Assembly: GCA_011389685.1 (NCBI GenBank)
Contig: JAABTV010000003.1
Location: 1 to 64,000 of the forward strand
Origin: Paracoccaceae bacterium
GTDB lineage: Bacteria; Pseudomonadota; Alphaproteobacteria; Rhodobacterales; Rhodobacteraceae
Length of the DNA stretch: 64,000 nt
Reading direction: 5' to 3'
The translations under genes and the position numbers were made by a program. The notes below the pieces were generated by a model. The model saw nothing but the letters and a program-made list of their open reading frames with translations, was not told where the DNA came from and searched no databases. Positions 1 through 64,000 of this stretch are shown piece by piece; position 1 is the first letter of the stretch, and each line of letters opens with the position of its first letter.

Positions 1-257
1 CCCGGGCGGCTGAGTTCCACGGCATCGTCCCACTGCACGGATTCGTCTTCGTATTGCGCGCCGCCGCCGTTCATGTTCAGCGGGCCATTGAGGCCTTCGC
101 TTTCGCCGCTGAAATCGTCGTCGCCAAAATAGACGGCATTCACATCCATGTGCCCGCTGTCCACGGTGATGTCGGCGAAGACGCCGCCATTCTCGTCCTC
201 ATAGACCGTGACCGTGTAGGACAGGCCGTTCTCTTCATAGGTAAAGGTTTTCGACAT
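1..257 (-). CDS. Acidic hypothetical protein, C-terminus cut off by window edge
   Basis: The frame opens with ATG at 257 and stays open for 85 codons to the edge of the window, so only the N-terminal part is visible. The protein begins MSKTFTYEE and is very rich in Asp, Glu, Asn and Gly, with few Lys or Arg. No signal peptide or membrane segment is seen. It alternates beta-prone stretches (YTVTVYED, FADITVD) with acidic turns, which would suit a small secreted or Ca-binding beta-rich protein, but that is only a guess. A GGGGAAAC stretch lies just upstream of the ATG as a weak ribosome site. I do not recognise the family. Confidence 0.6.
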   Translation of the reverse strand, partial: MSKTFTYEENGLSYTVTVYEDENGGVFADITVDSGHMDVNAVYFGDDDFSGESEGLNGPLNMNGGGAQYEDESVQWDDAVELSRP

Positions 258-567
258 GGTGTTTCCCCAGGTTATTCGTGATCGCGACCAGGCCCGGCGT
301 GAAAGCGCCAACCGGGTCGCATTCTTGCCGGTTGGATCAGGCAGTTGATGATAGCGGGATTTCCCGGTTCGCGAAAATCGTAACGGGTTTGGGGAGGGAT
401 TCGAGCGGTTTGGCTGGCGGGATTCGAAACAATCGCGGAAAGTGCGGTGATTTGTTTGAAAATGCCATGCAAATGCCGGGCGCTCGTCTGTTGACGCGGG
501 GGCCGAATCATTCGCTTCGGGGGGAGCGGCGTTTGCTGCGGTGCCCCCTCGTTCAACCACTTGTTGA
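258..567. other. Intergenic region, no gene recognised
   Basis: The segment is visibly less G+C-rich than its surroundings. It holds the 5' leader of the leftward acidic gene and the sequence preceding the rightward gene remnant. Open frames exist on both strands, but none has a ribosome site or family resemblance. I see no strong hairpin. Confidence 0.4.
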
Positions 568-891
568 GTTTTTGCCGCCAACTCTGACGTGATCCTGTCA
601 ACGCGCGACTGGCAGGCCCTGGCCGAGGGCGGCAGCGCCAACCCGGCGCGCGACTGGGCCGCGGGAACAGGCAAGGGCCGCGATTATGAAACGTTCAGCA
701 GTTTCGCCTATGCCGTGGATGTCGTGATCCCGATTGTCGCGATTGGGCAGGAGGCGGCCTGGACCCCGTCCACCAACCGTGGGCCATGGGGTGCGACCCT
801 CTGGTGGCTGCGCTGGTTTCTGACCATCTCGGGCTGGATCGTCACCGCCGTGGGCGCGGCGGCGATTACGGGGATCATCCGGCGGGAGTGA
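568..891 (+). pseudogene. C-terminal remnant of a membrane protein
   Basis: An open frame follows a TGA at 565-567 and ends at 891. The first usable start is GTG at 589, with no convincing ribosome site. The product of about 100 residues has the motif GRDYETFSSFAYAVDVV, then IGQEAAWTPSTNRGPWG, then one hydrophobic segment (roughly residues 74-95) and ends IIRRE. From memory this matches the C-terminus of longer Rhodobacterales membrane proteins whose N-terminal domain is absent here, so I read it as a truncated leftover rather than a complete gene. It faces thrS convergently. A short stand-alone membrane protein starting at 589 is the alternative. Confidence 0.5.
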
Positions 892-906
892 TGCGTGTCG
901 GGCGCT

Positions 907-930
907 GCCCGGGCTGCAAGCAGCCCGGGC
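907..930. terminator. Hairpin between convergent genes
   Basis: GCCCGGGCTG-CAAG-CAGCCCGGGC is a perfect 10-bp stem with a 4-base loop. It sits between the ends of the rightward remnant (891) and the leftward thrS (960) and could end transcription from both sides. There is no long T-run. The hairpin and the sequence after it resemble 49951-50002, so it may also belong to a dispersed repeat. Confidence 0.6.
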
Positions 931-959
931 GGAATGAACTCGGTCGGGTGCAACACCGT

Positions 960-2951
960 CTAGCGCTGGTCGGGCGGGGTGGCCTCGGTGGCGAGCGCCG
1001 CGACCGTTTCGGCCAGCGGTTCGACGCGGGTCTGTTTCTCGCCCAGCCGGCGCAGGGTGACGGTCCGGTCCTCGACCTCGCGATGGCCGAGCGCGAGGAT
1101 CACCGGCACCTTGGCGACCGAATGTTCGCGCACCTTGTAGTTGATCTTTTCGTTGCGGGTGTCGGTTTCGGCGCGGATGCCGGCGGCGCGCAGGGCGGCC
1201 ACGACCTCGGCGGCGTAATCGTCGGCCTCGGAGACGATGGTGGCCACGACCACCTGACGCGGGGCGAGCCAGAACGGCAACTTGCCGGCGTGTTCCTCGA
1301 TCAGGATGCCGATGAAACGCTCGAAACTGCCCAGTGTCGCGCGGTGCAGCATGAAGGGGCGGGTCTTTTCGCCATTGGGCGCGATATAGGTCGCGCCGAG
1401 CCGTTCGGGCAGGTTGGGGTCGACCTGGAAGGTGCCGCATTGCCAGACCCGGCCGATCGCGTCGGTCAGGTAGAAGTCGAGCTTTGGCCCGTAGAAGGCG
1501 CCGTCGCCGGGCTCCAGCGTGTAGTCGCGGCCCACCGCCTTGATGGCGTTTTCCAGCGCGCCCTCGACGTAATCCCAGCTTGCCTCGGAGCCGACACGCT
1601 TTTCCGGGCGGGTGGCGAACTTGATCTCGAAATCCGGGAAGCCCAGTTCGCGGTAGATGTCGGCGGTGAAGTCGATGAAGCGGGCGCATTCCTCCTGGAT
1701 CTGGTCCTCGGTGCAGAAGATATGCGCGTCGTCCTGGGTGAAGCCGCGCACCCGCATGATGCCGTGCAGCGCGCCCGAGGGTTCGAACCGCGCGCAGGAG
1801 CCGAATTCGGCCAGCCGCAGCGGCAGGTCGCGGTAGGATTTGAGCCCCTGGTTGAAGACCTGCACATGGCAGGGGCAGTTCATCGGCTTCAGCGCGTTGA
1901 TCCGGGTCTGGGCCTTGTCCCGGACGGCGGCGTCGTCGGTCTCGCCGTCGCGGGATTCGTCCACCTCGACGATGAACATGTGGTGCTGATACTTGTCCCA
2001 GTGGCCCGACGCCTCCCACAGCTTGCGGTCGACCACTTGCGGGGTGTTGATCTCGGCATAGCCGCCGGCGCGTTGCTTGCGGCGCATGTAACCCTGAAGC
2101 GTGGTGTAGATCGACCAGCCGTTGGGGTGCCAGAACACCTGGCCCGGGGCCTCTTCCTGCATGTGGAAGAGGTCCATTTCGCGGCCCAGCTTGCGGTGGT
2201 CGCGCTTGGCGGCCTCTTCGAGCATGTGCAGGTATTTCTTGAGGTCGTCGCGGGTCTTGAACGCCACACCGTAGATGCGTTGCAGCATCTGGCGCGCGCT
2301 GTCGCCGCGCCAGTAGGCGCCGGCCACGCTCATCAGCTTGAAGGCGTCGGCGGGCACCTGTCCGGTATGTTGCAGATGCGGGCCGCGGCAGAGATCCTGC
2401 CAGTCGCCATGCCAATACATGCGAACGGGCTGATCCTCGGGGATCGCGTCGATCAGCTCGATCTTGTAGGGCTCGTGGGTGCCGCGATAATGCTCGATCG
2501 CCTTCTCGCGGGGCCAGAGCTCGGTGCGGACGGGATCGCGGGCGGCGATGATCTGTTTCATGCGCGCCTCGATCCGGCCGAGATCCTCGGGGGTGAAGGG
2601 CTCTTCGCGGTCGAAATCGTAATACCAGCCATTGTCGATCACCGGGCCGATGGTGACCTTGACCTCGGGCCAGATCTCCTGAACCGCGCGGGCCATGATA
2701 TGGGCGAGGTCGTGGCGGATGAGTTCGAGCGCGGGGGCGTCGTCCTTCATCGTGTTGATGGCGATCTGCGCATCCTCGGTGATCGGCCATTGCAGATCCC
2801 AATGGGTGCCGTTGACATCGGCGCTGATCGCCTTCTTGGCGAGGCTGGTCGAGATGTCGGCGGCGATGTCGGCGGGGGTGATCCCGGTCGCGTATTGGCG
2901 CGCGTTGCCATCGGGGAAGGTGAGGGAAATCTGGGACGGGCCGTCATGCAT
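960..2951 (-). CDS. thrS: Threonyl-tRNA synthetase
   Basis: This enzyme charges tRNA-Thr with threonine in the cytoplasm. The 663-residue protein has an N-terminal TGS domain (about 1-65). An editing domain follows, with the HDLAH and CRGPH motifs whose His/Cys residues hydrolyse mischarged Ser-tRNA. The class II catalytic core has the zinc-site motifs MNCPCH and MLHRA and the motif-2 Arg region (MRVRGF), and an anticodon-binding domain ends the protein. A short acidic insert before the core ([11 protein letters not shown]) is common in alphaproteobacteria. The start at 2951 (MHDGPSQIS) was chosen because the frame remains open upstream for about 300 codons of non-homologous shadow sequence. 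It appears monocistronic, with a 116-base gap from the upstream BKACE gene. Confidence 0.97.
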
Positions 2952-3067
2952 GGCCTTGCTCCTCGTCGGTTTGGCGCCCACGGAACGCCCGGTTGCGGGT
3001 ATTTGGTTCGGGCCGTGTTTGACCGCCCGGTGCGACGCTGTCAAGCGCGGGGCGGGTGATCGGCGCG

Positions 3068-3934
3068 TTACGGGGCGGGCGCGAGGCCGAGCATCTGGCG
3101 GGCCTCGTCGGGGCTGGCGATGGCGCGCCCGGCGTTGCGCGCGCAGGTGGCCAGTGCCTCGATCAGCGGGCCGCTCGATCCGGCCCGGCCCCCGTCGGGC
3201 AGGTAGAACGTGTCCTCGAGCCCGCTGCGCAGCATGCCGCCCAGGTCGGCGGCGTGCTGGTGCAGCGGCCAGATCTCGGCGCGTCCGATCAGCGTGGCCT
3301 GCCAGCGCGCGCCGGGTCGCATGTAGCGTTGCAGCAGGGTGAGCAGGTCGGCATCGGCGGGCATGCCCGAGGCCACGCCCATCACGAGGTTGTATTGCGC
3401 GCGGTCGGTCATGCCGTGGCGCAGATACATCTCGACCGAGCGCAGGATGCCGGTATCGAAACATTCGAACTCGGGCAGGGTGCCGGTTTCGGCCATGACA
3501 TCGAGGAAATCCCGGATCTTGTCGGGCAGGTTGTCGAACAGCATCGGCGGCCAGGCCCAATCGCCGTTGGCGCGCAGCTTGAGGTAGTTGAGCGACCCGG
3601 CATTGCAGGCGGCGATCTCGGGGCGCAGGGCGCGCAGCACGTCGAGCGCGCCCTGGTAGTCGGGCCCGACGACCCCGGTGGTCGAGTTGATGATGATGCC
3701 GGGGCAGGCATTGCGGATCGCGGCGACGATCGCGGTGGCGGTCTGCGGATCCCAGCTTGGCAGGTGGCCGCGCCCCGGCTCTTGCCGGCGATAGTGGATA
3801 TGGATGATGGCGGCGCCGGCCTCCATCGCCTCGCGCGCGGCGGCGGCGCATTGCGCGGGGGTGACCGGAACGGGATGCTGCGCCGGGTCGGTCAGAACGC
3901 CGGTCAGCGCGCAGGTGAGGATGGCCTTGTCCAT
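3068..3934 (-). CDS. BKACE (DUF849) beta-keto acid cleavage-type enzyme
   Basis: The 288-residue TIM-barrel protein begins [17 protein letters not shown] and contains AAIIHIHYR and IIINSTTGV, which fit the metal-binding and substrate-binding strands of the BKACE (Kce-like) family. Members condense a 3-keto acid with acetyl-CoA and release acetoacetate plus a new acyl-CoA. The substrate cannot be read from the sequence. The start at 3934 is preceded by GGAGAT, and the upstream DinB-like gene stops one base before the ATG, so the two are translationally coupled. It is the last gene of the acyl-CoA carboxylase operon, which implies that a carboxylated or keto acyl intermediate is its substrate or product (inference). 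Confidence 0.85.
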
Positions 3935-3935
3935 G

Positions 3936-4733
3936 TCATGATCTCCGAAAGCGGTTGCCGGGGGCGGGGGGCGTGACCGGCGGGCCGGCGAAACATTGCG
4001 CATGGGTCATCCATGTGCGGGCGCCGGGGCCGGTGACCACGAGCGCGGTATCGGCCAGCGCCCGGGTCTGGGTCTGCACCGCGGCGAAATCGACGGCCGG
4101 GCCGGTGACGGTGTTGGCGTCGTCCTCGCCAAAGGTCCAGAGCGCGCCCGAGGGGGCGGTGAGGCGCAGCCGGGGCATGGTGTCGGGCAGGGCCAGTCCG
4201 TGGACCTGATGCGACCAGGCGAAGGTGTTGACGCCCAGCACCACGATATTGCGGATGCGGTCGCTTTCGCAACGGGTCTGTCCGAGGATGTCGAAGACCT
4301 CGAACCCGTGGGCCCAGGTCTCCATCTGCCGCGCGGTCATCGACGAGCGTGCCGACATCGACGGGCCGACCCAGGGCAGGCGGGTTTTCGGGTCCATCCC
4401 CTGCCAGCGCGTGCCGATGTCGCGGGCGGTGTCGATCCAGGCCGCCCTGAGGGCCGGGCCGCGTTCGGCGATCTCGGCATTCTCGATCGGTCTGAGCGAG
4501 CCGCCGGCGGCGAACTGTGCCGTCACCCGCGCGGCGAGGGCGGCGAAGGCATCGCCGTCGCTGGCCGAGAGATCGGCGGCGCGGTTCCAGAAATGCAGGT
4601 GGACGAGCACGTCATTGATGGTCCAGCCCTTGAACTGGGTGGGCATGTCGAACGCGGCCGCGTCAAGATCGGCAAGCGCGGCATGGAGGGTTTCGGATTC
4701 GGTCAGGAAATCGGCGGCCTGGGTCAGGGACAT
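3936..4733 (-). CDS. TIGR03084-like DinB/MDMPI-fold protein
   Basis: The 265-residue protein starts MSLTQAADFL. Its N-terminal half has the four-helix DinB/maleylpyruvate-isomerase pattern, with candidate metal ligands at HLHFWNR and METWAHGFEVFD. This matches what I know as the TIGR03084 family of putative metal-binding proteins. No reaction is established for the family as far as I know. Genes of this type often sit beside acyl-CoA carboxylases and acyclic-terpene-utilisation genes. Here its start overlaps the alpha-subunit stop by 10 bases and its stop is one base from the BKACE start, so it is an integral part of this operon. A thiol- or CoA-ester-related isomerase or transferase role is inference. 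Confidence 0.75.
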   Translation of the reverse strand: MSLTQAADFLTESETLHAALADLDAAAFDMPTQFKGWTINDVLVHLHFWNRAADLSASDGDAFAALAARVTAQFAAGGSLRPIENAEIAERGPALRAAWIDTARDIGTRWQGMDPKTRLPWVGPSMSARSSMTARQMETWAHGFEVFDILGQTRCESDRIRNIVVLGVNTFAWSHQVHGLALPDTMPRLRLTAPSGALWTFGEDDANTVTGPAVDFAAVQTQTRALADTALVVTGPGARTWMTHAQCFAGPPVTPPAPGNRFRRS

Positions 4734-6697
4734 GCGGGCTCCTCACTGTCGATGCGGGCGATCGGGGCGCCGGTGGCGAGTTGATCGCCCGGCGCGACAT
4801 TCAGCTCGGCCAGCCGGCCCGCGCGCGGCGCGGTGATCCGGTGCTGCATCTTCATCGCTTCGAGCACGGCGATCAGTTGATCCTTGTCGAGCCGCTCGCC
4901 CGGTTTGGCATGGGTCGAGACGACGAGCCCGGGCATCGGCGCGGCCAGCGCGCCCTGCGGGGCCGCCGCGGCGCTGTCCCAGGGGCGGTGGCGGGCGATG
5001 CGCAACATCTGTGCGCCATGCCCGAGCCAGAGCCCGCCGTCGCCATCGGGCGCGATGTGACAGGTCGCGCGGGCGTCGTCGATGCGCGTGAGCGCGCCGT
5101 CAAAGGCCACCGCATGCGACCAGCCGTCCCCGTCGATCCGCCAGCCCGCCGCGCCAAGCGGGCGCGCGGCGAGGTGGTGAACCGCCCCGCCGGTGGCCAG
5201 GTCGAGCGGGATCGGCAAGCCGCCATCCGAGGCAAAGCCCAGAAGCGTGTCGTCCACCAGCGGCGCGGCGGCCAGCGCGGCCCGCATCTCGGCGCGCAAG
5301 AGACAGGCCGCGGCCAGCGCGACGGTCGCGCTTGTCGGGGGCGTGTCGGGCAGCCCGTCGGGATAGGTGGCATCGAGAAAGCCGGTGGTGGCATGGCCGC
5401 CCGCGAAACCGTCGCTGGCGAGGATGGCGGCGAGGAAGCCGGCATTGGTCGTCACCCCGAGGCAGGCGGTCTCGTCGAGCGCCCGGCGCAGCCGCGCCAG
5501 CGCGGTGGCGCGGTCGGGGCCATGGGCGATGATCTTGGCCAGGAGCGGGTCGTAATGCGGCGTGATTTCTTGTCCGGTGGCCAACCCCGCGTCGATGCGG
5601 ATGCCCGCGCCGCTGGCCGGGGTCCAGAGCGCCACGCGTCCGGTGGCGGGCAGAAAGCCCTGCCCGGGGTCTTCGGCGTAAAGCCGCGCCTCGATGGCGT
5701 GGCCGCTGAGCCGCAGCTGATCCTGGGTGAGCGGCAGGGGGGCGCCTTGGGCGATCTCGATCTGCATCGCCACGAGGTCGAGCCCGGTGACGCATTCGGT
5801 CACCGGGTGTTCGACCTGAAGCCGGGTGTTCATTTCCAGGAAGAAGAAGTCGTCGCGCTCGGTGAGCAGGAATTCGACCGTGCCGGCGCCGGTGTAATCC
5901 ACCGCGCGGGCGGCGGCGATGGCGGCCGCACCCATCGCGGCGCGCAGATCGGGGGTGAGCGCGGGGCAGGGCGCCTCTTCGAGCACTTTCTGGTGGCGGC
6001 GCTGGACCGAGCAGTCGCGTTCGCCAAGATGGATGATGTTCCCGTAGCGATCGGCCATGATCTGGATCTCGACATGGCGCGCGCCGTCGAGCGCGCGTTC
6101 GAGGATGAGCCGGTCCGAGCCGAAGGCGTTGCGCGCCTCGTCGCGCGCGCGCGAAAGCGCATCGGGCAGATCGGCGGCATCCTCGACCCGGCGCATGCCC
6201 CGCCCGCCGCCGCACGCCGCGGCCTTGACCATCAGCGGAAAGCCGATCCGGGTCGCCGCCGCGATTAGCGCCGCATCGGATTGATCGGCGCCGTCATACC
6301 CCGGGATGCAGGCCACGCCCGCCGCCTGCATCGCCTGCTTGGCGCGGGCCTTGTCGCCCATCACCTCGATGGCATCGGGCGACGGGCCGATGAAGGTGAG
6401 GCCCGCCGCGGCCACGGCGCGCGCGAAATCGGCGTTTTCGGACAGGAAGCCATAGCCCGGGTGGATCGCCCCGGCGCCGGTGTCGCGGGCGGCGCGCAGG
6501 ATGGCGTCGGCATCGAGATAGCTTTTCACGGCGGGGGCGGGCCCGATCGAGACCCTGCGGTCGGCCAGCGCGGCATGGGGGGCATCGGTATCGGGTTCGG
6601 AATGGACCGCCACGGTCGAAAGGCCCATGGCGCGGGCGCTGCGGATGATCCGGACGGCGATCTCGCCCCGGTTGGCGATGAGGATCCTGTCGAACAT
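4724..6697 (-). CDS. Acyl-CoA carboxylase alpha subunit (biotin carboxylase + BCCP)
   Basis: The 657-residue protein carries an N-terminal biotin carboxylase domain (about 1-445: ILIANRGEIAVRI, the Gly-rich ATP loop around AACGGGRGM, FLEMNTRLQVEHPVTE) and a C-terminal biotinyl domain with EAMKM, whose Lys takes biotin. It carboxylates biotin with ATP and bicarbonate for the beta subunit encoded immediately upstream. The domain order is that of propionyl-, methylcrotonyl- and geranyl-CoA carboxylases, and the acyl substrate cannot be decided by eye. The start at 6697 (MFDRILIANRG) fits the family N-terminus and lies one base after the beta stop. A longer in-frame reading upstream is a shadow. 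Neighbours without a propionyl pathway favour a branched or terpenoid acyl-CoA (inference). Confidence 0.92.
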   Translation of the reverse strand: MFDRILIANRGEIAVRIIRSARAMGLSTVAVHSEPDTDAPHAALADRRVSIGPAPAVKSYLDADAILRAARDTGAGAIHPGYGFLSENADFARAVAAAGLTFIGPSPDAIEVMGDKARAKQAMQAAGVACIPGYDGADQSDAALIAAATRIGFPLMVKAAACGGGRGMRRVEDAADLPDALSRARDEARNAFGSDRLILERALDGARHVEIQIMADRYGNIIHLGERDCSVQRRHQKVLEEAPCPALTPDLRAAMGAAAIAAARAVDYTGAGTVEFLLTERDDFFFLEMNTRLQVEHPVTECVTGLDLVAMQIEIAQGAPLPLTQDQLRLSGHAIEARLYAEDPGQGFLPATGRVALWTPASGAGIRIDAGLATGQEITPHYDPLLAKIIAHGPDRATALARLRRALDETACLGVTTNAGFLAAILASDGFAGGHATTGFLDATYPDGLPDTPPTSATVALAAACLLRAEMRAALAAAPLVDDTLLGFASDGGLPIPLDLATGGAVHHLAARPLGAAGWRIDGDGWSHAVAFDGALTRIDDARATCHIAPDGDGGLWLGHGAQMLRIARHRPWDSAAAAPQGALAAPMPGLVVSTHAKPGERLDKDQLIAVLEAMKMQHRITAPRAGRLAELNVAPGDQLATGAPIARIDSEEPACP

Positions 6698-6698
6698 C

Positions 6699-8309
6699 TC
6701 AGATCCTCGCCACGCCGAAGGTATTGGGGTTGAGGTCGCGCGCCCGCGCCTCGGCGCAGGTGTCAAGGCAGAAGCCCAGCACCTTGCGGCTGTCGCGCGG
6801 GTCGATCACGCCATGATCGAGCACCTGACCCGAGGTGAAGAACGGGTGGGCCTGGCGTTCGAATATTTCTTCGATCCGGGCTTCCTGGGCGGCGAGGCGG
6901 GCCTCGTCGGGGTCGGCGCCCTTGCGGGCGGCCGCGGCGCGGGCGACGGCGGACATGGTGCGCGCGGCCTGTGCCCCGCCCATCACCCCGGAGCGTGAGC
7001 CGGGCCAGGCGAACAGGAAATCGGGTTCGAAGGCCCAGCCGCACATGCCGTAATTGCCGGCGCCGAAACTGGCCCCGCAATAGAGCGTGATCCTGGGGAC
7101 ACGAGCATTGGACACCGCCTGGATCATCTTGGAGCCGTGCTTGATCATGCCGGCGCGTTCATATTCGACCCCGACCATGTAGCCGGTGGTGTTGTTGAGG
7201 AAGATCAGGGGGGTGCCGGCCTGGTCGCAGGCCTGGATGAAATGCGTCGCCTTGGCCGCGCCGGCCGGGTCGATCGGGCCATTATTGGCGAGGATGCCGA
7301 CGCTATGGCCATGGATGCTGGCCTGAAGGCAGAGCGTGGCGGGGCCGAAATCGGGTTTGAACGCGTCGACATCCGAATTGTCGGTGAGATGCGCGACCAG
7401 CGCGCGGGCGTCGTATGGCGTCATCGGGTCGGCCGGGACCAGCCCGGCGATCCCGTCGGGGTCATGGCGCGGCGGCGCGAAGGCGCGCGCGTCCCGTGCC
7501 CGGGCGGCGGGCAGCGCGCGGTTCCAGTCAAGCCGGGCCACGGCGCGGCGGGCCATGTCGATGGCATGGGCGTCGTCCGCGGCCAGGTATTCGACGAGGC
7601 CGGAGATCGTGGCGTGCATCTCGGCCCCGCCGAGGTCGCGGTCGGGGGTGGTTTCGCCGGTCGCGGCCTGCACCAGCGCCGCCCCGGCCAGCGCCGCCAT
7701 GCCGTTACGCCGCACGCCGATCACGTAATCCGAAAGCCCCGGCATGTAGGCTCCGCCTGCGGTCGAGGGGCCGTGCAGCACGGCGATGGTCGGCAGCCCC
7801 GCCGCCGACAGCCGCGCGAGGTTGCGAAACACCGCTCCGCCGCGCGCCCAGTCGCCGACGCGGTAATTCATCAGGTTCGCCCCGGCGCTTTCGACCAGAT
7901 GCACGAAGGGCAGTTTCTGGCGCAGCGCGATCGCCTGCATCGAGAGCATCGCGTCGAGCGATCCGGGGCTGAGCGCGCCGGCGTTGATGCCGCTGTCATC
8001 GACCACCACCATGCAGCGGGCGCCCGAGATGAACCCGATCCCGCCGATGAAGGTCGAGCCGGGGATCGAGGCTTCGGGATCGTCGCTGTCGCCAAGATAA
8101 CCCGCGAGGCTGTGCAGGCGCAGGAAGGGCAGGCCGGGATCGAGCAGCCGGGCCAGCCGTTCGCGCGGCGTGATCTGGCCGCGTTGATGGAAACGCGCGC
8201 GGCGTTCCTCGGATTTGCGCGCCGCCCGGGCTTCGAGTTCGCGCAAATCCGAGATCGCCGCGAGCATCGCGGCGCGGTTTCGGTCGTGATCCGGTGAGGT
8301 CGGTGTCAG
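6699..8309 (-). CDS. Acyl-CoA carboxylase beta subunit (carboxyltransferase), probable CTG start
   Basis: This subunit moves CO2 from carboxybiotin to an acyl-CoA. The protein shows the crotonase-like carboxyltransferase halves: ESAGANLMNYR and GGAYMPGLSDYVIGV in the N-half, and NNTTGYMVGVEYERAGMIKHG and GASFGAGNYGMCGWAFEPDF in the C-half. It is the first gene of the four-gene operon. The start is uncertain. The first ATG is at 8267 with no ribosome site. A CTG at 8309 sits six bases after a perfect GGAGGA (8321-8316) and would give the N-terminus normal for this family, ahead of the NRAAM motif, so I used it. It would be 536 residues from CTG or 522 from ATG. Confidence 0.85.
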   Translation of the reverse strand: MTPTSPDHDRNRAAMLAAISDLRELEARAARKSEERRARFHQRGQITPRERLARLLDPGLPFLRLHSLAGYLGDSDDPEASIPGSTFIGGIGFISGARCMVVVDDSGINAGALSPGSLDAMLSMQAIALRQKLPFVHLVESAGANLMNYRVGDWARGGAVFRNLARLSAAGLPTIAVLHGPSTAGGAYMPGLSDYVIGVRRNGMAALAGAALVQAATGETTPDRDLGGAEMHATISGLVEYLAADDAHAIDMARRAVARLDWNRALPAARARDARAFAPPRHDPDGIAGLVPADPMTPYDARALVAHLTDNSDVDAFKPDFGPATLCLQASIHGHSVGILANNGPIDPAGAAKATHFIQACDQAGTPLIFLNNTTGYMVGVEYERAGMIKHGSKMIQAVSNARVPRITLYCGASFGAGNYGMCGWAFEPDFLFAWPGSRSGVMGGAQAARTMSAVARAAAARKGADPDEARLAAQEARIEEIFERQAHPFFTSGQVLDHGVIDPRDSRKVLGFCLDTCAEARARDLNPNTFGVARI

Positions 8310-8368
8310 CTTCTGTCCTCCGCCTGGCCGGGCCGCCCCTGCCGACCCTGTCCGGGGAACGATAGAAA

Positions 8369-8399
8369 GCACCCGCGCGAAGGGCAAGCGCGCGGGCGC
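8369..8399 (-). terminator. Hairpin immediately after the Crp/Fnr gene
   Basis: GCGCCCGCGCG pairs with CGCGCGGGTGC (one G-U pair) around a 9-base loop, reading on the minus strand, and is followed by TTTC. It begins just after the regulator's stop at 8401. It probably separates the Crp/Fnr transcript from the carboxylase operon downstream, although read-through is possible. Confidence 0.6.
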
Positions 8400-8400
8400 C

Positions 8401-8937
8401 CTACGTCGCGTCGTGGCGCCGGCGCCGCGCCAGTTCGCGGTAAAGCGCCTCGCGGGTGATGCCGAGTTCGCCGGCAAGGGTCTGCCACTGGCCCTTGTCG
8501 GGCAGGGGATTGCCCTCGGCCAGCCAGGCATCGAGGCGATGGGCGACGCGCGGCAGGCTGCGGATCTCGGCCCTGAGACGGGCGGACTGAACCCCGCGCG
8601 CCAGCATCGCGGCCCAGCCTTGGGCAAGCTGCGGGTCCTCAGCCAGCGCCGCGAGGAACCGGGCGCGCGGCAGGGCGGAGAGGGTCGCGCGCTCGAGTGC
8701 CACGCCGTCGCAATGATATTGCGGCGAATAGGCCGACGCCTCGGCCAGAACCTGTCCTGGCGCGGCGTTTTGCAGGATCAGCGGGGCCCCCTGGCTTGTG
8801 TGGCGGATCAGATGCACGCGCCCCTTGCGCAACAGGAAGATGTCGCGCACCGGATCGCCCGCGCGAAACAGTGCCTGTCCCGGGGCGAGATCAAGCGAAC
8901 GGGCCTGCGAAAACAGCGGGGCGGCGAAACCGGACAT
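8401..8937 (-). CDS. Crp/Fnr-family transcription regulator
   Basis: The 178-residue protein has a cyclic-nucleotide-binding-type beta-roll in its first 110 residues (LAPGQALFRAGDPVRDIFLLRKG is the typical opening) and a short C-terminal helix-turn-helix (LAGELGITREALYREL). It has no Cys cluster near the N-terminus, so it is not an FNR-type iron-sulfur sensor. The cAMP-contact residues are also not obvious. I chose ATG 8937 (MSGFAAPL), though ATG 8949 is possible. It is divergent from the periplasmic Spy-like gene (76-base gap) and lies upstream of the carboxylase operon. It could control either, which is inferred only from position. Confidence 0.85.
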   Translation of the reverse strand: MSGFAAPLFSQARSLDLAPGQALFRAGDPVRDIFLLRKGRVHLIRHTSQGAPLILQNAAPGQVLAEASAYSPQYHCDGVALERATLSALPRARFLAALAEDPQLAQGWAAMLARGVQSARLRAEIRSLPRVAHRLDAWLAEGNPLPDKGQWQTLAGELGITREALYRELARRRRHDAT

Positions 8938-9013
8938 GATCGTGATCATATGACCCGGCGGGCGGGCATGCAACACATGGACCCGACGCAAGGACCCGAG
9001 AGGAGACAAGACC

Positions 9014-9610
9014 ATGACCCGAATCGCCCCGCTTATCGCCTTGCTGGGACCGCTGGCCGTCACCGCACCGGCACAGGCCGACACATCACCCTATGCCGGG
9101 CCCTATGCCGGGGAAGAGACCCGCGAGATCAAGGCCCTCTCGGAGAGCGATCTCGACGAGCTGCGCCGTGGCGGGGGCTGGGGGCTGGCGCTGGCGGCGG
9201 AACTGAACGGCGTGCCGGGGCCTGCGCATCTTCTGGAGTTGAAGGACCGGATCGGGCTGAGCGCGGCGCAGGTCGAGGCGATCGAGGCGATCTTTGCGCG
9301 TATGCAGGCCGATGCCAGGGCGGCGGGCGCGCGCCTGATCGCCGCCGAGGCCGCGATCGAGGCCGCGTTTCGCGCCGGGGACCTCGGCCCGGAGGAGCTG
9401 CGCGCGCTGATCGACAGGGCGGCGGCGGCGCGGGCCGATCTGCGCCATGTCCACCTGTTGCGCCATCTCGAAACGCCGCCCCTGCTCAGCGCCGATCAGA
9501 TCGCGCGCTATAACGCGCTGCGCGGTTACGGGGTGGGCGGGCCCTGCGACATGGTTCCCGAAGGCCATGACCCGGCGATGTGGCGCAAGCACAATAATTG
9601 CGAGGAGTGA
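9014..9610 (+). CDS. Spy/CpxP-like periplasmic protein
   Basis: The 198-residue protein has a signal peptide (MTRIAPLIALLG... cut after PAQA, about residue 22). The mature part is helical and Ala/Leu/Glu-rich, with LKDRIGLSAAQVEAIEAIF and a second LLSADQIARYNALRG. These are reminiscent of the LTxxQ repeats of the Spy/CpxP/zinc-resistance family, which act as periplasmic chaperones or metal-responsive sensors. An AGGAGACAAG ribosome site precedes ATG 9014. Its only neighbour in orientation is the divergent Crp/Fnr gene, which is the natural candidate regulator. The C-terminus is basic and Cys-containing (WRKHNNCEE). The family call is by helical pattern and motif, not by strong identity. Confidence 0.7.
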   Translation: MTRIAPLIALLGPLAVTAPAQADTSPYAGPYAGEETREIKALSESDLDELRRGGGWGLALAAELNGVPGPAHLLELKDRIGLSAAQVEAIEAIFARMQADARAAGARLIAAEAAIEAAFRAGDLGPEELRALIDRAAAARADLRHVHLLRHLETPPLLSADQIARYNALRGYGVGGPCDMVPEGHDPAMWRKHNNCEE

Positions 9611-9678
9611 GCGTGGGGGGGTGAGACCGGACCGCCGGCACGCCCTGTGGATGTCACACCGGAACGGAATCAGTCCTG

Positions 9679-9730
9679 CCCGCCCCGGCTCAAGGCCGGG
9701 GCGGGTGTTTCCCATCAAACGCGACACGCC
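9679..9730. terminator. G+C-rich hairpin followed by short dispersed repeat
   Basis: CCCGCCCCGGC-TCAAG-GCCGGGGCGGG (9679-9705) is an 11-bp perfect stem followed by TGTTT. It lies between the convergent ends of the Spy-like gene and the molybdoenzyme gene. Directly after it, 9714-9730 reads ATCAAACGCGACACGCC, one of four copies of a short repeat in this window. Confidence 0.65.
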
Positions 9731-9749
9731 CCGGGCGGGCGATGCGCGA

Positions 9750-12059
9750 TCAGGCCGGGCGGATGCGCAGGATCACCGGCGGGGCCGTGCCGACCGTGAC
9801 CGGGGGCACGTCGCCCGCTGCCTCGACCTCGACTAGGCAGGAATGCGCGATCGGGCCCTGGGCCAGTTTCGACGTGCCCTTGTCGGGGGTGAGCGTGTTG
9901 GGGTTGCCATGGATGCAGGTTTCGCCCATGGGCTCATACCACGCTCCGGTGGCGATCTGGATCACGCCGGGGCGGATCTCGTCGCTGATCCTGAGCCCGG
10001 CAAGGCTGGCCCCGCGCGCATTGTAGAGGCGCACCACTTGGCCTTCGCTGAGGCCGCGCGCGGCGGCGTCGTCGGGGTGCATCAGGACCGGCTCGCGCCC
10101 GGCCACGCGGTCGGCGCGGCTGAGCGTGCCGTGGTCGATCTGGCTGTGCAGCCTGGTTTTCGGCTGGTTCGAGATCATGTGCAGCGCGGTGCCGGCGCCC
10201 GGTTTGCCCAGCCATTCCAGCGGCTCGATCCAGGCCGGGTGGCCCGGGCAGTCGTCATAGCCGAACCCGGCGATGGTCTCCGAGAAAATCTCGATCCTGC
10301 CGCTGGGGGTCTTCAATGGTCGCGCCTCGGGATCGGCGCGGAACGCCTCCATCATCACGGTCTGTTTCCCGGGCGCGGGAACCCGGTGCCAGCCGATGCG
10401 GCGCAACTCGTCCAGCGGTGGGAGTTCGACGCCGCCACGCGACGCCGCCTGCCGTGACAGATCGTAAAGCCAGCGTTGCCAGTCGGCGGCGCTGCGCCCT
10501 TCGGTGAACGCCTCTTCCACGTCCATCGCCGCCGCGATCCCCCGGAAGATCTCGTGATCGTCGCGCGCCGCGCCGGCCGGTTCGGCGGCCTTGTCCATCA
10601 TGGTGATGAACGGGTCCTTGGGCGACATGGCGATGTCGTCACGCTCAAGCGGGGTGGTGCAGGGCAGCACGATGTCGGCATGCCGCGCAAGGCTGTTCCA
10701 GCACCATTCGTTCACGATGATCGTGTCGGGGCGCGCCCAGGCCCGGCGCAGGCGGTTGAGGTCCTGGTGGTGGTGAAACGGGTTGCCCCCCGCCCACCAG
10801 ATGAGCCGCACATCGGGATAGGTGAGGGTGCGGCCGTTGTAGTCGACCGTGCCGCCGGGATTTTCGAGCATGTCGGTGACCCGCGCCACGGGGATGTAAT
10901 CAGCCACCGGGTTCTGGCCCTGCGGAAAGGCGGCATAGGGCACCTGTTTGCGGTTCAGCCCGGTGTGGTTCATCGCCGAATAGCCGAACCCCACGCCGCC
11001 GCCGGGCAGGCCGATCTGCCCCAGCATCGCGGCCAGCGTGATCGCCGCCCAATAGGGTTGTTCGCCATGATCCTGCCGGGTGAGCGCATAGGCGACCGAG
11101 ATCTTCGTGCGCCCGCTTGCCATGCGCCGCGCCAGATCGCGGATCGTCGCGGCCGGGATCTCGGTGATCGCGGCGGCCCAGTCGGCGGTTTTCGGTTGGC
11201 CATCGCTTTTACCCGTGAGGTAGGCCGCGAACCGGTCGAACCCCACGGTGTAGCGGTCGAGAAAGGCGCGGTCATGCAGCCCCTCGGTCAGGATCACATG
11301 CGCCAGCCCCAGCATCAGCGCGGCATCGGTCGAGGGTCTGAGCGCGAGCCAGTCGGCATCGACCTGGCCCATCACATCGGCCCGCAAGGGCGAGATGTTG
11401 ACAAAGCCCGTGCCCGCCTCATGCGCCGCCAGAACGCCCGCCTTTTGCACATGCGCGCCGGTGCCGCCCTGCGTGATCTGCCCGTTCTTGAGCGGCACAC
11501 CGCCGAAGGCCACGAACAGGTCGCAATGCGCGGCAATCGAGTCCCAGGATGTCATCCGGTCGAGAAAGCCGCGAAAATCGCCCAGCACATGCGGCACGAT
11601 CACCTCGGCGGCGGCAAAACTGTAGGTGTTGACCGACGAGGTGAACCCGCCCACGAGATTGAGGAACCGCTTGAGCTGTCCCTGTGCGTGGTGGAACCGC
11701 CCGGCGCTGGCCCAGCCATAGGAGCCGGCATAGATCGCCCGGTTGCCATGCGCGCGCCGCACCCGCCCGATCTCGTCCGCGATCAGGCGATTGACCTCGT
11801 CCCATGTGACCTCGACGAATTCTTCCGATCCGCGCCGCGCGCCACCCGTGCCCGGTCCGCCTTCGAGCCAGCTTCGCCGCACCGCCGGGGCGGTGATGCG
11901 CAGCGCATCGGTGCGCGTCTCGACCATACCCTGCCCGATGGGCGAGGGGTCGGGGTCATGCTCGAACGGGATCACCCCGGTCAACTCGCCATTCTCGGCC
12001 TCGACCCAGTAGGTGCCCCAATGGCTGTTGGTGATCGGTCTGCGGTGCGGGTTGCTCAT
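9750..12059 (-). CDS. Molybdopterin S/N-oxide reductase, BisC/DMSO-reductase type, cytoplasmic
   Basis: The 769-residue protein is a member of the DMSO reductase family of bis-MGD enzymes. It has YAGSYGWASAGRFHHAQ, then GGFTSSVNTYS. Ser147 in the latter aligns with the Ser that ligates molybdenum in DMSO, TMAO and biotin sulfoxide reductases. It also has WAGGNPFHHHQDLNRL, RHADIVLPCTTPLERDD and the C-terminal DKGTSKLAQGP. The N-terminus lacks the twin-arginine signal and an iron-sulfur motif, so it should stay in the cytoplasm like biotin/methionine sulfoxide reductases. A GGGAGACAGAAG ribosome site precedes ATG 12059. No dedicated chaperone or c-type cytochrome partner is nearby. The MarR gene upstream (72 bases away, same strand) is the only evident regulator. 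Confidence 0.9.
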   Translation of the reverse strand: MSNPHRRPITNSHWGTYWVEAENGELTGVIPFEHDPDPSPIGQGMVETRTDALRITAPAVRRSWLEGGPGTGGARRGSEEFVEVTWDEVNRLIADEIGRVRRAHGNRAIYAGSYGWASAGRFHHAQGQLKRFLNLVGGFTSSVNTYSFAAAEVIVPHVLGDFRGFLDRMTSWDSIAAHCDLFVAFGGVPLKNGQITQGGTGAHVQKAGVLAAHEAGTGFVNISPLRADVMGQVDADWLALRPSTDAALMLGLAHVILTEGLHDRAFLDRYTVGFDRFAAYLTGKSDGQPKTADWAAAITEIPAATIRDLARRMASGRTKISVAYALTRQDHGEQPYWAAITLAAMLGQIGLPGGGVGFGYSAMNHTGLNRKQVPYAAFPQGQNPVADYIPVARVTDMLENPGGTVDYNGRTLTYPDVRLIWWAGGNPFHHHQDLNRLRRAWARPDTIIVNEWCWNSLARHADIVLPCTTPLERDDIAMSPKDPFITMMDKAAEPAGAARDDHEIFRGIAAAMDVEEAFTEGRSAADWQRWLYDLSRQAASRGGVELPPLDELRRIGWHRVPAPGKQTVMMEAFRADPEARPLKTPSGRIEIFSETIAGFGYDDCPGHPAWIEPLEWLGKPGAGTALHMISNQPKTRLHSQIDHGTLSRADRVAGREPVLMHPDDAAARGLSEGQVVRLYNARGASLAGLRISDEIRPGVIQIATGAWYEPMGETCIHGNPNTLTPDKGTSKLAQGPIAHSCLVEVEAAGDVPPVTVGTAPPVILRIRPA

Positions 12060-12131
12060 CTTCTGTCTCCCTCGGGGCGTGGTGCTGCGAAAGATTTGCC
12101 CAAAGCGAGAGGGATGGCAAGCGGTGGAGGA

Positions 12132-12713
12132 TCACGCCTTGCCGCCGTCGCGTTCCGGCGTTTCGACGTTTTTCTGCATTCGCCGGATGAACCCCATGAG
12201 TTGCGCCCGTTCCGCGCGCGAGAACCCGTCGACGATGCGTTGCGTGTGTTTCATGGTGATGTCGCGCACCGTCTCGTAGCGGCTGCGCCCGGCTTGGGTC
12301 ATCGAGATCGTGCGCGCCCGGCCGTCGCTGGACGAGCGCGCATTCTCGACCAGCCCTTCGGATTTCATCCGTTGCAGCATCCGGCTCAGGGTCGATTGCT
12401 CGATCATCGCGTAATGGGCCAGGTCGTTGACCGTGGCCGCGCCGGCGTGGTCGAGCACCGCCATCACCCGCCAGATCGAGATCGAAAGGCCGTGGCTGCG
12501 CAATTCGCGATCGAGATACCGGTTCATGCGGTGGCTCAGGCGGTTGATCTGATAGGGGATGATCGTGTCGAGCAACAGCCGGCTGGCGTGGCCGGACTGG
12601 CCGGATTGGCCGCGCGGGTCGTCTTCGAGGGATTGGTCGGGTCTGGCCTGATCGTCCACCGTGGCATCCTTTGCGCCCGGCGCGTGGGGCGGCGCCGGTA
12701 TGTGAAAATTCAT
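12132..12713 (-). CDS. MarR-family regulator
   Basis: The 193-residue protein has a variable N-terminal extension of about 40 residues, then a MarR winged-helix domain with NDLAHYAMIEQSTLSRMLQRM as recognition region and the wing around SSSDGRARTISMT. Such proteins usually repress genes for aromatic or redox metabolism and release DNA upon ligand binding. The ATG at 12713 lies inside an A+T-rich stretch (12707-12721), which may be an autoregulatory site. The nearest GGAGG is about 14 bases upstream, too far for a good ribosome site. It precedes the molybdoenzyme gene and is divergent from iorA, whose upstream inverted repeat is a candidate target. Confidence 0.85.
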   Translation of the reverse strand: MNFHIPAPPHAPGAKDATVDDQARPDQSLEDDPRGQSGQSGHASRLLLDTIIPYQINRLSHRMNRYLDRELRSHGLSISIWRVMAVLDHAGAATVNDLAHYAMIEQSTLSRMLQRMKSEGLVENARSSSDGRARTISMTQAGRSRYETVRDITMKHTQRIVDGFSRAERAQLMGFIRRMQKNVETPERDGGKA

Positions 12714-13121
12714 ATATAATTCGCGATCCTCCGACAAGCCCGTGCGCAGCACGCGGCGCGGCCGACCACGGCGATCGAACGGGCGGAACAGTCTGGCAAA
12801 AGACAAATGCCTGAGGCTCGACCTTGTGGCATGGCCCGCCCGGAACGGCGGCGCAGCCGCCCGGGCAGCACACGGCCGCCCCGTCGTGCCGGAGGCACGC
12901 CTTCGGCGTGACCGGGTGCTTTTGATGGGTTGCGCGTCGCTCGAAGCGGGGACAGACTTTGCAAGATAAACTGCCCTGCTCTGGTGTGGTGAGCACCCGA
13001 CCGCGGCCATGTGCGGCCCTATCGTTGGGCGCAAGCTGATCCCATTCGCCGCAACATGCTATAAGCGGCAATGCGCCCCCTGTCCGTTGACAGGCCTGGG
13101 CGCTGCGGATTGACCGGTCGA
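12714..13121. repeat. Interspersed structured repeat, copy A
   Basis: From 12834 to about 13037 the sequence matches, nearly base for base, the copy at 50037-50281, with a shorter relative at 56834-56910. It contains small hairpins, for example GTGCCGGAGGCAC and CACGCC-TTC-GGCGTG, and ends near CGTTGGGC. In the second hairpin the only change from copy B is in the loop. Short open frames on both strands through the element look like chance. The rest of this divergent region holds the MarR 5' side and the iorA promoter. No gene is recognised. Confidence 0.7.
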
Positions 13122-13147
13122 AATTTATATGCAAAGTAATATAAATT
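13122..13147 (+). promoter_or_regulatory. Inverted repeat upstream of iorA, candidate operator
   Basis: AATTTATAT-N8-ATATAAATT is a perfect 9-bp inverted repeat in otherwise G+C-rich DNA, 20 bases before the iorA ATG at 13168. Its A+T content makes it both a possible -10 region and a typical MarR-type operator. The adjacent MarR gene (12132-12713) is the obvious candidate ligand-responsive regulator. Confidence 0.6.
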
Positions 13148-13167
13148 GTCCGGGCAGGGGGAGAGAC

Positions 13168-15327
13168 ATGGCCGAGCGGTCTTTCAGGAAAGAGGTGCAG
13201 CAGCTGCGCATCGGCGCGGGCGAGACGTTTCGCGGCGAGGGTATCCTGGCCATCACCAAGGCGCTTCTGGAGAACGGGGTCGGCTATGTCGGCGGGTATC
13301 AAGGCGCGCCGATCAGTCATCTGATGGATGTTCTGGCGGATGCCGAGGACATCCTGGCCGAACTCGGTGTGCGCTTCGAGGCCAATGCCTCGGAGGCGGC
13401 GGCGACGGCGATGCTGGCCGCGTCGGTTCATTATCCGATCCGGGGCGCGGTGACCTACAAGGGGCCGGTGGGGGCCAACGTGGCCTCGGACGCGCTGGCC
13501 AATCTGGCCTCGGGCGGGGTCAAGGGCGGCGCGTTGGTGATCGTGGGCGAGGATTACGGCGAAGGCTCGTCGATCATGCAGGAACGCAGCCACGCCTATG
13601 CCATGAAATCGGGCATATGGCTGCTCGATCCGCGGCCGAACCTGCCCTCGATCACCGAGGCGGTGCGCAACGGGTTCGAACTGTCCGAGGCATCGAACAC
13701 GCCGGTCATGATGATGGTGCGGATTCGCGCCTGTCATGTCCATGGCGCGTTCGAGGCGCGCGACAACGTGGCGCCGCCGCTGAGTGTGCGCGACGCCCTG
13801 TCGAACCCGCAGCGCGATACGTCGCGTATCGTGCTGCCACCCTATTCCTACCGGCACGAACAGGAAAAGGTGACGCAGCGCCTGCCCGCCGCGCTTGACC
13901 ATATCCGCGCGCATGGCCTCAACGAGCGGTTCGGCCCGGAAACGGCGCCGGTGGGCATCGTGGTGCAGGGCGGCATGTATAACGGACTGATCCGGGCGCT
14001 GCAGCGGCTGGGATTGGCCGATCTGCATGGTGACAGCCTGGTCCCGCTTTACGTGATGAACGTGGCCTATCCGGTGGTCGAGGACGAATTCCTGGAATTC
14101 GCGGAGGGCAAGGAGGCGGTCCTTGTGGTCGAGGAAGGCACGCCCGGTTTCATCGAACAGGCGCTGCGCGCGGCGCTGCACAAGGCCGGGTCGGCCCGCA
14201 CCATCGAGGGCAAGGGGGTGTTGCCCGAAGCGGGCGAACTCACCGGGCGGGTGATGCTTGACGGGGTTGCGCGCTTTCTGCGGGCGCATGCGCCCGGTCT
14301 GCTGCCGGCCGAGGTGCGCGCGCCCAACCGCGATGCGCCGCCGCCAGCGCCGGACCTGTCGGACGCGGTGCCGATCCGACCGCCGGGCTTTTGCACCGGC
14401 TGTCCGGAAAGGCCGATCTTCGCGGCGATGAAACTGGTCGAGGAGGAACTGGGTCAGCATCAGGTGGCGGGCGATATCGGCTGTCACCTGTTTTCGACCA
14501 TGCCGCCGTTTTTCATCGGCGGCACGACCATGGGCTATGGCCTGGGCGGTGCGTCGAACGCGGCCTTCGATGGCGGCGGCGAAAAGCGGTCGATCTCGAT
14601 CATGGGCGATGGCGGGTTCTGGCATAACGGGCTGACCTCGTCGATCGGCAATGCGGTCTTCAACCGCTCCGACGGGGTCACGATCATCGTGGACAACTAC
14701 TATTCCGCCGCCACCGGCGGGCAGGATGTGATGTCGAGCCGTGCCGACAACCCGTCGAAATCGACCGGGCACCCGATCTCGAAGGCGCTGGAGGGGGTGG
14801 GTGTCGGCTGGATCCGGCAGATCGACCGCACCTATGACGTGACGAAGATGCGCGACACGCTGCGCGAGGCGCTGACCACCGATCACGCGGGGCCCAAGGT
14901 CATCATCGCGTCGTCGGAATGCATGCTGAACCGCCAGCGCCGCGAACGGCCGCAACTGCAGGCGGCGATCCGCGAGGGCCGCCGTGCGGAGAAACCGAAA
15001 TTCGGCGTCGATGAAGAGGTCTGCACCGGCGATCATGCCTGCATGCGGCTTTCGGGCTGTCCGTCGCTCACGCTGAAAATGCCCGACGATCCGCTGCGCG
15101 ACGATCCGGTGGCCTATATCGACCAGACCTGTGTCGGGTGCGGAAACTGCGGCGAGGTGGCGGATGCCGCGGCGCTTTGCCCGTCGTTCTACCGGGCCGA
15201 TCTGGTCCACAACCCGCGCCGTTTCGAAGCCTGGCTTGCGCGGCTGCGCGCGCGTGTCATCGCCTGGTTGCAGGGGCGTCGCGACGCAAGGCGTCTCACA
15301 TGGGGCACGGCGGAGGGGCAGGGATGA
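13168..15327 (+). CDS. iorA: Indolepyruvate:ferredoxin oxidoreductase, alpha subunit
   Basis: This subunit oxidatively decarboxylates aryl-pyruvates from transaminated Trp, Phe and Tyr to aryl-acetyl-CoA, reducing ferredoxin. The 719-residue protein has an N-terminal pyruvate-binding domain (GGYQGAPISHLMDVL), a ThDP-binding domain with GDGGFWHNG near residue 480 ending in VDNYYSAATGG, and C-terminal ferredoxin-type Cys motifs, including CVGCGNC near residue 653. The start at 13168 follows GGGGAGAG, and an in-frame ATG at 13129 lies inside the inverted repeat and is rejected. The stop overlaps the iorB start (ATGA). In alphaproteobacteria IOR is used in aerobic aromatic amino acid catabolism. 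The nearby anthranilate operon makes that likely here too (inference). Confidence 0.93.
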   Translation: MAERSFRKEVQQLRIGAGETFRGEGILAITKALLENGVGYVGGYQGAPISHLMDVLADAEDILAELGVRFEANASEAAATAMLAASVHYPIRGAVTYKGPVGANVASDALANLASGGVKGGALVIVGEDYGEGSSIMQERSHAYAMKSGIWLLDPRPNLPSITEAVRNGFELSEASNTPVMMMVRIRACHVHGAFEARDNVAPPLSVRDALSNPQRDTSRIVLPPYSYRHEQEKVTQRLPAALDHIRAHGLNERFGPETAPVGIVVQGGMYNGLIRALQRLGLADLHGDSLVPLYVMNVAYPVVEDEFLEFAEGKEAVLVVEEGTPGFIEQALRAALHKAGSARTIEGKGVLPEAGELTGRVMLDGVARFLRAHAPGLLPAEVRAPNRDAPPPAPDLSDAVPIRPPGFCTGCPERPIFAAMKLVEEELGQHQVAGDIGCHLFSTMPPFFIGGTTMGYGLGGASNAAFDGGGEKRSISIMGDGGFWHNGLTSSIGNAVFNRSDGVTIIVDNYYSAATGGQDVMSSRADNPSKSTGHPISKALEGVGVGWIRQIDRTYDVTKMRDTLREALTTDHAGPKVIIASSECMLNRQRRERPQLQAAIREGRRAEKPKFGVDEEVCTGDHACMRLSGCPSLTLKMPDDPLRDDPVAYIDQTCVGCGNCGEVADAAALCPSFYRADLVHNPRRFEAWLARLRARVIAWLQGRRDARRLTWGTAEGQG

Positions 15328-16901
15328 ACGCGGCGCTGGGCGAACTCACCCCGGGCCGGCCGGATTCGCGCCTTTCGGGCATCGTCAAGCTGGCGATCTT
15401 TGCCGTGGGCGGGCAGGGCGGTGGCGTGCTCAATGGCTGGATCGTCGATCTGGCCGAGCGCAACGGTTTCGACGTGCAGGCGACATCGGTCGCGGGCGTG
15501 GCGCAACGCACCGGCGCCACGATCTATTACATCGAGATGCTGCCCCGGTCGGGCCGCGCGCCGGTGTTTGCGCTAGCGCCGGCCGAGGGCGATGTCGACA
15601 TCCTTCTGGCCGCCGAACTGATGGAGGCGGGCCGGGCCGTGATGCGGGGATTTGTGACGCCTGATCGCACCCGGGTCATCGCGTCGAGCCATCGGGCGCT
15701 GGCGACGGTGGAAAAGATGGTGCCGGGCAATGGCGCGGGCGATGGGCAGGCCGTCATGCGGGCGCTGCGGGACCAGGCGGCCGGGGTGGTCGCGTTCGAC
15801 ATGCAGGCCATCGCCGAGGAGGCCGGGACGGTCATTTCCTCGGCCTTGTTCGGCGCGTTGGCGGGGTCGGGTCATCTTCCCTTCGAGGTGGAGAGCTTTC
15901 GCGACACGGTGCGCGCCTCGGGGCGTGGCGTCGAGGCCAGCCTTGCGGCCTTCGAGCGGGCCTGCGCGGAGGCGCAGGGCGCGGCCGGGGCGGGGGGTGA
16001 AGCGCAGGCCGGAGAAGAGGCCGAAGAGCCAGCCGGAGCGGAGCGTCCGCGCGGGCCGGAGAGGCTCCTGGCGGAATACACCGCGCAGGAGGGGCGGATC
16101 GCGGAGTTGCCCGAACCGGTGCGGGCAACGGTGGCGGCCGGGCTGCGCAAGCTGGTCCGGTTCCAGGACCCGGCCTATGGCGCCGAATACCTCGACCGGC
16201 TCGAGGTGCTGGCGCGTGCCGATCACGATGCAGGCGGCGCGGCGCATGATTTCGCCTTTACCGCCACGGCGGCGAAATATCTTGCCAATGCCATGGCCTA
16301 TGACGACATCATCCGGGTTGCCGACGCCAAGACCCGTGTCGGACGGTTCGACCGCATCAGGTCAGAGGTCGACGCGCCGCCGCGCGCATTGACCCGCGTG
16401 ACCGAATACACCCATCCCGGCTCCGCCGAGGTGGTGAGCCTGATGCCCGCGGGTCTGGGCCGGCGGGTCGAGGCGCGGCCCGGCCTCGTGCGGTTCATCG
16501 ACCGGCTGGTCAACCGGGGCCGGCATATCCGCAGCGACCGGATCGGCGGTTTCGTTTCGCTTTACATGCTCGCCGGCTTGCGCCGGTGGCGGCGGGGGCT
16601 GTTGCGGCATGGCCGCGAGATGGCGCATATCGAAAGCTGGCTCGACACGGCGCAGGGACGCGTTTCGCGTGACTATGCGCTGGCCGTGGAAACCCTGCGC
16701 GCGCGCCGCCTGATCAAGGGGTACAGCGACACCCATATCCGGGGCCTGTCGAAATTCGACCGGGTGATGGCGGGGATTGCCATGGTCGAGCATCGTGACG
16801 ATGCGGCCGAATGGGCGCGCCGCCTGATCGATGCCGCACTGGCCGACGAGAAGGGCGAGGCGCTGGACGGGGCACGAAAGACCATCGAGAGCTTTGCCTG
16901 A
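15324..16901 (+). CDS. iorB: Indolepyruvate oxidoreductase beta subunit, long form
   Basis: The 525-residue protein has an N-terminal gamma-type 2-oxoacid oxidoreductase domain (residues about 20-225: VGGQGGGVLNGWIVDLA, GVAQRTGATIYYIE) and a long C-terminal extension of the DUF6537 type absent from the roughly 200-residue archaeal IorB. A low-complexity Ala/Gly/Glu stretch near residues 220-245 links the two. It partners IorA in the cytoplasm. The start ATG at 15324 overlaps the iorA stop, so the subunits are translationally coupled, and a GAGGGGCAGGG ribosome site lies inside iorA. The operon ends at the tandem hairpins that follow. Confidence 0.9.
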   Translation: MNAALGELTPGRPDSRLSGIVKLAIFAVGGQGGGVLNGWIVDLAERNGFDVQATSVAGVAQRTGATIYYIEMLPRSGRAPVFALAPAEGDVDILLAAELMEAGRAVMRGFVTPDRTRVIASSHRALATVEKMVPGNGAGDGQAVMRALRDQAAGVVAFDMQAIAEEAGTVISSALFGALAGSGHLPFEVESFRDTVRASGRGVEASLAAFERACAEAQGAAGAGGEAQAGEEAEEPAGAERPRGPERLLAEYTAQEGRIAELPEPVRATVAAGLRKLVRFQDPAYGAEYLDRLEVLARADHDAGGAAHDFAFTATAAKYLANAMAYDDIIRVADAKTRVGRFDRIRSEVDAPPRALTRVTEYTHPGSAEVVSLMPAGLGRRVEARPGLVRFIDRLVNRGRHIRSDRIGGFVSLYMLAGLRRWRRGLLRHGREMAHIESWLDTAQGRVSRDYALAVETLRARRLIKGYSDTHIRGLSKFDRVMAGIAMVEHRDDAAEWARRLIDAALADEKGEALDGARKTIESFA

Positions 16902-16960
16902 GCCCGGCCTTGAGCCGGGGCCTGTTACAAAGGTGTGAGGCCCCGGATCAGGGCCGGGGC
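16902..16960. terminator. Tandem hairpins after iorB
   Basis: Two G+C-rich stems follow the iorB stop. One is GCCCGGC-cttga-GCCGGGG (16902-16920); the other is GCCCCGG near 16940 pairing with CCGGGGC at 16954-16960. They separate the convergent iorB and RidA-type genes. The sequence resembles the hairpin at 9679, suggesting a dispersed terminator-like repeat. Confidence 0.6.
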
Positions 16961-16988
16961 GGGTGTTGCCAATATTAGGCGATGCGCC

Positions 16989-17393
16989 TTAGCCGCCGGG
17001 TTTCACAAAGGCCGTCGCCTCGATCTCCAGGAGCGCCTCGTCCTCGACCAGATCCTTTATGACAATCAAGGACATGGCCGGGAAATGCCGCCCCAGCACC
17101 CGGCGATAGGCCGCGCCGATCTCGCGTTGATGCGCCAGGTATTCAGCCTTGTCCTTCACGAACCATGTCAGCCGCCCGATATCGCCCACGTCCCCCCCCG
17201 CGGCCCGCGTGATTGCGGCGATGTTTTCAAGCGCTTGCTCCATCTGTCCGACGAAATCGTGATGCTCGAACACCTTTTGCGCATTCCATCCGATCTGGCC
17301 CGCGATATGCAGCGTGCCATCCTCCATCAACATCCCGTTGGCATAACCCAGGGCCGGGGCCCATCCTTCGGGTTGAATTGTTTTCGGGGCCAT
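16989..17393 (-). CDS. RidA/YjgF-family deaminase-like protein
   Basis: The 134-residue protein contains GQIGWNAQKVFEHHDFVGQMEQALENI and ends LLEIEATAFVKPGG, the layout of the RidA (YER057c/UK114) trimer. RidA itself hydrolyses reactive enamine/imine intermediates. Other subgroups include 2-aminomuconate deaminase and chorismatase-like proteins. The Arg that RidA uses to bind the substrate carboxylate, normally near the C-terminus, is not evident in the EIEATA segment, so canonical imine deamination is uncertain. Placement at the end of the anthranilate operon, 39 bases after kynA, suggests that it clears or converts an aminated ring-cleavage intermediate (inference). The start is ATG 17393. 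Confidence 0.85.
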   Translation of the reverse strand: MAPKTIQPEGWAPALGYANGMLMEDGTLHIAGQIGWNAQKVFEHHDFVGQMEQALENIAAITRAAGGDVGDIGRLTWFVKDKAEYLAHQREIGAAYRRVLGRHFPAMSLIVIKDLVEDEALLEIEATAFVKPGG

Positions 17394-17432
17394 GTTGCCT
17401 CTCCTCGTTCCGTCTCTTAACCTGTTGAAATC

Positions 17433-18263
17433 TCAAAGCTCGCCGCGCAGATGCCAAAGCTCGGGGAAAAGCTCGACCTCCAGCATCCGGCGCAGGTAGG
17501 CCACCCCCGAGGTGCCCCCGGTGCCGCGCTTGAACCCGATCACCCGCTCGACCGTGGTGACATGGTTGAACCGCCAGCGGCGGAAATAATCCTCGAGATC
17601 GACCAGCTTTTCGCCCAGTTCATAAAGCGCCCAGTGGTTCGCGGTATCCTCGTAAACCATCTTCCAGCGCGCCTGGATCTCGGGCTGTGCGACATGCGGC
17701 TGACCAAGCTGCGGGGCAGGGGGCGCACCGCCGCCGGTGCCCTCGAACAGCCGCGCGACAACCACGTCGTAAAAGCTGGGGCGATCCAGCTCTTGCTCAA
17801 GCTTTTCAAGCACGTCCGGCACATGCGCATGGGGTTTGAGCATGTTGGGGTTGCGGTTGCCCAGCACGTATTCGATCATCCGGTATTGCCAGGATTGAAA
17901 CCCCGATGACGGCCCAAGCGTGTCGCGAAACCGGGTGTAATCCGCCGGGGTCATGGTGCGCAACACGTCCCACGCGTTGTTGAGCTGCTCGAAGATGCGG
18001 CTCACGCGGGCCAGCATCTTGAACATCGCCTCCAATGCCCCGGCCTCGAGCGCGGCCCGGGCGGCGGAAAGCTCATGAATGGCCAGCTTCATCCAGAGTT
18101 CACTTGTCTGGTGCTGGATGACGAACAGCATTTCGTCATGCGCATCCGACAGCGGGTGCTGTTGATCGAGAAGCGCATCCAGATGCAGGTAATCGCCATA
18201 TGACATCGCCTCTTTGAAATCGAGCCTGGCCCCCTCCTGCCCGGGATCATAGGCGCCACTCAT
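17433..18263 (-). CDS. kynA: Tryptophan 2,3-dioxygenase
   Basis: This heme enzyme opens the indole ring of L-Trp to N-formylkynurenine, the first step of the kynurenine route to anthranilate. The 276-residue length is normal. Diagnostic stretches are [35 protein letters not shown] (with the active-site His after FVIQ), [17 protein letters not shown] and [22 protein letters not shown], which carries the proximal heme His and the Thr of the substrate loop. The start overlaps the CoA ligase stop by four bases. Kynurenine formamidase and kynureninase, the next two enzymes, are not in this window, so the pathway must be completed elsewhere. Confidence 0.97.
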
Positions 18264-19879
18264 TGCTCCGACCTCAGGCGGAAGCGTTGGATCTTGCCGG
18301 TTTCGGTCTTGGGCAGGGCCTTTGTGAACACCACCGAGCGCGGGTATTTATAGGGCGCGATCGTCGATTTCACGTGGTCCTGCAAGAGTTTGACCATCTC
18401 GGGGCCGGGCACCGCACTGGTCGACAGCACCACATGCGCCTCGACAATGGCGCCGCGGTCCTCGTCCGGCAGGCCGATCACCGCGCATTCGGCCACGGCC
18501 TCATGCGCCAGCAATGCCGCTTCGACCTCCGGCCCGGCAATGTTGTAACCCGACGACAGGATCATGTCGTCATTGCGCGCGGCGAAATGGAAATAGCCCT
18601 CCGCGTCCATGAAGAACGCATCGCCTGTGATGTTCCAGCCCTCCTGCACATACTCGCCCTGCCGCTCGCCACGCAGGTAACGGCACCCGGTCGGACCGCG
18701 CACCGCCAGCCGCCCGACCTCGCCGGGGGGCAATTCCTGCCCGTCCTCGCCGATCACCAGCGCCTCGTAGCCCGTGACCGGCTTGCCGGTGCAGGCGGGG
18801 CGGTGGTCCTCGAACCGGTTGGTGACAAAGATATGCAGCATCTCGGTCGCGCCGATCCCGTCGAGCATCGGCTTGCCGGTCTTTTCCATCCATTCGTCAT
18901 AAACCGGGGCGGGCAGGGTCTCGCCCGCGCTGACGGCGGCGCGCAGGCTGGAGAGGTCGGCGCCCTCGTCCATCGCCTTGAGCATGGCGCGATAGGCGGT
19001 TGGCGCGGTGAAACAGACGCTTGCGCGGTATTTCTCGATGATCTCGATCATGTTGGGCGGCGTGGCATTCTCCAAAAGCGTCGCCGCCGCACCGAAGCGC
19101 AGCGGAAAGATCGCCAGCCCGCCAAGGCCGAAGGTAAAGGCCAGCGGGGGCGAGCCCACGAACACGTCCTCGGGCTGCACATCCAGCACCTCGCGCGCGT
19201 AACCATCGGCGATGATCAGGAGATCACGGTGGAAATGCATCGTGCCCTTCGGCTCCCCGGTTGAGCCGCTGGTGAAGCCGATCAGCGCCACGTCATCCTG
19301 TGCAGTCTGGACCGCGTCGAACTGCACGGATTTTTCCAGCGCCAGCCGGTCGAGCTCGGCATCGTGGTTCGAGGTGCCGTCAAAGCCCACCACTGTTTTC
19401 AGGAAGCGCGAACCCTTGGCACAGATCGCCATCTCATCCATCAGCCGCGTGTCGCACAGCGCATGGGTGATCTCGGCCTTGTCGACATATTTCGCCAATT
19501 CGCCCGCGCGCAGCATCGGCATGGTGTTGACCACCACCGCCCCGGCCTTGGTCGCGGCCAGCCAGCAGGCCACCATCGCCGGGTTGTTGGCCGAACGGAT
19601 AAGAACGCGATTTCCGGGCTTTACACCCAGATCCTCAACCAATGCATGAGCAAGCCGATTGGTCCAGTCGGAGAGTTCCTTGTAGGTGCGCCGCCGCCCG
19701 TTGCCGATGAGCGCGGTATGATCGCCAAAGCCGCGCGCCACCATCGCATCGGTCAGTTCCACCCCGGCATTGAGCCGGTCGGGATAATCGAATCCGTCGA
19801 GCCGAAGCTCGGGCCAGGTCTCGGGCGCGGGCAGGTTGTCGCGTGCAAAGCTGTCCGCGTGGGCCGATGGTCTGAGCAT
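18260..19879 (-). CDS. 2-aminobenzoate (anthranilate)-CoA ligase, benzoate-CoA ligase family
   Basis: The 539-residue AMP-forming ligase has the P-loop-like [18 protein letters not shown] (about residues 195-212), the adenylate motif [12 protein letters not shown], the hinge [18 protein letters not shown], and the C-terminal catalytic Lys in [11 protein letters not shown]. Family relatives activate benzoate or 2-aminobenzoate. Adjacency to a 2-aminobenzoyl-CoA monooxygenase/reductase and kynA makes anthranilate the likely substrate (established cluster logic from Azoarcus-type pathways, applied here by inference). It is cytoplasmic and translationally coupled to kynA, with three bases separating it from the upstream acyl-CoA dehydrogenase gene. 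Confidence 0.9.
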
Positions 19880-19882
19880 ATC

Positions 19883-21031
19883 CTATCCTCCCTGATATTG
19901 CCCCAGGGTCTGGCGCGCGATCACCACGCGCTGCACATCCGAGGCACCTTCGTAGATCCGAAGCGCGCGGATCTCGCGATAGAGCTTCTCGACGGTCTCG
20001 CCCGATTTCACCCCGTCGCCGCCATGCAGCTGCACCGCGCGGTCGATGACCTTCTGGGCCTGGTCTGTGGCGAAAAGCTTGGCCATAGCGGCCTCGCGCG
20101 TGACCCGCGGCGCACCGGAATCCTTGGTCCAGGCGGCCCGATAGACCAGAAGCGCCGCCGCATCCACATCGAGCGCCATGTCGGCGATATGGCCCTGAAC
20201 CATCTGCAGATCAAAGAGCGGCGCGCCCTGTACATGGCGGGTCGTGACCCGCGCCACCGACTCCTCGAGCGCGCGGCGCGCAAACCCCAGCGCCGCCGCC
20301 GCCACGGTCGAGCGGAACACGTCGAGCACCGACATCGCAATGCGGAACCCCGCGCCGGGGTCTCCGATCATCGCCGAGGCGGGCACCCGGCAATCGGTGA
20401 AGCGCAGCGTCGCTAGCGGGTGCGGGGCGATGGTCTCCAGCCGCTCGACCACTTCGAACCCCGGCAGGTTTGCCGGCACGATGAAGGCCGAAAGCCCCCT
20501 GGCCCCCGGCGCCTCGCCGGTGCGGGAAAAAAGCGTATAGACATCGGCGATGCCGCCATTGGAGATCCAGGTCTTTTCGCCGCTGAGAACATAATCGTCC
20601 CCGTCGCGCGTGGCCGTCATCGTGGAATTGGCGACATCCGACCCCGAGGCGGGTTCGGTCAGCGCAAAGGCCGAAATCGCCTGTCCCGACCGGGTGAGCG
20701 GCAACCATTCCTGCTTCTGCGCGTCTGTCCCGAACAGCGAGATCGCCCCGGTTCCCAGCCCCTGCATCGCAAAGGCGAAATCGGCCAGCCCGTCATGGCG
20801 CGCCAGCGCCTCGCGAATGAGGCACAATGTACGCACATCAAGTTGCCCGTCCAACGCACCGGAATACTTCAGGAAACCGCTCTCGCCCAGCGCCGAAACC
20901 AGCGCCCGGCAGGCGGCATCGGTGTCGGCATGATCCACATCGAGACCGCCCGCGAAGTCTTCGAGTTCCCCTGCCAGCGCCCGGTGGCGATCCTCGAAAA
21001 ACGGCCAGTTCAGAAAGCTTCGGTCACTCAT
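19883..21031 (-). CDS. Acyl-CoA dehydrogenase
   Basis: The 382-residue FAD enzyme shows [35 protein letters not shown] (flavin and substrate contacts), VQLHGGDGV, and [21 protein letters not shown], with the family's C-terminal catalytic Glu (IYEGAS). It would desaturate a ring-reduced or ring-opened acyl-CoA in the lower part of the aminobenzoyl-CoA route. The start at 21031 follows GAGGGTGCG. The frame extends further upstream into a repeat, which I rejected. It lies in the operon between the enoyl-CoA hydratase gene (98-base gap containing a repeat) and the CoA ligase. Confidence 0.92.
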
Positions 21032-21045
21032 CGCACCCTCTTTCA

Positions 21046-21121
21046 TCTTCATCTTGCCGGAAATACTCCGGGCTGGTGACAAGTCGCGCTGCGACTTGCA
21101 CCCGGGGTTGGCCCCCCGGGG
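21046..21121. repeat. Intergenic hairpin-rich repeat (CTTGCCGGAAATACTCCGGG type)
   Basis: The segment contains CCGG-AAATACT-CCGG, a perfect AAGTCGC-GCT-GCGACTT stem (21081-21097), and CCCGGGG-TTGG-CCCCCCGGG. The first part is a motif I remember from between many Rhodobacterales genes. It interrupts an otherwise tightly packed operon and may trim or stabilise the mRNA between the hydratase and dehydrogenase cistrons. Confidence 0.55.
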
Positions 21122-21129
21122 CTCTCAAC

Positions 21130-21930
21130 TCAATCACCTTCGAACACCGGTTTTTCCTTGGCGACAAAGGCGTGATAGGCGCGCTGAAAATCCTGCCCCT
21201 GCATGCAGATCGCCTGGGCCTGCGCCTCGGCCTCGATCGCCATCTCGAGGCTCATCGACCATTCCTGCGCCAGCATGGTCTTGGTCATCATATGCGCGAA
21301 ATTGGGCCCCTCGGCGATGCGCGCGGCCAGCGTCTGCGCCTCGGCCAGAAGATCACCGGCGGCCACTTCGCGGCTGAAAAAGCCCCAGTCCACGCCTTCC
21401 CGCGCCGACATGCTGCGCCCGGTGTAAAGCAGTTCGGCGGCGCGCGACTGGCCGATGATGCGCGGCAGGATCGCGCAGGCGCCCATGTCACAGCCGGCAA
21501 GCCCGACGCGGGTGAAAAGAAACGCGGTTTTCGCCTCGGGCGTGGCCAGCCGGATATCCGAAGCCATCGCCATGATCGCCCCCGCCCCCGCGCAGACGCC
21601 ATCGACGGCGGCGATGATAGGCTTGCCGCAGCCCAGCATCGCCTTGACCAGATCGCCGGTCATGCGGGTGAAGCGCAAGAGCTCTTTCATGGTCATCTTG
21701 GTCAGCGGCCCGATGATCTCGTGCACATCGCCGCCCGAGCTGAAATTGCCGCCATTGGGGGCGATGACCACCGCCTTGACCTCGTCGTCATAGTGCAGGT
21801 CGCGGAACCAGTCGCGCAGCTCGGCATAGGAGTCGAAAGTGAGCGGGTTCTTGCGGTCCGGCCGGTCGAGCGCGATGGTCGCGACCCCGCCGTCGATCTC
21901 GCATTTGAAGTGTTTCACGTCGCTGCGCAT
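21130..21930 (-). CDS. Enoyl-CoA hydratase/isomerase-family protein
   Basis: The 266-residue crotonase-fold protein has the oxyanion-hole segments [14 protein letters not shown] and [23 protein letters not shown]. The acidic catalytic position typical of hydratases (Glu after the second loop) appears in [16 protein letters not shown] as Asp, so the exact chemistry may be hydrolysis or isomerisation rather than simple hydration. The aminobenzoyl-CoA clusters I know include such a crotonase for the step after ring reduction. The ATG overlaps the MarR stop (TGATG) and is at 21930. It is cytoplasmic. Confidence 0.88.
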
Positions 21931-22412
21931 CAGTCATGCTCCTTCATCGTGTCGCTGAGATGGTCGAGACGGCGGATCATGCCGTCCACGTCGTCGGCAT
22001 CGAGTCCGGCCAGCATCGCGTCGATCCAGCCTTCATGCGCGGCGGCATGGGTGGCGAAGACCTCGCGCCCCTTGTCGGTCAGCCGCACCCGGTGGGCCCG
22101 GCGGTCGCCCGGCACCGAGACGCGAAGCGCGAGCCCCTCCTCGGTGAGCGTGTCGACGATCCCGGTGATATTGCCGTTCGAGACCCGTAGCATCTGGGAT
22201 ATCTCGCTCATCTTCAGGCCCTCGGGGCTGCGATGGAGCGCCGACATCACGTCGAAGCGCGGCAGGGTCGAGGCGAACTCGGCCCTGAGTTTTCGCCTGA
22301 GGCTGGCCTCGATCAGGTTCGATGCCTTCAGAAGCTTGAGCCAGAGCCGCAGCCGCGCCTTGGAGAGCGGCTCTTGCGGTTCGGTCGGGTGGGCTTCGCG
22401 CGCTTCGCTCAT
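21930..22412 (-). CDS. MarR-family regulator of the aminobenzoyl-CoA operon
   Basis: The 160-residue winged-helix protein has [23 protein letters not shown] and [18 protein letters not shown] as recognition helices, and the wing basic motif [12 protein letters not shown]. It is embedded in the operon with a 4-base overlap to the monooxygenase gene and a 1-base overlap to the hydratase gene, which strongly suggests local control. BadR- and GenR-like MarR proteins elsewhere sense aromatic acids or CoA esters. The candidate operators are the CAATATA-containing palindromes in the divergent region at 24800-25002 (inference). Confidence 0.9.
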
Positions 22413-24709
22413 ACGTTGCCCACCATTTCCGCCTCGCGGTCGGCCAGCCGCCAGAGTTGATCGCGGCCCGCGAGATAGGGCAGGGGCCAGTCGCTGGCCT
22501 GCCGGTCGCCGATCCGGGCCGCCTCGTGGAAGGTCCAGTAGGGATCGGCCAGGTGCGGGCGCCCCACCGCCACCAGATCGGCGCGCCCCGCCATCAGGAT
22601 CGAATTGGCGTGGTCGGCCTCGTAGATATTGCCGACCGCCATGGTCCTGATCCCGGCCTCGTTGCGGATGCGGTCGGAAAAGGGCGTCTGGAACATCCGG
22701 CCATAGACGGGTTGCGCCTCGGTGCTGGTCTGTCCGGCGGAGACGTCGATGATATCGGCGCCCGCCTCGGCGATCATGCGCGCGATCTCGACCGCGTCTT
22801 CGGGGGTGACGCCGTGATCGCCGACCCAGTCATTGGCCGAGATGCGCACGCTCATCGGTTTGCCCTCGGGCCAGGCGGCGCGCATCGCGGTGAAGACCTC
22901 AAGCGGATAGCGCATCCGGTTTTCAAGGCTGCCGCCATATTCATCGCCGCGCGCGTTCGAGATGGGCGAGATGAAGGACGAGATGAGATAGCCATGCGCC
23001 GCGTGCAGCTCGATCATGTCAAAGCCCGCGCGGTCGGCCATCTGCGCCGCCGCCACGAACTGATCGCGCACCAAATCCATTTCGGCGCGGGTGATCTCGC
23101 GCGGGACAGGGTTTTCAGGTGACCACGGGATCGGCGAGGCCGAGACGACCTCCCAGTTGCCATGCGGCAGGGGGGCATCCATCCGCTCCCACCCGAGCTG
23201 GGTCGAGCCCTTGCGCCCGGAATGGCCGATCTGGCAGCAGATCTTCGCCTCCGTCTCGCCATGCACGAAATCGACGATGCGCGCCCATGCACTTTCGTGC
23301 TCGGGCGCATAAAGCCCGGGGCAGGCGGGGGTGATCCGGCCTTCGGCGCTGACGCAGGTCATCTCGGTATAGACAAGCCCAGCGCCGCCCTTGGCGCGTT
23401 CGCCCAGGTGGACAAGATGCCAATCGGTGGGAGAGCCATCGACGGCCTTGTATTGCGCCATCGGCGAGACCACGATGCGATTCTTGAGGTGCATGTCGCG
23501 CAGGGCGAAGGGCGTGAACATCGGCGCGCGCACCGGCGCCTCGGCGGGCATGCCAGCCTGTTCCATGAACCACCGCTCCGCGCTTTGCAGCCATTCGGGA
23601 TCGCGCAGGCGCAGGTTTTCATGGGAAATCCGCTGCGAGCGGGTGAGCAGCGAATAGTTGAACTGCACTGGGTCGAGGTCGAGATAGCGTTCCACCTCCT
23701 CGAACCATTCAAGGCTGTTGCGCGCCGCCGATTGCAGGCGCAGCACTTCGAGGCGGCGTTCGTCCTGATAGCGTTGGAATGCGGCTTCCATGTCGGCTTC
23801 GGAATGCAGGTAATCGGCCAGCGCGATGGCGCTGTCGAACGCGAGCCGCGAGCCCGAGCCGATCGAGAAATGCGCCGTGGCCGAGGCGTCGCCCAGAAGC
23901 ACGACATTCTCGTGATACCATGTCTCGCAGAGCACGCGCGGGAAGTTGATCCAGACCGCAGAGCCTCGCAGATGTTCCGCGTTGGACATGAGCTCATGCC
24001 CGCCGAGATGATCTTCGAACACCTTGCGGCAGGTCTCGACGATCTCTTCCTTGCTCATGCCCTCGAAACCGAACCTGTCCCAGGTCTCCTCGCTGCATTC
24101 GACGATGAAGGTTGCGGTGTTAGCGTCGAACTGATAGACATGCGCCCAGATCCAGCCATGTTCGGTCTTCTCGAAGATGAAGGTGAATGCGTCGTTGAAT
24201 TTCTGATGCGTTCCGAGCCAGACGAACTTGCACTTGCGGGTGTCGATGTCGGGCTTGAAGGCGTCGGCGTATTCCGCGCGCACGCGCGAATTGATCCCGT
24301 CGCAGCCGACGACGATATCGTATTCCTTGCGATAGTCCTCGGCGCTCTTGAATTCGGTCTCGAATTGCAGGCCGACGCCCAGTTCGCGGGCGCGTTCCTG
24401 CAACAGGATCAGCATCTGCTTGCGCCCGATCCCGGCAAAGCCATGGCCGCCGGACACCGTGCGCTGGCCCTTGTGAACAACGGCGATGTCGTCCCAATAG
24501 GCGAAGTGATCGCGGATCGCCTGCGCGCTTTTCGGGTCGTTGGTCTGCAGCTTGTCGAGCGCGTCATCGGAAAGGACCACGCCCCAGCCGAACGTGTCAT
24601 TGGCGCGGTTGCGTTCGATCACCGCGACCTCGTGCGCGGGGTCGCGCAGCTTCATCGATATGGCAAAGTAAAGGCCGGCCGGCCCACCCCCCAGACATGC
24701 AACCCGCAT
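22409..24709 (-). CDS. 2-aminobenzoyl-CoA monooxygenase/reductase (bifunctional)
   Basis: The 766-residue fusion has an N-terminal FAD-dependent aromatic hydroxylase (residues about 1-390: [43 protein letters not shown]) and a C-terminal Old-Yellow-Enzyme FMN domain (about 395-766: [34 protein letters not shown]). This arrangement is that of 2-aminobenzoyl-CoA monooxygenase/reductase, which hydroxylates and then dearomatises the ring using O2 and NAD(P)H. Salicylyl-CoA 5-hydroxylase is a close relative annotated similarly. kynA and the CoA ligase in the same operon favour the anthranilate substrate. It is the promoter-proximal gene, starting at ATG 24709. Confidence 0.93.
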
Positions 24710-25021
24710 CGAGACCTCCCATGATTCGCCGGGCCGGAGCGGGGCCCGATGGCGATAATCTGGCCAATGACAGAAAGTATTTCAAGGTTAAAAGTTTTAT
24801 ATATTGATTTTATACCGCATGAAAGGCAAGCTGTCAGTCAGGGATCAGCACGGCCGGGTTTTTCGGGGGTATGCTTACGTTTTTGTTGACAACCGTGGCC
24901 GTGTTGGGAACCCTTAGGGCTGAGCAATATATTGCATCATTCGTGGGCGGGACCCGCGGAAGATTCGGAAGGTGATCCGGGTTTGTGAGGCAATATAGTG
25001 CCGATCAACGGGAGGAAGAAA
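24710..25021. promoter_or_regulatory. Divergent promoter/operator region, aminobenzoyl-CoA and Liv operons
   Basis: This 312-base gap is A+T-rich at 24778-24822 and contains three related sites. TATATTG at 24800-24806 is one half-site. A perfect palindrome GCAATATATTGC lies at 24924-24935, and a near-palindrome GGCAATATAGTGCC at 24989-25002. All share the CAATATA half-site. One lies near the leftward operon and two close to the rightward Liv operon, so a single MarR protein could control uptake and degradation together. GGAGGAAG at 25011-25018 is the ribosome site of the binding-protein gene. Confidence 0.6.
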
Positions 25022-26161
25022 ATGAAACTGAAATCTGTGATGCTCGCGGCCTGTGCCGCGGCGATGACAACCGGCGCGGTTCATGCCGACGGCGTCAAGG
25101 TGGGGATGATCACCACGCTTTCGGGGGGCGGTGCCGGGCTTGGCATCGACGTGCGCGACGGCTTCATGCTGGCGATTCAGCAATCCGGCCGCTCGGATGT
25201 CGAGCTGGTGGTCGAGGACGACCAGCGCAAGCCGGACGTGGCGGTGCAACTGGCCGACAAGCTGGTGCAATCGGAAAAGGTCGATGTGCTGACCGGGATC
25301 ATCTGGTCGAACCTCGCCATGGCGGTGGTGCCTTCGGTGACGGCGCGGGGCAAGTTCTATCTTTCGCCCAATGCCGGACCTTCGGCCCTGGCCGGCAAAG
25401 GGTGCCATCCGAATTATTTCAACGTGTCCTGGCAGAATGACGCGTTCAACGAGGCCGCGGGTGCGTGGGCCTCGGAAAACGGGATCGAGAAGGTCTTTCT
25501 GCTGGCGCCCAATTACCCGGCGGGCAAGGACATGATCGCGGGCTTCAAGCGCTTCTACAAGGGTGAGGTCGCCAGCGAGGTCTATACCAAGCTTGGCCAG
25601 ACCGACTATGCCGCCGAGATTGCCCAGGTCCGGGCGGCGGATGCGGACATGCTCTATTACTTTCTGCCCGGGGGCATGGGGATTTCCTTCATGAAGCAAT
25701 ATGCCGGGTCCGGTGCGGACAAGCCGGTGATGGGTCCGGCCTTCAGCTTTGACCAGGGCATCCTGGGCGCGATCGGCGAGGCGGCGCTGGGCGTCAAGAA
25801 CACCTCGCATTGGTCCAAGGATCTCGATGTGCCGGGCAATGCCGAATTCGTGGCGAGCTTTACCGAGGAATACGGCCGCCTGCCGTCGCTTTATGCCGCA
25901 CAGGGTTACGACACCGGGCTGCTTCTGGTTTCGGCGATGGAAAAGGCCGATGTCTCGGATGCCGATGCGTTCCGCGCCGCGCTGAAAGAGGCGGATTTCC
26001 AGTCGGTCCGGGGCGATTTCAAGTTCGCGGAGAACCATCACCCGATCCACACCATCTACATGCGTGAGGTGGTCAAGGAGGGCGATGTCGTCACCAACAA
26101 GGTGATCGGCGTGGCGGCCGAGGATCACACCGACGCCTATGGCGTTGACTGCAAGATGTAA
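25022..26161 (+). CDS. Liv-type ABC transporter substrate-binding protein
   Basis: The 379-residue periplasmic binding protein has a signal peptide cleaved after AVHA (about residue 22). Its two lobes are of the branched-chain amino acid receptor type (VGMITTLSGGGAGLGIDVRDGF, ELVVEDDQRKPDVAV, YPAGKDMIAGFK). Paralogues adjacent to aromatic degradation genes bind benzoate, anthranilate or related aromatic acids rather than Leu. Divergence from the aminobenzoyl-CoA operon makes an aromatic ligand likely (inference). It is the first gene of a five-gene uptake operon with a strong GGAGGAAG ribosome site. Confidence 0.93.
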   Translation: MKLKSVMLAACAAAMTTGAVHADGVKVGMITTLSGGGAGLGIDVRDGFMLAIQQSGRSDVELVVEDDQRKPDVAVQLADKLVQSEKVDVLTGIIWSNLAMAVVPSVTARGKFYLSPNAGPSALAGKGCHPNYFNVSWQNDAFNEAAGAWASENGIEKVFLLAPNYPAGKDMIAGFKRFYKGEVASEVYTKLGQTDYAAEIAQVRAADADMLYYFLPGGMGISFMKQYAGSGADKPVMGPAFSFDQGILGAIGEAALGVKNTSHWSKDLDVPGNAEFVASFTEEYGRLPSLYAAQGYDTGLLLVSAMEKADVSDADAFRAALKEADFQSVRGDFKFAENHHPIHTIYMREVVKEGDVVTNKVIGVAAEDHTDAYGVDCKM

Positions 26162-26227
26162 GTCCATGGCCGCCGGGGCTTCGCGCTCCGGCGGCCCAGG
26201 CGAAATTCACGGCAGGTTTTCGGGCAT

Positions 26228-27145
26228 ATGGATCTGGTCCTTCTGATCGAACAGCTTCTCAACGGGCTGCAATTCGGGGTCATGCTGTTTCTCATGGCGG
26301 CGGGGCTCACGCTGATCTTCGGTGTGATGGGGCTGATCAACCTCGCGCATGGCTCGCTCTACATGATCGGGGCCTTTGCCGCCGCCGCCGTGGCCTCGGC
26401 GACCGGCAGTTTCATATTGGCGCTGATCGCGTCGCTGGCCGCCGCCGCGATTGCCGGGGTGATCGTTGAAATGGTCGTGATCCGAAGGCTTTACGATCGT
26501 GACCACCTCGATCAGGTGCTGGCCACCTTTGCCCTGATCCTGATTTTTTCCGAAGGCACCCGCTGGGTGTTCGGATCCTTCCCGCTCTATCTCGATGTGC
26601 CGAGCGCCCTGTCGGGCGCGGTCGAACTGCCCTTCGGCATCAGCTACCCGGCCTATCGCCTTGCCATCATCGGGATCGGCTTGGTCGTGGCTTTCGGGCT
26701 GTTCCTGCTGATCACCCGCACGCGGATCGGCATGCGTATCCGCGCGGGCGAGAGCGACCGCGAGATGATCGCGGCACTGGGGGTCAATATCGCGGTGCTT
26801 TACACGGCGATTTTCGCCCTCGGGGCGGCACTTGCCGGATTCGCGGGCGCTTTGGTGGGCGCGATCCAGTCGGTTCAGGTCGGCATGGGCGAACCGGTGC
26901 TGATCCTGGCCTTCGTCACCATCGTGATCGGCGGGATCGGCTCGATCCGGGGCGCCTTTGTCGGTGCGCTTCTGGTCGGGTTGACCGATACGATGGGGCG
27001 GGTTCTGCTGCCGGTTCTTTTCGGCGCCTTCATGAACCCGTCCGCGGCCATGGCGATCGGTTCGGCCCTGGCCTCGATGTCGATCTATATCCTGATGGCG
27101 GCGATCCTGCTGTTCAAACCCACCGGCCTTTACGGGAGCGCCTGA
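26228..27145 (+). CDS. Liv-type ABC permease (LivH-like)
   Basis: The 305-residue inner-membrane permease has about eight hydrophobic segments and the family signature around LLNGLQFGVMLFLMAAGLTL and GLINLAHGSLYMIGAF. The cytoplasmic coupling loop is near ARTRIGMRIRAGESDREMIAALGV. It forms the translocation pore with the LivM-like protein encoded three bases downstream. ATG 26228 lies 66 bases after the binding-protein gene with a CAGGTTTT leader and no strong Shine-Dalgarno. No stretch indicates loss of function. Confidence 0.93.
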   Translation: MDLVLLIEQLLNGLQFGVMLFLMAAGLTLIFGVMGLINLAHGSLYMIGAFAAAAVASATGSFILALIASLAAAAIAGVIVEMVVIRRLYDRDHLDQVLATFALILIFSEGTRWVFGSFPLYLDVPSALSGAVELPFGISYPAYRLAIIGIGLVVAFGLFLLITRTRIGMRIRAGESDREMIAALGVNIAVLYTAIFALGAALAGFAGALVGAIQSVQVGMGEPVLILAFVTIVIGGIGSIRGAFVGALLVGLTDTMGRVLLPVLFGAFMNPSAAMAIGSALASMSIYILMAAILLFKPTGLYGSA

Positions 27146-27148
27146 TCC

Positions 27149-28138
27149 ATGCAGCGGGAAACCCTGATCAACACGGTTCTGACCCTGGGGCTGCTGGCGG
27201 TGCCGCTGGCGGCCTGGGCCATGGACGAACCCTATACGATCACTCTGGCAACCAAGGTCGTGATCTTTGCGTTGGCGGGGGTCGGGCTCAACCTTGCGCT
27301 GGGGCTGGGCGGGCTGGTGAGCCTTGGCCACGCGATGTTCTTTGGCATCGGTGGTTATGCGGCGGGCATCCTGGCCAGCCATGCACAGAGTTACGAGCCG
27401 ATCATGGAATGGCCGTTCCTCATCGAGGGCACGCAATCCATGCCGGTGATCTGGGTGATGGCGATCGTGGTCTCCGCACTGGTGGCGCTGGCCACCGGCG
27501 CGCTGAGCCTGCGCACCTCGGGGGTCTATTTCATCATGATCACCCTCGCGTTCGGGCAGATGTTCTATTACTTCACCATCTCCTGGCCCGCCTATGGTGG
27601 TGAGGACGGGCTGTCGATCTATGTGCGCGACCGCTTTCCGGGGCTCAACACGCTCGATCCGCTGCATTTCTTCGGCCTGTGCTTTGCCTTGCTGATGCTG
27701 GGCCTGTTCATCGTCGCGCGGATCTCGCGCTCGGGGTTCGGCCTGGCGCTCAACGCTGCGCGCCAGAACGAGGCGCGGGTGCGCGCGGTGGGGATCGAAC
27801 CCTATCGCCTGCGGCTCATCGCCTTTGTCATCTCGGGCGCGATCACCGGGCTTGCCGGGGCGCTTTATGCCGATCTCAACCGCTTTGTCAGCCCGGTCAT
27901 GTTCTCGTGGCAGACCAGCGGGGAAATCATGATCTTCGTCATCCTGGGCGGGGTGGCGCGGCTGTTCGGGCCGGTGGCGGGGGCGGCGCTTTTCATCATC
28001 CTGGAAGAGGTGTTGGGCGGTGTGTCGGATTACTGGCACATCTATCTCGGTGCGCTTCTGCTCATTGTCGTGCTGTTCGCGCGCGGCGGCCTGATCGGGG
28101 TTCTGGCCGGACGCAATGGCGGAGGCGGTCATGACTGA
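27149..28138 (+). CDS. Liv-type ABC permease (LivM-like)
   Basis: The 329-residue permease has roughly nine membrane segments. Its family motifs are GLGLNLALGLGGLVSLGHA and the coupling region ISRSGFGLALNAARQNEARVRAVGIEPYRLRL. It pairs with the LivH-like subunit. The stop overlaps the first codons of the LivG-like ATPase gene by eight bases. It lacks the long N-terminal extension of E. coli LivM, as is usual for aromatic-acid members. Confidence 0.93.
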   Translation: MQRETLINTVLTLGLLAVPLAAWAMDEPYTITLATKVVIFALAGVGLNLALGLGGLVSLGHAMFFGIGGYAAGILASHAQSYEPIMEWPFLIEGTQSMPVIWVMAIVVSALVALATGALSLRTSGVYFIMITLAFGQMFYYFTISWPAYGGEDGLSIYVRDRFPGLNTLDPLHFFGLCFALLMLGLFIVARISRSGFGLALNAARQNEARVRAVGIEPYRLRLIAFVISGAITGLAGALYADLNRFVSPVMFSWQTSGEIMIFVILGGVARLFGPVAGAALFIILEEVLGGVSDYWHIYLGALLLIVVLFARGGLIGVLAGRNGGGGHD

Positions 28139-28886
28139 GACGCTTCTCGACATTCGCGGCATTTCCAAATCCTTCGGTGCGCTCAAGGCGTCGGACGATG
28201 TGGCGCTCGACCTGAAACAGGGCGAGATTCACGCGCTGATCGGCCCCAATGGCGCGGGCAAATCGACCCTGATCGCGCAGATCGCCGGCAGCCTGCGCCC
28301 CGACAGCGGCGAGGTCTGGCTTGAAGGGCGCAACGTCACCCACAAGGACACGGTGGCCCGCGCCAAGGCCGGGCTGGGACGGACGTTCCAGATTTCTTCG
28401 CTGGCGATGGAGGACACGGTGTTGCAGAACGCGGTGCTGGGGGCGCTTGGGGCGCGCCACCGGGTGCCGGGGTTCTGGCGCCCGGTGATGCGCGACGGCG
28501 ATCTGCGTGCGTCTGCGATGCAGGCCCTGGAGAAGGTGGGCCTTGAGGAATTCGCACATTTCCGCACCGCCGATCTCAGCCATGGCCAGCGCCGCCAGCT
28601 TGAAGTCGCCGTGGCGCTGACGCTCAAACCGCATGTGTTCCTGATGGACGAGCCGATGGCAGGGCTGGGGGCCGATGGCTCGGCCATCCTGGTGGAGTTC
28701 CTGCGCAACCTGAAATCGAGCGCGCCGATCCTTCTGGTCGAGCATGACATGGACGCGGTGTTTCAGCTGGCCGACCGGATCAGCGTTCTGGTCTACGGCC
28801 GGATCATCGCCACCGGCGCACCGGACGAGATTCGCGCCAACGCGCAGGTGCGCGAGGCCTATCTGGGCGAGGAGGACGCGGAATGA
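28131..28886 (+). CDS. Liv-type ABC ATPase (LivG-like)
   Basis: The 251-residue ATPase has the Walker A motif GPNGAGKST, the signature region DLSHGQRRQLEVAVAL, the Walker B segment VFLMDEPMAGLG and the switch His in LLVEHDMDAVF. Dimerised with the LivF-like protein, it powers import. ATG 28131 (MTETLLDIRG) was chosen over the in-frame ATG at 28116 because GGCGGAGGCGG precedes it and its N-terminus is of normal length. The signature has LSHGQ rather than LSGGQ, a tolerated variant in this branch. Confidence 0.93.
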   Translation: MTETLLDIRGISKSFGALKASDDVALDLKQGEIHALIGPNGAGKSTLIAQIAGSLRPDSGEVWLEGRNVTHKDTVARAKAGLGRTFQISSLAMEDTVLQNAVLGALGARHRVPGFWRPVMRDGDLRASAMQALEKVGLEEFAHFRTADLSHGQRRQLEVAVALTLKPHVFLMDEPMAGLGADGSAILVEFLRNLKSSAPILLVEHDMDAVFQLADRISVLVYGRIIATGAPDEIRANAQVREAYLGEEDAE

Positions 28887-29572
28887 GCCTGTTGCGTCTC
28901 GATCATGTCTCGGCCTTTTACGGCCCCTCGCAGGCGCTTTTCGACGTCTCGCTCAGGCTCGATCAGGGCGAGGTCGTGGCGCTGATGGGGCGTAACGGCA
29001 TGGGCAAGACCACCACGATCAAGGTGATCTGCCGAATGCTCAAGCATCGCGGCGGGGCGGTGATGCTCGACGGGAAGGACATGGCGCGCTGGCCCTCCTA
29101 TCGCGCCGCCCGGGCGGGGCTTGGCCTTGTGCCCGAGGGGCGGCGCTGTTTTCCCAATCTCAGCGTGCGCGAGAACCTGATCGCGCCGGCGCGGCCCGGC
29201 GACTGGACCCTGCGCCGCGTGTTCGATTTCTTCCCGCGACTGGAGGAACGCGCGGGCCAGATGGCAGTGTCGCTCTCGGGCGGTGAACAGCAGATGCTGG
29301 CCATCGGGCGGGCGCTGATGACCAACCCGCGCATTCTCATTCTCGACGAGGCGACCGAGGGCCTTGCCCCGGTGATCCGCAACGAGATCTGGGCCGCGAT
29401 CGGACAGCTCAAGCGCGACACGGGGCTGGCCATTCTGGTGGTCGACAAATCGCTCAGGGAACTGGCCCGGGTGGCCGACCGGGGGGTGATTCTCGAACGG
29501 GGCCGGTCGGTCTGGGGCGGTGGGTTCGAGAGGCTCGACGCGGAAAAGCGCGATCGTTACCTGGGCGTCTGA
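28883..29572 (+). CDS. Liv-type ABC ATPase (LivF-like)
   Basis: The 229-residue ATPase has Walker A GRNGMGKTT, signature SLSGGEQQMLAIGRAL, Walker B ILILDEATEGLAP and the LVPEGRRCFPNLSVREN segment typical of LivF. The switch residue, normally His, appears as Lys in VVDKSLREL, a substitution I also associate with aromatic-acid LivF paralogues but cannot verify here. The start overlaps the LivG-like stop (ATGA). It ends the operon, followed by a hairpin. Confidence 0.92.
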   Translation: MSLLRLDHVSAFYGPSQALFDVSLRLDQGEVVALMGRNGMGKTTTIKVICRMLKHRGGAVMLDGKDMARWPSYRAARAGLGLVPEGRRCFPNLSVRENLIAPARPGDWTLRRVFDFFPRLEERAGQMAVSLSGGEQQMLAIGRALMTNPRILILDEATEGLAPVIRNEIWAAIGQLKRDTGLAILVVDKSLRELARVADRGVILERGRSVWGGGFERLDAEKRDRYLGV

Positions 29573-29573
29573 A

Positions 29574-29596
29574 ACGATTTTTCGCTGAAAAATCGT
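29574..29596 (+). terminator. Hairpin after the Liv operon
   Basis: ACGATTTTTC-GCT-GAAAAATCGT is a perfect 10-bp stem two bases after the last Liv stop codon. The A/T runs lie inside the stem and no T-run follows, so it could act as a terminator or as an mRNA 3'-end stabiliser. A similar TTTTTC-GGC-GAAAAA stem occurs at about 42838-42852. Confidence 0.6.
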
Positions 29597-29709
29597 GCAT
29601 TAGCAGACCCACTTGCTTGGCGTTGCCGGTCTTCAAAAATTTACCATTTGATAAAAATTCAACTTGTGGCACCCTCGGGAAAACAAGATCGAACTGGGAG
29701 ATTGCCACA
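29597..29709 (+). promoter_or_regulatory. Promoter region of the dihydropyrimidine dehydrogenase genes
   Basis: This short A+T-rich leader contains TTGA-TAAAAAT-TCAA (29648-29662), a 4-bp inverted repeat with a 7-base centre, 48 bases before the ATG at 29710. A GGGAG ribosome site lies at about 29697-29701. The inverted repeat could bind a regulator of pyrimidine degradation, but I cannot name one. Confidence 0.4.
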
Positions 29710-31059
29710 ATGGCGCATACCATCCGGACCCCCGGCATCGTCGCGGGCCGTCTTGCGGCCGATGTTCTGGCCGAGAATTTTTCGGACCTGCACCCGCCGC
29801 TTGACCCGCATGAGGCGCATGTCGCCGCTGACCGCTGCTATTTCTGCCATGACGCGCCGTGCATCACGGCCTGTCCGACCGATATCGACATCCCGCTTTT
29901 CATTCGCCAGATCGCGACCGATACGCCGCTTGCGGCGGCCAAGACCATTCTCGAACAGAATATCCTTGGCGGGATGTGCGCCCGGGTCTGCCCGACCGAG
30001 ACCCTTTGCGAAGAGGCCTGCGTGCGCGAATTGGCCGAGGGCAAGCCGGTCGAGATCGGGCGCTTGCAGCGTTTTGCCACGGATGCCCTGATGGCCAAAG
30101 GTCCGCAACCCTTCTCCCGTGCGGCGGCCACCGGCAAATCCGTGGCCGTGGTGGGGGCGGGCCCGGCGGGTCTGGCCTGCGCCCACCGCCTTGCCATGCA
30201 TGGGCATGACGTCATCATCTACGAGAAACGCGACAAGCCCGGTGGGCTCAACGAATACGGCATTGCCAGTTACAAGACGGTCGACGGCTTCGCGCAGGCC
30301 GAGGTTGACTGGCTGTTGGGCATTGGTGGCATCGAGATCCGGTATGGCCAGGCGCTGGGGCGCGATGTCACGCTGGAGGCTCTTTCCGAGGCCCATGACG
30401 CGGTGTTCCTCGGGATCGGCAAGCCCGGTGTGAACCGGCTTGACGGATTCGACCTCGACGGTATCCGCCCGGCGGTTGATTTCATCGCCGAGCTGCGGCA
30501 GGCCGATGATCTCGCGACCCTGCCGGTGGGCCGCCAAGTTGTGGTGATCGGCGGTGGTATGACCGCCGTTGACGCGGCCGTGCAATCGCGGCTGCTGGGG
30601 GCGGAAAGCGTCACCATCGTTTACCGACGCTCGCAGGCCGAAATGCCCGCCAGCCGCTATGAACAGGATCTCGCCGCCTCCAAGGGCGTGACCCTGATGT
30701 TCAACGCGCAGCCGGTCTCGGCCAACGGGGCCGGAGCGGTCGAAAGCGTCAGTTTCGAATATACCGCCGTCAATGGGGCGGGGCTCAAAGGCACGGGCGA
30801 GCGGTTCGACCTGCCCGCCGATCAAGTGTTCCTGGCCATCGGGCAAACGCTTGTTGACGCGCCCGATGACCTGTCGCGTGACGGCGGGGCGCTGGCAACC
30901 GACCCGCATCATCGCGCATCGCTGGCAAATGTCTGGGCGGGCGGCGATTGCTCGGCCGAGGGCGAGGATCTCACCGTGACCGCCGTGGCCCAGGGCCGCG
31001 ACGCGGCAGAAGCGATCCACACATCCCTTATGGGTGAAGGAGGGCCGATAAATGGCTGA
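29710..31059 (+). CDS. preT: NAD(P)-dependent dihydropyrimidine dehydrogenase, small subunit (PreT/PydX-type)
   Basis: The 449-residue flavoprotein passes electrons from NAD(P)H to the PreA-type partner for uracil/thymine reduction. It has N-terminal Cys motifs for iron-sulfur clusters (CYFCHDAPCITACPTDID and CARVCPTETLCEEAC), the FAD-binding VVGAGPAGLACAHRLA (about residue 145), a second dinucleotide fold VVVIGGGMTAVDAAVQSRLLG, and a C-terminal VWAGGDCSAEGEDLTVTA. The start at 29710 was chosen over an upstream in-frame ATG (29617) that lies in the promoter region. Its stop overlaps the preA start by eight bases. Confidence 0.93.
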   Translation: MAHTIRTPGIVAGRLAADVLAENFSDLHPPLDPHEAHVAADRCYFCHDAPCITACPTDIDIPLFIRQIATDTPLAAAKTILEQNILGGMCARVCPTETLCEEACVRELAEGKPVEIGRLQRFATDALMAKGPQPFSRAAATGKSVAVVGAGPAGLACAHRLAMHGHDVIIYEKRDKPGGLNEYGIASYKTVDGFAQAEVDWLLGIGGIEIRYGQALGRDVTLEALSEAHDAVFLGIGKPGVNRLDGFDLDGIRPAVDFIAELRQADDLATLPVGRQVVVIGGGMTAVDAAVQSRLLGAESVTIVYRRSQAEMPASRYEQDLAASKGVTLMFNAQPVSANGAGAVESVSFEYTAVNGAGLKGTGERFDLPADQVFLAIGQTLVDAPDDLSRDGGALATDPHHRASLANVWAGGDCSAEGEDLTVTAVAQGRDAAEAIHTSLMGEGGPING

Positions 31060-32356
31060 TCTCACGACAAATTTTCTTGGAATCACGACGCCCAACCCGT
31101 TCTGGCTGGCCTCTGCGCCGCCCACCGACAAGGAATATAACGTGCGCCGCGCCTTCGAGGCGGGCTGGGGTGGCGTGGTGTGGAAAACGCTGGGCGAGGA
31201 CGGCCCGCCCATCGTCAATGTCAACGGCCCCCGCTATGGCGCGGTGTGGGGCGCCGACCGGCGTCTTCTGGCGCTCAACAATATCGAGTTGATCACCGAC
31301 CGCCCGTTGCAGACCAACCTCGACGAGATCGCGCGGGTCAAGAAGGACTACCCGGACCGGGCGATCATCGTATCGCTGATGGTGCCCTGCACCGAGGAAA
31401 GCTGGAAGTCGATCCTGCCGCGCGTCGCCGCAACCGGGGCCGACGGGATCGAGCTCAATTTCGGCTGCCCGCACGGGATGAGCGAGCGCGGCATGGGCAG
31501 CGCGGTGGGGCAGGTGCCTGAGTATATCGAGATGGTCACGCGCTGGTGCAAGGAAAACTACGACAAGCCGGTGATCGTGAAACTGACCCCCAACATCACC
31601 GATATCCGCTATCCGGCGCGCGCGGCGCTGGCCGGTGGAGCGGATGCGGTGAGCCTGATAAACACCGTGAGTTCAATCACTTCTGTCGATCTCGACGATT
31701 TCTGCCCCGAACCCGCGATCGACGGGAAGGGCAGTCATGGCGGGTTGTGCGGGCCGGCGGTGAAGCCGATGGCGCTCAACATGGTGGCCGAGATTGCCCG
31801 CGACGCGCAAACCGCGGGCATGCCGATTTCGGGGATCGGCGGGGTCACGACATGGCGCGACGCGGCCGAGTTCATGGCATTGGGCGCGGGCAATGTGCAG
31901 GTCTGCACGGCGGCCATGACCTATGGCTTCAAGGTGGTGCAGGAAATGATCTCGGGGCTTTCCGACTGGATGGATCGCAAGGGATACGAGAGCACCGAAG
32001 CGTTCATCGGCAAGGCCGTTCCGAACGTGACTGACTGGCAGTATCTCAACCTCAATTTCGTGACCAAGGCACGGATAGATCAGGATAAATGCATCAAATG
32101 CGGTCGCTGTTACGCGGCTTGCGAAGACACCTCGCACCAGGCGATCTGGATGAAGGAGGGGCGCGTCTTCGAGGTCAACGACGCTGAATGCGTGGCCTGC
32201 AACCTGTGCGTCAATGTCTGTCCGGTCGAGGATTGCATCACCATGGAACGCATGCAGGCGGGCGAGACTGATCCGCGCACCGGCACGGTGGTTTCGGACG
32301 ATTATGCCAACTGGACGATGCACCCCAACAACCCGGGCGCCTGCGCCGCCGAGTGA
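31052..32356 (+). CDS. preA: Dihydropyrimidine dehydrogenase, FMN subunit (PreA/PydB-type)
   Basis: The 434-residue protein has a dihydroorotate-dehydrogenase-like FMN barrel (residues about 1-320: NPFWLASAPPT, GGVVWKTLG, KLTPNITDI, GIGGVTTWRDAAEFM) and two C-terminal 4Fe-4S motifs, CIKCGRCYAAC and CVACNLCVNVCP. It reduces uracil and thymine to the dihydro forms, the first step of reductive pyrimidine degradation. The active-site loop reads ERGMGSAVGQ. The Cys found there in mammalian DPD (LACGQ) is Val here, as I recall for other bacterial PreA. It is translationally coupled to preT. No hydantoinase or beta-ureidopropionase gene is in the window. Confidence 0.94.
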   Translation: MADLTTNFLGITTPNPFWLASAPPTDKEYNVRRAFEAGWGGVVWKTLGEDGPPIVNVNGPRYGAVWGADRRLLALNNIELITDRPLQTNLDEIARVKKDYPDRAIIVSLMVPCTEESWKSILPRVAATGADGIELNFGCPHGMSERGMGSAVGQVPEYIEMVTRWCKENYDKPVIVKLTPNITDIRYPARAALAGGADAVSLINTVSSITSVDLDDFCPEPAIDGKGSHGGLCGPAVKPMALNMVAEIARDAQTAGMPISGIGGVTTWRDAAEFMALGAGNVQVCTAAMTYGFKVVQEMISGLSDWMDRKGYESTEAFIGKAVPNVTDWQYLNLNFVTKARIDQDKCIKCGRCYAACEDTSHQAIWMKEGRVFEVNDAECVACNLCVNVCPVEDCITMERMQAGETDPRTGTVVSDDYANWTMHPNNPGACAAE

Positions 32357-32793
32357 GACGGCGGGCCGCGACGGCAAAGGTTAACGCCCGTCCATGGTCC
32401 GATTTCAGGGGGGTGACATCCGGCTGCCGTTCGGCTGCCGCCCGGCTGCCGGGCAAAGCCGGCGACGACAGCCCGTTTTGAGGTTAACGCGGCGCGCGGC
32501 AGTGCGGGAGGTCGGGCTTGACCCGCGGCGGACAGCGGACTTTCGCCAGGCCGCGGCGGTGACATGGGCAGCGCCCGATACCCGGTGTCGATGGTCAGGG
32601 CATTTGCCCTTTTTTCATCACGAAATGCCCCTTGGGGGCCGCTGCGCCCTGGCTCGGTTCGCCCGCCACTAGAGGGCAAATACCTTCTCGGCACCCGCCG
32701 CGCGGGTGCGCCGCTTCATGAAAACCTAAAGGTCTGCTCGGAGCCCACAATGACCGATGCTGCGTTTCGCACGAAGCTCCGCTTTGGCTTTGG
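32357..32793. repeat. Intergenic repeat D1, bounded by GGTTAACG
   Basis: From 32379 (GGTTAACG) through a second GGTTAACGC at 32482-32490 and on to GGGCAGCGCCCGA near 32566-32578, the sequence parallels 42825-42990. The core is GGGTGACATCCGGCTGCCG followed by further CGGCTGCCG units. The remainder toward 32793 contains the 3' flank of the LysR gene, with no gene recognised. It marks the change from high to lower G+C. Confidence 0.6.
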
Positions 32794-33738
32794 TCAGTCC
32801 ATGCGTTCTTTGACCAAGTTCTCCGCCTCTTTATCAGCAGCCAGATAGGCATCCAGGACAATTTTCCGAATCCAAGTCAAAGCTGGATCATTGGCAGTGC
32901 GGGCGGACCAAAAGAAACGTGCGCGGAATGAGGGATCCGCCGAAATGGCTTTCATTGGTCTCAATCCACAGGTTTCCATATCCCAAGCCAGGACCAGCGT
33001 CGGCAACGTGGCGATCAGATTACTGTTGGCAAGTAACGGTCCGACCCCCGCGAACTCCGAGATCAGAGCGGTGATATGGCGTTCAGATGCCTCGTTCTCT
33101 GCGACATCATCAACTGGGCTCCGCACTTCGTTGCCGATCGCGACTTGCAAATGACCGTAGCGCCGCCATGCGTCCGGTCCCCAGTGTTGAATGCCGGGAT
33201 GGCCCTTTCGCACGAAACTGACGAACTTCATGGGCGGCATTTCTGCTTCTTCCAACCCGTCAGGCAGGCTCCGTTCACCGCCGAGATGTGCCAAATCGAT
33301 CAATCCCTCGGATACGGCAGCGTAGACTTCTCTAGGGGTTGATAGCCACTCGATCCTGACGCCCGGAGCGGCCTCCTGAAGCGTGTTCACGACCTCCGCT
33401 AAAAACCGACCGCCAATCGGGCTCGCCACGCGGAACGTGCGATCGCTTGAGGCTGGATCAAAGGGTTCGGGCAATTTGAGAACACGCTTGATACTGTTGA
33501 GGATTGGTCGGACATCTTCGATGAGTTGCAGGGCGAATGGGCTGGCCTGCATGCGCCCGCCAACCTTGATCATAAGGGGATCGCCAACCTGCTCACGCAA
33601 ACGGGCCAGGGCATGACTTACTGCTGAAGGTGTCTTGTTCAGTTTGACGGCTGCACCCGCAACGCTTCCTTCCTGCATGAGCGCTTCAAAGACCACCAAA
33701 AGGTTCAGATCGATCCTGTGTAACTGAATTTCCTTCAT
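32794..33738 (-). CDS. LysR-family regulator
   Basis: The 314-residue protein has an N-terminal HTH (LNLLVVFEALMQEGSVAGAA, then TPSAVSHALARLREQVGD) of the NodD/LinR-like LysR branch and a C-terminal effector domain (FRVASPIGGRFLAEVVNTLQ). ATG 33738 (MKEIQLHRIDLN) fits the usual LysR N-terminus, and the longer frame upstream was rejected. It is divergent from the sulfotransferase-family gene, with two palindromes between them, so it probably regulates that gene. Base composition is clearly lower in G+C than the flanking genes, suggesting recent acquisition together with the divergent gene. Confidence 0.9.
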   Translation of the reverse strand: MKEIQLHRIDLNLLVVFEALMQEGSVAGAAVKLNKTPSAVSHALARLREQVGDPLMIKVGGRMQASPFALQLIEDVRPILNSIKRVLKLPEPFDPASSDRTFRVASPIGGRFLAEVVNTLQEAAPGVRIEWLSTPREVYAAVSEGLIDLAHLGGERSLPDGLEEAEMPPMKFVSFVRKGHPGIQHWGPDAWRRYGHLQVAIGNEVRSPVDDVAENEASERHITALISEFAGVGPLLANSNLIATLPTLVLAWDMETCGLRPMKAISADPSFRARFFWSARTANDPALTWIRKIVLDAYLAADKEAENLVKERMD

Positions 33739-33775
33739 GACAGCTGAAAACCATTCGTTTGAGTGCTGCTTCAAC

Positions 33776-33794
33776 ATTGCGCAATCTGACGTCA
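33776..33794. promoter_or_regulatory. Two palindromes between LysR and sulfotransferase genes
   Basis: ATTGCGCAAT (33776-33785) and TGACGTCA (33787-33794) are perfect palindromes side by side in the 98-base divergent gap. LysR proteins bind interrupted dyads (T-N11-A) in such positions. The pair is a good candidate for the regulator's recognition and activation sites, but no experiment or alignment supports it here. Confidence 0.45.
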
Positions 33795-33836
33795 CTTCGC
33801 AATCAAACAGTCAAATGAACGGAAGGACCTATTTCG

Positions 33837-34472
33837 ATGGGATTGAAAATTATTGGCTCTGGTTTCGGCCGGACAGGCACTATGTCGACAAAAATGGCGC
33901 TGGAACAGCTTGGCTTCGGCCCCTGCCATCACATGACCGAGGTGATGCAAAACCCAAGCCAACCCCCGTACTGGAAAGCGCACACCACAGAGGAAGAACT
34001 GGATTGGGTGGAAGTTTTTGACGGTTACGTCGCTCAGGTCGATTTCCCGGGCGCCGCTGTATGGCACGAGCTCGCGGTGGCCTTTCCAGAAGCGAAGGTC
34101 ATCCACACGGAACGCCCGGAAGACGATTGGTGGGCCAGCTATTCAGCGACTATCGGCAAGTTCTTCGAACATCGTCAGAGCTTGATCCTTCCACCGCCGG
34201 TGGCCGACATCTTCGAGACGATGGACAAGCTCTTAATCCAAGGTGTGATGGGCGGGCTCGACAAGGACAGTGCTATCTCTGCATACCGCGGCAATAACGA
34301 GAAAGTCCGTGCGACAATTTCAGCGGACCGCCTGCTGGTTTTCTCGCCATCGGATGGTTGGACACCGCTCTGTGCATTTCTTGGCGTCCCTGCCCCTGAT
34401 GGCGACTTTCCGCGAAGCAATGCACGCAGTGAGTTCTGGGCCCTTTTCGGCGGTGAACCTGCCGAGGCTTAA
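33837..34472 (+). CDS. Sulfotransferase-family protein
   Basis: The 211-residue protein opens with the P-loop-like PAPS-binding motif IGSGFGRTGTMSTKMAL, has the 3'-phosphate contact region VIHTERPEDDWWASY, and ends in a WALF segment. This is the Sulfotransfer_4-type family, whose substrates are mostly unknown. The lower G+C and codon use match the divergent LysR gene and differ from the flanking housekeeping genes, so the pair was probably acquired together. ATG 33837 was chosen because the P-loop follows within 8 residues, as is usual. Cytoplasmic location is expected. Confidence 0.85.
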   Translation: MGLKIIGSGFGRTGTMSTKMALEQLGFGPCHHMTEVMQNPSQPPYWKAHTTEEELDWVEVFDGYVAQVDFPGAAVWHELAVAFPEAKVIHTERPEDDWWASYSATIGKFFEHRQSLILPPPVADIFETMDKLLIQGVMGGLDKDSAISAYRGNNEKVRATISADRLLVFSPSDGWTPLCAFLGVPAPDGDFPRSNARSEFWALFGGEPAEA

Positions 34473-35117
34473 GACTTCACGTCGTCAGCCTTGTTGCATA
34501 GCTGCCATTCATCCGATTGTGGTGCATGGCAGCCAAGTCCCGCACGGCCGACCTTCGGCTGTCCCAACCAGACAAAACTTGTGCCGAAAAAGGGCATCTT
34601 CGTTGCCGGTCCAAAACCGGTCCGTGTGTGTTCATGGGGTTGGCGCGGGTCATAAAGACAAAACCGGTGACTTTCGACTTCCGGAAGGACCCGATCGAGA
34701 TCAGGCCGGACGGTGGCGCGGGCAGGCGTGTGAGCTATTTCTGTTTGCACAAGAACCCGCAGCATCGAGGTGCCCGAGATGCCGGAGGTCAATGCGCTCT
34801 TGCTGATTCAAGGGGCCGAGAGACGGGTTTCGAAACCCCTGGCCGTGGACCCCGTCAGCGTGCGCCTGGGCGCGGTCGAGCGCGCCGATCCGTGGCGCCG
34901 GTTCGGCCTGTGTCGGGCACGGTTCGGCCGGGACGGTCAGGATCAGGATGCCGCAGGACGCGGGACAATACGACATCGTCCATGTCACCGGCAAGACGGT
35001 GCCGACGCTCAACGCTTGAGGGAAAAACCGCATTACTGTCACATTTGCACCCCGGTTTCGGCCATTTTGCGGGCCAGTCTCTGACCTTGCAAGGCACGAG
35101 AACCGAGGACCCGCGAA
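34473..35117. other. Intergenic region, possibly decayed coding sequence
   Basis: This 645-base stretch has no recognisable gene. Open frames on both strands change character every 100-150 bases, as expected of decayed or chimeric sequence. A 23-codon frame at 34948-35019 (MPQDAGQYDIVHVTGKTVP and four more residues) looks like the natural tail of a protein, but nothing upstream continues it convincingly. It separates the low-G+C LysR/sulfotransferase pair from the hypothetical gene at 35118. Confidence 0.4.
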
Positions 35118-35675
35118 ATGGCATCTTTTGCCGAAATGGACTGGAGCGATCTGAGCGAAGCGGAGCAGTTGGCCGCGGTGCGCCGCGCCCGGCCGGATGA
35201 GTTGAACCAGATCCTGTGCGAATATGACTGGTCGCTCTATCCCGAGACCATCCTGGGCTGGGCGAGCGCACAGCGCAGCGTCAACCTGTGCGCGGCGATC
35301 ACGGCGTTCTTCAACGCGGATCCGATGCGGTTCAACTATCTGCCGCGCAGCGACATACCGGCCCGCTATCACGGGGCTTGCCGGTTGCTCGACGCGATGG
35401 CACAGCGGGTGAATGCCGGGTTCTACCTGCCCGGCGTGGCGCATATCCCCTGTATCCGGCAAAAGACGCTGCGCGCCTGGATGCATTACCAGCAGGAAGA
35501 CGTGAACGAGAACCGGCGCGGGCGCTGGGTGTTCGAGGAGGAGATGGTCGAGCCGCTGCTCAATCCGGTGCCGGAGGTCAAGTCGAGGCCGGTCAGGAGA
35601 AGCGCCCCGGACGGAGCCGGCAAGACCGGGATTCCCGTTCTTGGCGCGTTGGTCAAACCGCTGATGAATTTCTGA
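35118..35675 (+). CDS. Hypothetical protein, possibly DUF4274-like
   Basis: The 185-residue protein has an acidic helical N-terminus (MDWSDLSEAEQLAAVRRARP), then YDWSLYPETILGWASAQRSVNLCAAITAFF, a pattern that recalls DUF4274 proteins (W..D...L.W......C..G.AL..F). It has a Trp/His/Gln-rich middle (WMHYQQEDVNENRRGRWVFEEEM) and a basic Pro-rich tail. Its coding composition is high-G+C like the resident genes, and ATG 35118 follows GGACCCGCGA. It has no signal peptide or membrane segment, and no function is known. It converges with pyrG (13-base gap). Confidence 0.65.
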   Translation: MASFAEMDWSDLSEAEQLAAVRRARPDELNQILCEYDWSLYPETILGWASAQRSVNLCAAITAFFNADPMRFNYLPRSDIPARYHGACRLLDAMAQRVNAGFYLPGVAHIPCIRQKTLRAWMHYQQEDVNENRRGRWVFEEEMVEPLLNPVPEVKSRPVRRSAPDGAGKTGIPVLGALVKPLMNF

Positions 35676-35688
35676 TCGGGCCGCGCGA

Positions 35689-37332
35689 TCAGACCAGTCG
35701 CGAGCTTTCCACCGCCGCGCGCACGAAATCGGCGAAGAGCGGGTGCGGGGCGAAGGGTTTGGATTTCAGCTCGGGGTGGAACTGCACGCCGATGAACCAC
35801 GGGTGATCCGACCATTCGACGATCTCGGGCAGGCGCCCGTCGGGTGACATGCCCGAGAAGTTGAGGCCGCATTCCTCCAACTTGTCGCGATACTTGATAT
35901 CGACCTCGTAGCGGTGGCGGTGACGCTCCTCGATCGCGGTGGCGCCATAGACCCGGGCGACCTTCGATCCGGGGGTCAGCGCGGCGTCATAGGCGCCAAG
36001 GCGCATGGTGCCGCCCTTGTCGTCGCTGGCGGAGCGCCGGACCGTGTAATTGCCCTGCACCCATTCCTTGAGGTGATAGACCACCGGGGTGAAGCGCTTG
36101 CCGCCGGCCTCGTGGTCGAATTCCTCCGATCCCGCGTCGGTGATGCCGGCGAGGTTGCGGGCGGCCTCGATCACCGCCATCTGCATGCCGAGGCAGATGC
36201 CGAGATAGGGCACCTTGCGTTCGCGGGCGAATTGCGCGGCCTTGATCTTGCCTTCCGTGCCACGCTCGCCGAAGCCGCCGGGCACCAGGATGGCGTGGTA
36301 GCCTTCGAGATAGGGGGCGGCGTCCTCCTTGTCGAAGACCTCGGCATCGACCCATTTCACGTTGACCTTGACCCGGTTGGCCATGCCGCCGTGAAGCAGG
36401 GCCTCCTTGATGGATTTGTAGGCGTCTTCGAGCTGGGTATACTTGCCGACGATGGCGATGTTCACCTCGCCGTCGACATTGTGGATGCGGTCATAGACGT
36501 CTTCCCAGGTCGACAGTTCCGGGCGCGGGGCCGGCGCGATCTGGAAGGCGTCGAGCACGGCCTGATCGAGGCCGACGCGATGATAGGCCAGCGGCGCCTC
36601 GTAGATCGAGGAGAGGTCGTAGGCGGGGATCACCGCCTCGGGGCGGACGTTGCAGAACAGCGCGATCTTGGCGCGTTCCTTTTCGGGGATGGGCTGTTCG
36701 GAGCGGCAGACCAGCACGTCGGGCTGTAGCCCGATCGAGCGCAATTCCTTGACGGAATGCTGGGTCGGCTTGGTCTTGAGCTCACCACTGGCGGCGAGAT
36801 AGGGCAAAAGCGTCAGATGCATGAAGATGCATTGCCCGCGCGGGCGTTCCTGCGAAAACTGGCGGATCGCCTCGAAGAAGGGCAGCCCCTCGATGTCGCC
36901 GACGGTGCCGCCGATCTCGCAGAGCATGAAATCGACCTCGTCGTCGCCGATCGCCAGGAAATCCTTGATCTCGTTGGTGACGTGGGGGATCACCTGGATG
37001 GTCTTGCCGAGGTAGTCGCCGCGGCGCTCCTGTTCGAGCACGTTGGTGTAGATGCGCCCCGAGGATACGCTGTCGGTCTTGCGCGCGGGCACACCGGTGA
37101 AGCGTTCGTAATGGCCGAGATCGAGATCGGTTTCGGCGCCATCGTCGGTGACGAAAACCTCGCCATGCTCGAAGGGCGACATCGTGCCGGGGTCGACATT
37201 GAGATAGGGGTCGAGCTTGCGCAGGCGGACCGAGAAGCCGCGCGCCTGCAGGAGCGCGCCGAGAGCGGCCGAGGCAAGCCCCTTGCCAAGCGACGAGACG
37301 ACCCCGCCGGTGATGAATACGTAACGCGCCAT
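35689..37332 (-). CDS. pyrG: CTP synthase
   Basis: This enzyme amidates UTP to CTP with glutamine and ATP. The 547-residue protein has the N-terminal synthetase domain ([52 protein letters not shown]) and a C-terminal class I glutamine amidotransferase with the nucleophile in LGICLGMQ and the His-Glu pair in [10 protein letters not shown]. Length is typical. ATG 37332 follows the usual N-terminus [10 protein letters not shown], and the longer frame upstream is not homologous. secG lies upstream on the same strand, the usual order in this bacterial group, separated by a 271-base gap containing a hairpin. Confidence 0.97.
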
Positions 37333-37557
37333 GTGGCCGAGTGATCCCCCGTGACTGTAGCTGCGACCGTGGCTGCCTGACCGATCAAGTCCTGTCCGGG
37401 CGGGTCGAAAAGCCACCATGTCACGGGATTTGAGCGTTAGCAGATTCGCATGGATTTGACAACAGAGCCGCAAGATCGTGTTGCCGAGTGGATTGCGCCC
37501 TCAAGTGTTTGCGTCACCACACCGCCGGGCCGGCCAAGAGGTTTCCAAAAACTCTTG

Positions 37558-37580
37558 CAAAACCTTTTCGAAAAGTTTTG
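37558..37580 (-). terminator. Hairpin between secG and pyrG
   Basis: CAAAACcTTTTCGAAAAGTTTTG forms a near-perfect self-complementary stem just after the secG stop (37604, reading leftward). Runs of T within the structure make it a plausible intrinsic terminator or attenuator ahead of pyrG. The rest of the 37333-37603 gap is the pyrG leader, in which I recognise nothing else. Confidence 0.5.
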
Positions 37581-37603
37581 GCCCTCGCGATGTTGCCCGC
37601 GGA

Positions 37604-37966
37604 TCAATCCGCCCGCGGCACCAGTGGCGCGCTGTCGTCGCCCGAGGGTGGCAGCAGGTCGCTGGAGGGCAGGACCGGGCCATCGTCGGTCGTTTCCTCG
37701 ACCGCGGGGGCGTCGCGCAGGCGGTCCATCACCGATGTGCCCGTCGATTTTTGAGCCGCGATCACGGTGAGGATCAGCGAAGTGCAGATGAAGGCGATGG
37801 CAAGCAGCCATGTGAACTTGCCCATGGCGGTGGCCGCCGCGCGCTGCGACATCGCACCGCCACCCGAGCCCATGCCGAGGCCGCCGCCTTCCGAGCGTTG
37901 CAGAAGGACAACGCCGATAAGGCCGAGCGCGAGAAGGAGATGGATGATGAGAACGACGTTTTCCAT
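37604..37966 (-). CDS. secG: Preprotein translocase subunit SecG
   Basis: The 120-residue inner-membrane protein has two hydrophobic segments (about 4-22 and 52-70), separated by the conserved loop LLQRSEGGGLGMGSGGGAM. It has an acidic, Pro/Ser-rich cytoplasmic tail of about 45 residues that is common in alphaproteobacterial SecG. It assists SecYE-dependent protein export. The start is ATG 37966 (MENVVLIIHLLLAL). It lies upstream of pyrG and downstream of a small membrane protein gene on the same strand. Confidence 0.94.
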   Translation of the reverse strand: MENVVLIIHLLLALGLIGVVLLQRSEGGGLGMGSGGGAMSQRAAATAMGKFTWLLAIAFICTSLILTVIAAQKSTGTSVMDRLRDAPAVEETTDDGPVLPSSDLLPPSGDDSAPLVPRAD

Positions 37967-38089
37967 GCAGCGAGGCGCCTTGATTTGCCTGTTTCGCGGC
38001 TATGTATGGCAAAGGTGGGCGGGGTGCAAGCGATCCGGGCGAGATGACCGCATTTCGCTCTCATCTAGGACCCGGTCGAGGGGGCGGCC

Positions 38090-38485
38090 CTATTCGTCGA
38101 CGTCGTCCATATCGGCCTGCCCCGAGAGTGCGCGGCGGACATGCGACCAGCTGAGCCCGATCCCGAGCACCAGTGAAAGCGCGAACAGGCCGATCCAGAT
38201 ATTCCGGCTGCTGTCCGCGAAGCTGAGCCAGCCGAGATCGTGGAGCACCCAGAGCAGCGATCCGACCAGGGCCAGCACGAGCAGCATTCCGAAGGTGCCG
38301 ATCGAGCGCAGCGTGGCGCGCAGGTAGATGATATAGCCCACCAGGAGCAGCAGCCCGGCCAGAACGGTCAGGGACATCTGCTCGGAATAGTTGAGCCGCG
38401 CCCAGCGCACGAAATTCCATTCCGTCGGGTTGAACGTCGCCGACAGCAAGCCGAAAGCAAACAGCCAGCGCAGAAAGAACCCCAT
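38090..38485 (-). CDS. Small conserved membrane protein (probably DUF6524)
   Basis: The 131-residue protein has four predicted membrane segments: near residues 3-20, 38-55, 63-82 and 95-112. The N-terminus MGFFLRWLFAFGLLSATFNPTEWNFVRW is highly characteristic of a small Rhodobacterales membrane family that I believe is DUF6524. The C-terminus is acidic (GQADMDDVDE). No function is known. It is divergent from purA (144-base gap) and upstream of secG. The GGAGGTCGA ribosome site before ATG 38485 fixes the start. Confidence 0.8.
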   Translation of the reverse strand: MGFFLRWLFAFGLLSATFNPTEWNFVRWARLNYSEQMSLTVLAGLLLLVGYIIYLRATLRSIGTFGMLLVLALVGSLLWVLHDLGWLSFADSSRNIWIGLFALSLVLGIGLSWSHVRRALSGQADMDDVDE

Positions 38486-38629
38486 TCGACCTCCCGTCCT
38501 TCAAGGCTTTGGACCAGTGTTGCGATGTCACCGGCGCTTGTCCAGATGCTGCGGCGAATTTGCGGTTTCGCTGGCCTGCGCGGGGCGATATACCGGCGCG
38601 GGTTTGATCCGTAAAGAAAGAGGACCGTC

Positions 38630-39925
38630 ATGGCCAATGTCGTCGTTGTCGGCGCCCAGTGGGGCGACGAGGGAAAAGGCAAGATCGTGGATTGGCTGAG
38701 CGAGCGGGCGGATGTGATCGCGCGCTTTCAGGGCGGGCACAATGCGGGCCATACGCTGGTGATCGACGGCGAGGTGTTCAAGCTGCATGCGCTGCCCTCG
38801 GGCGTGGTGCGGGGGGGCAAGCTTTCGGTGATCGGCAATGGTGTGGTGCTGGACCCGTGGAACCTTCTTGAGGAGATCGAGACGATCCGCAAGCAGGGGG
38901 TCGAGATCAGCCCCGAAACGCTGATGATCGCGGAGAACACGCCGCTGATCCTGCCGTTTCATGGCGAGTTGGACCGGGCCCGCGAAGAGGCGGCGCGCAA
39001 GGGCACCAAGATCGGCACCACCGGGCGCGGGATCGGGCCGTGTTACGAGGACAAGGTCGGGCGCCGGGCGATCCGGATGGCGGACCTTGGCGATGCGGCG
39101 ACGCTCGAGGCGCGGGTGGACCGCGCGCTTCAGCATCACGACCCTTTGCGCAAGGGTCTGGGCGTGGCGCCGATCGACCGCGAGGCGCTGATCGCCCAGC
39201 TCTGCGAGATCGCGCCGAAGATCCTGCATTATGCCGGGCCGGTCTGGAAGGTGCTGAACGAAAAGCGCAAATCGGGCAAGCGAATCCTGTTCGAGGGGGC
39301 GCAGGGGGCGCTTCTGGACATTGATTTCGGCACCTACCCGTTTGTCACCTCGTCGAATGTGATCGCCGGGCAGGCGGCGACCGGTGTCGGCGTCGGGCCG
39401 GGGGCGATCGATTTCGTGCTGGGCATCGTCAAGGCCTATACCACCCGCGTCGGCGAGGGGCCGTTCCCGACCGAGCTTGACGATGCGGATGGGCAGCGGC
39501 TGGGCGAGCGGGGGCATGAATTCGGCACCACCACCGGGCGCAAGCGGCGCTGTGGCTGGTTCGATGCCTGCCTTGTGCGCCAGACCTGTGCCACTTCGGG
39601 CGTGAACGGCATATCGCTGACCAAGCTGGATGTTCTGGACGGGTTCGAGGTGTTGAAGATCTGCGTCGGCTACGACCTGGACGGTCGCCGCCTCGATTAC
39701 CTGCCCACCGCGGCCGACCAGCAGGCGCGTTGCGTGCCGATCTATGAGGAAATGCCGGGCTGGAGCGAGTCGACCGAGGGCGCGCGGCGCTGGGCCGATC
39801 TGCCGGCCAATGCGATCAAGTATGTCAAGCGGGTGGAAGAGTTGATCGACTGCCCGGTGGCGCTGTTGTCGACCAGCCCCGAGCGCGAGGATACGATCCT
39901 TGTCACCGACCCGTTCGCGGATTGA
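38630..39925 (+). CDS. purA: Adenylosuccinate synthetase
   Basis: This enzyme joins IMP and aspartate with GTP to make adenylosuccinate, the committed step to AMP. The 431-residue protein has [16 protein letters not shown] (P-loop with the catalytic Asp), [10 protein letters not shown] (catalytic His), [42 protein letters not shown] and the C-terminal base-recognition region [17 protein letters not shown]. Length is normal. A GAAAGAGGACCGTC ribosome site precedes ATG 38630. A DUF2842 gene starts five bases after its stop. Confidence 0.97.
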
Positions 39926-39929
39926 GCGG

Positions 39930-40196
39930 ATGATGTTTGAGCGTCTTTCCTTCAAGGCCCGCAAGCGGTTGGCGATCCTCGTGCTGCTTGTCGGGATGCC
40001 GCTTTACGTCGTGGTGGCGGTGTCGCTGGTCAACTGGCTGTTTCCCGATCCGCTCGACAAGCCGCCGGTTCTGGTCGAAATCGGGATCTATATCGTGCTG
40101 GGCATCGTCTGGATCTGGCCCTTGAAGGGGATTTTTCGCGGCGTGGGGCAGCCCGATCCGGGGCGCGGAGGTGACGGGGATGGCGACGGGGCCTGA
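39930..40196 (+). CDS. DUF2842 small membrane protein
   Basis: The 88-residue protein has two membrane segments (about 14-35 and 48-66) and the family sequence FKARKRLAILVLLVGMPLYVVVAV, ending in WPLKGIFRGVGQPDP, which identifies DUF2842. The function is unknown. The family is common in alphaproteobacteria, often beside purA. Two adjacent ATGs (39930, 39933) are possible starts. The upstream TTG at 39900 overlaps purA and is unlikely. A low-complexity Gly-Asp tail (GGDGDGDGA) is probably dispensable. Confidence 0.85.
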   Translation: MMFERLSFKARKRLAILVLLVGMPLYVVVAVSLVNWLFPDPLDKPPVLVEIGIYIVLGIVWIWPLKGIFRGVGQPDPGRGGDGDGDGA

Positions 40197-40243
40197 CCGG
40201 CAGGTGGCTTGCGGCGGCGGCGGGAGGCTGGTAAGGCAAGCCG

Positions 40244-41416
40244 ATGAAACCCGATGGTTTTGATCGGATTAGGGCGGGGCAGGCCGATTTGACAGTTTCC
40301 GAGTCATCCCCGGATATCGCAGGGGCAGCGGCCGGCGCGCCGGTGCCACGGCTGGAGATTCGCAATCTCAGGCGGGTTTTCGATGGTCGCGCCGTGGTGG
40401 ACGATGTCTCGCTGCGGATCATGCCGGGGCAGGTGACCTGTCTGCTCGGGCCTTCGGGATGCGGCAAATCGACGACGCTGCGGATGATCGCGGGCGTCGA
40501 GATGCAGGATGCGGGCGAGATCCATGTCGATGGCCGGCTGATCTGTGACACGGTGTTCCGGGTGCCGCCGGAGCGGCGCCATATCGGGCTGATGTTCCAG
40601 GACTTCGCGCTGTTTCCGCATCTGAGCGTGGCGCAGAACGTGGCGTTCGGGCTCAAGGGCAGCGGGGCGGAAAAGCGGGCGCGGGTCAAGCAGCTTCTGG
40701 CCGAGGTCGGGTTGAGCCGCTTTATCGATTCCTATCCGCATGAATTGTCGGGAGGCGAACAGCAGCGGGTGGCGCTGTCGCGGGCGCTGGCGCCGCGCCC
40801 GGGGATCATGCTGATGGACGAGCCCTTCTCGGGGCTCGACAACCGGCTGCGCGACGAGATCCGCGACCTGACACTGGATGTGCTCAAGAAGGAGGGCGCC
40901 GCCGTTCTTCTGGTCACGCATGAGCCGGAAGAGGCGATGCGGATGGCCGATGAAATCGCTCTGATGCGCGATGGCCGGATCGTGCAGCAAGGCGCGCCAT
41001 ACAATATCTACAACGCGCCCATCGACAAGGAAGCGGTTGGATTTTTCAGCGATATCAACGTCATAAAAGGCAAAGTTCAAGGCGCGCTGACGGATACGCC
41101 ATTTGGTCAGTTCCTTGCCCCGGGGGTGCCGGACGGGCAGGAGGTCGATATCGTGATCCGCCCGCAACATCTCAAGATCGACTTTGACCGGGGCGGGCGC
41201 GGGCCGGACCCGACGCCGCAGGATGGTGTTCCGGCGCGCGGGGTGGTGCAGCGCGCACGCTTCATGGGCAGCGAGAGCCTGGTCGAGTTCCGCATGGATT
41301 TCGACGGCTCGATCCTCAAGGTGACGGTGCCCAACGTGTTCCTGCCGAGCCCGGGCAAGGCGCTGTGGCTGACGATCCGGCGCGACCGGTGTTTCGTTTT
41401 CCCGGCCGAGGCGTGA
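40244..41416 (+). CDS. ABC importer ATPase, FbpC/PotA-type, no transporter partner nearby
   Basis: The 390-residue ATPase has Walker A GPSGCGKST, the Q-loop FQDFALFPHLSV, signature LSGGEQQRVALSRALA, Walker B IMLMDEPFSGLD and switch His LLVTHEPEEAM. A C-terminal TOBE-like domain follows (DIVIRPQHLKIDFD, VVQRARFMGSESLVEF). Such proteins drive uptake of ferric iron, sulfate, spermidine or sugars. No binding protein or permease is adjacent, so the partner must be encoded elsewhere. The N-terminus has an unusual extension of about 30 residues before the ATPase domain. ATG 40244 follows GGAGGCTGGTAAGGCAAGCCG. Confidence 0.9.
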   Translation: MKPDGFDRIRAGQADLTVSESSPDIAGAAAGAPVPRLEIRNLRRVFDGRAVVDDVSLRIMPGQVTCLLGPSGCGKSTTLRMIAGVEMQDAGEIHVDGRLICDTVFRVPPERRHIGLMFQDFALFPHLSVAQNVAFGLKGSGAEKRARVKQLLAEVGLSRFIDSYPHELSGGEQQRVALSRALAPRPGIMLMDEPFSGLDNRLRDEIRDLTLDVLKKEGAAVLLVTHEPEEAMRMADEIALMRDGRIVQQGAPYNIYNAPIDKEAVGFFSDINVIKGKVQGALTDTPFGQFLAPGVPDGQEVDIVIRPQHLKIDFDRGGRGPDPTPQDGVPARGVVQRARFMGSESLVEFRMDFDGSILKVTVPNVFLPSPGKALWLTIRRDRCFVFPAEA

Positions 41417-41509
41417 CTCGCGCAAATCGCGCCGATTGCGGCCAGTGTGGCAGCATGGCATGACGAAAGGGTTAATGTCACGTGCGAGAGCGGGGAGGCG
41501 CAGGCACGG

Positions 41510-42145
41510 ATGAGCGTGGGCCGGATCATCGAGTGGCAGGATTGCGTGGCCGAGGGGGCGGCGTGGCTGGCGGCGCGGGATGCGGGCATGGCGCGGGCTG
41601 TCGCGGCCGTGGGCGAGGTGCCGCTCAGGCGGCGCGCGGACGGGTTTGCCCAGCTTCTGAGCGCGATCGTGAGCCAACAGGTGAGCGTGGCCTCGGCCAA
41701 TGCGATCTGGGGGCGGATGCAGGCGGCCGGGCTGGTGACGCCCGGGGCGCTGGCGCAGGCGAGCGACGAGGCGTTGCGCGCGGTGGGGCTGAGCCGACAG
41801 AAGATGCGTTATTCCAGGGCCTTGGCCGAGGCGGGGATCGACTATGAGGCGTTGCGCCATTTGCCGGATTCGGAGGTGGTGAAGGTGCTGACGGCGGTGC
41901 CGGGGGTCGGGGTCTGGACGGCGGAAATCTATGCCATGTTCAGCCTGGGGCGTGCAGATGTGTTCGCGCCCGGCGATCTGGCGCTGCAGGAGGCGGCGCG
42001 GTTGCTTTACGAGCTGGAGGCGCGACCGAAGGAACGCGCCCTGCGCGAGATGGCCGAAGCGCGCTGGCGCCCGTGGCGCGCGGTTGCGGCGCGGGTGTTA
42101 TGGGCCTATTACCGGGTGGCGAAAGACAGGGAAGGGATCACATGA
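41510..42145 (+). CDS. DNA-3-methyladenine glycosylase II (AlkA-type)
   Basis: The 211-residue HhH-GPD protein excises alkylated bases from DNA. It has SAIVSQQVSVASANAIWGRM, the helix-hairpin-helix LTAVPGVGVWTAEIYAMF and the catalytic Asp in VFAPGDLALQEAARLLY. It lacks the N-terminal domain of E. coli AlkA, as is normal for the short form, and has no iron-sulfur Cys cluster. ATG 41510 (MSVGRIIEW) was chosen because GGGGAGGCGC precedes it, and the upstream frame has a different character. Its stop overlaps the esterase start (ACATGA). Confidence 0.9.
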   Translation: MSVGRIIEWQDCVAEGAAWLAARDAGMARAVAAVGEVPLRRRADGFAQLLSAIVSQQVSVASANAIWGRMQAAGLVTPGALAQASDEALRAVGLSRQKMRYSRALAEAGIDYEALRHLPDSEVVKVLTAVPGVGVWTAEIYAMFSLGRADVFAPGDLALQEAARLLYELEARPKERALREMAEARWRPWRAVAARVLWAYYRVAKDREGIT

Positions 42146-42810
42146 CACGGGCATTGACTGCGACCCGCAAGGGCCCGAAATCAGGCGAGAATCCACGTTC
42201 GGTGGTGGTGTTTCTGCATGGTTACGGGGCAAATGGCGAAGACCTTCTGGGGTTGGCCGATCCGCTGGGCGAGCATCTGCCCGACACGTTATTCATCGCG
42301 CCGGATGCGCCCGAGACATGCGCGGGTTCGCCATTCGGGTATCAGTGGTTTCCGATCCCGTGGATCGACGGGTCGTCGGAAGAGGAGGCCGAGCGGGGCA
42401 TGCGGGCGGCGGTTGACGATCTCAATGCCTTTCTCGACGGGGTGCTGGTGGACGAGGACATGCTGCCCGAGCAGATGGTGCTGTTCGGGTTCAGCCAGGG
42501 CAGCATGATGGGGTTGCATGTGGCCCCGCGACGCGAGGATGAAATCTCTGGAATCGTTGCATTTTCCGGCCGCATCCTGAACCCGGAACTGCTCGTGGAC
42601 GAGGCGGTGTCGAAGCCGCCGGTGCTGCTTGTGCATGGCGATCAGGATGACGTGGTGCCGCCCGCGTCGTTGCCGCAGGCGGCGGAGGCGTTGCAGGAGG
42701 CGGGGTTCAAGGAGGTCTATGCCCATATCATGAAGGGCACGGGCCACGGGATCGCGCCGGACGGGCTTTCGGTGGCGCTGGCCTTCATGCGCGACCAGCT
42801 GGGGCTCTGA
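42142..42810 (+). CDS. Phospholipase/carboxylesterase family alpha/beta hydrolase
   Basis: The 222-residue serine hydrolase has VVFLHGYGANGEDLLGLA (oxyanion side), the nucleophile Ser in LFGFSQGSMMGLH, Asp in VHGDQDDVVP and His in GTGHGIAPDG, giving a complete triad. This is the Abhydrolase_2/YpfH-like family of short-chain acyl esterases. The natural substrate is unknown. ATG 42142 overlaps the glycosylase stop, so the two are co-translated. The protein has no signal peptide and is cytoplasmic. The transcript ends before a repeat element. Confidence 0.92.
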   Translation: MTRALTATRKGPKSGENPRSVVVFLHGYGANGEDLLGLADPLGEHLPDTLFIAPDAPETCAGSPFGYQWFPIPWIDGSSEEEAERGMRAAVDDLNAFLDGVLVDEDMLPEQMVLFGFSQGSMMGLHVAPRREDEISGIVAFSGRILNPELLVDEAVSKPPVLLVHGDQDDVVPPASLPQAAEALQEAGFKEVYAHIMKGTGHGIAPDGLSVALAFMRDQLGL

Positions 42811-42824
42811 GCACCGCGCGGTGG

Positions 42825-42990
42825 GGTTAACGGCGGTTTTTCGGCGAAAAATCGGGGGGTGACATCCGGCTGCCGCCCGGCTGACATCCGGCTGCCGGGG
42901 TGGCGGTTGGGATTTGCCGCGAAAATCGGTTAACGCAGCGCGCGTAGACCCGGATTCGCCCGACGCCCGACGAAAGGGCAGCGCCCGACC
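42825..42990. repeat. Intergenic repeat D2, bounded by GGTTAACG
   Basis: GGTTAACG at 42825 is followed by a TTTTTC-GGC-GAAAAA hairpin, the core GGGTGACATCCGGCTGCCG, a second GACATCCGGCTGCCGGG unit, a second GGTTAACGC (42928-42936) and GGGCAGCGCCCGA (42976-42988). The order matches the copy at 32379-32580. It lies after the esterase gene and before the convergent MFS gene, so it may also serve as a terminator region. Confidence 0.6.
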
Positions 42991-43063
42991 CGGGGTGGGT
43001 GCGAAGCGCCCCGAGGCCGGGCTTCGGGCAAGGCTGCGTCTGCGGCGTGCGCAGGATGGTTGT

Positions 43064-44383
43064 TCAGAGCGATGACGCCCAGCGTGGATGCTCGTCATCC
43101 ACGACGAATGGATGGGCGTGGCGACGCTCCCCCTTGAGGTGGGGGTGGTCGAGCGGGAGGTTGTCGTGAGTGTGTTCGAGGATCTCGGGATCCTGCTTCG
43201 GCCAGAAGCGCAGTGCCGCGAGCGCACCGGCGCCCGCCAGCGCGGCAAGGCAACCGAGGGCTGCGACCGGCCCGAACTGCGTCATCAGCCAGCCAGAGAG
43301 CGGATAGGTCAGCAGCCAGCACGCGTGGCTGAGAGCGAACTGGGCGGCGAAGAGCGCGGGGCGGTCTTCTGCATGGGCAGAGCGCCGCAGGAGGCGGCCC
43401 GACGGCGTGAGGACGGCGGAATAGCCCAGGCCCACCAGCAGCCACGCGCTGAGAAGGATGGGCCAATTGAGGCCAAGGGCTGCGATTTCTCCGGCCAGCG
43501 CCAGGAGTGTCATCACCATGACCGCGGCACCGCCGACCATCACCAGACGATCGGGCGCGCGGTCCAGCAGCCGCGGCAACAATAGCGCCGCGAGCATGGA
43601 GCCCGCACCGAAGGCGAACATGCTCCAGGCCAGCGCGCTCTCGGTCAGGCCCAGCGTGCCGCGCACCAGCACAACCGAGTTGACCAGCACCATCGCGCCC
43701 GCCGCGGACGCCGCGAGGTTCAACGCCAGCAGGCCCCGAAGGCGCGGCGTGGCGAGGTAGATGCGGATGCCCCGCGTGGTGCGGTCGTAGACGCCCCGCG
43801 GTTCGGACGGCTTCGGGCTGGGCAGGAGCACGGAGACCACCAGCAGCGCCGAGGCCGCGAAGCCCGCGACGGTTCCCAGGAAAAGGGAATTGTAGCTCAT
43901 CACCGCCAGCAGCAGCGCGGCCAGCGTCGGGCTCGCGATGTTTTCCAGATCATAGGCCAGCCGCGACAGCGACAGCGCGCGGGTGTAGCGCGCCTCCTCC
44001 GGCAAGACATCGGGAATCGTCGCCTGGAAGGTCGGCGTGAAGGCGGCCGAAGCCGATTGAAGAACGAAGATCAGGGCATAGACCTGCCAGACCTCGGTCA
44101 CGAAGGGCAGGCACAGCGCCGCGCCGGCCCGGACCACGTCGAGAGCCACGAGGAATGCACGCCGGTTCACCCGGTTGGCAAAGGCCCCCGCGACCGGCGC
44201 GATTCCGACATACGCCACCATCTTGATGGTGAAGACGGTCCCCAGCACCATCGCCGCGCCGTCGCCGGCCAGATCGTAGGCGAGAAGTCCGAGAGCCACA
44301 GTCGCGAGGCCGGTTCCGAGCAACGCGACGACCTGCGCGGCGAAGAGATGGCGATAGGTGCGCTCGGCAAGGATTTCCAGCAT
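43064..44383 (-). CDS. MFS efflux protein with His-rich tail, probable Ni/Co exporter
   Basis: The 439-residue protein has about 12 membrane segments and the MFS_3/enterobactin-exporter-like layout seen in NreB/NrsD nickel exporters (LFAAQVVALLGTGLATVALGLLAYDL at the N-terminus). The last 40 residues are soluble and metal-ligand-rich, with EHTHDN, DHPH, RRHAHP and DDEHP, and these His clusters are typical of NreB-type tails. It starts nine bases after the stop of the RcnR/DmeR-like repressor gene, forming a two-gene unit. Export of Ni(II)/Co(II) from the cytoplasm is inferred from the tail and the regulator. The metal cannot be fixed by eye. Confidence 0.82.
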   Translation of the reverse strand: MLEILAERTYRHLFAAQVVALLGTGLATVALGLLAYDLAGDGAAMVLGTVFTIKMVAYVGIAPVAGAFANRVNRRAFLVALDVVRAGAALCLPFVTEVWQVYALIFVLQSASAAFTPTFQATIPDVLPEEARYTRALSLSRLAYDLENIASPTLAALLLAVMSYNSLFLGTVAGFAASALLVVSVLLPSPKPSEPRGVYDRTTRGIRIYLATPRLRGLLALNLAASAAGAMVLVNSVVLVRGTLGLTESALAWSMFAFGAGSMLAALLLPRLLDRAPDRLVMVGGAAVMVMTLLALAGEIAALGLNWPILLSAWLLVGLGYSAVLTPSGRLLRRSAHAEDRPALFAAQFALSHACWLLTYPLSGWLMTQFGPVAALGCLAALAGAGALAALRFWPKQDPEILEHTHDNLPLDHPHLKGERRHAHPFVVDDEHPRWASSL

Positions 44384-44392
44384 GAAGTGGTC

Positions 44393-44653
44393 TCAGAGGT
44401 ATCGGGAAATGGCTTTCAATTCGTCGCGATCGGCCGCCGAATGCTTGGCGTCGAGGCAATGATCCAGGTGATCGTGGATCAAAGCCCGCTTGGCGTTTGC
44501 CACGGCCTTCTCCACCGCCTGCATCTGTTGCGCGATCTCGAGGCAGGGCTTGCCCGTCTCGATCATGTCGATCACGGCGCGAAGATGCCCATCGGCGCGC
44601 TTCAGCCGGGTGATGAGGGCGGGATGGGTGTCGTGAACATGGAGCATTGTCAT
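44393..44653 (-). CDS. RcnR/DmeR-like metal-sensing repressor (CsoR family)
   Basis: The 86-residue four-helix repressor has the CsoR-family core RLKRADGHLRAVIDMIETGKPCLEIAQQM. Cys37 and His62 align with the conserved Cys35/His60 of RcnR. It has an additional His/Cys-rich segment, HDHLDHCLD, and N-terminal His residues (LHVHDTH). The pattern resembles DmeR of rhizobia, a Ni/Co sensor. Metal binding would release DNA and induce the downstream MFS gene. A palindrome TCCCC-CA-GGGGA lies 16 bases upstream of the ATG. An alternative start is Met3. Confidence 0.85.
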   Translation of the reverse strand: MTMLHVHDTHPALITRLKRADGHLRAVIDMIETGKPCLEIAQQMQAVEKAVANAKRALIHDHLDHCLDAKHSAADRDELKAISRYL

Positions 44654-44668
44654 GCGAGGACACTAACC

Positions 44669-44680
44669 TCCCCCAGGGGA
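44669..44680 (-). promoter_or_regulatory. Candidate operator of the CsoR/DmeR-like repressor
   Basis: TCCCC-CA-GGGGA is an inverted repeat with a G/C-tract, the kind of sequence recognised by RcnR/CsoR-family tetramers (A-form-like G-tracts). It lies 16 bases before the repressor start at 44653, where it would overlap the promoter. Confidence 0.5.
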
Positions 44681-44870
44681 TGGCACAAGGCGGCACGATC
44701 AACGTGCTGCGGACTGAAACGAGCAGGCAGGCATGGCAGTGAAACCCTTGCGGACAGTTGGACGGAGTGCGCTTGCGGCGCTTCCTTGCCTGTCGCTTGG
44801 AACAGGTGCGAGAAGTGCAACACGCCATAACGCAGCGCGCGGGGGTGGCGGGTTCGGTGGGGGGAAGGCG

Positions 44871-44944
44871 TGGAGCGGGTGAAGGGAATCGAACCCTCGT
44901 ATGCAGCTTGGGAAGCTGCCGTTCTACCATTGAACTACACCCGC
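44871..44944 (-). tRNA. tRNA-Gly (CCC)
   Basis: Reading leftward, the acceptor stem GCGGGTG pairs with CACCCGC. The D-arm GTTC-AATGGTA-GAAC, an anticodon stem GCAGC/GCTGC around loop TTCCCAA (anticodon CCC), and T-arm GAGGG-TTCGATT-CCCTT complete a normal cloverleaf. The discriminator T and an encoded CCA end at 44871. It lies between the DmeR-like gene and arsJ, two resistance modules. Confidence 0.95.
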
Positions 44945-44997
44945 GGCGCCATCGTGAATACGTCGTCGCGGGTGCGGCTGCAAGTCAAAATCCGGGC

Positions 44998-46278
44998 TCA
45001 GGGCGTGGGGGCTGGAGGATCATGGGGGCGCAGCCGCGCGGCGGCGAGGGCGGAGGCGGCGACCATGAGCGTGGCGGTGGCCAGCATCAGGCCAAGCCCG
45101 CCCGCCTGATAGGTCAGCCCCGACAGCAGCGTGCCCAGTAGCCGCCCGCCAGCATTGGCCATGTAATAGAAGCCCACATCCATCGTCACCCGTTCGGCCC
45201 TTGAAAAGGCGAGGATCAGGTAGGAATGGAGCGCCGAATTGATCGCGAACAGCGCGCCGAAGACCAGCAGCCCGACGACCAGCGTGGCGGTGAGCCAGGT
45301 CTGGGGTTGCGGTGATGCCAGGGCGGCGGCGGTCAGCACCAGCGGCACCGCGGCGAGCGCCCAGGCCCAGCCCCGCGCCGCCGCGATCAGCTCGGATTCG
45401 GGGCGGCGGGTGGCGCGCAGGAGCCGCGGCGCGGTCGCCTGCACCGCGCCATAGAGGATGATCCAGAGCGCCATGAACGTGCCGACCATGAAGAACGCGG
45501 CGCGGTTGCCCTCTGCGCTGCCATCCGAGAGCACGGCGTAGAAATAGACCGGAATGCCGACGACGAACCAGACGTCGCGCGCCCCGAACAGGGCCACGCG
45601 GGCGGCGCTGAGCCAGTTCACGTTGGCGGATGTCGAGAAGACCTGGGCGAATTTCGCGCCCTTTCGCCCGCCCGGCAGGCCCGGCGGCATGGCCAGCAGG
45701 ACCGCCACGAGAATGAGGGCAAGGGTTGCCGCCATGGCCAGCACCGCGACGGTGAAACCGAGCGTCGCCAGCAGCGCCGCCCCGAGCAGGAAGCCCAGCC
45801 CCTTGACCGCGTTTTTCGACCCGGTCAGCAGCGCGACCCAGCGGAACAACCCGCCATCGGCGGTGGGGGCGAGGATCTTGACCGCGGATTTCGCCGACAT
45901 CTTGGCCAGATCCTTGGCCACGCCCGACACGCCCTGCACCAGCATGACAAAGACCACCGAAACGCCCACCGCCCAGCCCGGATCGAGCTGCGAAAGCGCC
46001 ACCAGCGCCAGCACCTGCAAGCCGAGCCCGGCGTAGAGTGTCGAAGTCAGCCCGAACCGCGCCGCGATCCAGCCCGCCGAGAGGTTGGTGAGCATGCCCG
46101 CAATCTCGTAGAGCACGAAGAGCCAGGCCAGTTGCACCGGGGTGAAGCCGAGCCGGTGGAAATGCAGCAGCACCAGCATCCTGAGCGCGCCATCGGTGAG
46201 CATGAAGGCCCAGTAGGCGGCGGTGACGGCGATATAGGCGCCGAGGCCGTCGGGATGGCGGGCCGGGCGGTCGATCAC
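44998..46278 (-). CDS. arsJ: ArsJ, organoarsenical (1-arseno-3-phosphoglycerate) MFS exporter
   Basis: The 426-residue protein has about 11-12 membrane segments. It carries the ArsJ-like stretch [23 protein letters not shown], followed by [17 protein letters not shown]. ArsJ expels 1-arseno-3-phosphoglycerate, the unstable product formed when GAPDH uses arsenate instead of phosphate; the compound hydrolyses outside. The GAPDH gene directly upstream overlaps its start by four bases, the canonical arrangement. It is the last gene of the arsenic operon, and no ArsB or Acr3 arsenite pump follows. Confidence 0.93.
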
Positions 46279-47276
46279 AGCGCGGCGCCCACCATCAATG
46301 CGACATCGACAAGGCGGTGGGCATAGCCCATCTCGTTGTCATACCAGACATAGAGTTTCACCTGGGTGCCGGCGACCACCATGGTCGAGGGCGCATCGAC
46401 GATGCCCGAGCGCGGGTCGTTGGTGTAATCGGCGCTGACCAGCGGGCGTTCCTCATAGCCAAGGATGCCAGCCAGCGGTCCGTCGCGGGCGGCGTCGCGC
46501 AGGAGGGCGTTGACCTCGTCGACCGTGGTTTCTCGCGCCATTTCGAAAACGCAGTCGGTGAGCGAGGCATTGAGCAGCGGCACCCGCACGGCATGGCCGT
46601 TGAGCCGGCCTTCGAGTTCGGGATAGATCAGCGTGATCGCGGTGGCGCTGCCGGTGGTGGTGGGAATGAGCGAGTTGAGCGCCGAGCGCGCCCGGCGCAG
46701 ATCCTTGGCCGGGCGGTCGACGATGGTTTGCGTGTTGGTCACGTCATGGATCGTGGTGATCGAGCCGTGCCGGATGCCGATCGACTCGTGCAGGACCTTG
46801 ACCACCGGCGCGAGGCAGTTGGTGGTGCAGGAGGCGGCGGTCACGATCCGGTGCGCGGCGGGGTCGTATTGGTGCTGGTTCACGCCATAGACGATATTGG
46901 CGGTGGGACCGTCCTTGACCGGGGCCGAGACCACGAGTTTCTTCACGCCGGCGTCGAAATAGGGGGCGAGTTTCGCCTCGGACTTGAACACGCCGGTGCA
47001 GTCGATCACCACATCGACCCCGTCGAGCGGCAGCTTCGACAGGTCGCCGGTGCCGATGAAGGGCAGCCGCGTGCCGTTGATGCTTATGCTCTGCGCGTCA
47101 TGGTCGAAATCCGCATCCCACCTCCCGTGGACGGTGTCGAATTCCAGCAGATGCGCCTGCATCGCCGCATCGCCCACCGCGTCGTTGATCCATGCGATGG
47201 TGGCGCCACGTTCGAGCAGCGGTTTCAGGGCCAGTTTGCCGACCCGGCCAAGCCCGTTCAGCGCATAGACGGTCAC
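46275..47276 (-). CDS. ArsJ-associated glyceraldehyde-3-phosphate dehydrogenase
   Basis: The 333-residue protein has the N-terminal NAD-binding [13 protein letters not shown], the catalytic Cys in [13 protein letters not shown] and the catalytic His in [12 protein letters not shown]. It also has LVDVALMVG near the end and the typical [11 protein letters not shown]. In arsenic clusters this GAPDH makes 1-arseno-3-phosphoglycerate from G3P and arsenate for export by ArsJ. It starts at GTG 47276, overlapping the ArsR-ArsC stop (GTGA), and its stop overlaps arsJ. It differs from a glycolytic GAPDH mainly in context; sequence alone would not settle the role. Confidence 0.92.
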
Positions 47277-48118
47277 GCCGATTCCCCCGCCTCGGCGCGG
47301 CCGATATCGTCCATCGCCTTTTGCAGCGAGATCCGGTCGAGCGACTCCAGCGGCAGTGCGGTGAATGCCCTGATCCGGTTCAGGAGCGCGCCGTAAGCCT
47401 GATGAAACGCAAGGCTTTTCTCGGCGTCGGTGCCTTCGACCTTGACCGGGTCGGGCATGCCCCAATGGGCGCTGACGGGTTGACCGGACCAGGCCGGGCA
47501 ATCCTCGTTCGCGGCGCGGTTGCAGACGGTGAAGACGAAGTCGAACTTGGGGGCGTCGGGGCCTTGAAACTCGGCGACGGTCTTGGCGCGCAGAACCGAG
47601 ACGTCATGCCCCTTCTGCTTGAGCACTTCGACCGCGAACGGGTTCAGTTCCGAATTGGGTGTCGTGCCTGCGGAATAGGCGTTGAACCGTTCGCCGGCCT
47701 CCTTGCGCAGGATCGATTCGGCAAAGATCGAGCGGGCGGAGTTTCCGGTGCAGATGAAGAGGACATTGAATTTCGGTGTGGCCATGGGGTGGGCTCCTGT
47801 GAGCGAGGTCAGGGTGAGGGGAGAGCATATTTCGGGACGGCCGCGACAGCAGTCGAGCAGCAGGTGGTCAAGGGTGCGGCGCAGTTCGGCCATGTCGATG
47901 GAATAGCGCAGCGAGGTCGCCTCGCGCCGCTGGATGACCAGCCCGGCGCGCATCAGCGCGTTGAGATAGGCCGACAGCGTCGAGGGTTTGAGGCCGAGCG
48001 CATCGGCCAGCTCGCCCGCGGGCACGTGATCGGGATAGCGCCGCATGAGCAGTCGGAAAATGGCCAGCCGCTGCGGATGGCCAAGGGTCGAGAGGCGGAG
48101 GGTGATCGCATGTTCCAT
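47273..48118 (-). CDS. ArsR-ArsC fusion: arsenic-responsive repressor and arsenate reductase
   Basis: The 281-residue protein joins an ArsR winged-helix domain (residues 1-95: [37 protein letters not shown]) to a low-molecular-weight-phosphatase-type ArsC (from about 113; [10 protein letters not shown] with nucleophile Cys123, then [12 protein letters not shown]). Three Cys after the HTH (Cys90, Cys91, Cys98, in [13 protein letters not shown]) resemble the As(III) site of Acidithiobacillus ArsR. So one polypeptide may both sense arsenite and make it from arsenate. It is the first gene of the arsenic operon. Its ATG lies inside a palindrome and has no ribosome site. Confidence 0.92.
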
Positions 48119-48135
48119 AATTCATGAATAATGGA
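48114..48135 (-). promoter_or_regulatory. ArsR operator palindrome overlapping the start codon
   Basis: TCCAT at 48114 and ATGGA at 48131-48135 flank the perfect core ATTCATGAAT (48119-48128). The dyad covers the ATG of the ArsR-ArsC gene (48118-48116). On the minus strand a TTGCGC...TATTCA pair spaced 16 bases would place the transcription start at or a few bases before the ATG. The message could therefore be leaderless and repression could act on the promoter itself. Confidence 0.6.
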
Positions 48136-48261
48136 AATAAGGATTCGCGCAAGTTCCGTCGGGCGATGTCATGCAATCTTCACAATGGCGCGCCGGGGGT
48201 CGGGGGGCGCGCGCGAATGTGCCCGGGTGGGACTTCCGGTGCCCTCGCGGCCCAGATGCGA

Positions 48262-48801
48262 TCAGTCCGGGTGGACGTTGCGCAGGGTGCAGCCGGAGTC
48301 CAGGATGACCGCCAGCCAGTTCACATCCGCCTGCATTCCGCGTTCGGCCAGCCAGGCGTCCTGAAGCCGGTAGGCGGGCCGTTCCTGCGCCGCCGGGCAA
48401 TTCCAGTCATGCGCCGCCTGGCGGTGGTGGACCAGTTCGTGGAGCAGCGTGCTCACATCCCGGGCATTGCCGGGATCCCATGGCTCGACCAGCAGGATCT
48501 CTTGCCGGGCGCCGTCGTAGAGGCCGCGGAGTCGCCCGGGCTGGATGTGCGATGCCGTGCCGCGCCGCGCGGCCGCCTCGCTTTGGCTGACAAGCCGGAC
48601 GCGCGGGGCAGGGGTGCGCCGGTCCCATTTGCTGTGCGCGTCGAGCCAATCGTCGAGGATCGACACCAGCGCCTGCATGGTCCCGGCACTGCGCCATCGA
48701 GCGGCGGGGTCCGGACGGGTTTCGACCTCGGCAGCGGGGTGCGTCGGACAACAGAGGACAAGGGCCGTGGCGAGCGCCACGGCAAGCCGAATGCGGGGCA
48801 T
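48262..48801 (-). CDS. Exported DUF6647-like putative metalloprotease
   Basis: The 179-residue protein has a signal peptide (IRLAVALATALVLCC, cut near residue 22-25; a Cys in that stretch might allow lipidation, but no clear lipobox is seen). It has the zinc-protease motif HELVHHRQ (about residue 120), preceded by LLVEPWDPGNARDVSTLL. This fits the small DUF6647 family. Peptidase activity is not established. The gene is divergent from a GcvA-type LysR regulator, which may control it. The 142-base gap to the arsenic operon contains the ArsR operator. Confidence 0.75.
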   Translation of the reverse strand: MPRIRLAVALATALVLCCPTHPAAEVETRPDPAARWRSAGTMQALVSILDDWLDAHSKWDRRTPAPRVRLVSQSEAAARRGTASHIQPGRLRGLYDGARQEILLVEPWDPGNARDVSTLLHELVHHRQAAHDWNCPAAQERPAYRLQDAWLAERGMQADVNWLAVILDSGCTLRNVHPD

Positions 48802-48910
48802 GGAACCCTCCGGGGCCGGTTCTGTGGTTTGGTGGTCCGATGCTACAGGATCGACCGTTTCGCACCGAATGATTGCTTTTCAACCGCGATTGAAGCAGGT
48901 TCATGGAGAG

Positions 48911-49822
48911 ATGGGACGCAAGTTACCCCCCTTCGCCGCGGTCCGCGCCTTCGAGGCCGCGGCGCGGCATATGTCGGTGAAGGCAGCGGCGGACGAGCTG
49001 TGCCTGACCGCTTCTGCCGTCAGCCACCAGATCAAGGTGCTTGAAGGCTTTCTCGACACCCGGCTTTTCGAAAGGTCCGGCAACCGGCTGGCGCTGACCC
49101 TGACCGGGATGGCCTATGCCGGCAAGCTGACCCGGCTCCTCGACGATTTGCGCGACCAGACCGAGAGGATCAGCGGCGGGGCGGCGCCCTTGCGGGTGCT
49201 GTCGACTCCGGGCTTTGCCGCGCGCTGGCTTGTGCCGCGGCTTTCGCGGTTCGAATTCGCCGAGGACATCCGGTTGCGCGTGTCGAACGGGGCGCCGTCG
49301 CTCGACTTTGCGACCAACGGTGCCGATGTGGTGATCCAGTGGATGGACCGGCCGACGCCGGGGCTTCTGGTCGAGCCGCTGTTGGAATCGACGCGCTATC
49401 CGGTGATCTCGCCCGGGCTGAAAGCGCGTGAGAACGTGAACCGGCCCGAAGACCTTCTGCGCCTCACCCTTCTTTATGACGAGACCGGTGATGCCTGGCC
49501 CGAATGGTGCGCTGCGGTCGGTCTCGACCGGTCCGAACTGCCGCCCGGGCCGACCTTGCCGAATTGCGAACTGGCCACGACGATGGTGGAGCAGGGGCAG
49601 GGCGTGGCCCTCGCCTATGACGCGGTGGTGCGCGGAACGCTTGCCTCGGGGCGACTCGAGCGGCTTTTTGATACCGTGACCGGGCCGGTCGCGATCTATG
49701 CGGTGGCCTGTCCGGTCTCCCGCTCCGCAGAGCCCCGGATCGCCGCCTTGCGCCGGTGGCTGCGCGCCGAAGCGCGGGCGGAGGGCGTGCTGCCCGTGCA
49801 TGCTCGGCAAATGGCCCTGTAG
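48911..49822 (+). CDS. LysR-family regulator, GcvA/AmpR-like
   Basis: The 303-residue protein has the GcvA/AmpR-type N-terminus LPPFAAVRAFEAAARHMSVKAAADELCLTASAVSHQIKVLE and a C-terminal effector-binding domain with LRVLSTPGFAARWLVPRL, typical of this branch. ATG 48911 (MGRKLPPF) was chosen because the family starts a few residues before the HTH. Upstream in-frame ATG 48869 would add 14 residues. It is divergent from the DUF6647-like gene (109-base gap), its most likely target. The gene is followed by a repeat region. Confidence 0.9.
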   Translation: MGRKLPPFAAVRAFEAAARHMSVKAAADELCLTASAVSHQIKVLEGFLDTRLFERSGNRLALTLTGMAYAGKLTRLLDDLRDQTERISGGAAPLRVLSTPGFAARWLVPRLSRFEFAEDIRLRVSNGAPSLDFATNGADVVIQWMDRPTPGLLVEPLLESTRYPVISPGLKARENVNRPEDLLRLTLLYDETGDAWPEWCAAVGLDRSELPPGPTLPNCELATTMVEQGQGVALAYDAVVRGTLASGRLERLFDTVTGPVAIYAVACPVSRSAEPRIAALRRWLRAEARAEGVLPVHARQMAL

Positions 49823-50310
49823 CCGGCGGGGTGCCTGCCAGGCGGGCGCTGCGCGGCGACGCAAGGGGGGGCAACCTGCGCTTCAGGCCAGGCCCACCCT
49901 GCTCCGCTGCACGTCCCGGGCCTGTTGCATCGAATTGGGTTCGGTTGCCGCCCGAGCTGAAAGCAGCCCGGGCCGATTGAATTCGATCAAACGCGACGCA
50001 CCCACACCCTATGGCGTATCGCACCAAATCGAATTCGCCCCGCCCGAAACGGCGGCGCAGCCGCCCGGGCAGCACACCATTGCCCGGCAGGCGGTTTTTC
50101 TACGAAGAACCTGCCGGGAGGGGGCCGCCCCGTCGTGCCGGAGGCACGCCTTTGGCGTGACCGGGTGCTTTCGATGGGTTGCGCGTCGCCCGAAGCAAGG
50201 AAGGACGTTGCAAGATAAACTGCCCAACGCTGATGTGGTGAGCACCCGACCGCGGCCATGTGCTGCCCTTTCGTTGGGCATGGGGCGAATTCGATCAAAC
50301 GCGGCACGCC
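49823..50310. repeat. Composite repeat region: short repeats flanking structured copy B
   Basis: No gene is present in this gap. A hairpin GCCCGAGCTG...CAGCCCGGGC (49951-49975) is followed by ATCAAACGCGACGCACC (49986-50002). The structured element, copy B, runs from about 50037 to 50281, and a second ATCAAACGCGGCACGCC (50294-50310) abuts the kinase stop. Copy B matches 12834-13037, except that a strong extra hairpin (CCCGGCAGG...CCTGCCGGG, about 50083-50118) is inserted after AGCACAC. The two ATCAAACGCG repeats bracket the element in direct orientation. Confidence 0.65.
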
Positions 50311-51612
50311 TTAGCGAGCGATGACGATATCGGCCCTCAGCCCGCCGAGCCTGTCACTCGTTCCCAGCCGGAGCACGCCACCATGGGCGCGGGCCACGTC
50401 GGTCGCGATCGACAGGCCCAGCCCGACGCCCGAGCCGCGGTTCTGGTTGCGCGCCGTGTCGAGCCGGGTGAAGGGGCGGGTTGCCTCTTCGCGGCTTTCG
50501 GGCGGGATGCCGGGGCCGTCATCCTCGACCCGGATGCGCAGCGACTTGTCGGTCAGTTCGACCGAGACCTCGGCGCGGTTGCCATAGCGCACCGCGTTGG
50601 CGACCAGGTTCTCGATCGCGCGCCGGGTGGCCAGCGTCCGCAGAGACACGCTGCCCTCGCCGCTCGCCTGGACGAGGGTGACGGGGTCGCCCGCACGCTG
50701 GCAATCATCGACGATTCGGCGCACCAGGGCGACCGGATCGGTCGGTTCGGTTTCGCCTTCGGAGGCGTCGCGCACGAAACTCAGGAAGGCATCGAGCAGG
50801 CGCTGCATCTCGTCGACATCCTGTTCCAGCGGCGCGCGCTCGTCCTCGTCAAGCAGAGACAGGCCGAGGCGCAGGCGGGTCAGCGGGGTGCGCAGGTCGT
50901 GGCTGACCCCCGAGAGCATCAGCGTGCGTTGTTCGATCTGGCGTTCGAGCCGGGCGCGCATGTCGAGAAAGGCATGGCCGGCGGCCCGCACCTCGACCGC
51001 GCCGGTGGGCCGGTAGGGCACGTGACGGCCCCGCCCGAAGGCTTCGGCGGCGCGGGCAAGCCGTTTGATCGGGCGCAACTGGTTGCGCATGTAGATGAAG
51101 GCGATCACGGTCAGCAGGATGCCGAAGAACAGCATGTTGGCAAACAGCTGATGCGGGTTGCGCGCCGAGACCCTGAGCCGGTCGAAGCCCAGTTCGAGCG
51201 GACCGGCATCGCTTTGGACATAGACCTGCACCCGCTTGTCATCGGGCAGGGCGATGCCGGCGAAACCGGGCAGGCGCGCGCGCATTTCCTCGCGGATGAT
51301 CAGCCCCGAGAAATCGTACCAGCGCCGGATGTCGCGCATCGGCAGCGCGCTGTCGTCGAGCTGCCGCACCGTGATCTGCAACCGCTCGGCCTGATCCGCG
51401 GCCCTGTCATAGCCGCTTTCGACCGAGGCGATGACGAGCGCGAGTTCGCGGATCGTGCTCTGGCTCATCTGGCGGGTGACGCCTTCGAAATGGCGCTGGA
51501 CGAAGACCACCGAGACGACCAGTTGCAGCAGGACGACCGGCAGGATCAGGATCAGCGCCGCCCGCCCGTAGAGCGAGCGCGGCATATAGCGTTTGAGCCA
51601 TCCGAAAAACAT
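50311..51612 (-). CDS. EnvZ-like sensor histidine kinase, no adjacent response regulator
   Basis: The 433-residue inner-membrane kinase has a first membrane segment at about 19-40, a periplasmic sensor region, a second segment near 160-180, HAMP, the phospho-acceptor His in LSGVSHDLRTPLTRLRL and an HATPase domain (NLVANAVRYG, VEDDGPGIP, GSGVGLGLSIA). The EnvZ/OmpR type is clear from the H-box. The expected OmpR-like partner is absent on both sides; an MBL gene diverges from its 5' end and a repeat lies at its 3' end. ATG 51612 (MFFGWLKRYMP) was chosen, and a longer open frame upstream is antisense shadow of the MBL gene. Confidence 0.9.
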   Translation of the reverse strand: MFFGWLKRYMPRSLYGRAALILILPVVLLQLVVSVVFVQRHFEGVTRQMSQSTIRELALVIASVESGYDRAADQAERLQITVRQLDDSALPMRDIRRWYDFSGLIIREEMRARLPGFAGIALPDDKRVQVYVQSDAGPLELGFDRLRVSARNPHQLFANMLFFGILLTVIAFIYMRNQLRPIKRLARAAEAFGRGRHVPYRPTGAVEVRAAGHAFLDMRARLERQIEQRTLMLSGVSHDLRTPLTRLRLGLSLLDEDERAPLEQDVDEMQRLLDAFLSFVRDASEGETEPTDPVALVRRIVDDCQRAGDPVTLVQASGEGSVSLRTLATRRAIENLVANAVRYGNRAEVSVELTDKSLRIRVEDDGPGIPPESREEATRPFTRLDTARNQNRGSGVGLGLSIATDVARAHGGVLRLGTSDRLGGLRADIVIAR

Positions 51613-51651
51613 GCCTATTCCTAGCCGGGGAACGAGCGACAAGGAAGAGCG

Positions 51652-52563
51652 ATGCAAAGCCCCGACGATTTCAACCCGACCCCCGGCGATCCGATCGAGA
51701 TCGAACCGGGACTGACCCGGATCCTGGCGCCCAACCCGTCGCCGATGACCTATCGCGGCACCAACACCTACCTTCTGGGGGAGCGACAGTTGGCCGTGAT
51801 CGACCCGGGGCCGGAAAACGCGGTGCATCTGCGTGCCATTCTGGACGCGCTGCGCCCCGGGCAGGAGATCAGCCATATCGTCGTGACCCATTCGCATGTC
51901 GATCACTCGCCGCTGTCGCGGGCGCTGGCGCGCGAGACCGGCGCGCCGATCGTGGGATTCGGCGATTGGCAGGCGGGGCGATCCCCGGTGATGCAGAAGC
52001 TGGCCGAGGAAGGGCTGGCCGGGGGCGGCGAGGGGGTCGATACGGCGTTTCACCCCGACCGGGTGCTGGGCGATGGCGAGACCCTTGCGGGCGATGGCTG
52101 GAATCTGCGGGCGATCCACACGCCGGGGCATTACGGCAATCACATCAGTCTCGCATGGGGCGATGCGCTGTTTTGCGGCGATCACGTGATGGGCTGGGCC
52201 AGTTCGCTGGTCTCGCCGCCGGACGGGGATCTGAGCGATTTCATGGCCTCCTGCGCGCGGCTTCGGCGCCGCGGCTGGCGGGTGTTCCACGCCGGTCACG
52301 GTGCGCCGATCGACGACCCGGCGGGGCGGCTCGACTGGCTGGTGGCCCATCGGCAGGGACGCGAGGCCGAGATCCTCGCGCGGCTGGCGGACGGCCCCGA
52401 CACCGCCTATGGGCTGGCCACGCGGATCTATACCGACACGCCACCCGCGCTGATCGGCGCCGCCACGCGCAACGTGTTTGCGCATCTCGTGGACCTGACC
52501 GGCAGACGACGGGTGACGCCACACCCGCAGCTGTCCGCCGAGGCCAGCTTCGCGCTCGTTTGA
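51652..52563 (+). CDS. MBL-fold metallo-hydrolase (LACTB2/GloB-like)
   Basis: The 303-residue protein has the metallo-beta-lactamase metal motif VTHSHVDHSPLS, later His in IHTPGHYGNHISLAW, Asp in LFCGDHVMGW and His in VFHAGHGAPI, giving a full dinuclear site. A C-terminal winged-helix-like extension (DTAYGLATRIY...RNVFAHLVDL) resembles LACTB2-type hydrolases. The substrate is unknown; thioesterase- or nuclease-like activity is possible. An AAGGAAGAGCG ribosome site precedes ATG 51652. It is divergent from the kinase gene by 39 bases, so the promoters must overlap. Confidence 0.9.
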   Translation: MQSPDDFNPTPGDPIEIEPGLTRILAPNPSPMTYRGTNTYLLGERQLAVIDPGPENAVHLRAILDALRPGQEISHIVVTHSHVDHSPLSRALARETGAPIVGFGDWQAGRSPVMQKLAEEGLAGGGEGVDTAFHPDRVLGDGETLAGDGWNLRAIHTPGHYGNHISLAWGDALFCGDHVMGWASSLVSPPDGDLSDFMASCARLRRRGWRVFHAGHGAPIDDPAGRLDWLVAHRQGREAEILARLADGPDTAYGLATRIYTDTPPALIGAATRNVFAHLVDLTGRRRVTPHPQLSAEASFALV

Positions 52564-52643
52564 TCCGGCCTGAACAAGGAGCGAAACGAGGCGCAAATTC
52601 CTCTGGACGCCCGCGCCGAGCTTTGCTATCTGCAGCCTCGTGT

Positions 52644-52718
52644 TCCGGCGTAGCTCAGCGGTAGAGCAGTTGACTGTTAATCAATTGGTCGTAGGTTCGA
52701 TCCCTACCGCCGGAGCCA
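52644..52718 (+). tRNA. tRNA-Asn (GTT)
   Basis: The acceptor stem TCCGGCG/CGCCGGA, D-arm GCTC-AGCGGTA-GAGC, anticodon loop CTGTTAA (anticodon GTT) and T-arm GTAGG-TTCGATC-CCTAC complete the cloverleaf, followed by discriminator G and an encoded CCA. The region directly after it changes composition and carries an ABC exporter, so the 3' end is a candidate integration point, though no duplicated tRNA end was found. Confidence 0.97.
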
Positions 52719-53405
52719 AAAAACCAAAAGAAAACAGGAAGATAACAGAAAGCGCCTCGAGCGTTTTCTCTTCCTTGTTTTCCGTGTCCGTCCTATGTCC
52801 ACAATCTGGAGAGCTGTGTTCGCCGCGCCAGAATCGCTCTGCACGGTCTCTGACATTTGTGACACGGAAAGGTTCCAATGCCGGGTTGTTGCGTCCTGCG
52901 GTGAACAGGTTGTGGCCTTAGGAATTTCCTCCGGGCGCGAAGAGAGAAAGCAAATGTTCGCCGCCGGTGCCCCGTAATGGGTAAAAGCTGCCCATTGGAG
53001 CCTGATTTCATGCGGCCCGGATCGGCCGGCGGCACCGCACCCGAAAGAACAGGCTGCCAGAATGCGCCAAGCGCGAAGGCGGGCCATCGCAGGTTCTCCG
53101 GCCCGAAAATGCCGGATTGCGAAAGCCTCGGAACCAGTTCGATCGCGCTCATCACGCCCAGGAGAATCCACAGAAACCCCGGAGCACCGGTCTTCGGCGC
53201 CTGGCCGGGGGCGGCTGCCGATCTCTTTGGGATGCGAAGCTCATGTCCGAGGGGGGGGGCGGCTTTCGCGTCGAGAAGACCAAGATCGAAGCGTTGGAAA
53301 GGATCGGATCAAAATGGCCATATGAGCCGGATTTGGTATTCTTTGCCCGATTGTTCGCCTTTCGCGCAATTCAGCGGACGCCAAGCCGTTCAATCCTTCT
53401 GCGGC
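52719..53405. other. Gap after tRNA-Asn with a possible gene fragment
   Basis: No complete gene is present. On the minus strand, about 53050-53200 encodes GFLWILLGVMSAIELV and then GIFGPENLRWPAFALGAFWQPV, which looks like genuine protein and recalls the N-terminal membrane helix of Rhodobacterales rhomboid-family proteins. There is no good start upstream and the frame degenerates after GAVPPADPGR, so it is at most a decayed fragment. The remainder is featureless, lower-G+C sequence. A C-rich/G-rich run (eight G's) occurs near 53251. Confidence 0.35.
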
Positions 53406-54083
53406 CTACCCGGTGACCAACCCATCCGCTACCGCTATCTGTCTTCGACAGCACGCCGCGATTTTCTCATCATGGGTCGAAATCAGGAAAGTTGTGACTT
53501 CGTCCCGATTGATTTCACTGATCAGTTCCATCACCTGTCGGGCCGAGGCCCGATCCAGGTTTCCTGTCGGTTCGTCCGCCAACACCAGTTGCGGCGTGTT
53601 CATCAAAGCGCGTGCAACCGCCACGCGCTGTTTTTGGCCGCCTGACAGTTTGGTCGTTGCAAAATCGACGCGGTCTTCAAGCCCCATGCGCACAAGCAAC
53701 TCGCGCCCGCGCCGGCGGGCAGCAGACGTTTCGCGGCCTTCGCGCACGGCGGTCGGGAAAATGACGTTTTCCAGGGCGGTGAAATCGGGCAGCAGGTTAT
53801 GGAACTGAAACACGAAGCCGATGTGGCGGTTGCGGAACTCTGTCAGCGCAGCGTCATCCGCGGCGACCAGATCTTGCCCAAGCATCCGATAGCGTCCGGA
53901 TGTGGGCTTCATCAATGTGCCAAGAATCGTCAGAAGCGTGCTCTTGCCGGATCCCGAGGGGCCAAGCAGCGCGGCCAACTCACCCGTATCGAGGGTCAGC
54001 GACAGGCCGCGCAAGACATGCGTCGCGGTTTCGCCTTCACCGAAGGTCTTGACCAGATCGCGAACGTCCAAGAGCGTGCTCAT
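53406..54083 (-). CDS. ABC exporter ATPase, LolD/MacB-type
   Basis: The 225-residue ATPase has Walker A GPSGSGKST, VFQFHNLLPDFTALENV, signature LSGGQKQRVAVARALM, Walker B LVLADEPTGNLD and switch His STHDEKIAA. Length and motifs place it with LolD/MacB/FtsE-type mechanotransmission ATPases. It partners the FtsX-like permease encoded upstream; ATG 54083 overlaps that gene's stop (ATGA). The composition of this three-gene operon is less G+C-rich than its surroundings. Cargo is unknown. Confidence 0.92.
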   Translation of the reverse strand: MSTLLDVRDLVKTFGEGETATHVLRGLSLTLDTGELAALLGPSGSGKSTLLTILGTLMKPTSGRYRMLGQDLVAADDAALTEFRNRHIGFVFQFHNLLPDFTALENVIFPTAVREGRETSAARRRGRELLVRMGLEDRVDFATTKLSGGQKQRVAVARALMNTPQLVLADEPTGNLDRASARQVMELISEINRDEVTTFLISTHDEKIAACCRRQIAVADGLVTG

Positions 54084-55285
54084 TGGCCGATGGCCGTCAC
54101 GGGATCGACCCTTGCCGCGGACCGTGCCGGCAGGATCGAGGCGAGGATGGCACCAATGACCGTCAGCATGATGGCCAAGCCATATGAGCCCTGCGTGATG
54201 TCCATCGGCAAGGTGCCCGGTCGAAATTCGTCGCGGCCGGGAAATGGCAGCAGCGCCAGATATCCCAGCGTCGCGCCTGCCACTCCTCCGAGCAACCCGA
54301 CCAACGCGCCCTGCGTCACAAACACGAAGACCACAAAGCCACGTCTTGCCCCCATGGCCCGCATGATGCCGATTTCGGGACGGCGCCGGTAGGTTGAGAG
54401 CAACAGCGCCGATGCCACGCCGATCACGATGGTGATCAGGGCGAAGCTCTTGAGGAAATAACCGGTCTGGGCCTGTGCGTTCAATGCTTCCATCAATTGT
54501 TCCGCCCCATCTGTCCAGGGAACGGCATCCAGCCCGGTCAGCCCCCGGATACGCAGGGCTGTGGCATCGGCGGCATTAAGGTCATATAGCTTGATCTCGA
54601 GCCGCGTGACACCTTGCGGCAGGCCGAAAAGCGTGCGCGCGGTCGGCAAGCTGACATAGACGCTGGTGCGGTCCAGCATGCCGGTGCCGGTCTGAAAGAT
54701 CCCTCCCACGGTGGGCACCACGCTGACCCCGTTCGACGATTGCAGCCGCACAACCTGCCCGACCGACAAATCCAGCTCGTCTGCCAGATTCTTACCCAGA
54801 ATGATGCCGCCAGAGCCTAATCGCGCAGATCCAGCGACAAGATAGCCTTCCAGATCAAGGATGGCGGATTCGCGGCCTGGCTCCAGCCCCGTGACGCTGA
54901 CTTGCGCCACCTGCGCCGCGCGGGCCAGGAAGCCCGCGCCGGTGATCTGCGGCGACACGGCCCGGACATCTGGTATCGCCTCGATCAGCGGCGTCCAGGT
55001 TTCCGTGTCCCGCAGCGTGGCGGTGCGCAGGCGGCCCCGCTCAACCGCGACCAGAAGATGCCCTTTGGCGTCGACAAGGACAGCGGGGTCGGGTGTTTCT
55101 GCCTCGATCGTCACATGGCTGATGTCGCCGACGGTGCGCGACAGGATGAACTCGGCCAAACCCCCGATCAGTGCGGACATGAAGATGAAGATGAACACCC
55201 CGACTGCCACGCCGGAAACCAGAAGCGCCGTCTGCGCCTTGTTTGCCGTCAGATAGCGTAAAGCGATCTTGAGCCCGTAAAGCAT
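54080..55285 (-). CDS. FtsX/MacB-type ABC permease
   Basis: The 401-residue inner-membrane protein has one N-terminal membrane segment (about 18-42), a periplasmic domain of roughly 220 residues, and three C-terminal segments with STYRRRPEIGIMRAMGARRGFV, the FtsX-domain coupling signature. With the ATPase and the adaptor it forms a MacAB/LolCDE-like complex for periplasm-to-outside transport or lipoprotein release. Its ATG shares a base with the adaptor stop (TGATG). No outer-membrane TolC-like gene lies nearby. Confidence 0.9.
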   Translation of the reverse strand: MLYGLKIALRYLTANKAQTALLVSGVAVGVFIFIFMSALIGGLAEFILSRTVGDISHVTIEAETPDPAVLVDAKGHLLVAVERGRLRTATLRDTETWTPLIEAIPDVRAVSPQITGAGFLARAAQVAQVSVTGLEPGRESAILDLEGYLVAGSARLGSGGIILGKNLADELDLSVGQVVRLQSSNGVSVVPTVGGIFQTGTGMLDRTSVYVSLPTARTLFGLPQGVTRLEIKLYDLNAADATALRIRGLTGLDAVPWTDGAEQLMEALNAQAQTGYFLKSFALITIVIGVASALLLSTYRRRPEIGIMRAMGARRGFVVFVFVTQGALVGLLGGVAGATLGYLALLPFPGRDEFRPGTLPMDITQGSYGLAIMLTVIGAILASILPARSAARVDPVTAIGQ

Positions 55286-56466
55286 CAGGGGACATCCGAC
55301 CGGATCGGTTGGCCATCGCTCAGACCCGTCGCGTCGATGATCACCGGATCACCGGGTGACAACCCGTTTGTCACGATCAGCCGTGCGGCAGGCCAGTCGA
55401 TTACCCTTACGGACTGACGCCGGGCGACCCCGTCATGCGCCAGAAAAACCGCCGCATCCCCATTGTTCCTCACAAGGGCTGTGCGCGGGACAGTCAGCGC
55501 GGCGTCCTGCTGGTCCACAATGATATTGGCCGTGACTGTCAGACCAACAGGGGCGCTGATCGGCGCATCGAACCCGATCTCTACCGCAAGGCCGCCGGTC
55601 GTGATGTCCACCCGGCCTGCAACGGTCCTGATGTGTCCCGTTCGCGTTTCTGTTTCCCCCGACAGGCGCAGGGTGACCGGCTGGCCAACGACGATCTGGC
55701 TCGCGTAGGCTTCATCCACGTCAGTTTCGACAATCAGATCGTCCAGATCCGCCAGCGTCAACAGGACGGTTGTCGTATCCGCGATCTGACCCACTTCGGC
55801 ATCCAGTGCGATAACGGTTCCCGAGATCGGCGCACGCAGGGTGTGACGCGTCAACTGGACCTGCGCCTGTTCCAAAAGGGCTGTCATGCGCGCGACCTCC
55901 TGTGTTGCGGACTGCACCGCAAGCCAATCTGCCGCCAGTTTCGCTGCGCTGACATTCGCTCCCAGCGCCAGGGAGCGTGCATAGGTCGCCGCTGCCTGTT
56001 CCTTTGCTACCAAGGCGGCGTCAAGCCCCGCCAACGCCTGTCGCAGGATGGCTTCCTGTGCAGAGCTGTCGGTCCGGAGCAGCAGCTGGCCGGCCTCCAC
56101 CTGCTGTCCCTCGTTGACCGCTACTTGAGTCAGGCTTCCGCCGACCTGCGAGCGGAGGTCGACCGAGTGCAGTGCCGCGATCCTGCCGTTGACGGCCAGC
56201 AGACGGGTGACAGGCGCATCTGCGACCTCTTCTATTGCGACAGGTATCCGAGCCGCAGTCCAAGGCTGGAAGTAAACGAGACCCGCCACGACAGTGCCCA
56301 ACATCCCGCCCAAAAGCCAGACCCATCGGCGACGGTGTTGGTCAATCGCAGGCGGCGGGTCCGGAGGCTTGCAAGGCACGGGGACAAGCGATGAAGACAC
56401 CTCTACAGGGGCCTGATCCACTGGTGATTCATTGCCTTGCTGCGTGGGCGTTTTGGAAGAGGCCAT
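55285..56466 (-). CDS. MacA/HlyD-type membrane fusion (adaptor) protein
   Basis: The 393-residue protein starts MASSKTPTQQ and has a Pro-rich cytoplasmic N-terminus of about 48 residues. A single membrane anchor (WVWLLGGMLGTVVAGLVYF) is followed by a lipoyl-like half-motif (NGRIAALHSVDLRSQVGGSLTQVAVNEGQQVEAGQLLL), a coiled-coil hairpin (about 160-225) and beta-barrel domains. It would bridge the ABC permease to the outer membrane. ATG 56466 was chosen because the frame upstream is poor. It is the first gene of the exporter operon, and the N-terminal Pro-rich region is unusually long for this family. Confidence 0.88.
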   Translation of the reverse strand: MASSKTPTQQGNESPVDQAPVEVSSSLVPVPCKPPDPPPAIDQHRRRWVWLLGGMLGTVVAGLVYFQPWTAARIPVAIEEVADAPVTRLLAVNGRIAALHSVDLRSQVGGSLTQVAVNEGQQVEAGQLLLRTDSSAQEAILRQALAGLDAALVAKEQAAATYARSLALGANVSAAKLAADWLAVQSATQEVARMTALLEQAQVQLTRHTLRAPISGTVIALDAEVGQIADTTTVLLTLADLDDLIVETDVDEAYASQIVVGQPVTLRLSGETETRTGHIRTVAGRVDITTGGLAVEIGFDAPISAPVGLTVTANIIVDQQDAALTVPRTALVRNNGDAAVFLAHDGVARRQSVRVIDWPAARLIVTNGLSPGDPVIIDATGLSDGQPIRSDVP

Positions 56467-57156
56467 GGCACCCTTGGATTGGATTTGAAAGAGGCATACC
56501 ACCGACAGCTTATCTTTTCGAAACCCCATTATCCACGAGAAAAAGCAGGCGCCATGACGGCATGCAGATGCCAGATTCAAGTGCAAAGCCGCGTCTTGTT
56601 GCAACGGGCATTGCATCGGCGCTGCCCCCTCCACGGCCCATGGCCAGAGAAGCGACGAGAGAAGGTCAACTTCGCCATGGACTGCCAGTGCCGTGCGGCC
56701 CGAGCGACCGGGCTGAGCGCCAGAAGAGGCTATGCGGCATGCCTGACCGCGTCGCGGGCAAGGAGGCCGGGACGACTCCTTGTTCTGGCCCGGACCCGGC
56801 CTCGGCTAGGGCGTGTCGGGTTTGATCGAATTCGCGCCGCCGGGAACGGCGGCGAAGCCGCCCGGGCAGCACCCGACCGTGGCCCTGTGCTGCCCTTTCG
56901 TTGGGCGCGAGACGAATCCGATTTGCTGGGTTACGCTATAAGCCCTGCGCCGATCCCATGCCGCGCCTTGTCGGGCGAAACCATTCCCGACTTGAAAGAC
57001 GCTGGCGCGGCCGGAGCCTATCCGCATATGCAGAGGCTCAGCCACCAGTGCCGTCCTTGCGCGCCTGCCGCCCAGTTTGCTTGCTCACGAAAAGACCTTC
57101 GGCGCGGGCCTGGAGGGAGTGGAATCCGGTTTGTCGCGCTCCGGTGTCCCGGGCGA
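56467..57156. repeat. Intergenic gap with inverted short repeat and truncated copy C
   Basis: No gene is recognised in this 690-base gap. At 56810-56826 the short repeat appears inverted (complement reads ATCAAACCCGACACGCC). It is followed by copy C of the structured element (about 56834-56910), which starts like copies A and B but jumps from GGGCAGCAC directly to CCGACCG, skipping the middle 100-odd bases at a shared AGCAC. After it, CGCTATAAGC (56935-56944) recalls TGCTATAAGC after copy A. The rest is unremarkable. Confidence 0.6.
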
Positions 57157-58701
57157 TTACATCCGCGCCTCGATCAGATGCGGGCCCGGTTCCGCGAAGG
57201 CGCGGGTGAGTTCGTCGTGCAGGTCTTGCGCGTCGGAGACGTTGACACCCGGCACGCCGTAAGCGCGGGCCTGCGCGACCCAGTCGATGGGCGGATTGTC
57301 GAGGCTCATCAGCGGGTCGGAGTGCTCATCCGGCTCGCCCGCGCCGATGCGCGACATTTCGGTGGCGAGGATGCGGTAGCGCCGGTTCGACAGGATCACC
57401 ACGGTGACGTTCATGCCGGCGCGCGCCATGGTCCAGAGCGCCTGGGGCGTGTAGCTGGCCGAGCCGTCGCCGACCACGGCCAGAACCGGGCGGTCGGGGC
57501 AGGCGGCGGCGGCGCCCACGGCCACGGGCATGGAATAGCCGATCGAACCGCCGCGATTGTTGAGCCAGTCATGCGCGGGAGACGCGGCGCAGGCCGGTTG
57601 CAGGTGGGGGCCGTTGGTCACGGATTCATCCACCACGATCGCGCCTTCGGGCAGGGCGTTGGCCACGGCAGCGCCCAGCGCCTCGGGCGTGATCGCGCCG
57701 CGGGGCAGGGGCGGCATGGCCGGGGCGGTTGCATCCACCGGCGCGGCGCCGAGGTGATCGGCCAGTGCGGCCAGTGTCGCTTCGAGATCGCATTCGGGCG
57801 GGGAGAGGGGGGTGACCGCGCAGCCCTCGGGCAGAAGCGCGCTGGGACGTTCGGGATAGGCGAAGAAGGCCACCGGCGCGCGGGCCCCGGCGAGAATGGC
57901 ATGGCGGGTGCCGGCGAGCGCCTCAAGCGCGGCGTCGATCTGGAACGGAATGCGGGCCAGTTCAGGCAAGCCCCCGCCACGAGAGGTGCGCGCGGTCGCG
58001 GCCTCGGCGCGCAGGCTCGCGCCGGTTTTTGCGGCGATGGCGTGGCCGAGCTCGATGGCGCGGCGGGTGATGTGGGGGCTGCCCAGCAGCAGAAGCGCGC
58101 CCGGTTCATGCAATGCCTTGGCCGCCGCGGCGATGGTCGCGGCATCGGGGGGCGTGGGCATGGGCGGGCTGGCCGGGGGCAGGTTCGAGGGCTGTGCCGC
58201 GCTCCAGGCGATGTCGTTGGGCACGATCAGCGTGCCGACGCCGGTGGGGCCGGTCCGGATGTCGGTGAGCATGTCGGTCACGGCGGCGTCGATCTGGCCG
58301 ATGTCATCAAGGGTTGTCACCGTCTTGCTGACCGGGCGCGCGAGCCCGGCGATATCGGCGGTGAGCGGGGCGTCATGGGCGATGTGGTCGACCGCGTGTT
58401 CGCCGACGATGTTAATGATCGGCGAGGCGGCCTTGCGCGCGTTGTGCAGGTTGGCGATCCCGTTGGCGAGGCCGGGGCCAAGATGCAAAAGCGTTGCGGC
58501 GGGTCTGCGCGCCATGCGGGCGAAGCCGTCGGCGGCGCCGGTGGCGACGCCCTCGAACAGGCACAGGTGGCAGGTGATGCCGAGGTCATGGGTGAAGGCC
58601 GTGACGAGGTGCATTTCCGTCGTGCCGGGATTGGCAAAGCATGTATCGACCCCGTTCCGGGCGAGAACCCGGGCCAGTATGTCCGCGCCTGTCTGTGCCA
58701 T
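57157..58701 (-). CDS. ThDP-dependent acetolactate-synthase-like / benzoylformate-decarboxylase-like enzyme
   Basis: The 514-residue protein has the N-terminal catalytic-Glu region (CFANPGTTEMHLV, then LCLFEGVATGAADGFARM), a middle domain, and a C-terminal ThDP/Mg motif VVGDGSASYTPQALWTMARAGMNVTVVILSNRRYRIL. It resembles the 'acetolactate synthase large subunit' paralogues common in alphaproteobacteria. It lacks a partner small subunit here, so branched-chain biosynthesis is unlikely and decarboxylation of a 2-keto acid is plausible. ATG 58701 (MAQTGADIL) follows GGGAGCGACGCAG and was chosen over ATG 58719. It appears to be transcribed alone. Confidence 0.88.
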   Translation of the reverse strand: MAQTGADILARVLARNGVDTCFANPGTTEMHLVTAFTHDLGITCHLCLFEGVATGAADGFARMARRPAATLLHLGPGLANGIANLHNARKAASPIINIVGEHAVDHIAHDAPLTADIAGLARPVSKTVTTLDDIGQIDAAVTDMLTDIRTGPTGVGTLIVPNDIAWSAAQPSNLPPASPPMPTPPDAATIAAAAKALHEPGALLLLGSPHITRRAIELGHAIAAKTGASLRAEAATARTSRGGGLPELARIPFQIDAALEALAGTRHAILAGARAPVAFFAYPERPSALLPEGCAVTPLSPPECDLEATLAALADHLGAAPVDATAPAMPPLPRGAITPEALGAAVANALPEGAIVVDESVTNGPHLQPACAASPAHDWLNNRGGSIGYSMPVAVGAAAACPDRPVLAVVGDGSASYTPQALWTMARAGMNVTVVILSNRRYRILATEMSRIGAGEPDEHSDPLMSLDNPPIDWVAQARAYGVPGVNVSDAQDLHDELTRAFAEPGPHLIEARM

Positions 58702-58801
58702 CTGCGTCGCTCCCTGCATCTCGTGACATTCGGCACCGAAGGTGGCAGCCGAACGCGGGAGGTGCAAGCGGCGACGCTGCGTTCCCTGCGAGTGGCGGAT
58801 G

Positions 58802-59437
58802 TCAGATCCGGAACAGCGGTTGCAGCACGCGCGGCAGGAAGCTGTTGAATTTCAACGCCGCATCGGTGGCGGCGAGGCAGATGCAGGGCGCGCCCTCGGC
58901 GGCAATCGGCGTGTGTTCGAGATCGGCATCCGCGATTTCGAGATCGCCGGGGCCGAAATGGCCGGTTTCATCCTCGAAGGCGCCTTGCAGGACCAGCGTC
59001 AGTTCGAGGCCGTTATGCCCGTGATCGGGCACCGCCTGACCGGGTGCGATCCACAAGAGGCGCACCGAGCCTTCGGCGCCGTGGTCGATGATGCATTGCC
59101 GGTTGCCCATGCCGATCCGTTTCCATTTCGGCGGGCGGCCCTTGAGCGCCTCCATCACCGGGCCGGGATAGACCCCCTGGCGGGGGTGCGGCGCGGGCAT
59201 GTCGAAAGGGTTGTCGAGTGCATCGAGAACCCGGTCGCGCAGGGACTCGCTGATCGTTTCGGGCGCGGATTGTTCGATTATGGCCCCGCCTGCGGCCTCG
59301 TGCGCGGCGAGCCGGGCGCGGCATTCGTCACAGAGCGACACATGCGCGGCCACCACCAGTGCAAACGGCTTGGGCAGGGTGCCCGCCGCATAGGCGATCA
59401 GGAGGCTGTCGGGGATGTGATGGGTGATGCCGGTCAT
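58802..59437 (-). CDS. chrR: ChrR-type zinc anti-sigma factor with cupin domain
   Basis: The 211-residue protein has an N-terminal zinc anti-sigma domain (ligand candidates His6/His7, His32, Cys36 and Cys39, in VVAAHVSLCDECRAR) and a C-terminal cupin (VPDHGHNGLELTLVLQG) typical of ChrR of Rhodobacter. ChrR holds RpoE inactive until singlet oxygen triggers its degradation, which needs the cupin domain. Its ATG overlaps the rpoE stop (ATGA), giving coupled synthesis. It is the downstream gene of the autoregulated rpoE-chrR operon. Confidence 0.93.
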   Translation of the reverse strand: MTGITHHIPDSLLIAYAAGTLPKPFALVVAAHVSLCDECRARLAAHEAAGGAIIEQSAPETISESLRDRVLDALDNPFDMPAPHPRQGVYPGPVMEALKGRPPKWKRIGMGNRQCIIDHGAEGSVRLLWIAPGQAVPDHGHNGLELTLVLQGAFEDETGHFGPGDLEIADADLEHTPIAAEGAPCICLAATDAALKFNSFLPRVLQPLFRI

Positions 59438-60021
59438 GGCGTGCCTATGATCTTGAGTTCGTGGCGCAGCCGCTCCAGTCCGAGGCGGATGCGTGATTTT
59501 ATGGTTCCGAGCGGGAGGCCGGTTTCGGCCTGGATATCGGTATGGCTCAACTCGCCCAAATAGGCCTTTTCGACCATTTCCCGCTGTGCCGGTTTCAGCT
59601 TGTTCAGGGCCTGTTTGAGTTTCTCGGTTTCCTGTTCGAGCCCCAGGATCTGGCTGGCATCGGGGGTCGTGTCTTCGGCTTGTTGCGCGATCTCTTCGGG
59701 GAGAGGGCGGCGCTCGCGGCGCAGGATGTCGATCTGTCGGTTACGCGCGATCTGGTAGATCCAGCTTGAAACCTGCGCGCGCTCGGGATCGAACTGATGG
59801 GCCTTGTGCCAGACGGTCAGCATGACATCCTGAACGATATCCTCGACCTGGGCCGACGGCGCCCCGGATCGGGCCACGACCCCCTTGAGACGCGGGGCGA
59901 AGTGATCGAAGAGCTGGGCAAAGGCCCTCCGGTCGCGGTCATCGCGGACCGCGAGCATCCATTCGGTCTGGATCGAGTAATTGATCTTGCTCACCTGTGC
60001 CTGCTCTTGTCCTGCCATCAT
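59434..60021 (-). CDS. rpoE: ECF sigma factor of the RpoE/ChrR (singlet oxygen) system
   Basis: The 195-residue ECF sigma factor has region 2 (RDRRAFAQLFDHFAPRLKGVV, VEDIVQDVMLTVWHKAHQFDP, SSWIYQIARNRQIDILRRE) and region 4 (LKPAQREMVEKAYLGELSHTDIQAETGLPLGTIKSRIRLGLERLR). It is very like Rhodobacter RpoE, and chrR follows. It directs transcription from TGATCC-N18-TA promoters under singlet oxygen stress. The start is uncertain (adjacent ATGs 60021/60018); longer frames upstream run over the promoter and are rejected. A match to its own consensus lies at 60121-60097. Confidence 0.93.
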   Translation of the reverse strand: MMAGQEQAQVSKINYSIQTEWMLAVRDDRDRRAFAQLFDHFAPRLKGVVARSGAPSAQVEDIVQDVMLTVWHKAHQFDPERAQVSSWIYQIARNRQIDILRRERRPLPEEIAQQAEDTTPDASQILGLEQETEKLKQALNKLKPAQREMVEKAYLGELSHTDIQAETGLPLGTIKSRIRLGLERLRHELKIIGTP

Positions 60022-60096
60022 GCTGACGACGAGTCTATCGCAGGTGGCGTTGACGGCAAGCGTTCTGTGATCATCCAGTAACATCATGGCGGGGTT

Positions 60097-60121
60097 ACGC
60101 GGCGTGTTTCGCGGCGGATCA
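60097..60121 (-). promoter_or_regulatory. RpoE-type autoregulatory promoter of rpoE-chrR
   Basis: Reading leftward, TGATCC (60121-60116) is followed by exactly 18 bases and TAACC (60097 onward). Rhodobacter RpoE uses -35 TGATCC and -10 TAAGA-like with 18-base spacing, so this is the expected autoregulatory promoter about 75 bases before the sigma gene. Confidence 0.75.
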
Positions 60122-60156
60122 CTTTTCAGGGGCGTTTTCTTTTCGCGCGGCGGGTT

Positions 60157-60186
60157 TGATCCGGTTGCCCGGGCGGCTCGTAGAGT
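60157..60186 (+). promoter_or_regulatory. RpoE-type promoter of the rightward lipid operon
   Basis: TGATCC (60157-60162), an 18-base spacer and TAGAGT (60181-60186) match the same consensus, reading right. The ATG of the flavoprotein gene follows at 60212. Together with the mirror-image promoter before rpoE it places both operons under the same sigma factor. Confidence 0.75.
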
Positions 60187-60211
60187 TGAAACACAATAAA
60201 GAGGATAGACA

Positions 60212-61489
60212 ATGTCATTTGACGCCCCGCCACAGCACCGCCCGCGCATCGCGATCGTGGGCGGGGGCATTTCGGGACTTGCCGCCGCTTATCGGCTGTC
60301 GCCGGGATGCGACGTGACGCTCTACGAGGCCGATTCGCGATTGGGCGGGCATGCGCGCACGGTCATGGCCGGGCGCCGCGGGGATCAGCCGGTCGATACG
60401 GGGTTCATCGTGTTCAATTACGTCAATTATCCGCATCTGACGGCGATGTTTCGCGATCTCGACGTGCCGGTCGAGAAGAGCAGCATGAGCTTTGGTGCCA
60501 CCATCGATGACGGGCGGGTGGAATACGGGCTGAGCAGCCTTGGCGCGCTGTTCGCTCAGAAATCCAACATTCGCCGGCCCGGTTTCCTGGCCATGGTGCG
60601 CGATATCATGCGATTCAATGCGCGCGCCGAGGGGGCGGCGGATGACGGGCTGACGATTGACGAGCTGATGCGCGAGCTGCGCTTGGGCGACTGGTTCCGG
60701 CGCTATTACCTGATGCCGATCTGTGGCGCGATCTGGTCCACGCCGATGGAGCAGATCGGCAGCTTTCCGGCCGCGACGCTGGTGCGGTTCTTCAAGAACC
60801 ACGCGCTGATGAACGTGACCGGGCAGCACCAGTGGTGGACCGTGAAGGGCGGCAGCCGGGAATATGTCCGGCGGCTGGAAACCCGCCTGTCCAGCCTTGG
60901 CTGCGATCTGCGCGCGGGCACGCAGGTCCAGGCGGTGGAGCGGGACGGGCAGGGCGTGGTCATCCGCAGCGCGCGGTTCGGGGCGGAGAGTTTCGACCAG
61001 GTGATCCTTGCCTGCCACTCGGATGACGCCTTGCGCCTGTTGTCGCACCCGACGGGCGAAGAGCGCGCGGCGCTTTCGGACCTGACCTTTCAGGACAATC
61101 ATGCTATCCTGCATTGTGATGAAACGCAGATGCCGAAACGCAGGGCCTGCTGGTCCTCGTGGGTCTACAAGGCCGATGATCACGACGCGCGCCCCGCGAT
61201 TGGGGTCACATACTGGATGAACCGCTTGCAGAACATCCCTGAGAACGATCCGCTTTTCGTGTCGCTCAACCCGGTCAGGCCGGTGCGGGAGGATCGTATT
61301 TTCGACGAGGTCACGTTCCGCCATCCGGTGTTTGACCAGGCCGCGTTGCGCGCACAGGACAGGCTGGGTGCGATACAGGGGCAGAATCGTACATGGTTTG
61401 CGGGGGCTTACCTGCGCCACGGGTTTCACGAAGACGGGTTTGCGAGTGCCGTGCGGGTGGCGAATGCGCTTGAGCGGGTGACGATTTGA
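60212..61489 (+). CDS. FAD/NAD-binding oxidoreductase of the RpoE lipid operon
   Basis: The 425-residue flavoprotein has the Rossmann FAD motif [17 protein letters not shown], the amine-oxidase-like RLGGHARTV and a C-terminal FAD segment [24 protein letters not shown]. Relatives in Rhodobacter lie in the sigma-E-controlled cluster with CFA-synthase-like and DUF1365 genes. That cluster has been linked to making methylated and furan-containing fatty acids after singlet oxygen exposure. A desaturation or oxidation step on an acyl chain is the likely role (inference). A GAGGATAGACA ribosome site precedes ATG 60212, and the stop lies two bases before the next start. Confidence 0.88.
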
Positions 61490-61491
61490 GC

Positions 61492-62238
61492 ATGGGCGCC
61501 GAGCATATCGCGGGCAGCACCATGCATGCGCGGCGCGGCGACATTCGCAACGCGTTCCGGTATGGCGTGGATTACGTTCTGATAGACCCCAAGGCGAGGG
61601 GTGGACCGCTCTTGTTTTCGCGCAACCGGTTCAACCTGTTTTCGGTGATGGACCGTCATCATGGTGGCGCGCGGGGCCAAGGGCGTGGCGTGATCTGGGC
61701 GCGCGAGGTTCTGGCGCGGGCCGGTCTTGACGCGGACGGCGTGCAAATCCTGCTTCTGACGCAGCCGGGGTTCTTGGGATACGTGTTCAACCCGGTGAGT
61801 TTCTGGCTGGCGATAGAGGGCGGCGCGTTGCGGGCGGTGATTGCCGAGGTCAACAACACCTTCGGGGACCGGCACAGTTACCTGTGCCACCGCGAGGAGT
61901 TTGCCCCGATCACGGCCGAGACCGAGTTGACGTCACGCAAGATCTTTCATGTCTCACCGTTTCAGGATGTCGGCGGGGCCTATCGTTTCCATTTCGACAT
62001 CCGGGCGGACCGGATCGCGATTCGCATCCTGCATGAGAACGGTGCCGAGGGGGTCGTGGCGACGTTGCAGGGCGCGCGGCGGCCGCTGACCGATGGCACG
62101 ATCCTGCGGGCCGCGCTGCGCCGTCCGTTCGGGGCGCTGCGCACGGTCACGCTTATCCATTGGCAGGCCTTGCGCCTGAAACTCAAGGGCGCGCGCTATC
62201 GCAGGCGGCCCGCACCACCGAGACAGGAGGTCAGTTGA
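61492..62238 (+). CDS. DUF1365 protein
   Basis: The 248-residue protein contains MHARRGDIRNAFRYGVDYVLIDP and the family core GFLGYVFNPVSFWLAIEGGALRAVIAEVNNTFGDRHSYL, which identify DUF1365. Its biochemical function is not established; genes of this family nearly always lie between an FAD-dependent oxidoreductase and a CFA-synthase-like methyltransferase, as here. ATG 61492 was chosen (TTG 61486 overlaps the previous stop). Its stop shares a base with the next ATG. It is cytoplasmic or membrane-peripheral, with no clear membrane segment. Confidence 0.9.
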   Translation: MGAEHIAGSTMHARRGDIRNAFRYGVDYVLIDPKARGGPLLFSRNRFNLFSVMDRHHGGARGQGRGVIWAREVLARAGLDADGVQILLLTQPGFLGYVFNPVSFWLAIEGGALRAVIAEVNNTFGDRHSYLCHREEFAPITAETELTSRKIFHVSPFQDVGGAYRFHFDIRADRIAIRILHENGAEGVVATLQGARRPLTDGTILRAALRRPFGALRTVTLIHWQALRLKLKGARYRRRPAPPRQEVS

Positions 62239-63395
62239 TGCTGTTCGTCACCAAACGTTTGAGGCACGAATTCCTCGAAAGCTGCAGTCGCATCTGCAAG
62301 GGGAGCCTGCACCTCGTCACGCCCGAGGGCGAGCGCCATGATTTCGGCCAGGGTGCCCCGCAGGCGGTGATGGAGTTGCATGACTGGAGCGTGGTCACGG
62401 CGATGGCCGCGCGTGGCGATATCGGGCTGGGCGAGGCCTATGTCGCGGGGCTTTGGGACACGCCCTCGATCGAGACGTTGGCCCAGGTGGCGACGCTCAA
62501 CCTCGATGAATTGACGCGGTTCGCCTATCCGGGGTTCTGGAGCGGGCTGAAATTCCGGGCGGTGGATCGCATCCTGCGCACCAATTCGCCGCGTGGCGCG
62601 GCGCGCAATATCCGGGCGCATTACGATGTGGGAAACGAGTTCTATCAGCTTTGGCTGGACGAGGGGATGACCTATTCCTCGGCGATGTTCGCGCCGGGCG
62701 ACAACGATCTGGAACGCGCGCAGAACCGCAAATACGACCGCGCGCTGAACCGGATGGGCAGCGGTGAGCGCATCCTTGAAATCGGCTGTGGCTGGGGCGG
62801 GTTTGCCGAGCGCGCGGCGGATCAGGGCCGCGATGTGACCGGCATCACCATATCTCCCAGCCAGAAGGGCTTTGCCGATGCGCGGCTTGATGGACGGGCG
62901 CGAATCGAGCTGCGTGATTACCGCGAGACCGAAGGCAAATTCGACAATATCGTCTCGATCGAGATGATCGAGGCGGTGGGCGAACGCTATTGGCCAAGCT
63001 ATTTCGCGACCCTCAAGGCGCGGCTGGCCGAGGGCGGGCGCGCGGTGGTGCAGGCGATCACCGTGCCCGATGCCAGTTTCCCGAGATACCGCAAGGGCAC
63101 GGATTACATACGCCACTATACCTTTCCGGGGGGCATGTTGCTGTCGGACAGCGTGATTTCGCAGCAGGCGCGCCGCGCGGGTCTGGCGGTGCGTGACAGT
63201 GTCGCCTTTGGCGAGGATTACGCGCGCACCTGTCGGACATGGGCCGAGCGCCTGGTGGCGGCCAGCCCGCGGATCGAGGCAATGGGCTATGACCGGGCGT
63301 TCCTGCGCAGCTGGCAATATTACCTTGAAATCTGCGCGGCGAGTTTCGCGCTGGCTCAGACCGATGTGGTGCAGGTGGAACTGGCCCATGCGTGA
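62238..63395 (+). CDS. Cyclopropane-fatty-acyl-phospholipid synthase family methyltransferase
   Basis: The 385-residue S-adenosylmethionine-dependent enzyme has IRAHYDVGNEFYQLWLDEGMTYSSAMF, the SAM-binding ILEIGCGWGGFAERAA (about residue 175) and IEMIEAVGERYWPSYFATL, all CFAS-family marks. It methylates or cyclopropanates unsaturated acyl chains in membrane phospholipids. In the sigma-E regulon of Rhodobacter, enzymes of this type methylate vaccenate toward furan fatty acids. AGGAGG lies eight bases before ATG 62238. It overlaps both neighbours, so it sits in the centre of a coupled operon. Confidence 0.92.
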   Translation: MLFVTKRLRHEFLESCSRICKGSLHLVTPEGERHDFGQGAPQAVMELHDWSVVTAMAARGDIGLGEAYVAGLWDTPSIETLAQVATLNLDELTRFAYPGFWSGLKFRAVDRILRTNSPRGAARNIRAHYDVGNEFYQLWLDEGMTYSSAMFAPGDNDLERAQNRKYDRALNRMGSGERILEIGCGWGGFAERAADQGRDVTGITISPSQKGFADARLDGRARIELRDYRETEGKFDNIVSIEMIEAVGERYWPSYFATLKARLAEGGRAVVQAITVPDASFPRYRKGTDYIRHYTFPGGMLLSDSVISQQARRAGLAVRDSVAFGEDYARTCRTWAERLVAASPRIEAMGYDRAFLRSWQYYLEICAASFALAQTDVVQVELAHA

Positions 63396-63906
63396 GTTGG
63401 CGGCGCTTGTTGTCGCGGTGGGCCTGCTGGTGCCGGGGCCGGTGCAGGCGCGCGCCGATCTGGTCGCGGCGGGGATTGCCGAGGCACAGAAGCTGGGCCG
63501 CGTGACGGTTCGCTGGTTCGGGCTGCCGCTTTACGACGCAGCGCTTTATACTGCGGGCGGGGCGCGGTTCTCATGGCAGGTGCCGATGGCGCTGGAACTG
63601 GCGTATCGGCGCGAGATCAGCGGTGAAAGCCTTGTTGCGGCAACCGCGCGCGAGCTTGAACGGATCGAGGGGCCGCAGCGGGATCATCCAAGCATCCTTG
63701 AGAAACTCGGACGCTGTTTTCGGGATGTCGGCCCGGGGGATTGGTTCCTGGCGGTGGCGCCGGCCGGTGACAGGGTGGAGTTCTGGTTCAACGGCGTGCG
63801 CCTCTGCGCAGCGCGTCACCCGAACCTGCGCAAGCGGTTCCTGGGGATCTGGCTGTCGGACGAGGCGCGTTCGGTCGCGCTGTCGCGCCGTCTCAGGGGC
63901 CAGTGA
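63388..63906 (+). CDS. Exported chalcone-isomerase-like protein
   Basis: The 172-residue protein has a signal peptide (MRELAALVVAVGLLVPGPVQA) and the pattern RWFGLPLYDAALYT...ALELAYRREISGESLVAATARELERI, ending FLGIWLSDEARSVALSRRL. This matches bacterial chalcone-isomerase-like (CHI fold, fatty-acid-binding-like) proteins. Binding of a fatty acid in the periplasm would suit the lipid operon, but is inference. The start overlaps the methyltransferase stop by eight bases, and the stop overlaps the next ATG. Confidence 0.82.
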   Translation: MRELAALVVAVGLLVPGPVQARADLVAAGIAEAQKLGRVTVRWFGLPLYDAALYTAGGARFSWQVPMALELAYRREISGESLVAATARELERIEGPQRDHPSILEKLGRCFRDVGPGDWFLAVAPAGDRVEFWFNGVRLCAARHPNLRKRFLGIWLSDEARSVALSRRLRGQ

Positions 63907-64000
63907 TGAGCTATTGGCAGGTCAGTCTTTTCGCGATGCTGCTCGCGGCGGCGGGGTTGCCGCTTTACATCCATCTGCCGCGTTACGCGACGGCGCAGAT
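63906..64000 (+). CDS. N-terminal part of a membrane transporter, probably MFS
   Basis: Only 31 codons are visible before the window ends. MSYWQVSLFAMLLAAAGLPLYIHLPRYA is a membrane-entry helix of the type that opens MFS (melibiose/GPH-like) transporters, and sigma-E clusters of Rhodobacter carry such a gene in this position. It starts at ATG 63906, which overlaps the preceding stop (TGATG), so it belongs to the same operon. Substrate is unknown. Confidence 0.65.
   Translation, partial: MSYWQVSLFAMLLAAAGLPLYIHLPRYATAQ

Follow-up and report, generated by a model that had tools for sequence, protein, structure and literature searches.

A GCC-type carboxylase operon with a BKACE-family enzyme in a Paracoccaceae bacterium: a possible variant of the Atu route

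Results

Organization of the operon

The window analysed here, the first 64,000 nucleotides of contig JAABTV010000003.1 of a Paracoccaceae bacterium, contains four genes on the minus strand, running from position 8309 to position 3068 in the order carboxylase beta subunit, carboxylase alpha subunit, TIGR03084 protein and BKACE. The beta gene (6699..8309), for a carboxyltransferase subunit placed on the geranyl-CoA carboxylase (GCC) side, ends with a TGA at 6699, and the ATG of the alpha gene lies at 6697. The alpha gene (4724..6697), for a biotin carboxylase and biotin carrier subunit of 657 amino acids, ends at 4724 within the TIGR03084 gene (3936..4733), which starts at 4733, giving a 10-base overlap. 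The TIGR03084 gene ends with a TGA at 3936, one base from the ATG at 3934 of the BKACE gene (3068..3934; 288 amino acids). These coordinates confirmed the statement of an earlier note that all four genes overlap or lie one base apart, and the coupling is more than chance, since other genomes have kept the same gene arrangement.

The outer edge of the beta gene at 8309 is a CTG start preceded by GGAGGA at 8321-8316. The resulting product of 536 amino acids is close in length to several relatives of 539 amino acids; an internal ATG at 8267 could be an alternative start. No ACAD, ECH or CoA ligase gene was detected beside the operon. A minus-strand gene for a Crp/Fnr-like cNMP-binding protein (8401..8955; PF00027, 56.8 bits) is located about 90 bases upstream. 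As no homologue was found in the 80 BKACE loci described below, or reported in the TIGR03084 loci of the window's order, this neighbour is probably not part of the system.

Class of the carboxylase

Domain searches detected PF01039 in the beta subunit (353.7 bits) and PF00289, PF02786, PF02785 and PF00364 in the alpha subunit, which carries the biotinyl motif EAMKM. The best solved relative of the beta subunit was the GCC beta subunit 5ikl (555.9 bits), with the methylcrotonyl-CoA carboxylase (MCC) structure 3u9r at 422.9 bits and a propionyl-CoA carboxylase (PCC) also scoring well. The best solved relatives of the alpha subunit were the biotin carboxylase 9yx0_D (578.1 bits) and then the MCC alpha subunit 3u9s (549.4 bits).

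According to Jurado 2015 (PMC4673880), Gly versus Phe at the position of MCC Phe191 separates GCC from MCC. The window beta subunit has Gly at this position, as do 77/77 operon beta subunits of the fetched loci, while the same genome's own MCC beta subunit has Phe. The loop before this position is one residue longer in the window protein than in Pseudomonas aeruginosa GCC, compared with three residues longer in P. aeruginosa MCC; the extra residue of the window protein is missing from relatives with the other gene layout (see below). In the beta tree, 41 rows including 5ikl were separate from MCC and PCC (support 99/100); a single Rhodococcus row on a long branch lay just beyond them (93/80), and 5ikl joined the beta subunits of the other layout (93/90). 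As the best solved relative, the diagnostic Gly and the tree agree, the operon beta subunit is, by sequence, placed on the GCC/AtuC side and away from MCC and PCC. A placement within MCC or PCC, named in the earlier note as part of what would refute its proposal, was not found, and this check favours the note.

The BKACE and TIGR03084 proteins

The BKACE matched PF05853 with 270.7 bits (cut-off, 24.8). Its structure model (pLDDT 90.6) was a TIM barrel whose best matches were DUF849/Kce structures (Foldseek E values of 4.1e-24 to 3no5 and 5.9e-24 to 2y7f). Residues H44, H46, E156, R235, E239 and D240, numbered without the start Met, were invariant in 26/26 aligned sequences; we take H44, H46 and E239 to correspond to the Zn ligands of Kce (His, His, Glu) and R235, D240 and E156 to its catalytic residues (Arg, Asp, Glu). 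The alignment placed a Leu where Kce has Glu14. Matches to the characterised NCBIfam equivalogs (Kce, 3-oxoadipate and 3,5-dioxohexanoate; 179.5, 152.4 and 152.1 bits) were below the cut-offs of 382, 350 and 430, respectively, and identity to the three other BKACEs of the same genome was 31 to 34%. The protein thus shares family, fold and presumed active site with Kce and with BKACE15 of Paracoccus denitrificans but belongs to a subfamily of its own, linked to GCC-type carboxylases. No BKACE/DUF849 paper with a terpene or geranyl-CoA link was found among titles and abstract openings; the genome-context data of the main family paper (Bastard 2014) may mention the cluster. Among the matches listed, no paper joined 3-keto-5-aminohexanoate or beta-ketoacid cleavage to geranyl-CoA, terpenes or methylcrotonyl-CoA.

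The TIGR03084 protein scored 284.8 bits, above the curated cut-off of 247.95. Its structure model (pLDDT 91.3) had an MDMPI/DinB-like fold, the best match being maleylpyruvate isomerase (2nsg/2nsf; TM 0.52 to 0.58), and comparison with the sequences of solved structures gave a single chance match (E = 1.3). Residues H45, E138 and H142 were invariant in 33/33 aligned sequences and form a putative metal triad, which may correspond to that of the mycothiol-dependent maleylpyruvate isomerase. No paper naming TIGR03084 was found in the literature search. In the window's order, 30/48 loci around TIGR03084 had no adjoining carboxylase of the operon's type, and the recurrent neighbours in these 30 loci did not indicate a function. 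A role as a required partner of BKACE was rejected: among tested genomes that have BKACE in layouts other than the alphaproteobacterial one, the protein was missing in 23/23.

Gene neighbourhoods of the BKACE relatives

A total of 193 BKACE relatives were found, and the neighbourhoods of 80 were examined. A carboxylase subunit adjoined the BKACE gene in 77 of these loci, which supports the view of the earlier note that the four genes go together. Two main layouts were observed. Alphaproteobacteria had the order beta-alpha-TIGR03084-BKACE, while the second layout, found mainly in Betaproteobacteria, was beta-ACAD-ECH-alpha-BKACE, i.e. the atuC-D-E-F order with BKACE added. Genes for beta, alpha, ACAD and ECH were all present in 29 of the 77 carboxylase-linked loci. 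The second layout holds everything up to the hydratase with no recognised lyase; HMG-CoA lyase was found in 0/80 loci, many of which were short.

A PaaX-like regulator gene was divergent from 12/20 alphaproteobacterial operons (85.5 bits; PaaX cut-off, 264.55), and a MerR-type regulator gene was present in 25/80 loci. An SDR gene with at least 55% identity to the SDR of one locus, L155, was present in 19/80 loci. Downstream genes at L155 encode a Baeyer-Villiger-type monooxygenase, a hydrolase and an old-yellow-enzyme; the monooxygenase was found in 1/80 loci.

Relationship to AtuA clusters

AtuA clusters in the window's order contain the same carboxylase and TIGR03084 protein as the window operon. 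In the beta tree, the window protein grouped with seven AtuA-type beta subunits (97/87), these being seven of the ten such sequences of the window's order in the tree. The window BKACE was nested among BKACEs of the other layout (95/96 and 100/98). These placements show a mosaic history, with the carboxylase positioned among AtuA-type enzymes and the BKACE among those of the other layout.

AtuA was present in 0/8 BKACE genomes versus 22/40 others (48 genomes), six of the eight being from one genus; removal of three weak partial matches gave 0/8 versus 19/40 (P = 0.015). AtuA was detected in 0/22 genomes of the other layout and, within one family, in 5/23 genomes with BKACE versus 74/127 (P = 0.0014). 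All of these tallies are raw genome counts, uncorrected for shared ancestry. Strict mutual exclusion was ruled out by genomes holding both, namely 3/7 named alphaproteobacterial BKACE genomes, the genome of locus L162 and the 5/23 genomes of the family comparison. AtuA is, hence, depleted but not excluded where BKACE is present. The window's genome gave no AtuA match in a search that was positive in 22/48 genomes; this genome is 86% complete, and all gene absences from it are soft.

Other relevant genes of the genome

Genes for an MCC beta subunit and HMG-CoA lyase were found on contig 23 of the window's genome and for a PCC-like beta subunit and mutase on contig 1. HMG-CoA lyase was present in 28/28 genomes tested, including the window's and AtuA-type ones, and was therefore uninformative as a discriminating partner. 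A dedicated ACAD was not identified, the closest candidate being at most 36% identical to the ACAD of L155. The earlier note had stated that the operon matches no textbook route and lacks the expected companions. The gene set indeed corresponds to no complete textbook route; the mutase and HMG-CoA lyase, however, are encoded elsewhere in the genome, ACAD and ECH occur in the mainly Betaproteobacterial layout, and related clusters from the window's order contain AtuA.

Discussion

The operon does not stand alone: correcting the earlier note, which proposed a possible undescribed pathway, it looks like a variant of the Atu (acyclic terpene utilisation) system with BKACE in the position of the lyase. 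On balance, we favour an Atu-like route for a beta-methyl-branched (isoprenoid-type) acyl-CoA in which AtuA would be replaced at the last step by BKACE. The substrate of the GCC-type carboxylase would be a 3-methyl-2-enoyl-CoA of greater size than methylcrotonyl-CoA, and carboxylation of its methyl branch would yield a 3-R-glutaconyl-CoA. Hydration would produce 3-hydroxy-3-R-glutaryl-CoA, using the operon's own crotonase in the Betaproteobacterial layout and, in the window's genome, a hydratase encoded elsewhere or, less surely, help from the TIGR03084 protein, which is perhaps an isomerase or hydratase acting on the glutaconyl intermediate. An HMG-CoA-lyase-type cut by an enzyme of the LiuE type, encoded elsewhere, would then release acetyl-CoA and a free beta-keto acid, R-CO-CH2-COO-. 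BKACEs convert a beta-keto acid and acetyl-CoA to an acyl-CoA and acetoacetate (PMC11961710), and the operon enzyme would use both of these products. As this reaction makes R-CO-CoA and acetoacetate, the chain would re-enter beta-oxidation as a CoA ester, with no thiolase and no loss of acetate.

The published Atu pathway (atuABCDEFGH, Pseudomonas; operon name and atuC-D-E-F roles in PMC4847356) shares the GCC-type carboxylase and, with the second layout, the gene order. The window operon differs in having BKACE and TIGR03084 and in lacking AtuA, ACAD and ECH. The last-step lyase of Atu is LiuE according to PMC4097962, where it is named for 3-hydroxy-3-isohexenylglutaryl-CoA, and AtuA according to PMC4847356, so that these papers do not agree on how the route ends. 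A review (PMC12016498) describes unpublished work in which AtuA-like lyases cleave a similar tertiary alcohol. PMC4097962 and PMC4847356 write the last-step products as acetate and a 3-oxoacyl-CoA, which differs from the acetyl-CoA and free keto acid proposed here and counts against the route.

Clusters with AtuA and TIGR03084 in the window's order and in Actinomycetota also have the carboxylase close to TIGR03084, but differ in AtuA, often accompanied by ECH and ACAD, and no BKACE was seen adjoining them. The Liu system (leucine/isovalerate utilisation) applies chemistry of this type to a smaller substrate, and its regulator, which we take to be of the MerR type, is matched in kind by those of the 25 BKACE loci. 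The window operon differs from Liu in the Gly in place of the MCC Phe and in having BKACE instead of HMG-CoA lyase, the MCC beta subunit and HMG-CoA lyase being encoded separately.

A somewhat unlikely alternative is that BKACE is itself the lyase, converting Zn-bound 3-hydroxy-3-R-glutaryl-CoA to acetyl-CoA and the beta-keto acid and replacing AtuA without LiuE; the exchange to acyl-CoA and acetoacetate may finish at the same site. This would fit the location of BKACE next to the carboxylase where sister operons have AtuA and the lack of a recognised lyase in the second layout, and a Zn site for a beta-keto acid and acetyl-CoA could accommodate both halves of the substrate. Against it, the catalytic positions resemble those of an ordinary BKACE, and such an activity is not needed because all 28 genomes tested have HMG-CoA lyase. 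We know of no BKACE with 3-hydroxy-3-R-glutaryl-CoA lyase activity.

It is rather improbable that the pathway serves a different branched substrate, for instance a cyclic acid or one derived from an aromatic compound. A non-terpenoid enoyl-CoA would be carboxylated, with BKACE acting on the matching beta-keto acid, and the PaaX-like gene (below the PaaX cut-off), the genes downstream at L155 and the AtuA-like lyases of anaerobic naphthalene degradation (unpublished work reported in PMC12016498) are in keeping with this. However, no recurring ring-cleavage gene was noticed beside the operon in an unsystematic look, and the L155-type monooxygenase was confined to one of 80 loci. An ordinary MCC or PCC with a BKACE of unrelated use is very improbable despite the good beta matches, the second-placed MCC alpha subunit and the promiscuity of the BKACE family (PMC4922564), as leucine and propionate assignments were rejected on the basis of the Gly/Phe position, the tree and the finding that MCC with HMG-CoA lyase, and a PCC-like subunit with mutase, have genes of their own elsewhere in the genome, and BKACE adjoins the operon-type carboxylase in 77/80 loci.

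In the favoured Atu-like route, the free beta-keto acid released by a LiuE-type cut would require a CoA, which the conserved BKACE beside the carboxylase could supply. The operon makes the ending of the Atu route directly testable. It also ties TIGR03084 to GCC-type carboxylases and provides a predicted substrate class for a BKACE subfamily that occurs in both Alpha- and Betaproteobacteria. It is unlikely that this GCC-linked subfamily is a new lyase, one Zn-dependent TIM-barrel enzyme that cuts 3-hydroxy-3-R-glutaryl-CoA and transfers CoA at the same site to give acyl-CoA and acetoacetate. If so, Alpha- and Betaproteobacteria would remove a methyl branch after carboxylation by a third type of enzyme, unrelated to both HMG-CoA lyase and AtuA.

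Operon structure and carboxylase class

The carboxylase, TIGR03084 and BKACE genes form a coupled four-gene operon, as the earlier note had claimed. They are adjacent on the minus strand: the carboxyltransferase (beta) gene extends from 8309 or 8267 to 6699 and is followed by the biotin carboxylase/carrier (alpha) gene (6697-4724), with its biotinyl motif EAMKM, the TIGR03084 gene (4733-3936) and the BKACE gene (3934-3068), each junction being a ten-base overlap or a one-base gap. The operon is flanked by a threonyl-tRNA-synthetase-like gene (identified by eye) and a Crp/Fnr-like gene. The source genome is a 3.2-Mb draft, 86% complete, with the window on contig 26, and contains four BKACE genes and eight PF01039 matches.

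Among solved proteins, the beta subunit was closest to geranyl-CoA carboxylase (GCC) beta (555.9 bits), versus 422.9 bits for methylcrotonyl-CoA carboxylase (MCC) and 418.8 bits for a propionyl-CoA carboxylase (PCC), while the top relatives of the alpha subunit were 9yx0_D, a biotin carboxylase, and MCC alpha. According to Jurado et al. (PMC4673880), Phe191 of MCC beta is replaced by Gly in GCC and is immediately preceded by three residues additional to those of GCC. The window beta has Gly at this position with one additional residue ahead of it; Gly was also present in all 77 operon betas from the fetched loci that covered the selectivity site, some genomes being counted twice among these rows. 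The MCC beta of the source genome itself (contig 23) has Phe and the insertion. In a 45-row maximum-likelihood tree, the sampled operon betas grouped with Pseudomonas aeruginosa GCC and both MCC rows fell outside; the PCC row formed a very long branch, with a Rhodococcus row, likewise long, in between.

Leucine and propionate breakdown were both rejected as the role of the operon. An HMG-CoA lyase gene lies ~4 kb from the MCC beta gene on contig 23, and a methylmalonyl-CoA mutase gene (1274.5 bits, over the cut-off) lies ~6 kb from a contig 1 beta gene called PCC on the basis of its PF01039 score, the tree and this neighbor. As these genes are located elsewhere in the genome, the operon seems to be needed for neither process.

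Several other clusters were noted. Positions 16989-32356 of the window encode tryptophan 2,3-dioxygenase, an AMP-binding ligase and a bifunctional salicylyl-CoA 5-hydroxylase-type enzyme (1309 bits, over the cut-off), followed by a branched-chain-type ABC transporter (by eye); this region looks like a pathway for breakdown of tryptophan to 2-aminobenzoyl-CoA. A BisC/TorA-kind molybdopterin S/N-oxide reductase, below curated NCBIfam cut-offs, is encoded at 9750-12059, and a TPP enzyme resembling, by eye, indolepyruvate ferredoxin oxidoreductase at 13129-15327. On contig 37 (70000-89900; locus L094), an unusual cluster at 3408-11810 has three genes for carboxyltransferases and one read by eye as a biotin carboxylase, adjoining genes that resemble, by eye, succinyl-CoA synthetase; no relation of this cluster to the window operon was found.

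Distribution of the operon and of AtuA

TIGR03084 was matched in 49 of 390 genomes from the order of the window (Rhodobacterales, to judge by its named relatives), one match being weak. Of 48 loci examined in this order, the window excluded, 11 combined AtuA (the lyase of acyclic terpene utilization, Atu) with beta, alpha and TIGR03084, and some of these clusters also contained ECH and ACAD; 7 had beta, TIGR03084 and BKACE (the window being extra), with alpha missing in three; and 30 had no such carboxylase beside TIGR03084. A scan of named genomes with an alignment of eight BKACE sequences matched 193 relatives. Among the best 80 of these, BKACE adjoined beta, alpha and TIGR03084 in 17 loci, beta and TIGR03084 in 3, and beta, alpha, ACAD and ECH in 29; a further 28 loci, many of them on cut contigs, had other carboxylase sets next to BKACE, 2 had just ACAD and 1 lacked all of these genes. 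No AtuA gene was found within these 80 loci. The layouts containing TIGR03084 were alphaproteobacterial, by name mostly Rhodobacterales and Rhizobiales, and the remainder were mostly from Betaproteobacteria.

The same 80 loci included a MerR gene in 25 and, in 20, an SDR gene resembling that of alphaproteobacterial locus L155 (19 at at least 55% identity, one at 31%). A divergent PaaX-like gene (12/20) and a TauE gene (9/20) recurred in the alphaproteobacterial loci, but no copy of either was observed next to the operon of the window. Shimia-type operons (L084, L085, L087, L104, L106 and L111, with L085 and L111 from the same genome) had beta, TIGR03084 and BKACE genes but no alpha gene, and their beta is probably paired with an alpha subunit from another part of the genome. 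In another genome of this genus (L088, 8223-9916), the divergent PaaX-like gene accompanied TIGR03084, and neither carboxylase nor BKACE was found within the stretch. The Lutimaribacter saemankumensis beta gene (L101, 3587-5214) appeared to be split over two adjoining open frames, through a frameshift, an interruption or a sequence error. A nitronate-monooxygenase-family gene was a recurrent neighbor of TIGR03084 in L070 as well as in some AtuA-type clusters (L059, 8147-9274; L064, L067 and L080).

Among 48 TIGR03084 genomes, AtuA was present in 0/8 with the BKACE operon, six of these eight being from one genus, versus 22/40 others (Fisher P = 0.005; raw counts, kinship ignored), or 19/40 when three weak partial matches were left out (P = 0.015; raw counts). 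Within a sample of 150 genomes of the Aquabacterium commune family, AtuA was present in 5/23 with the BKACE subfamily versus 74/127 without it (P = 0.0014; raw counts, kinship ignored), or 71/127 with three weak matches dropped (P = 0.003; raw counts). Of 30 named BKACE genomes tested, AtuA occurred in 3/7 with the alphaproteobacterial layout, in the genome of L162, whose BKACE has no adjoining carboxylase, and in 0/22 of the remainder. Mutual exclusion was, therefore, rejected, as both genes occurred in these 3/7 genomes, in that of L162 and in 5/23 of the genomes with the BKACE subfamily in the A. commune family. AtuA is depleted rather than excluded alongside BKACE, and depletion is what replacement predicts.

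Mosaic history and the TIGR03084 protein

In the beta tree, 14 alphaproteobacterial BKACE-type rows formed one group (100/99), which joined seven AtuA-type rows (97/87) and then three more (100/100). In the BKACE tree, ten alphaproteobacterial rows grouped (96/92) and were joined first by L121 (100/98) and then by L155 (95/96), which are alphaproteobacterial loci with clusters of the other layout, L121 being on a cut contig; all of these rows fell among other-layout BKACEs. The simplest history would be that a carboxylase-TIGR03084 operon dropped AtuA and acquired BKACE.

TIGR03084 accompanied the carboxylase in both AtuA-type and BKACE-type alphaproteobacteria and in both actinobacterial plasmid clusters read, and was present in 7/7 tested genomes with the alphaproteobacterial BKACE layout versus 0/23 other BKACE genomes. 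Its link is, hence, with the carboxylase and not with BKACE, although in the majority of the Rhodobacterales loci (30 of 48) no such carboxylase adjoins it. The nearest fold to its predicted structure was mycothiol-dependent maleylpyruvate isomerase, with modest TM-scores of 0.52 to 0.58, and H45, E138 and H142 were invariant in 33/33 sequences. It may, at a guess, isomerize or hydrate the glutaconyl product.

The terminal step

The window BKACE has the predicted structure of an ordinary BKACE barrel. It retains the residues corresponding to the Zn ligands and catalytic set of Kce, a characterized BKACE. Leu occupies the position aligned with Kce Glu14, a difference compatible with a less polar substrate.

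PMC4847356 names AtuA for the Atu cleavage step and a review (PMC4097962) names LiuE, an HMG-CoA-lyase-type enzyme; both give the last-step products as acetate and 3-oxoacyl-CoA. An HMG-CoA-lyase-type cut by LiuE on the larger substrate would yield acetyl-CoA and a free beta-keto acid. BKACE converts a beta-keto acid and acetyl-CoA to an acyl-CoA and acetoacetate, as described in PMC11961710, and the two reactions together would complete the route. All 28 genomes tested contained an HMG-CoA lyase, which permits, without proving, such a sequence of LiuE-type cleavage and BKACE reaction. Less probably, BKACE may carry out this cleavage as well.

Downstream of BKACE in L155 (8874-14384) are genes for an acyl-CoA ligase, a Baeyer-Villiger-type monooxygenase, an esterase/lipase-type hydrolase and an old yellow enzyme, all below equivalog cut-offs, which hint at terpenoid ketone breakdown. 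No report of BKACE joined with GCC-type carboxylases was found among the papers listed by the literature searches. The proposal of an undescribed acyl-CoA pathway was supported in part: the operon seems to lie outside the leucine and propionate routes, is conserved in other genomes and is seemingly a variant of a known pathway type in which the terminal enzyme has been swapped.
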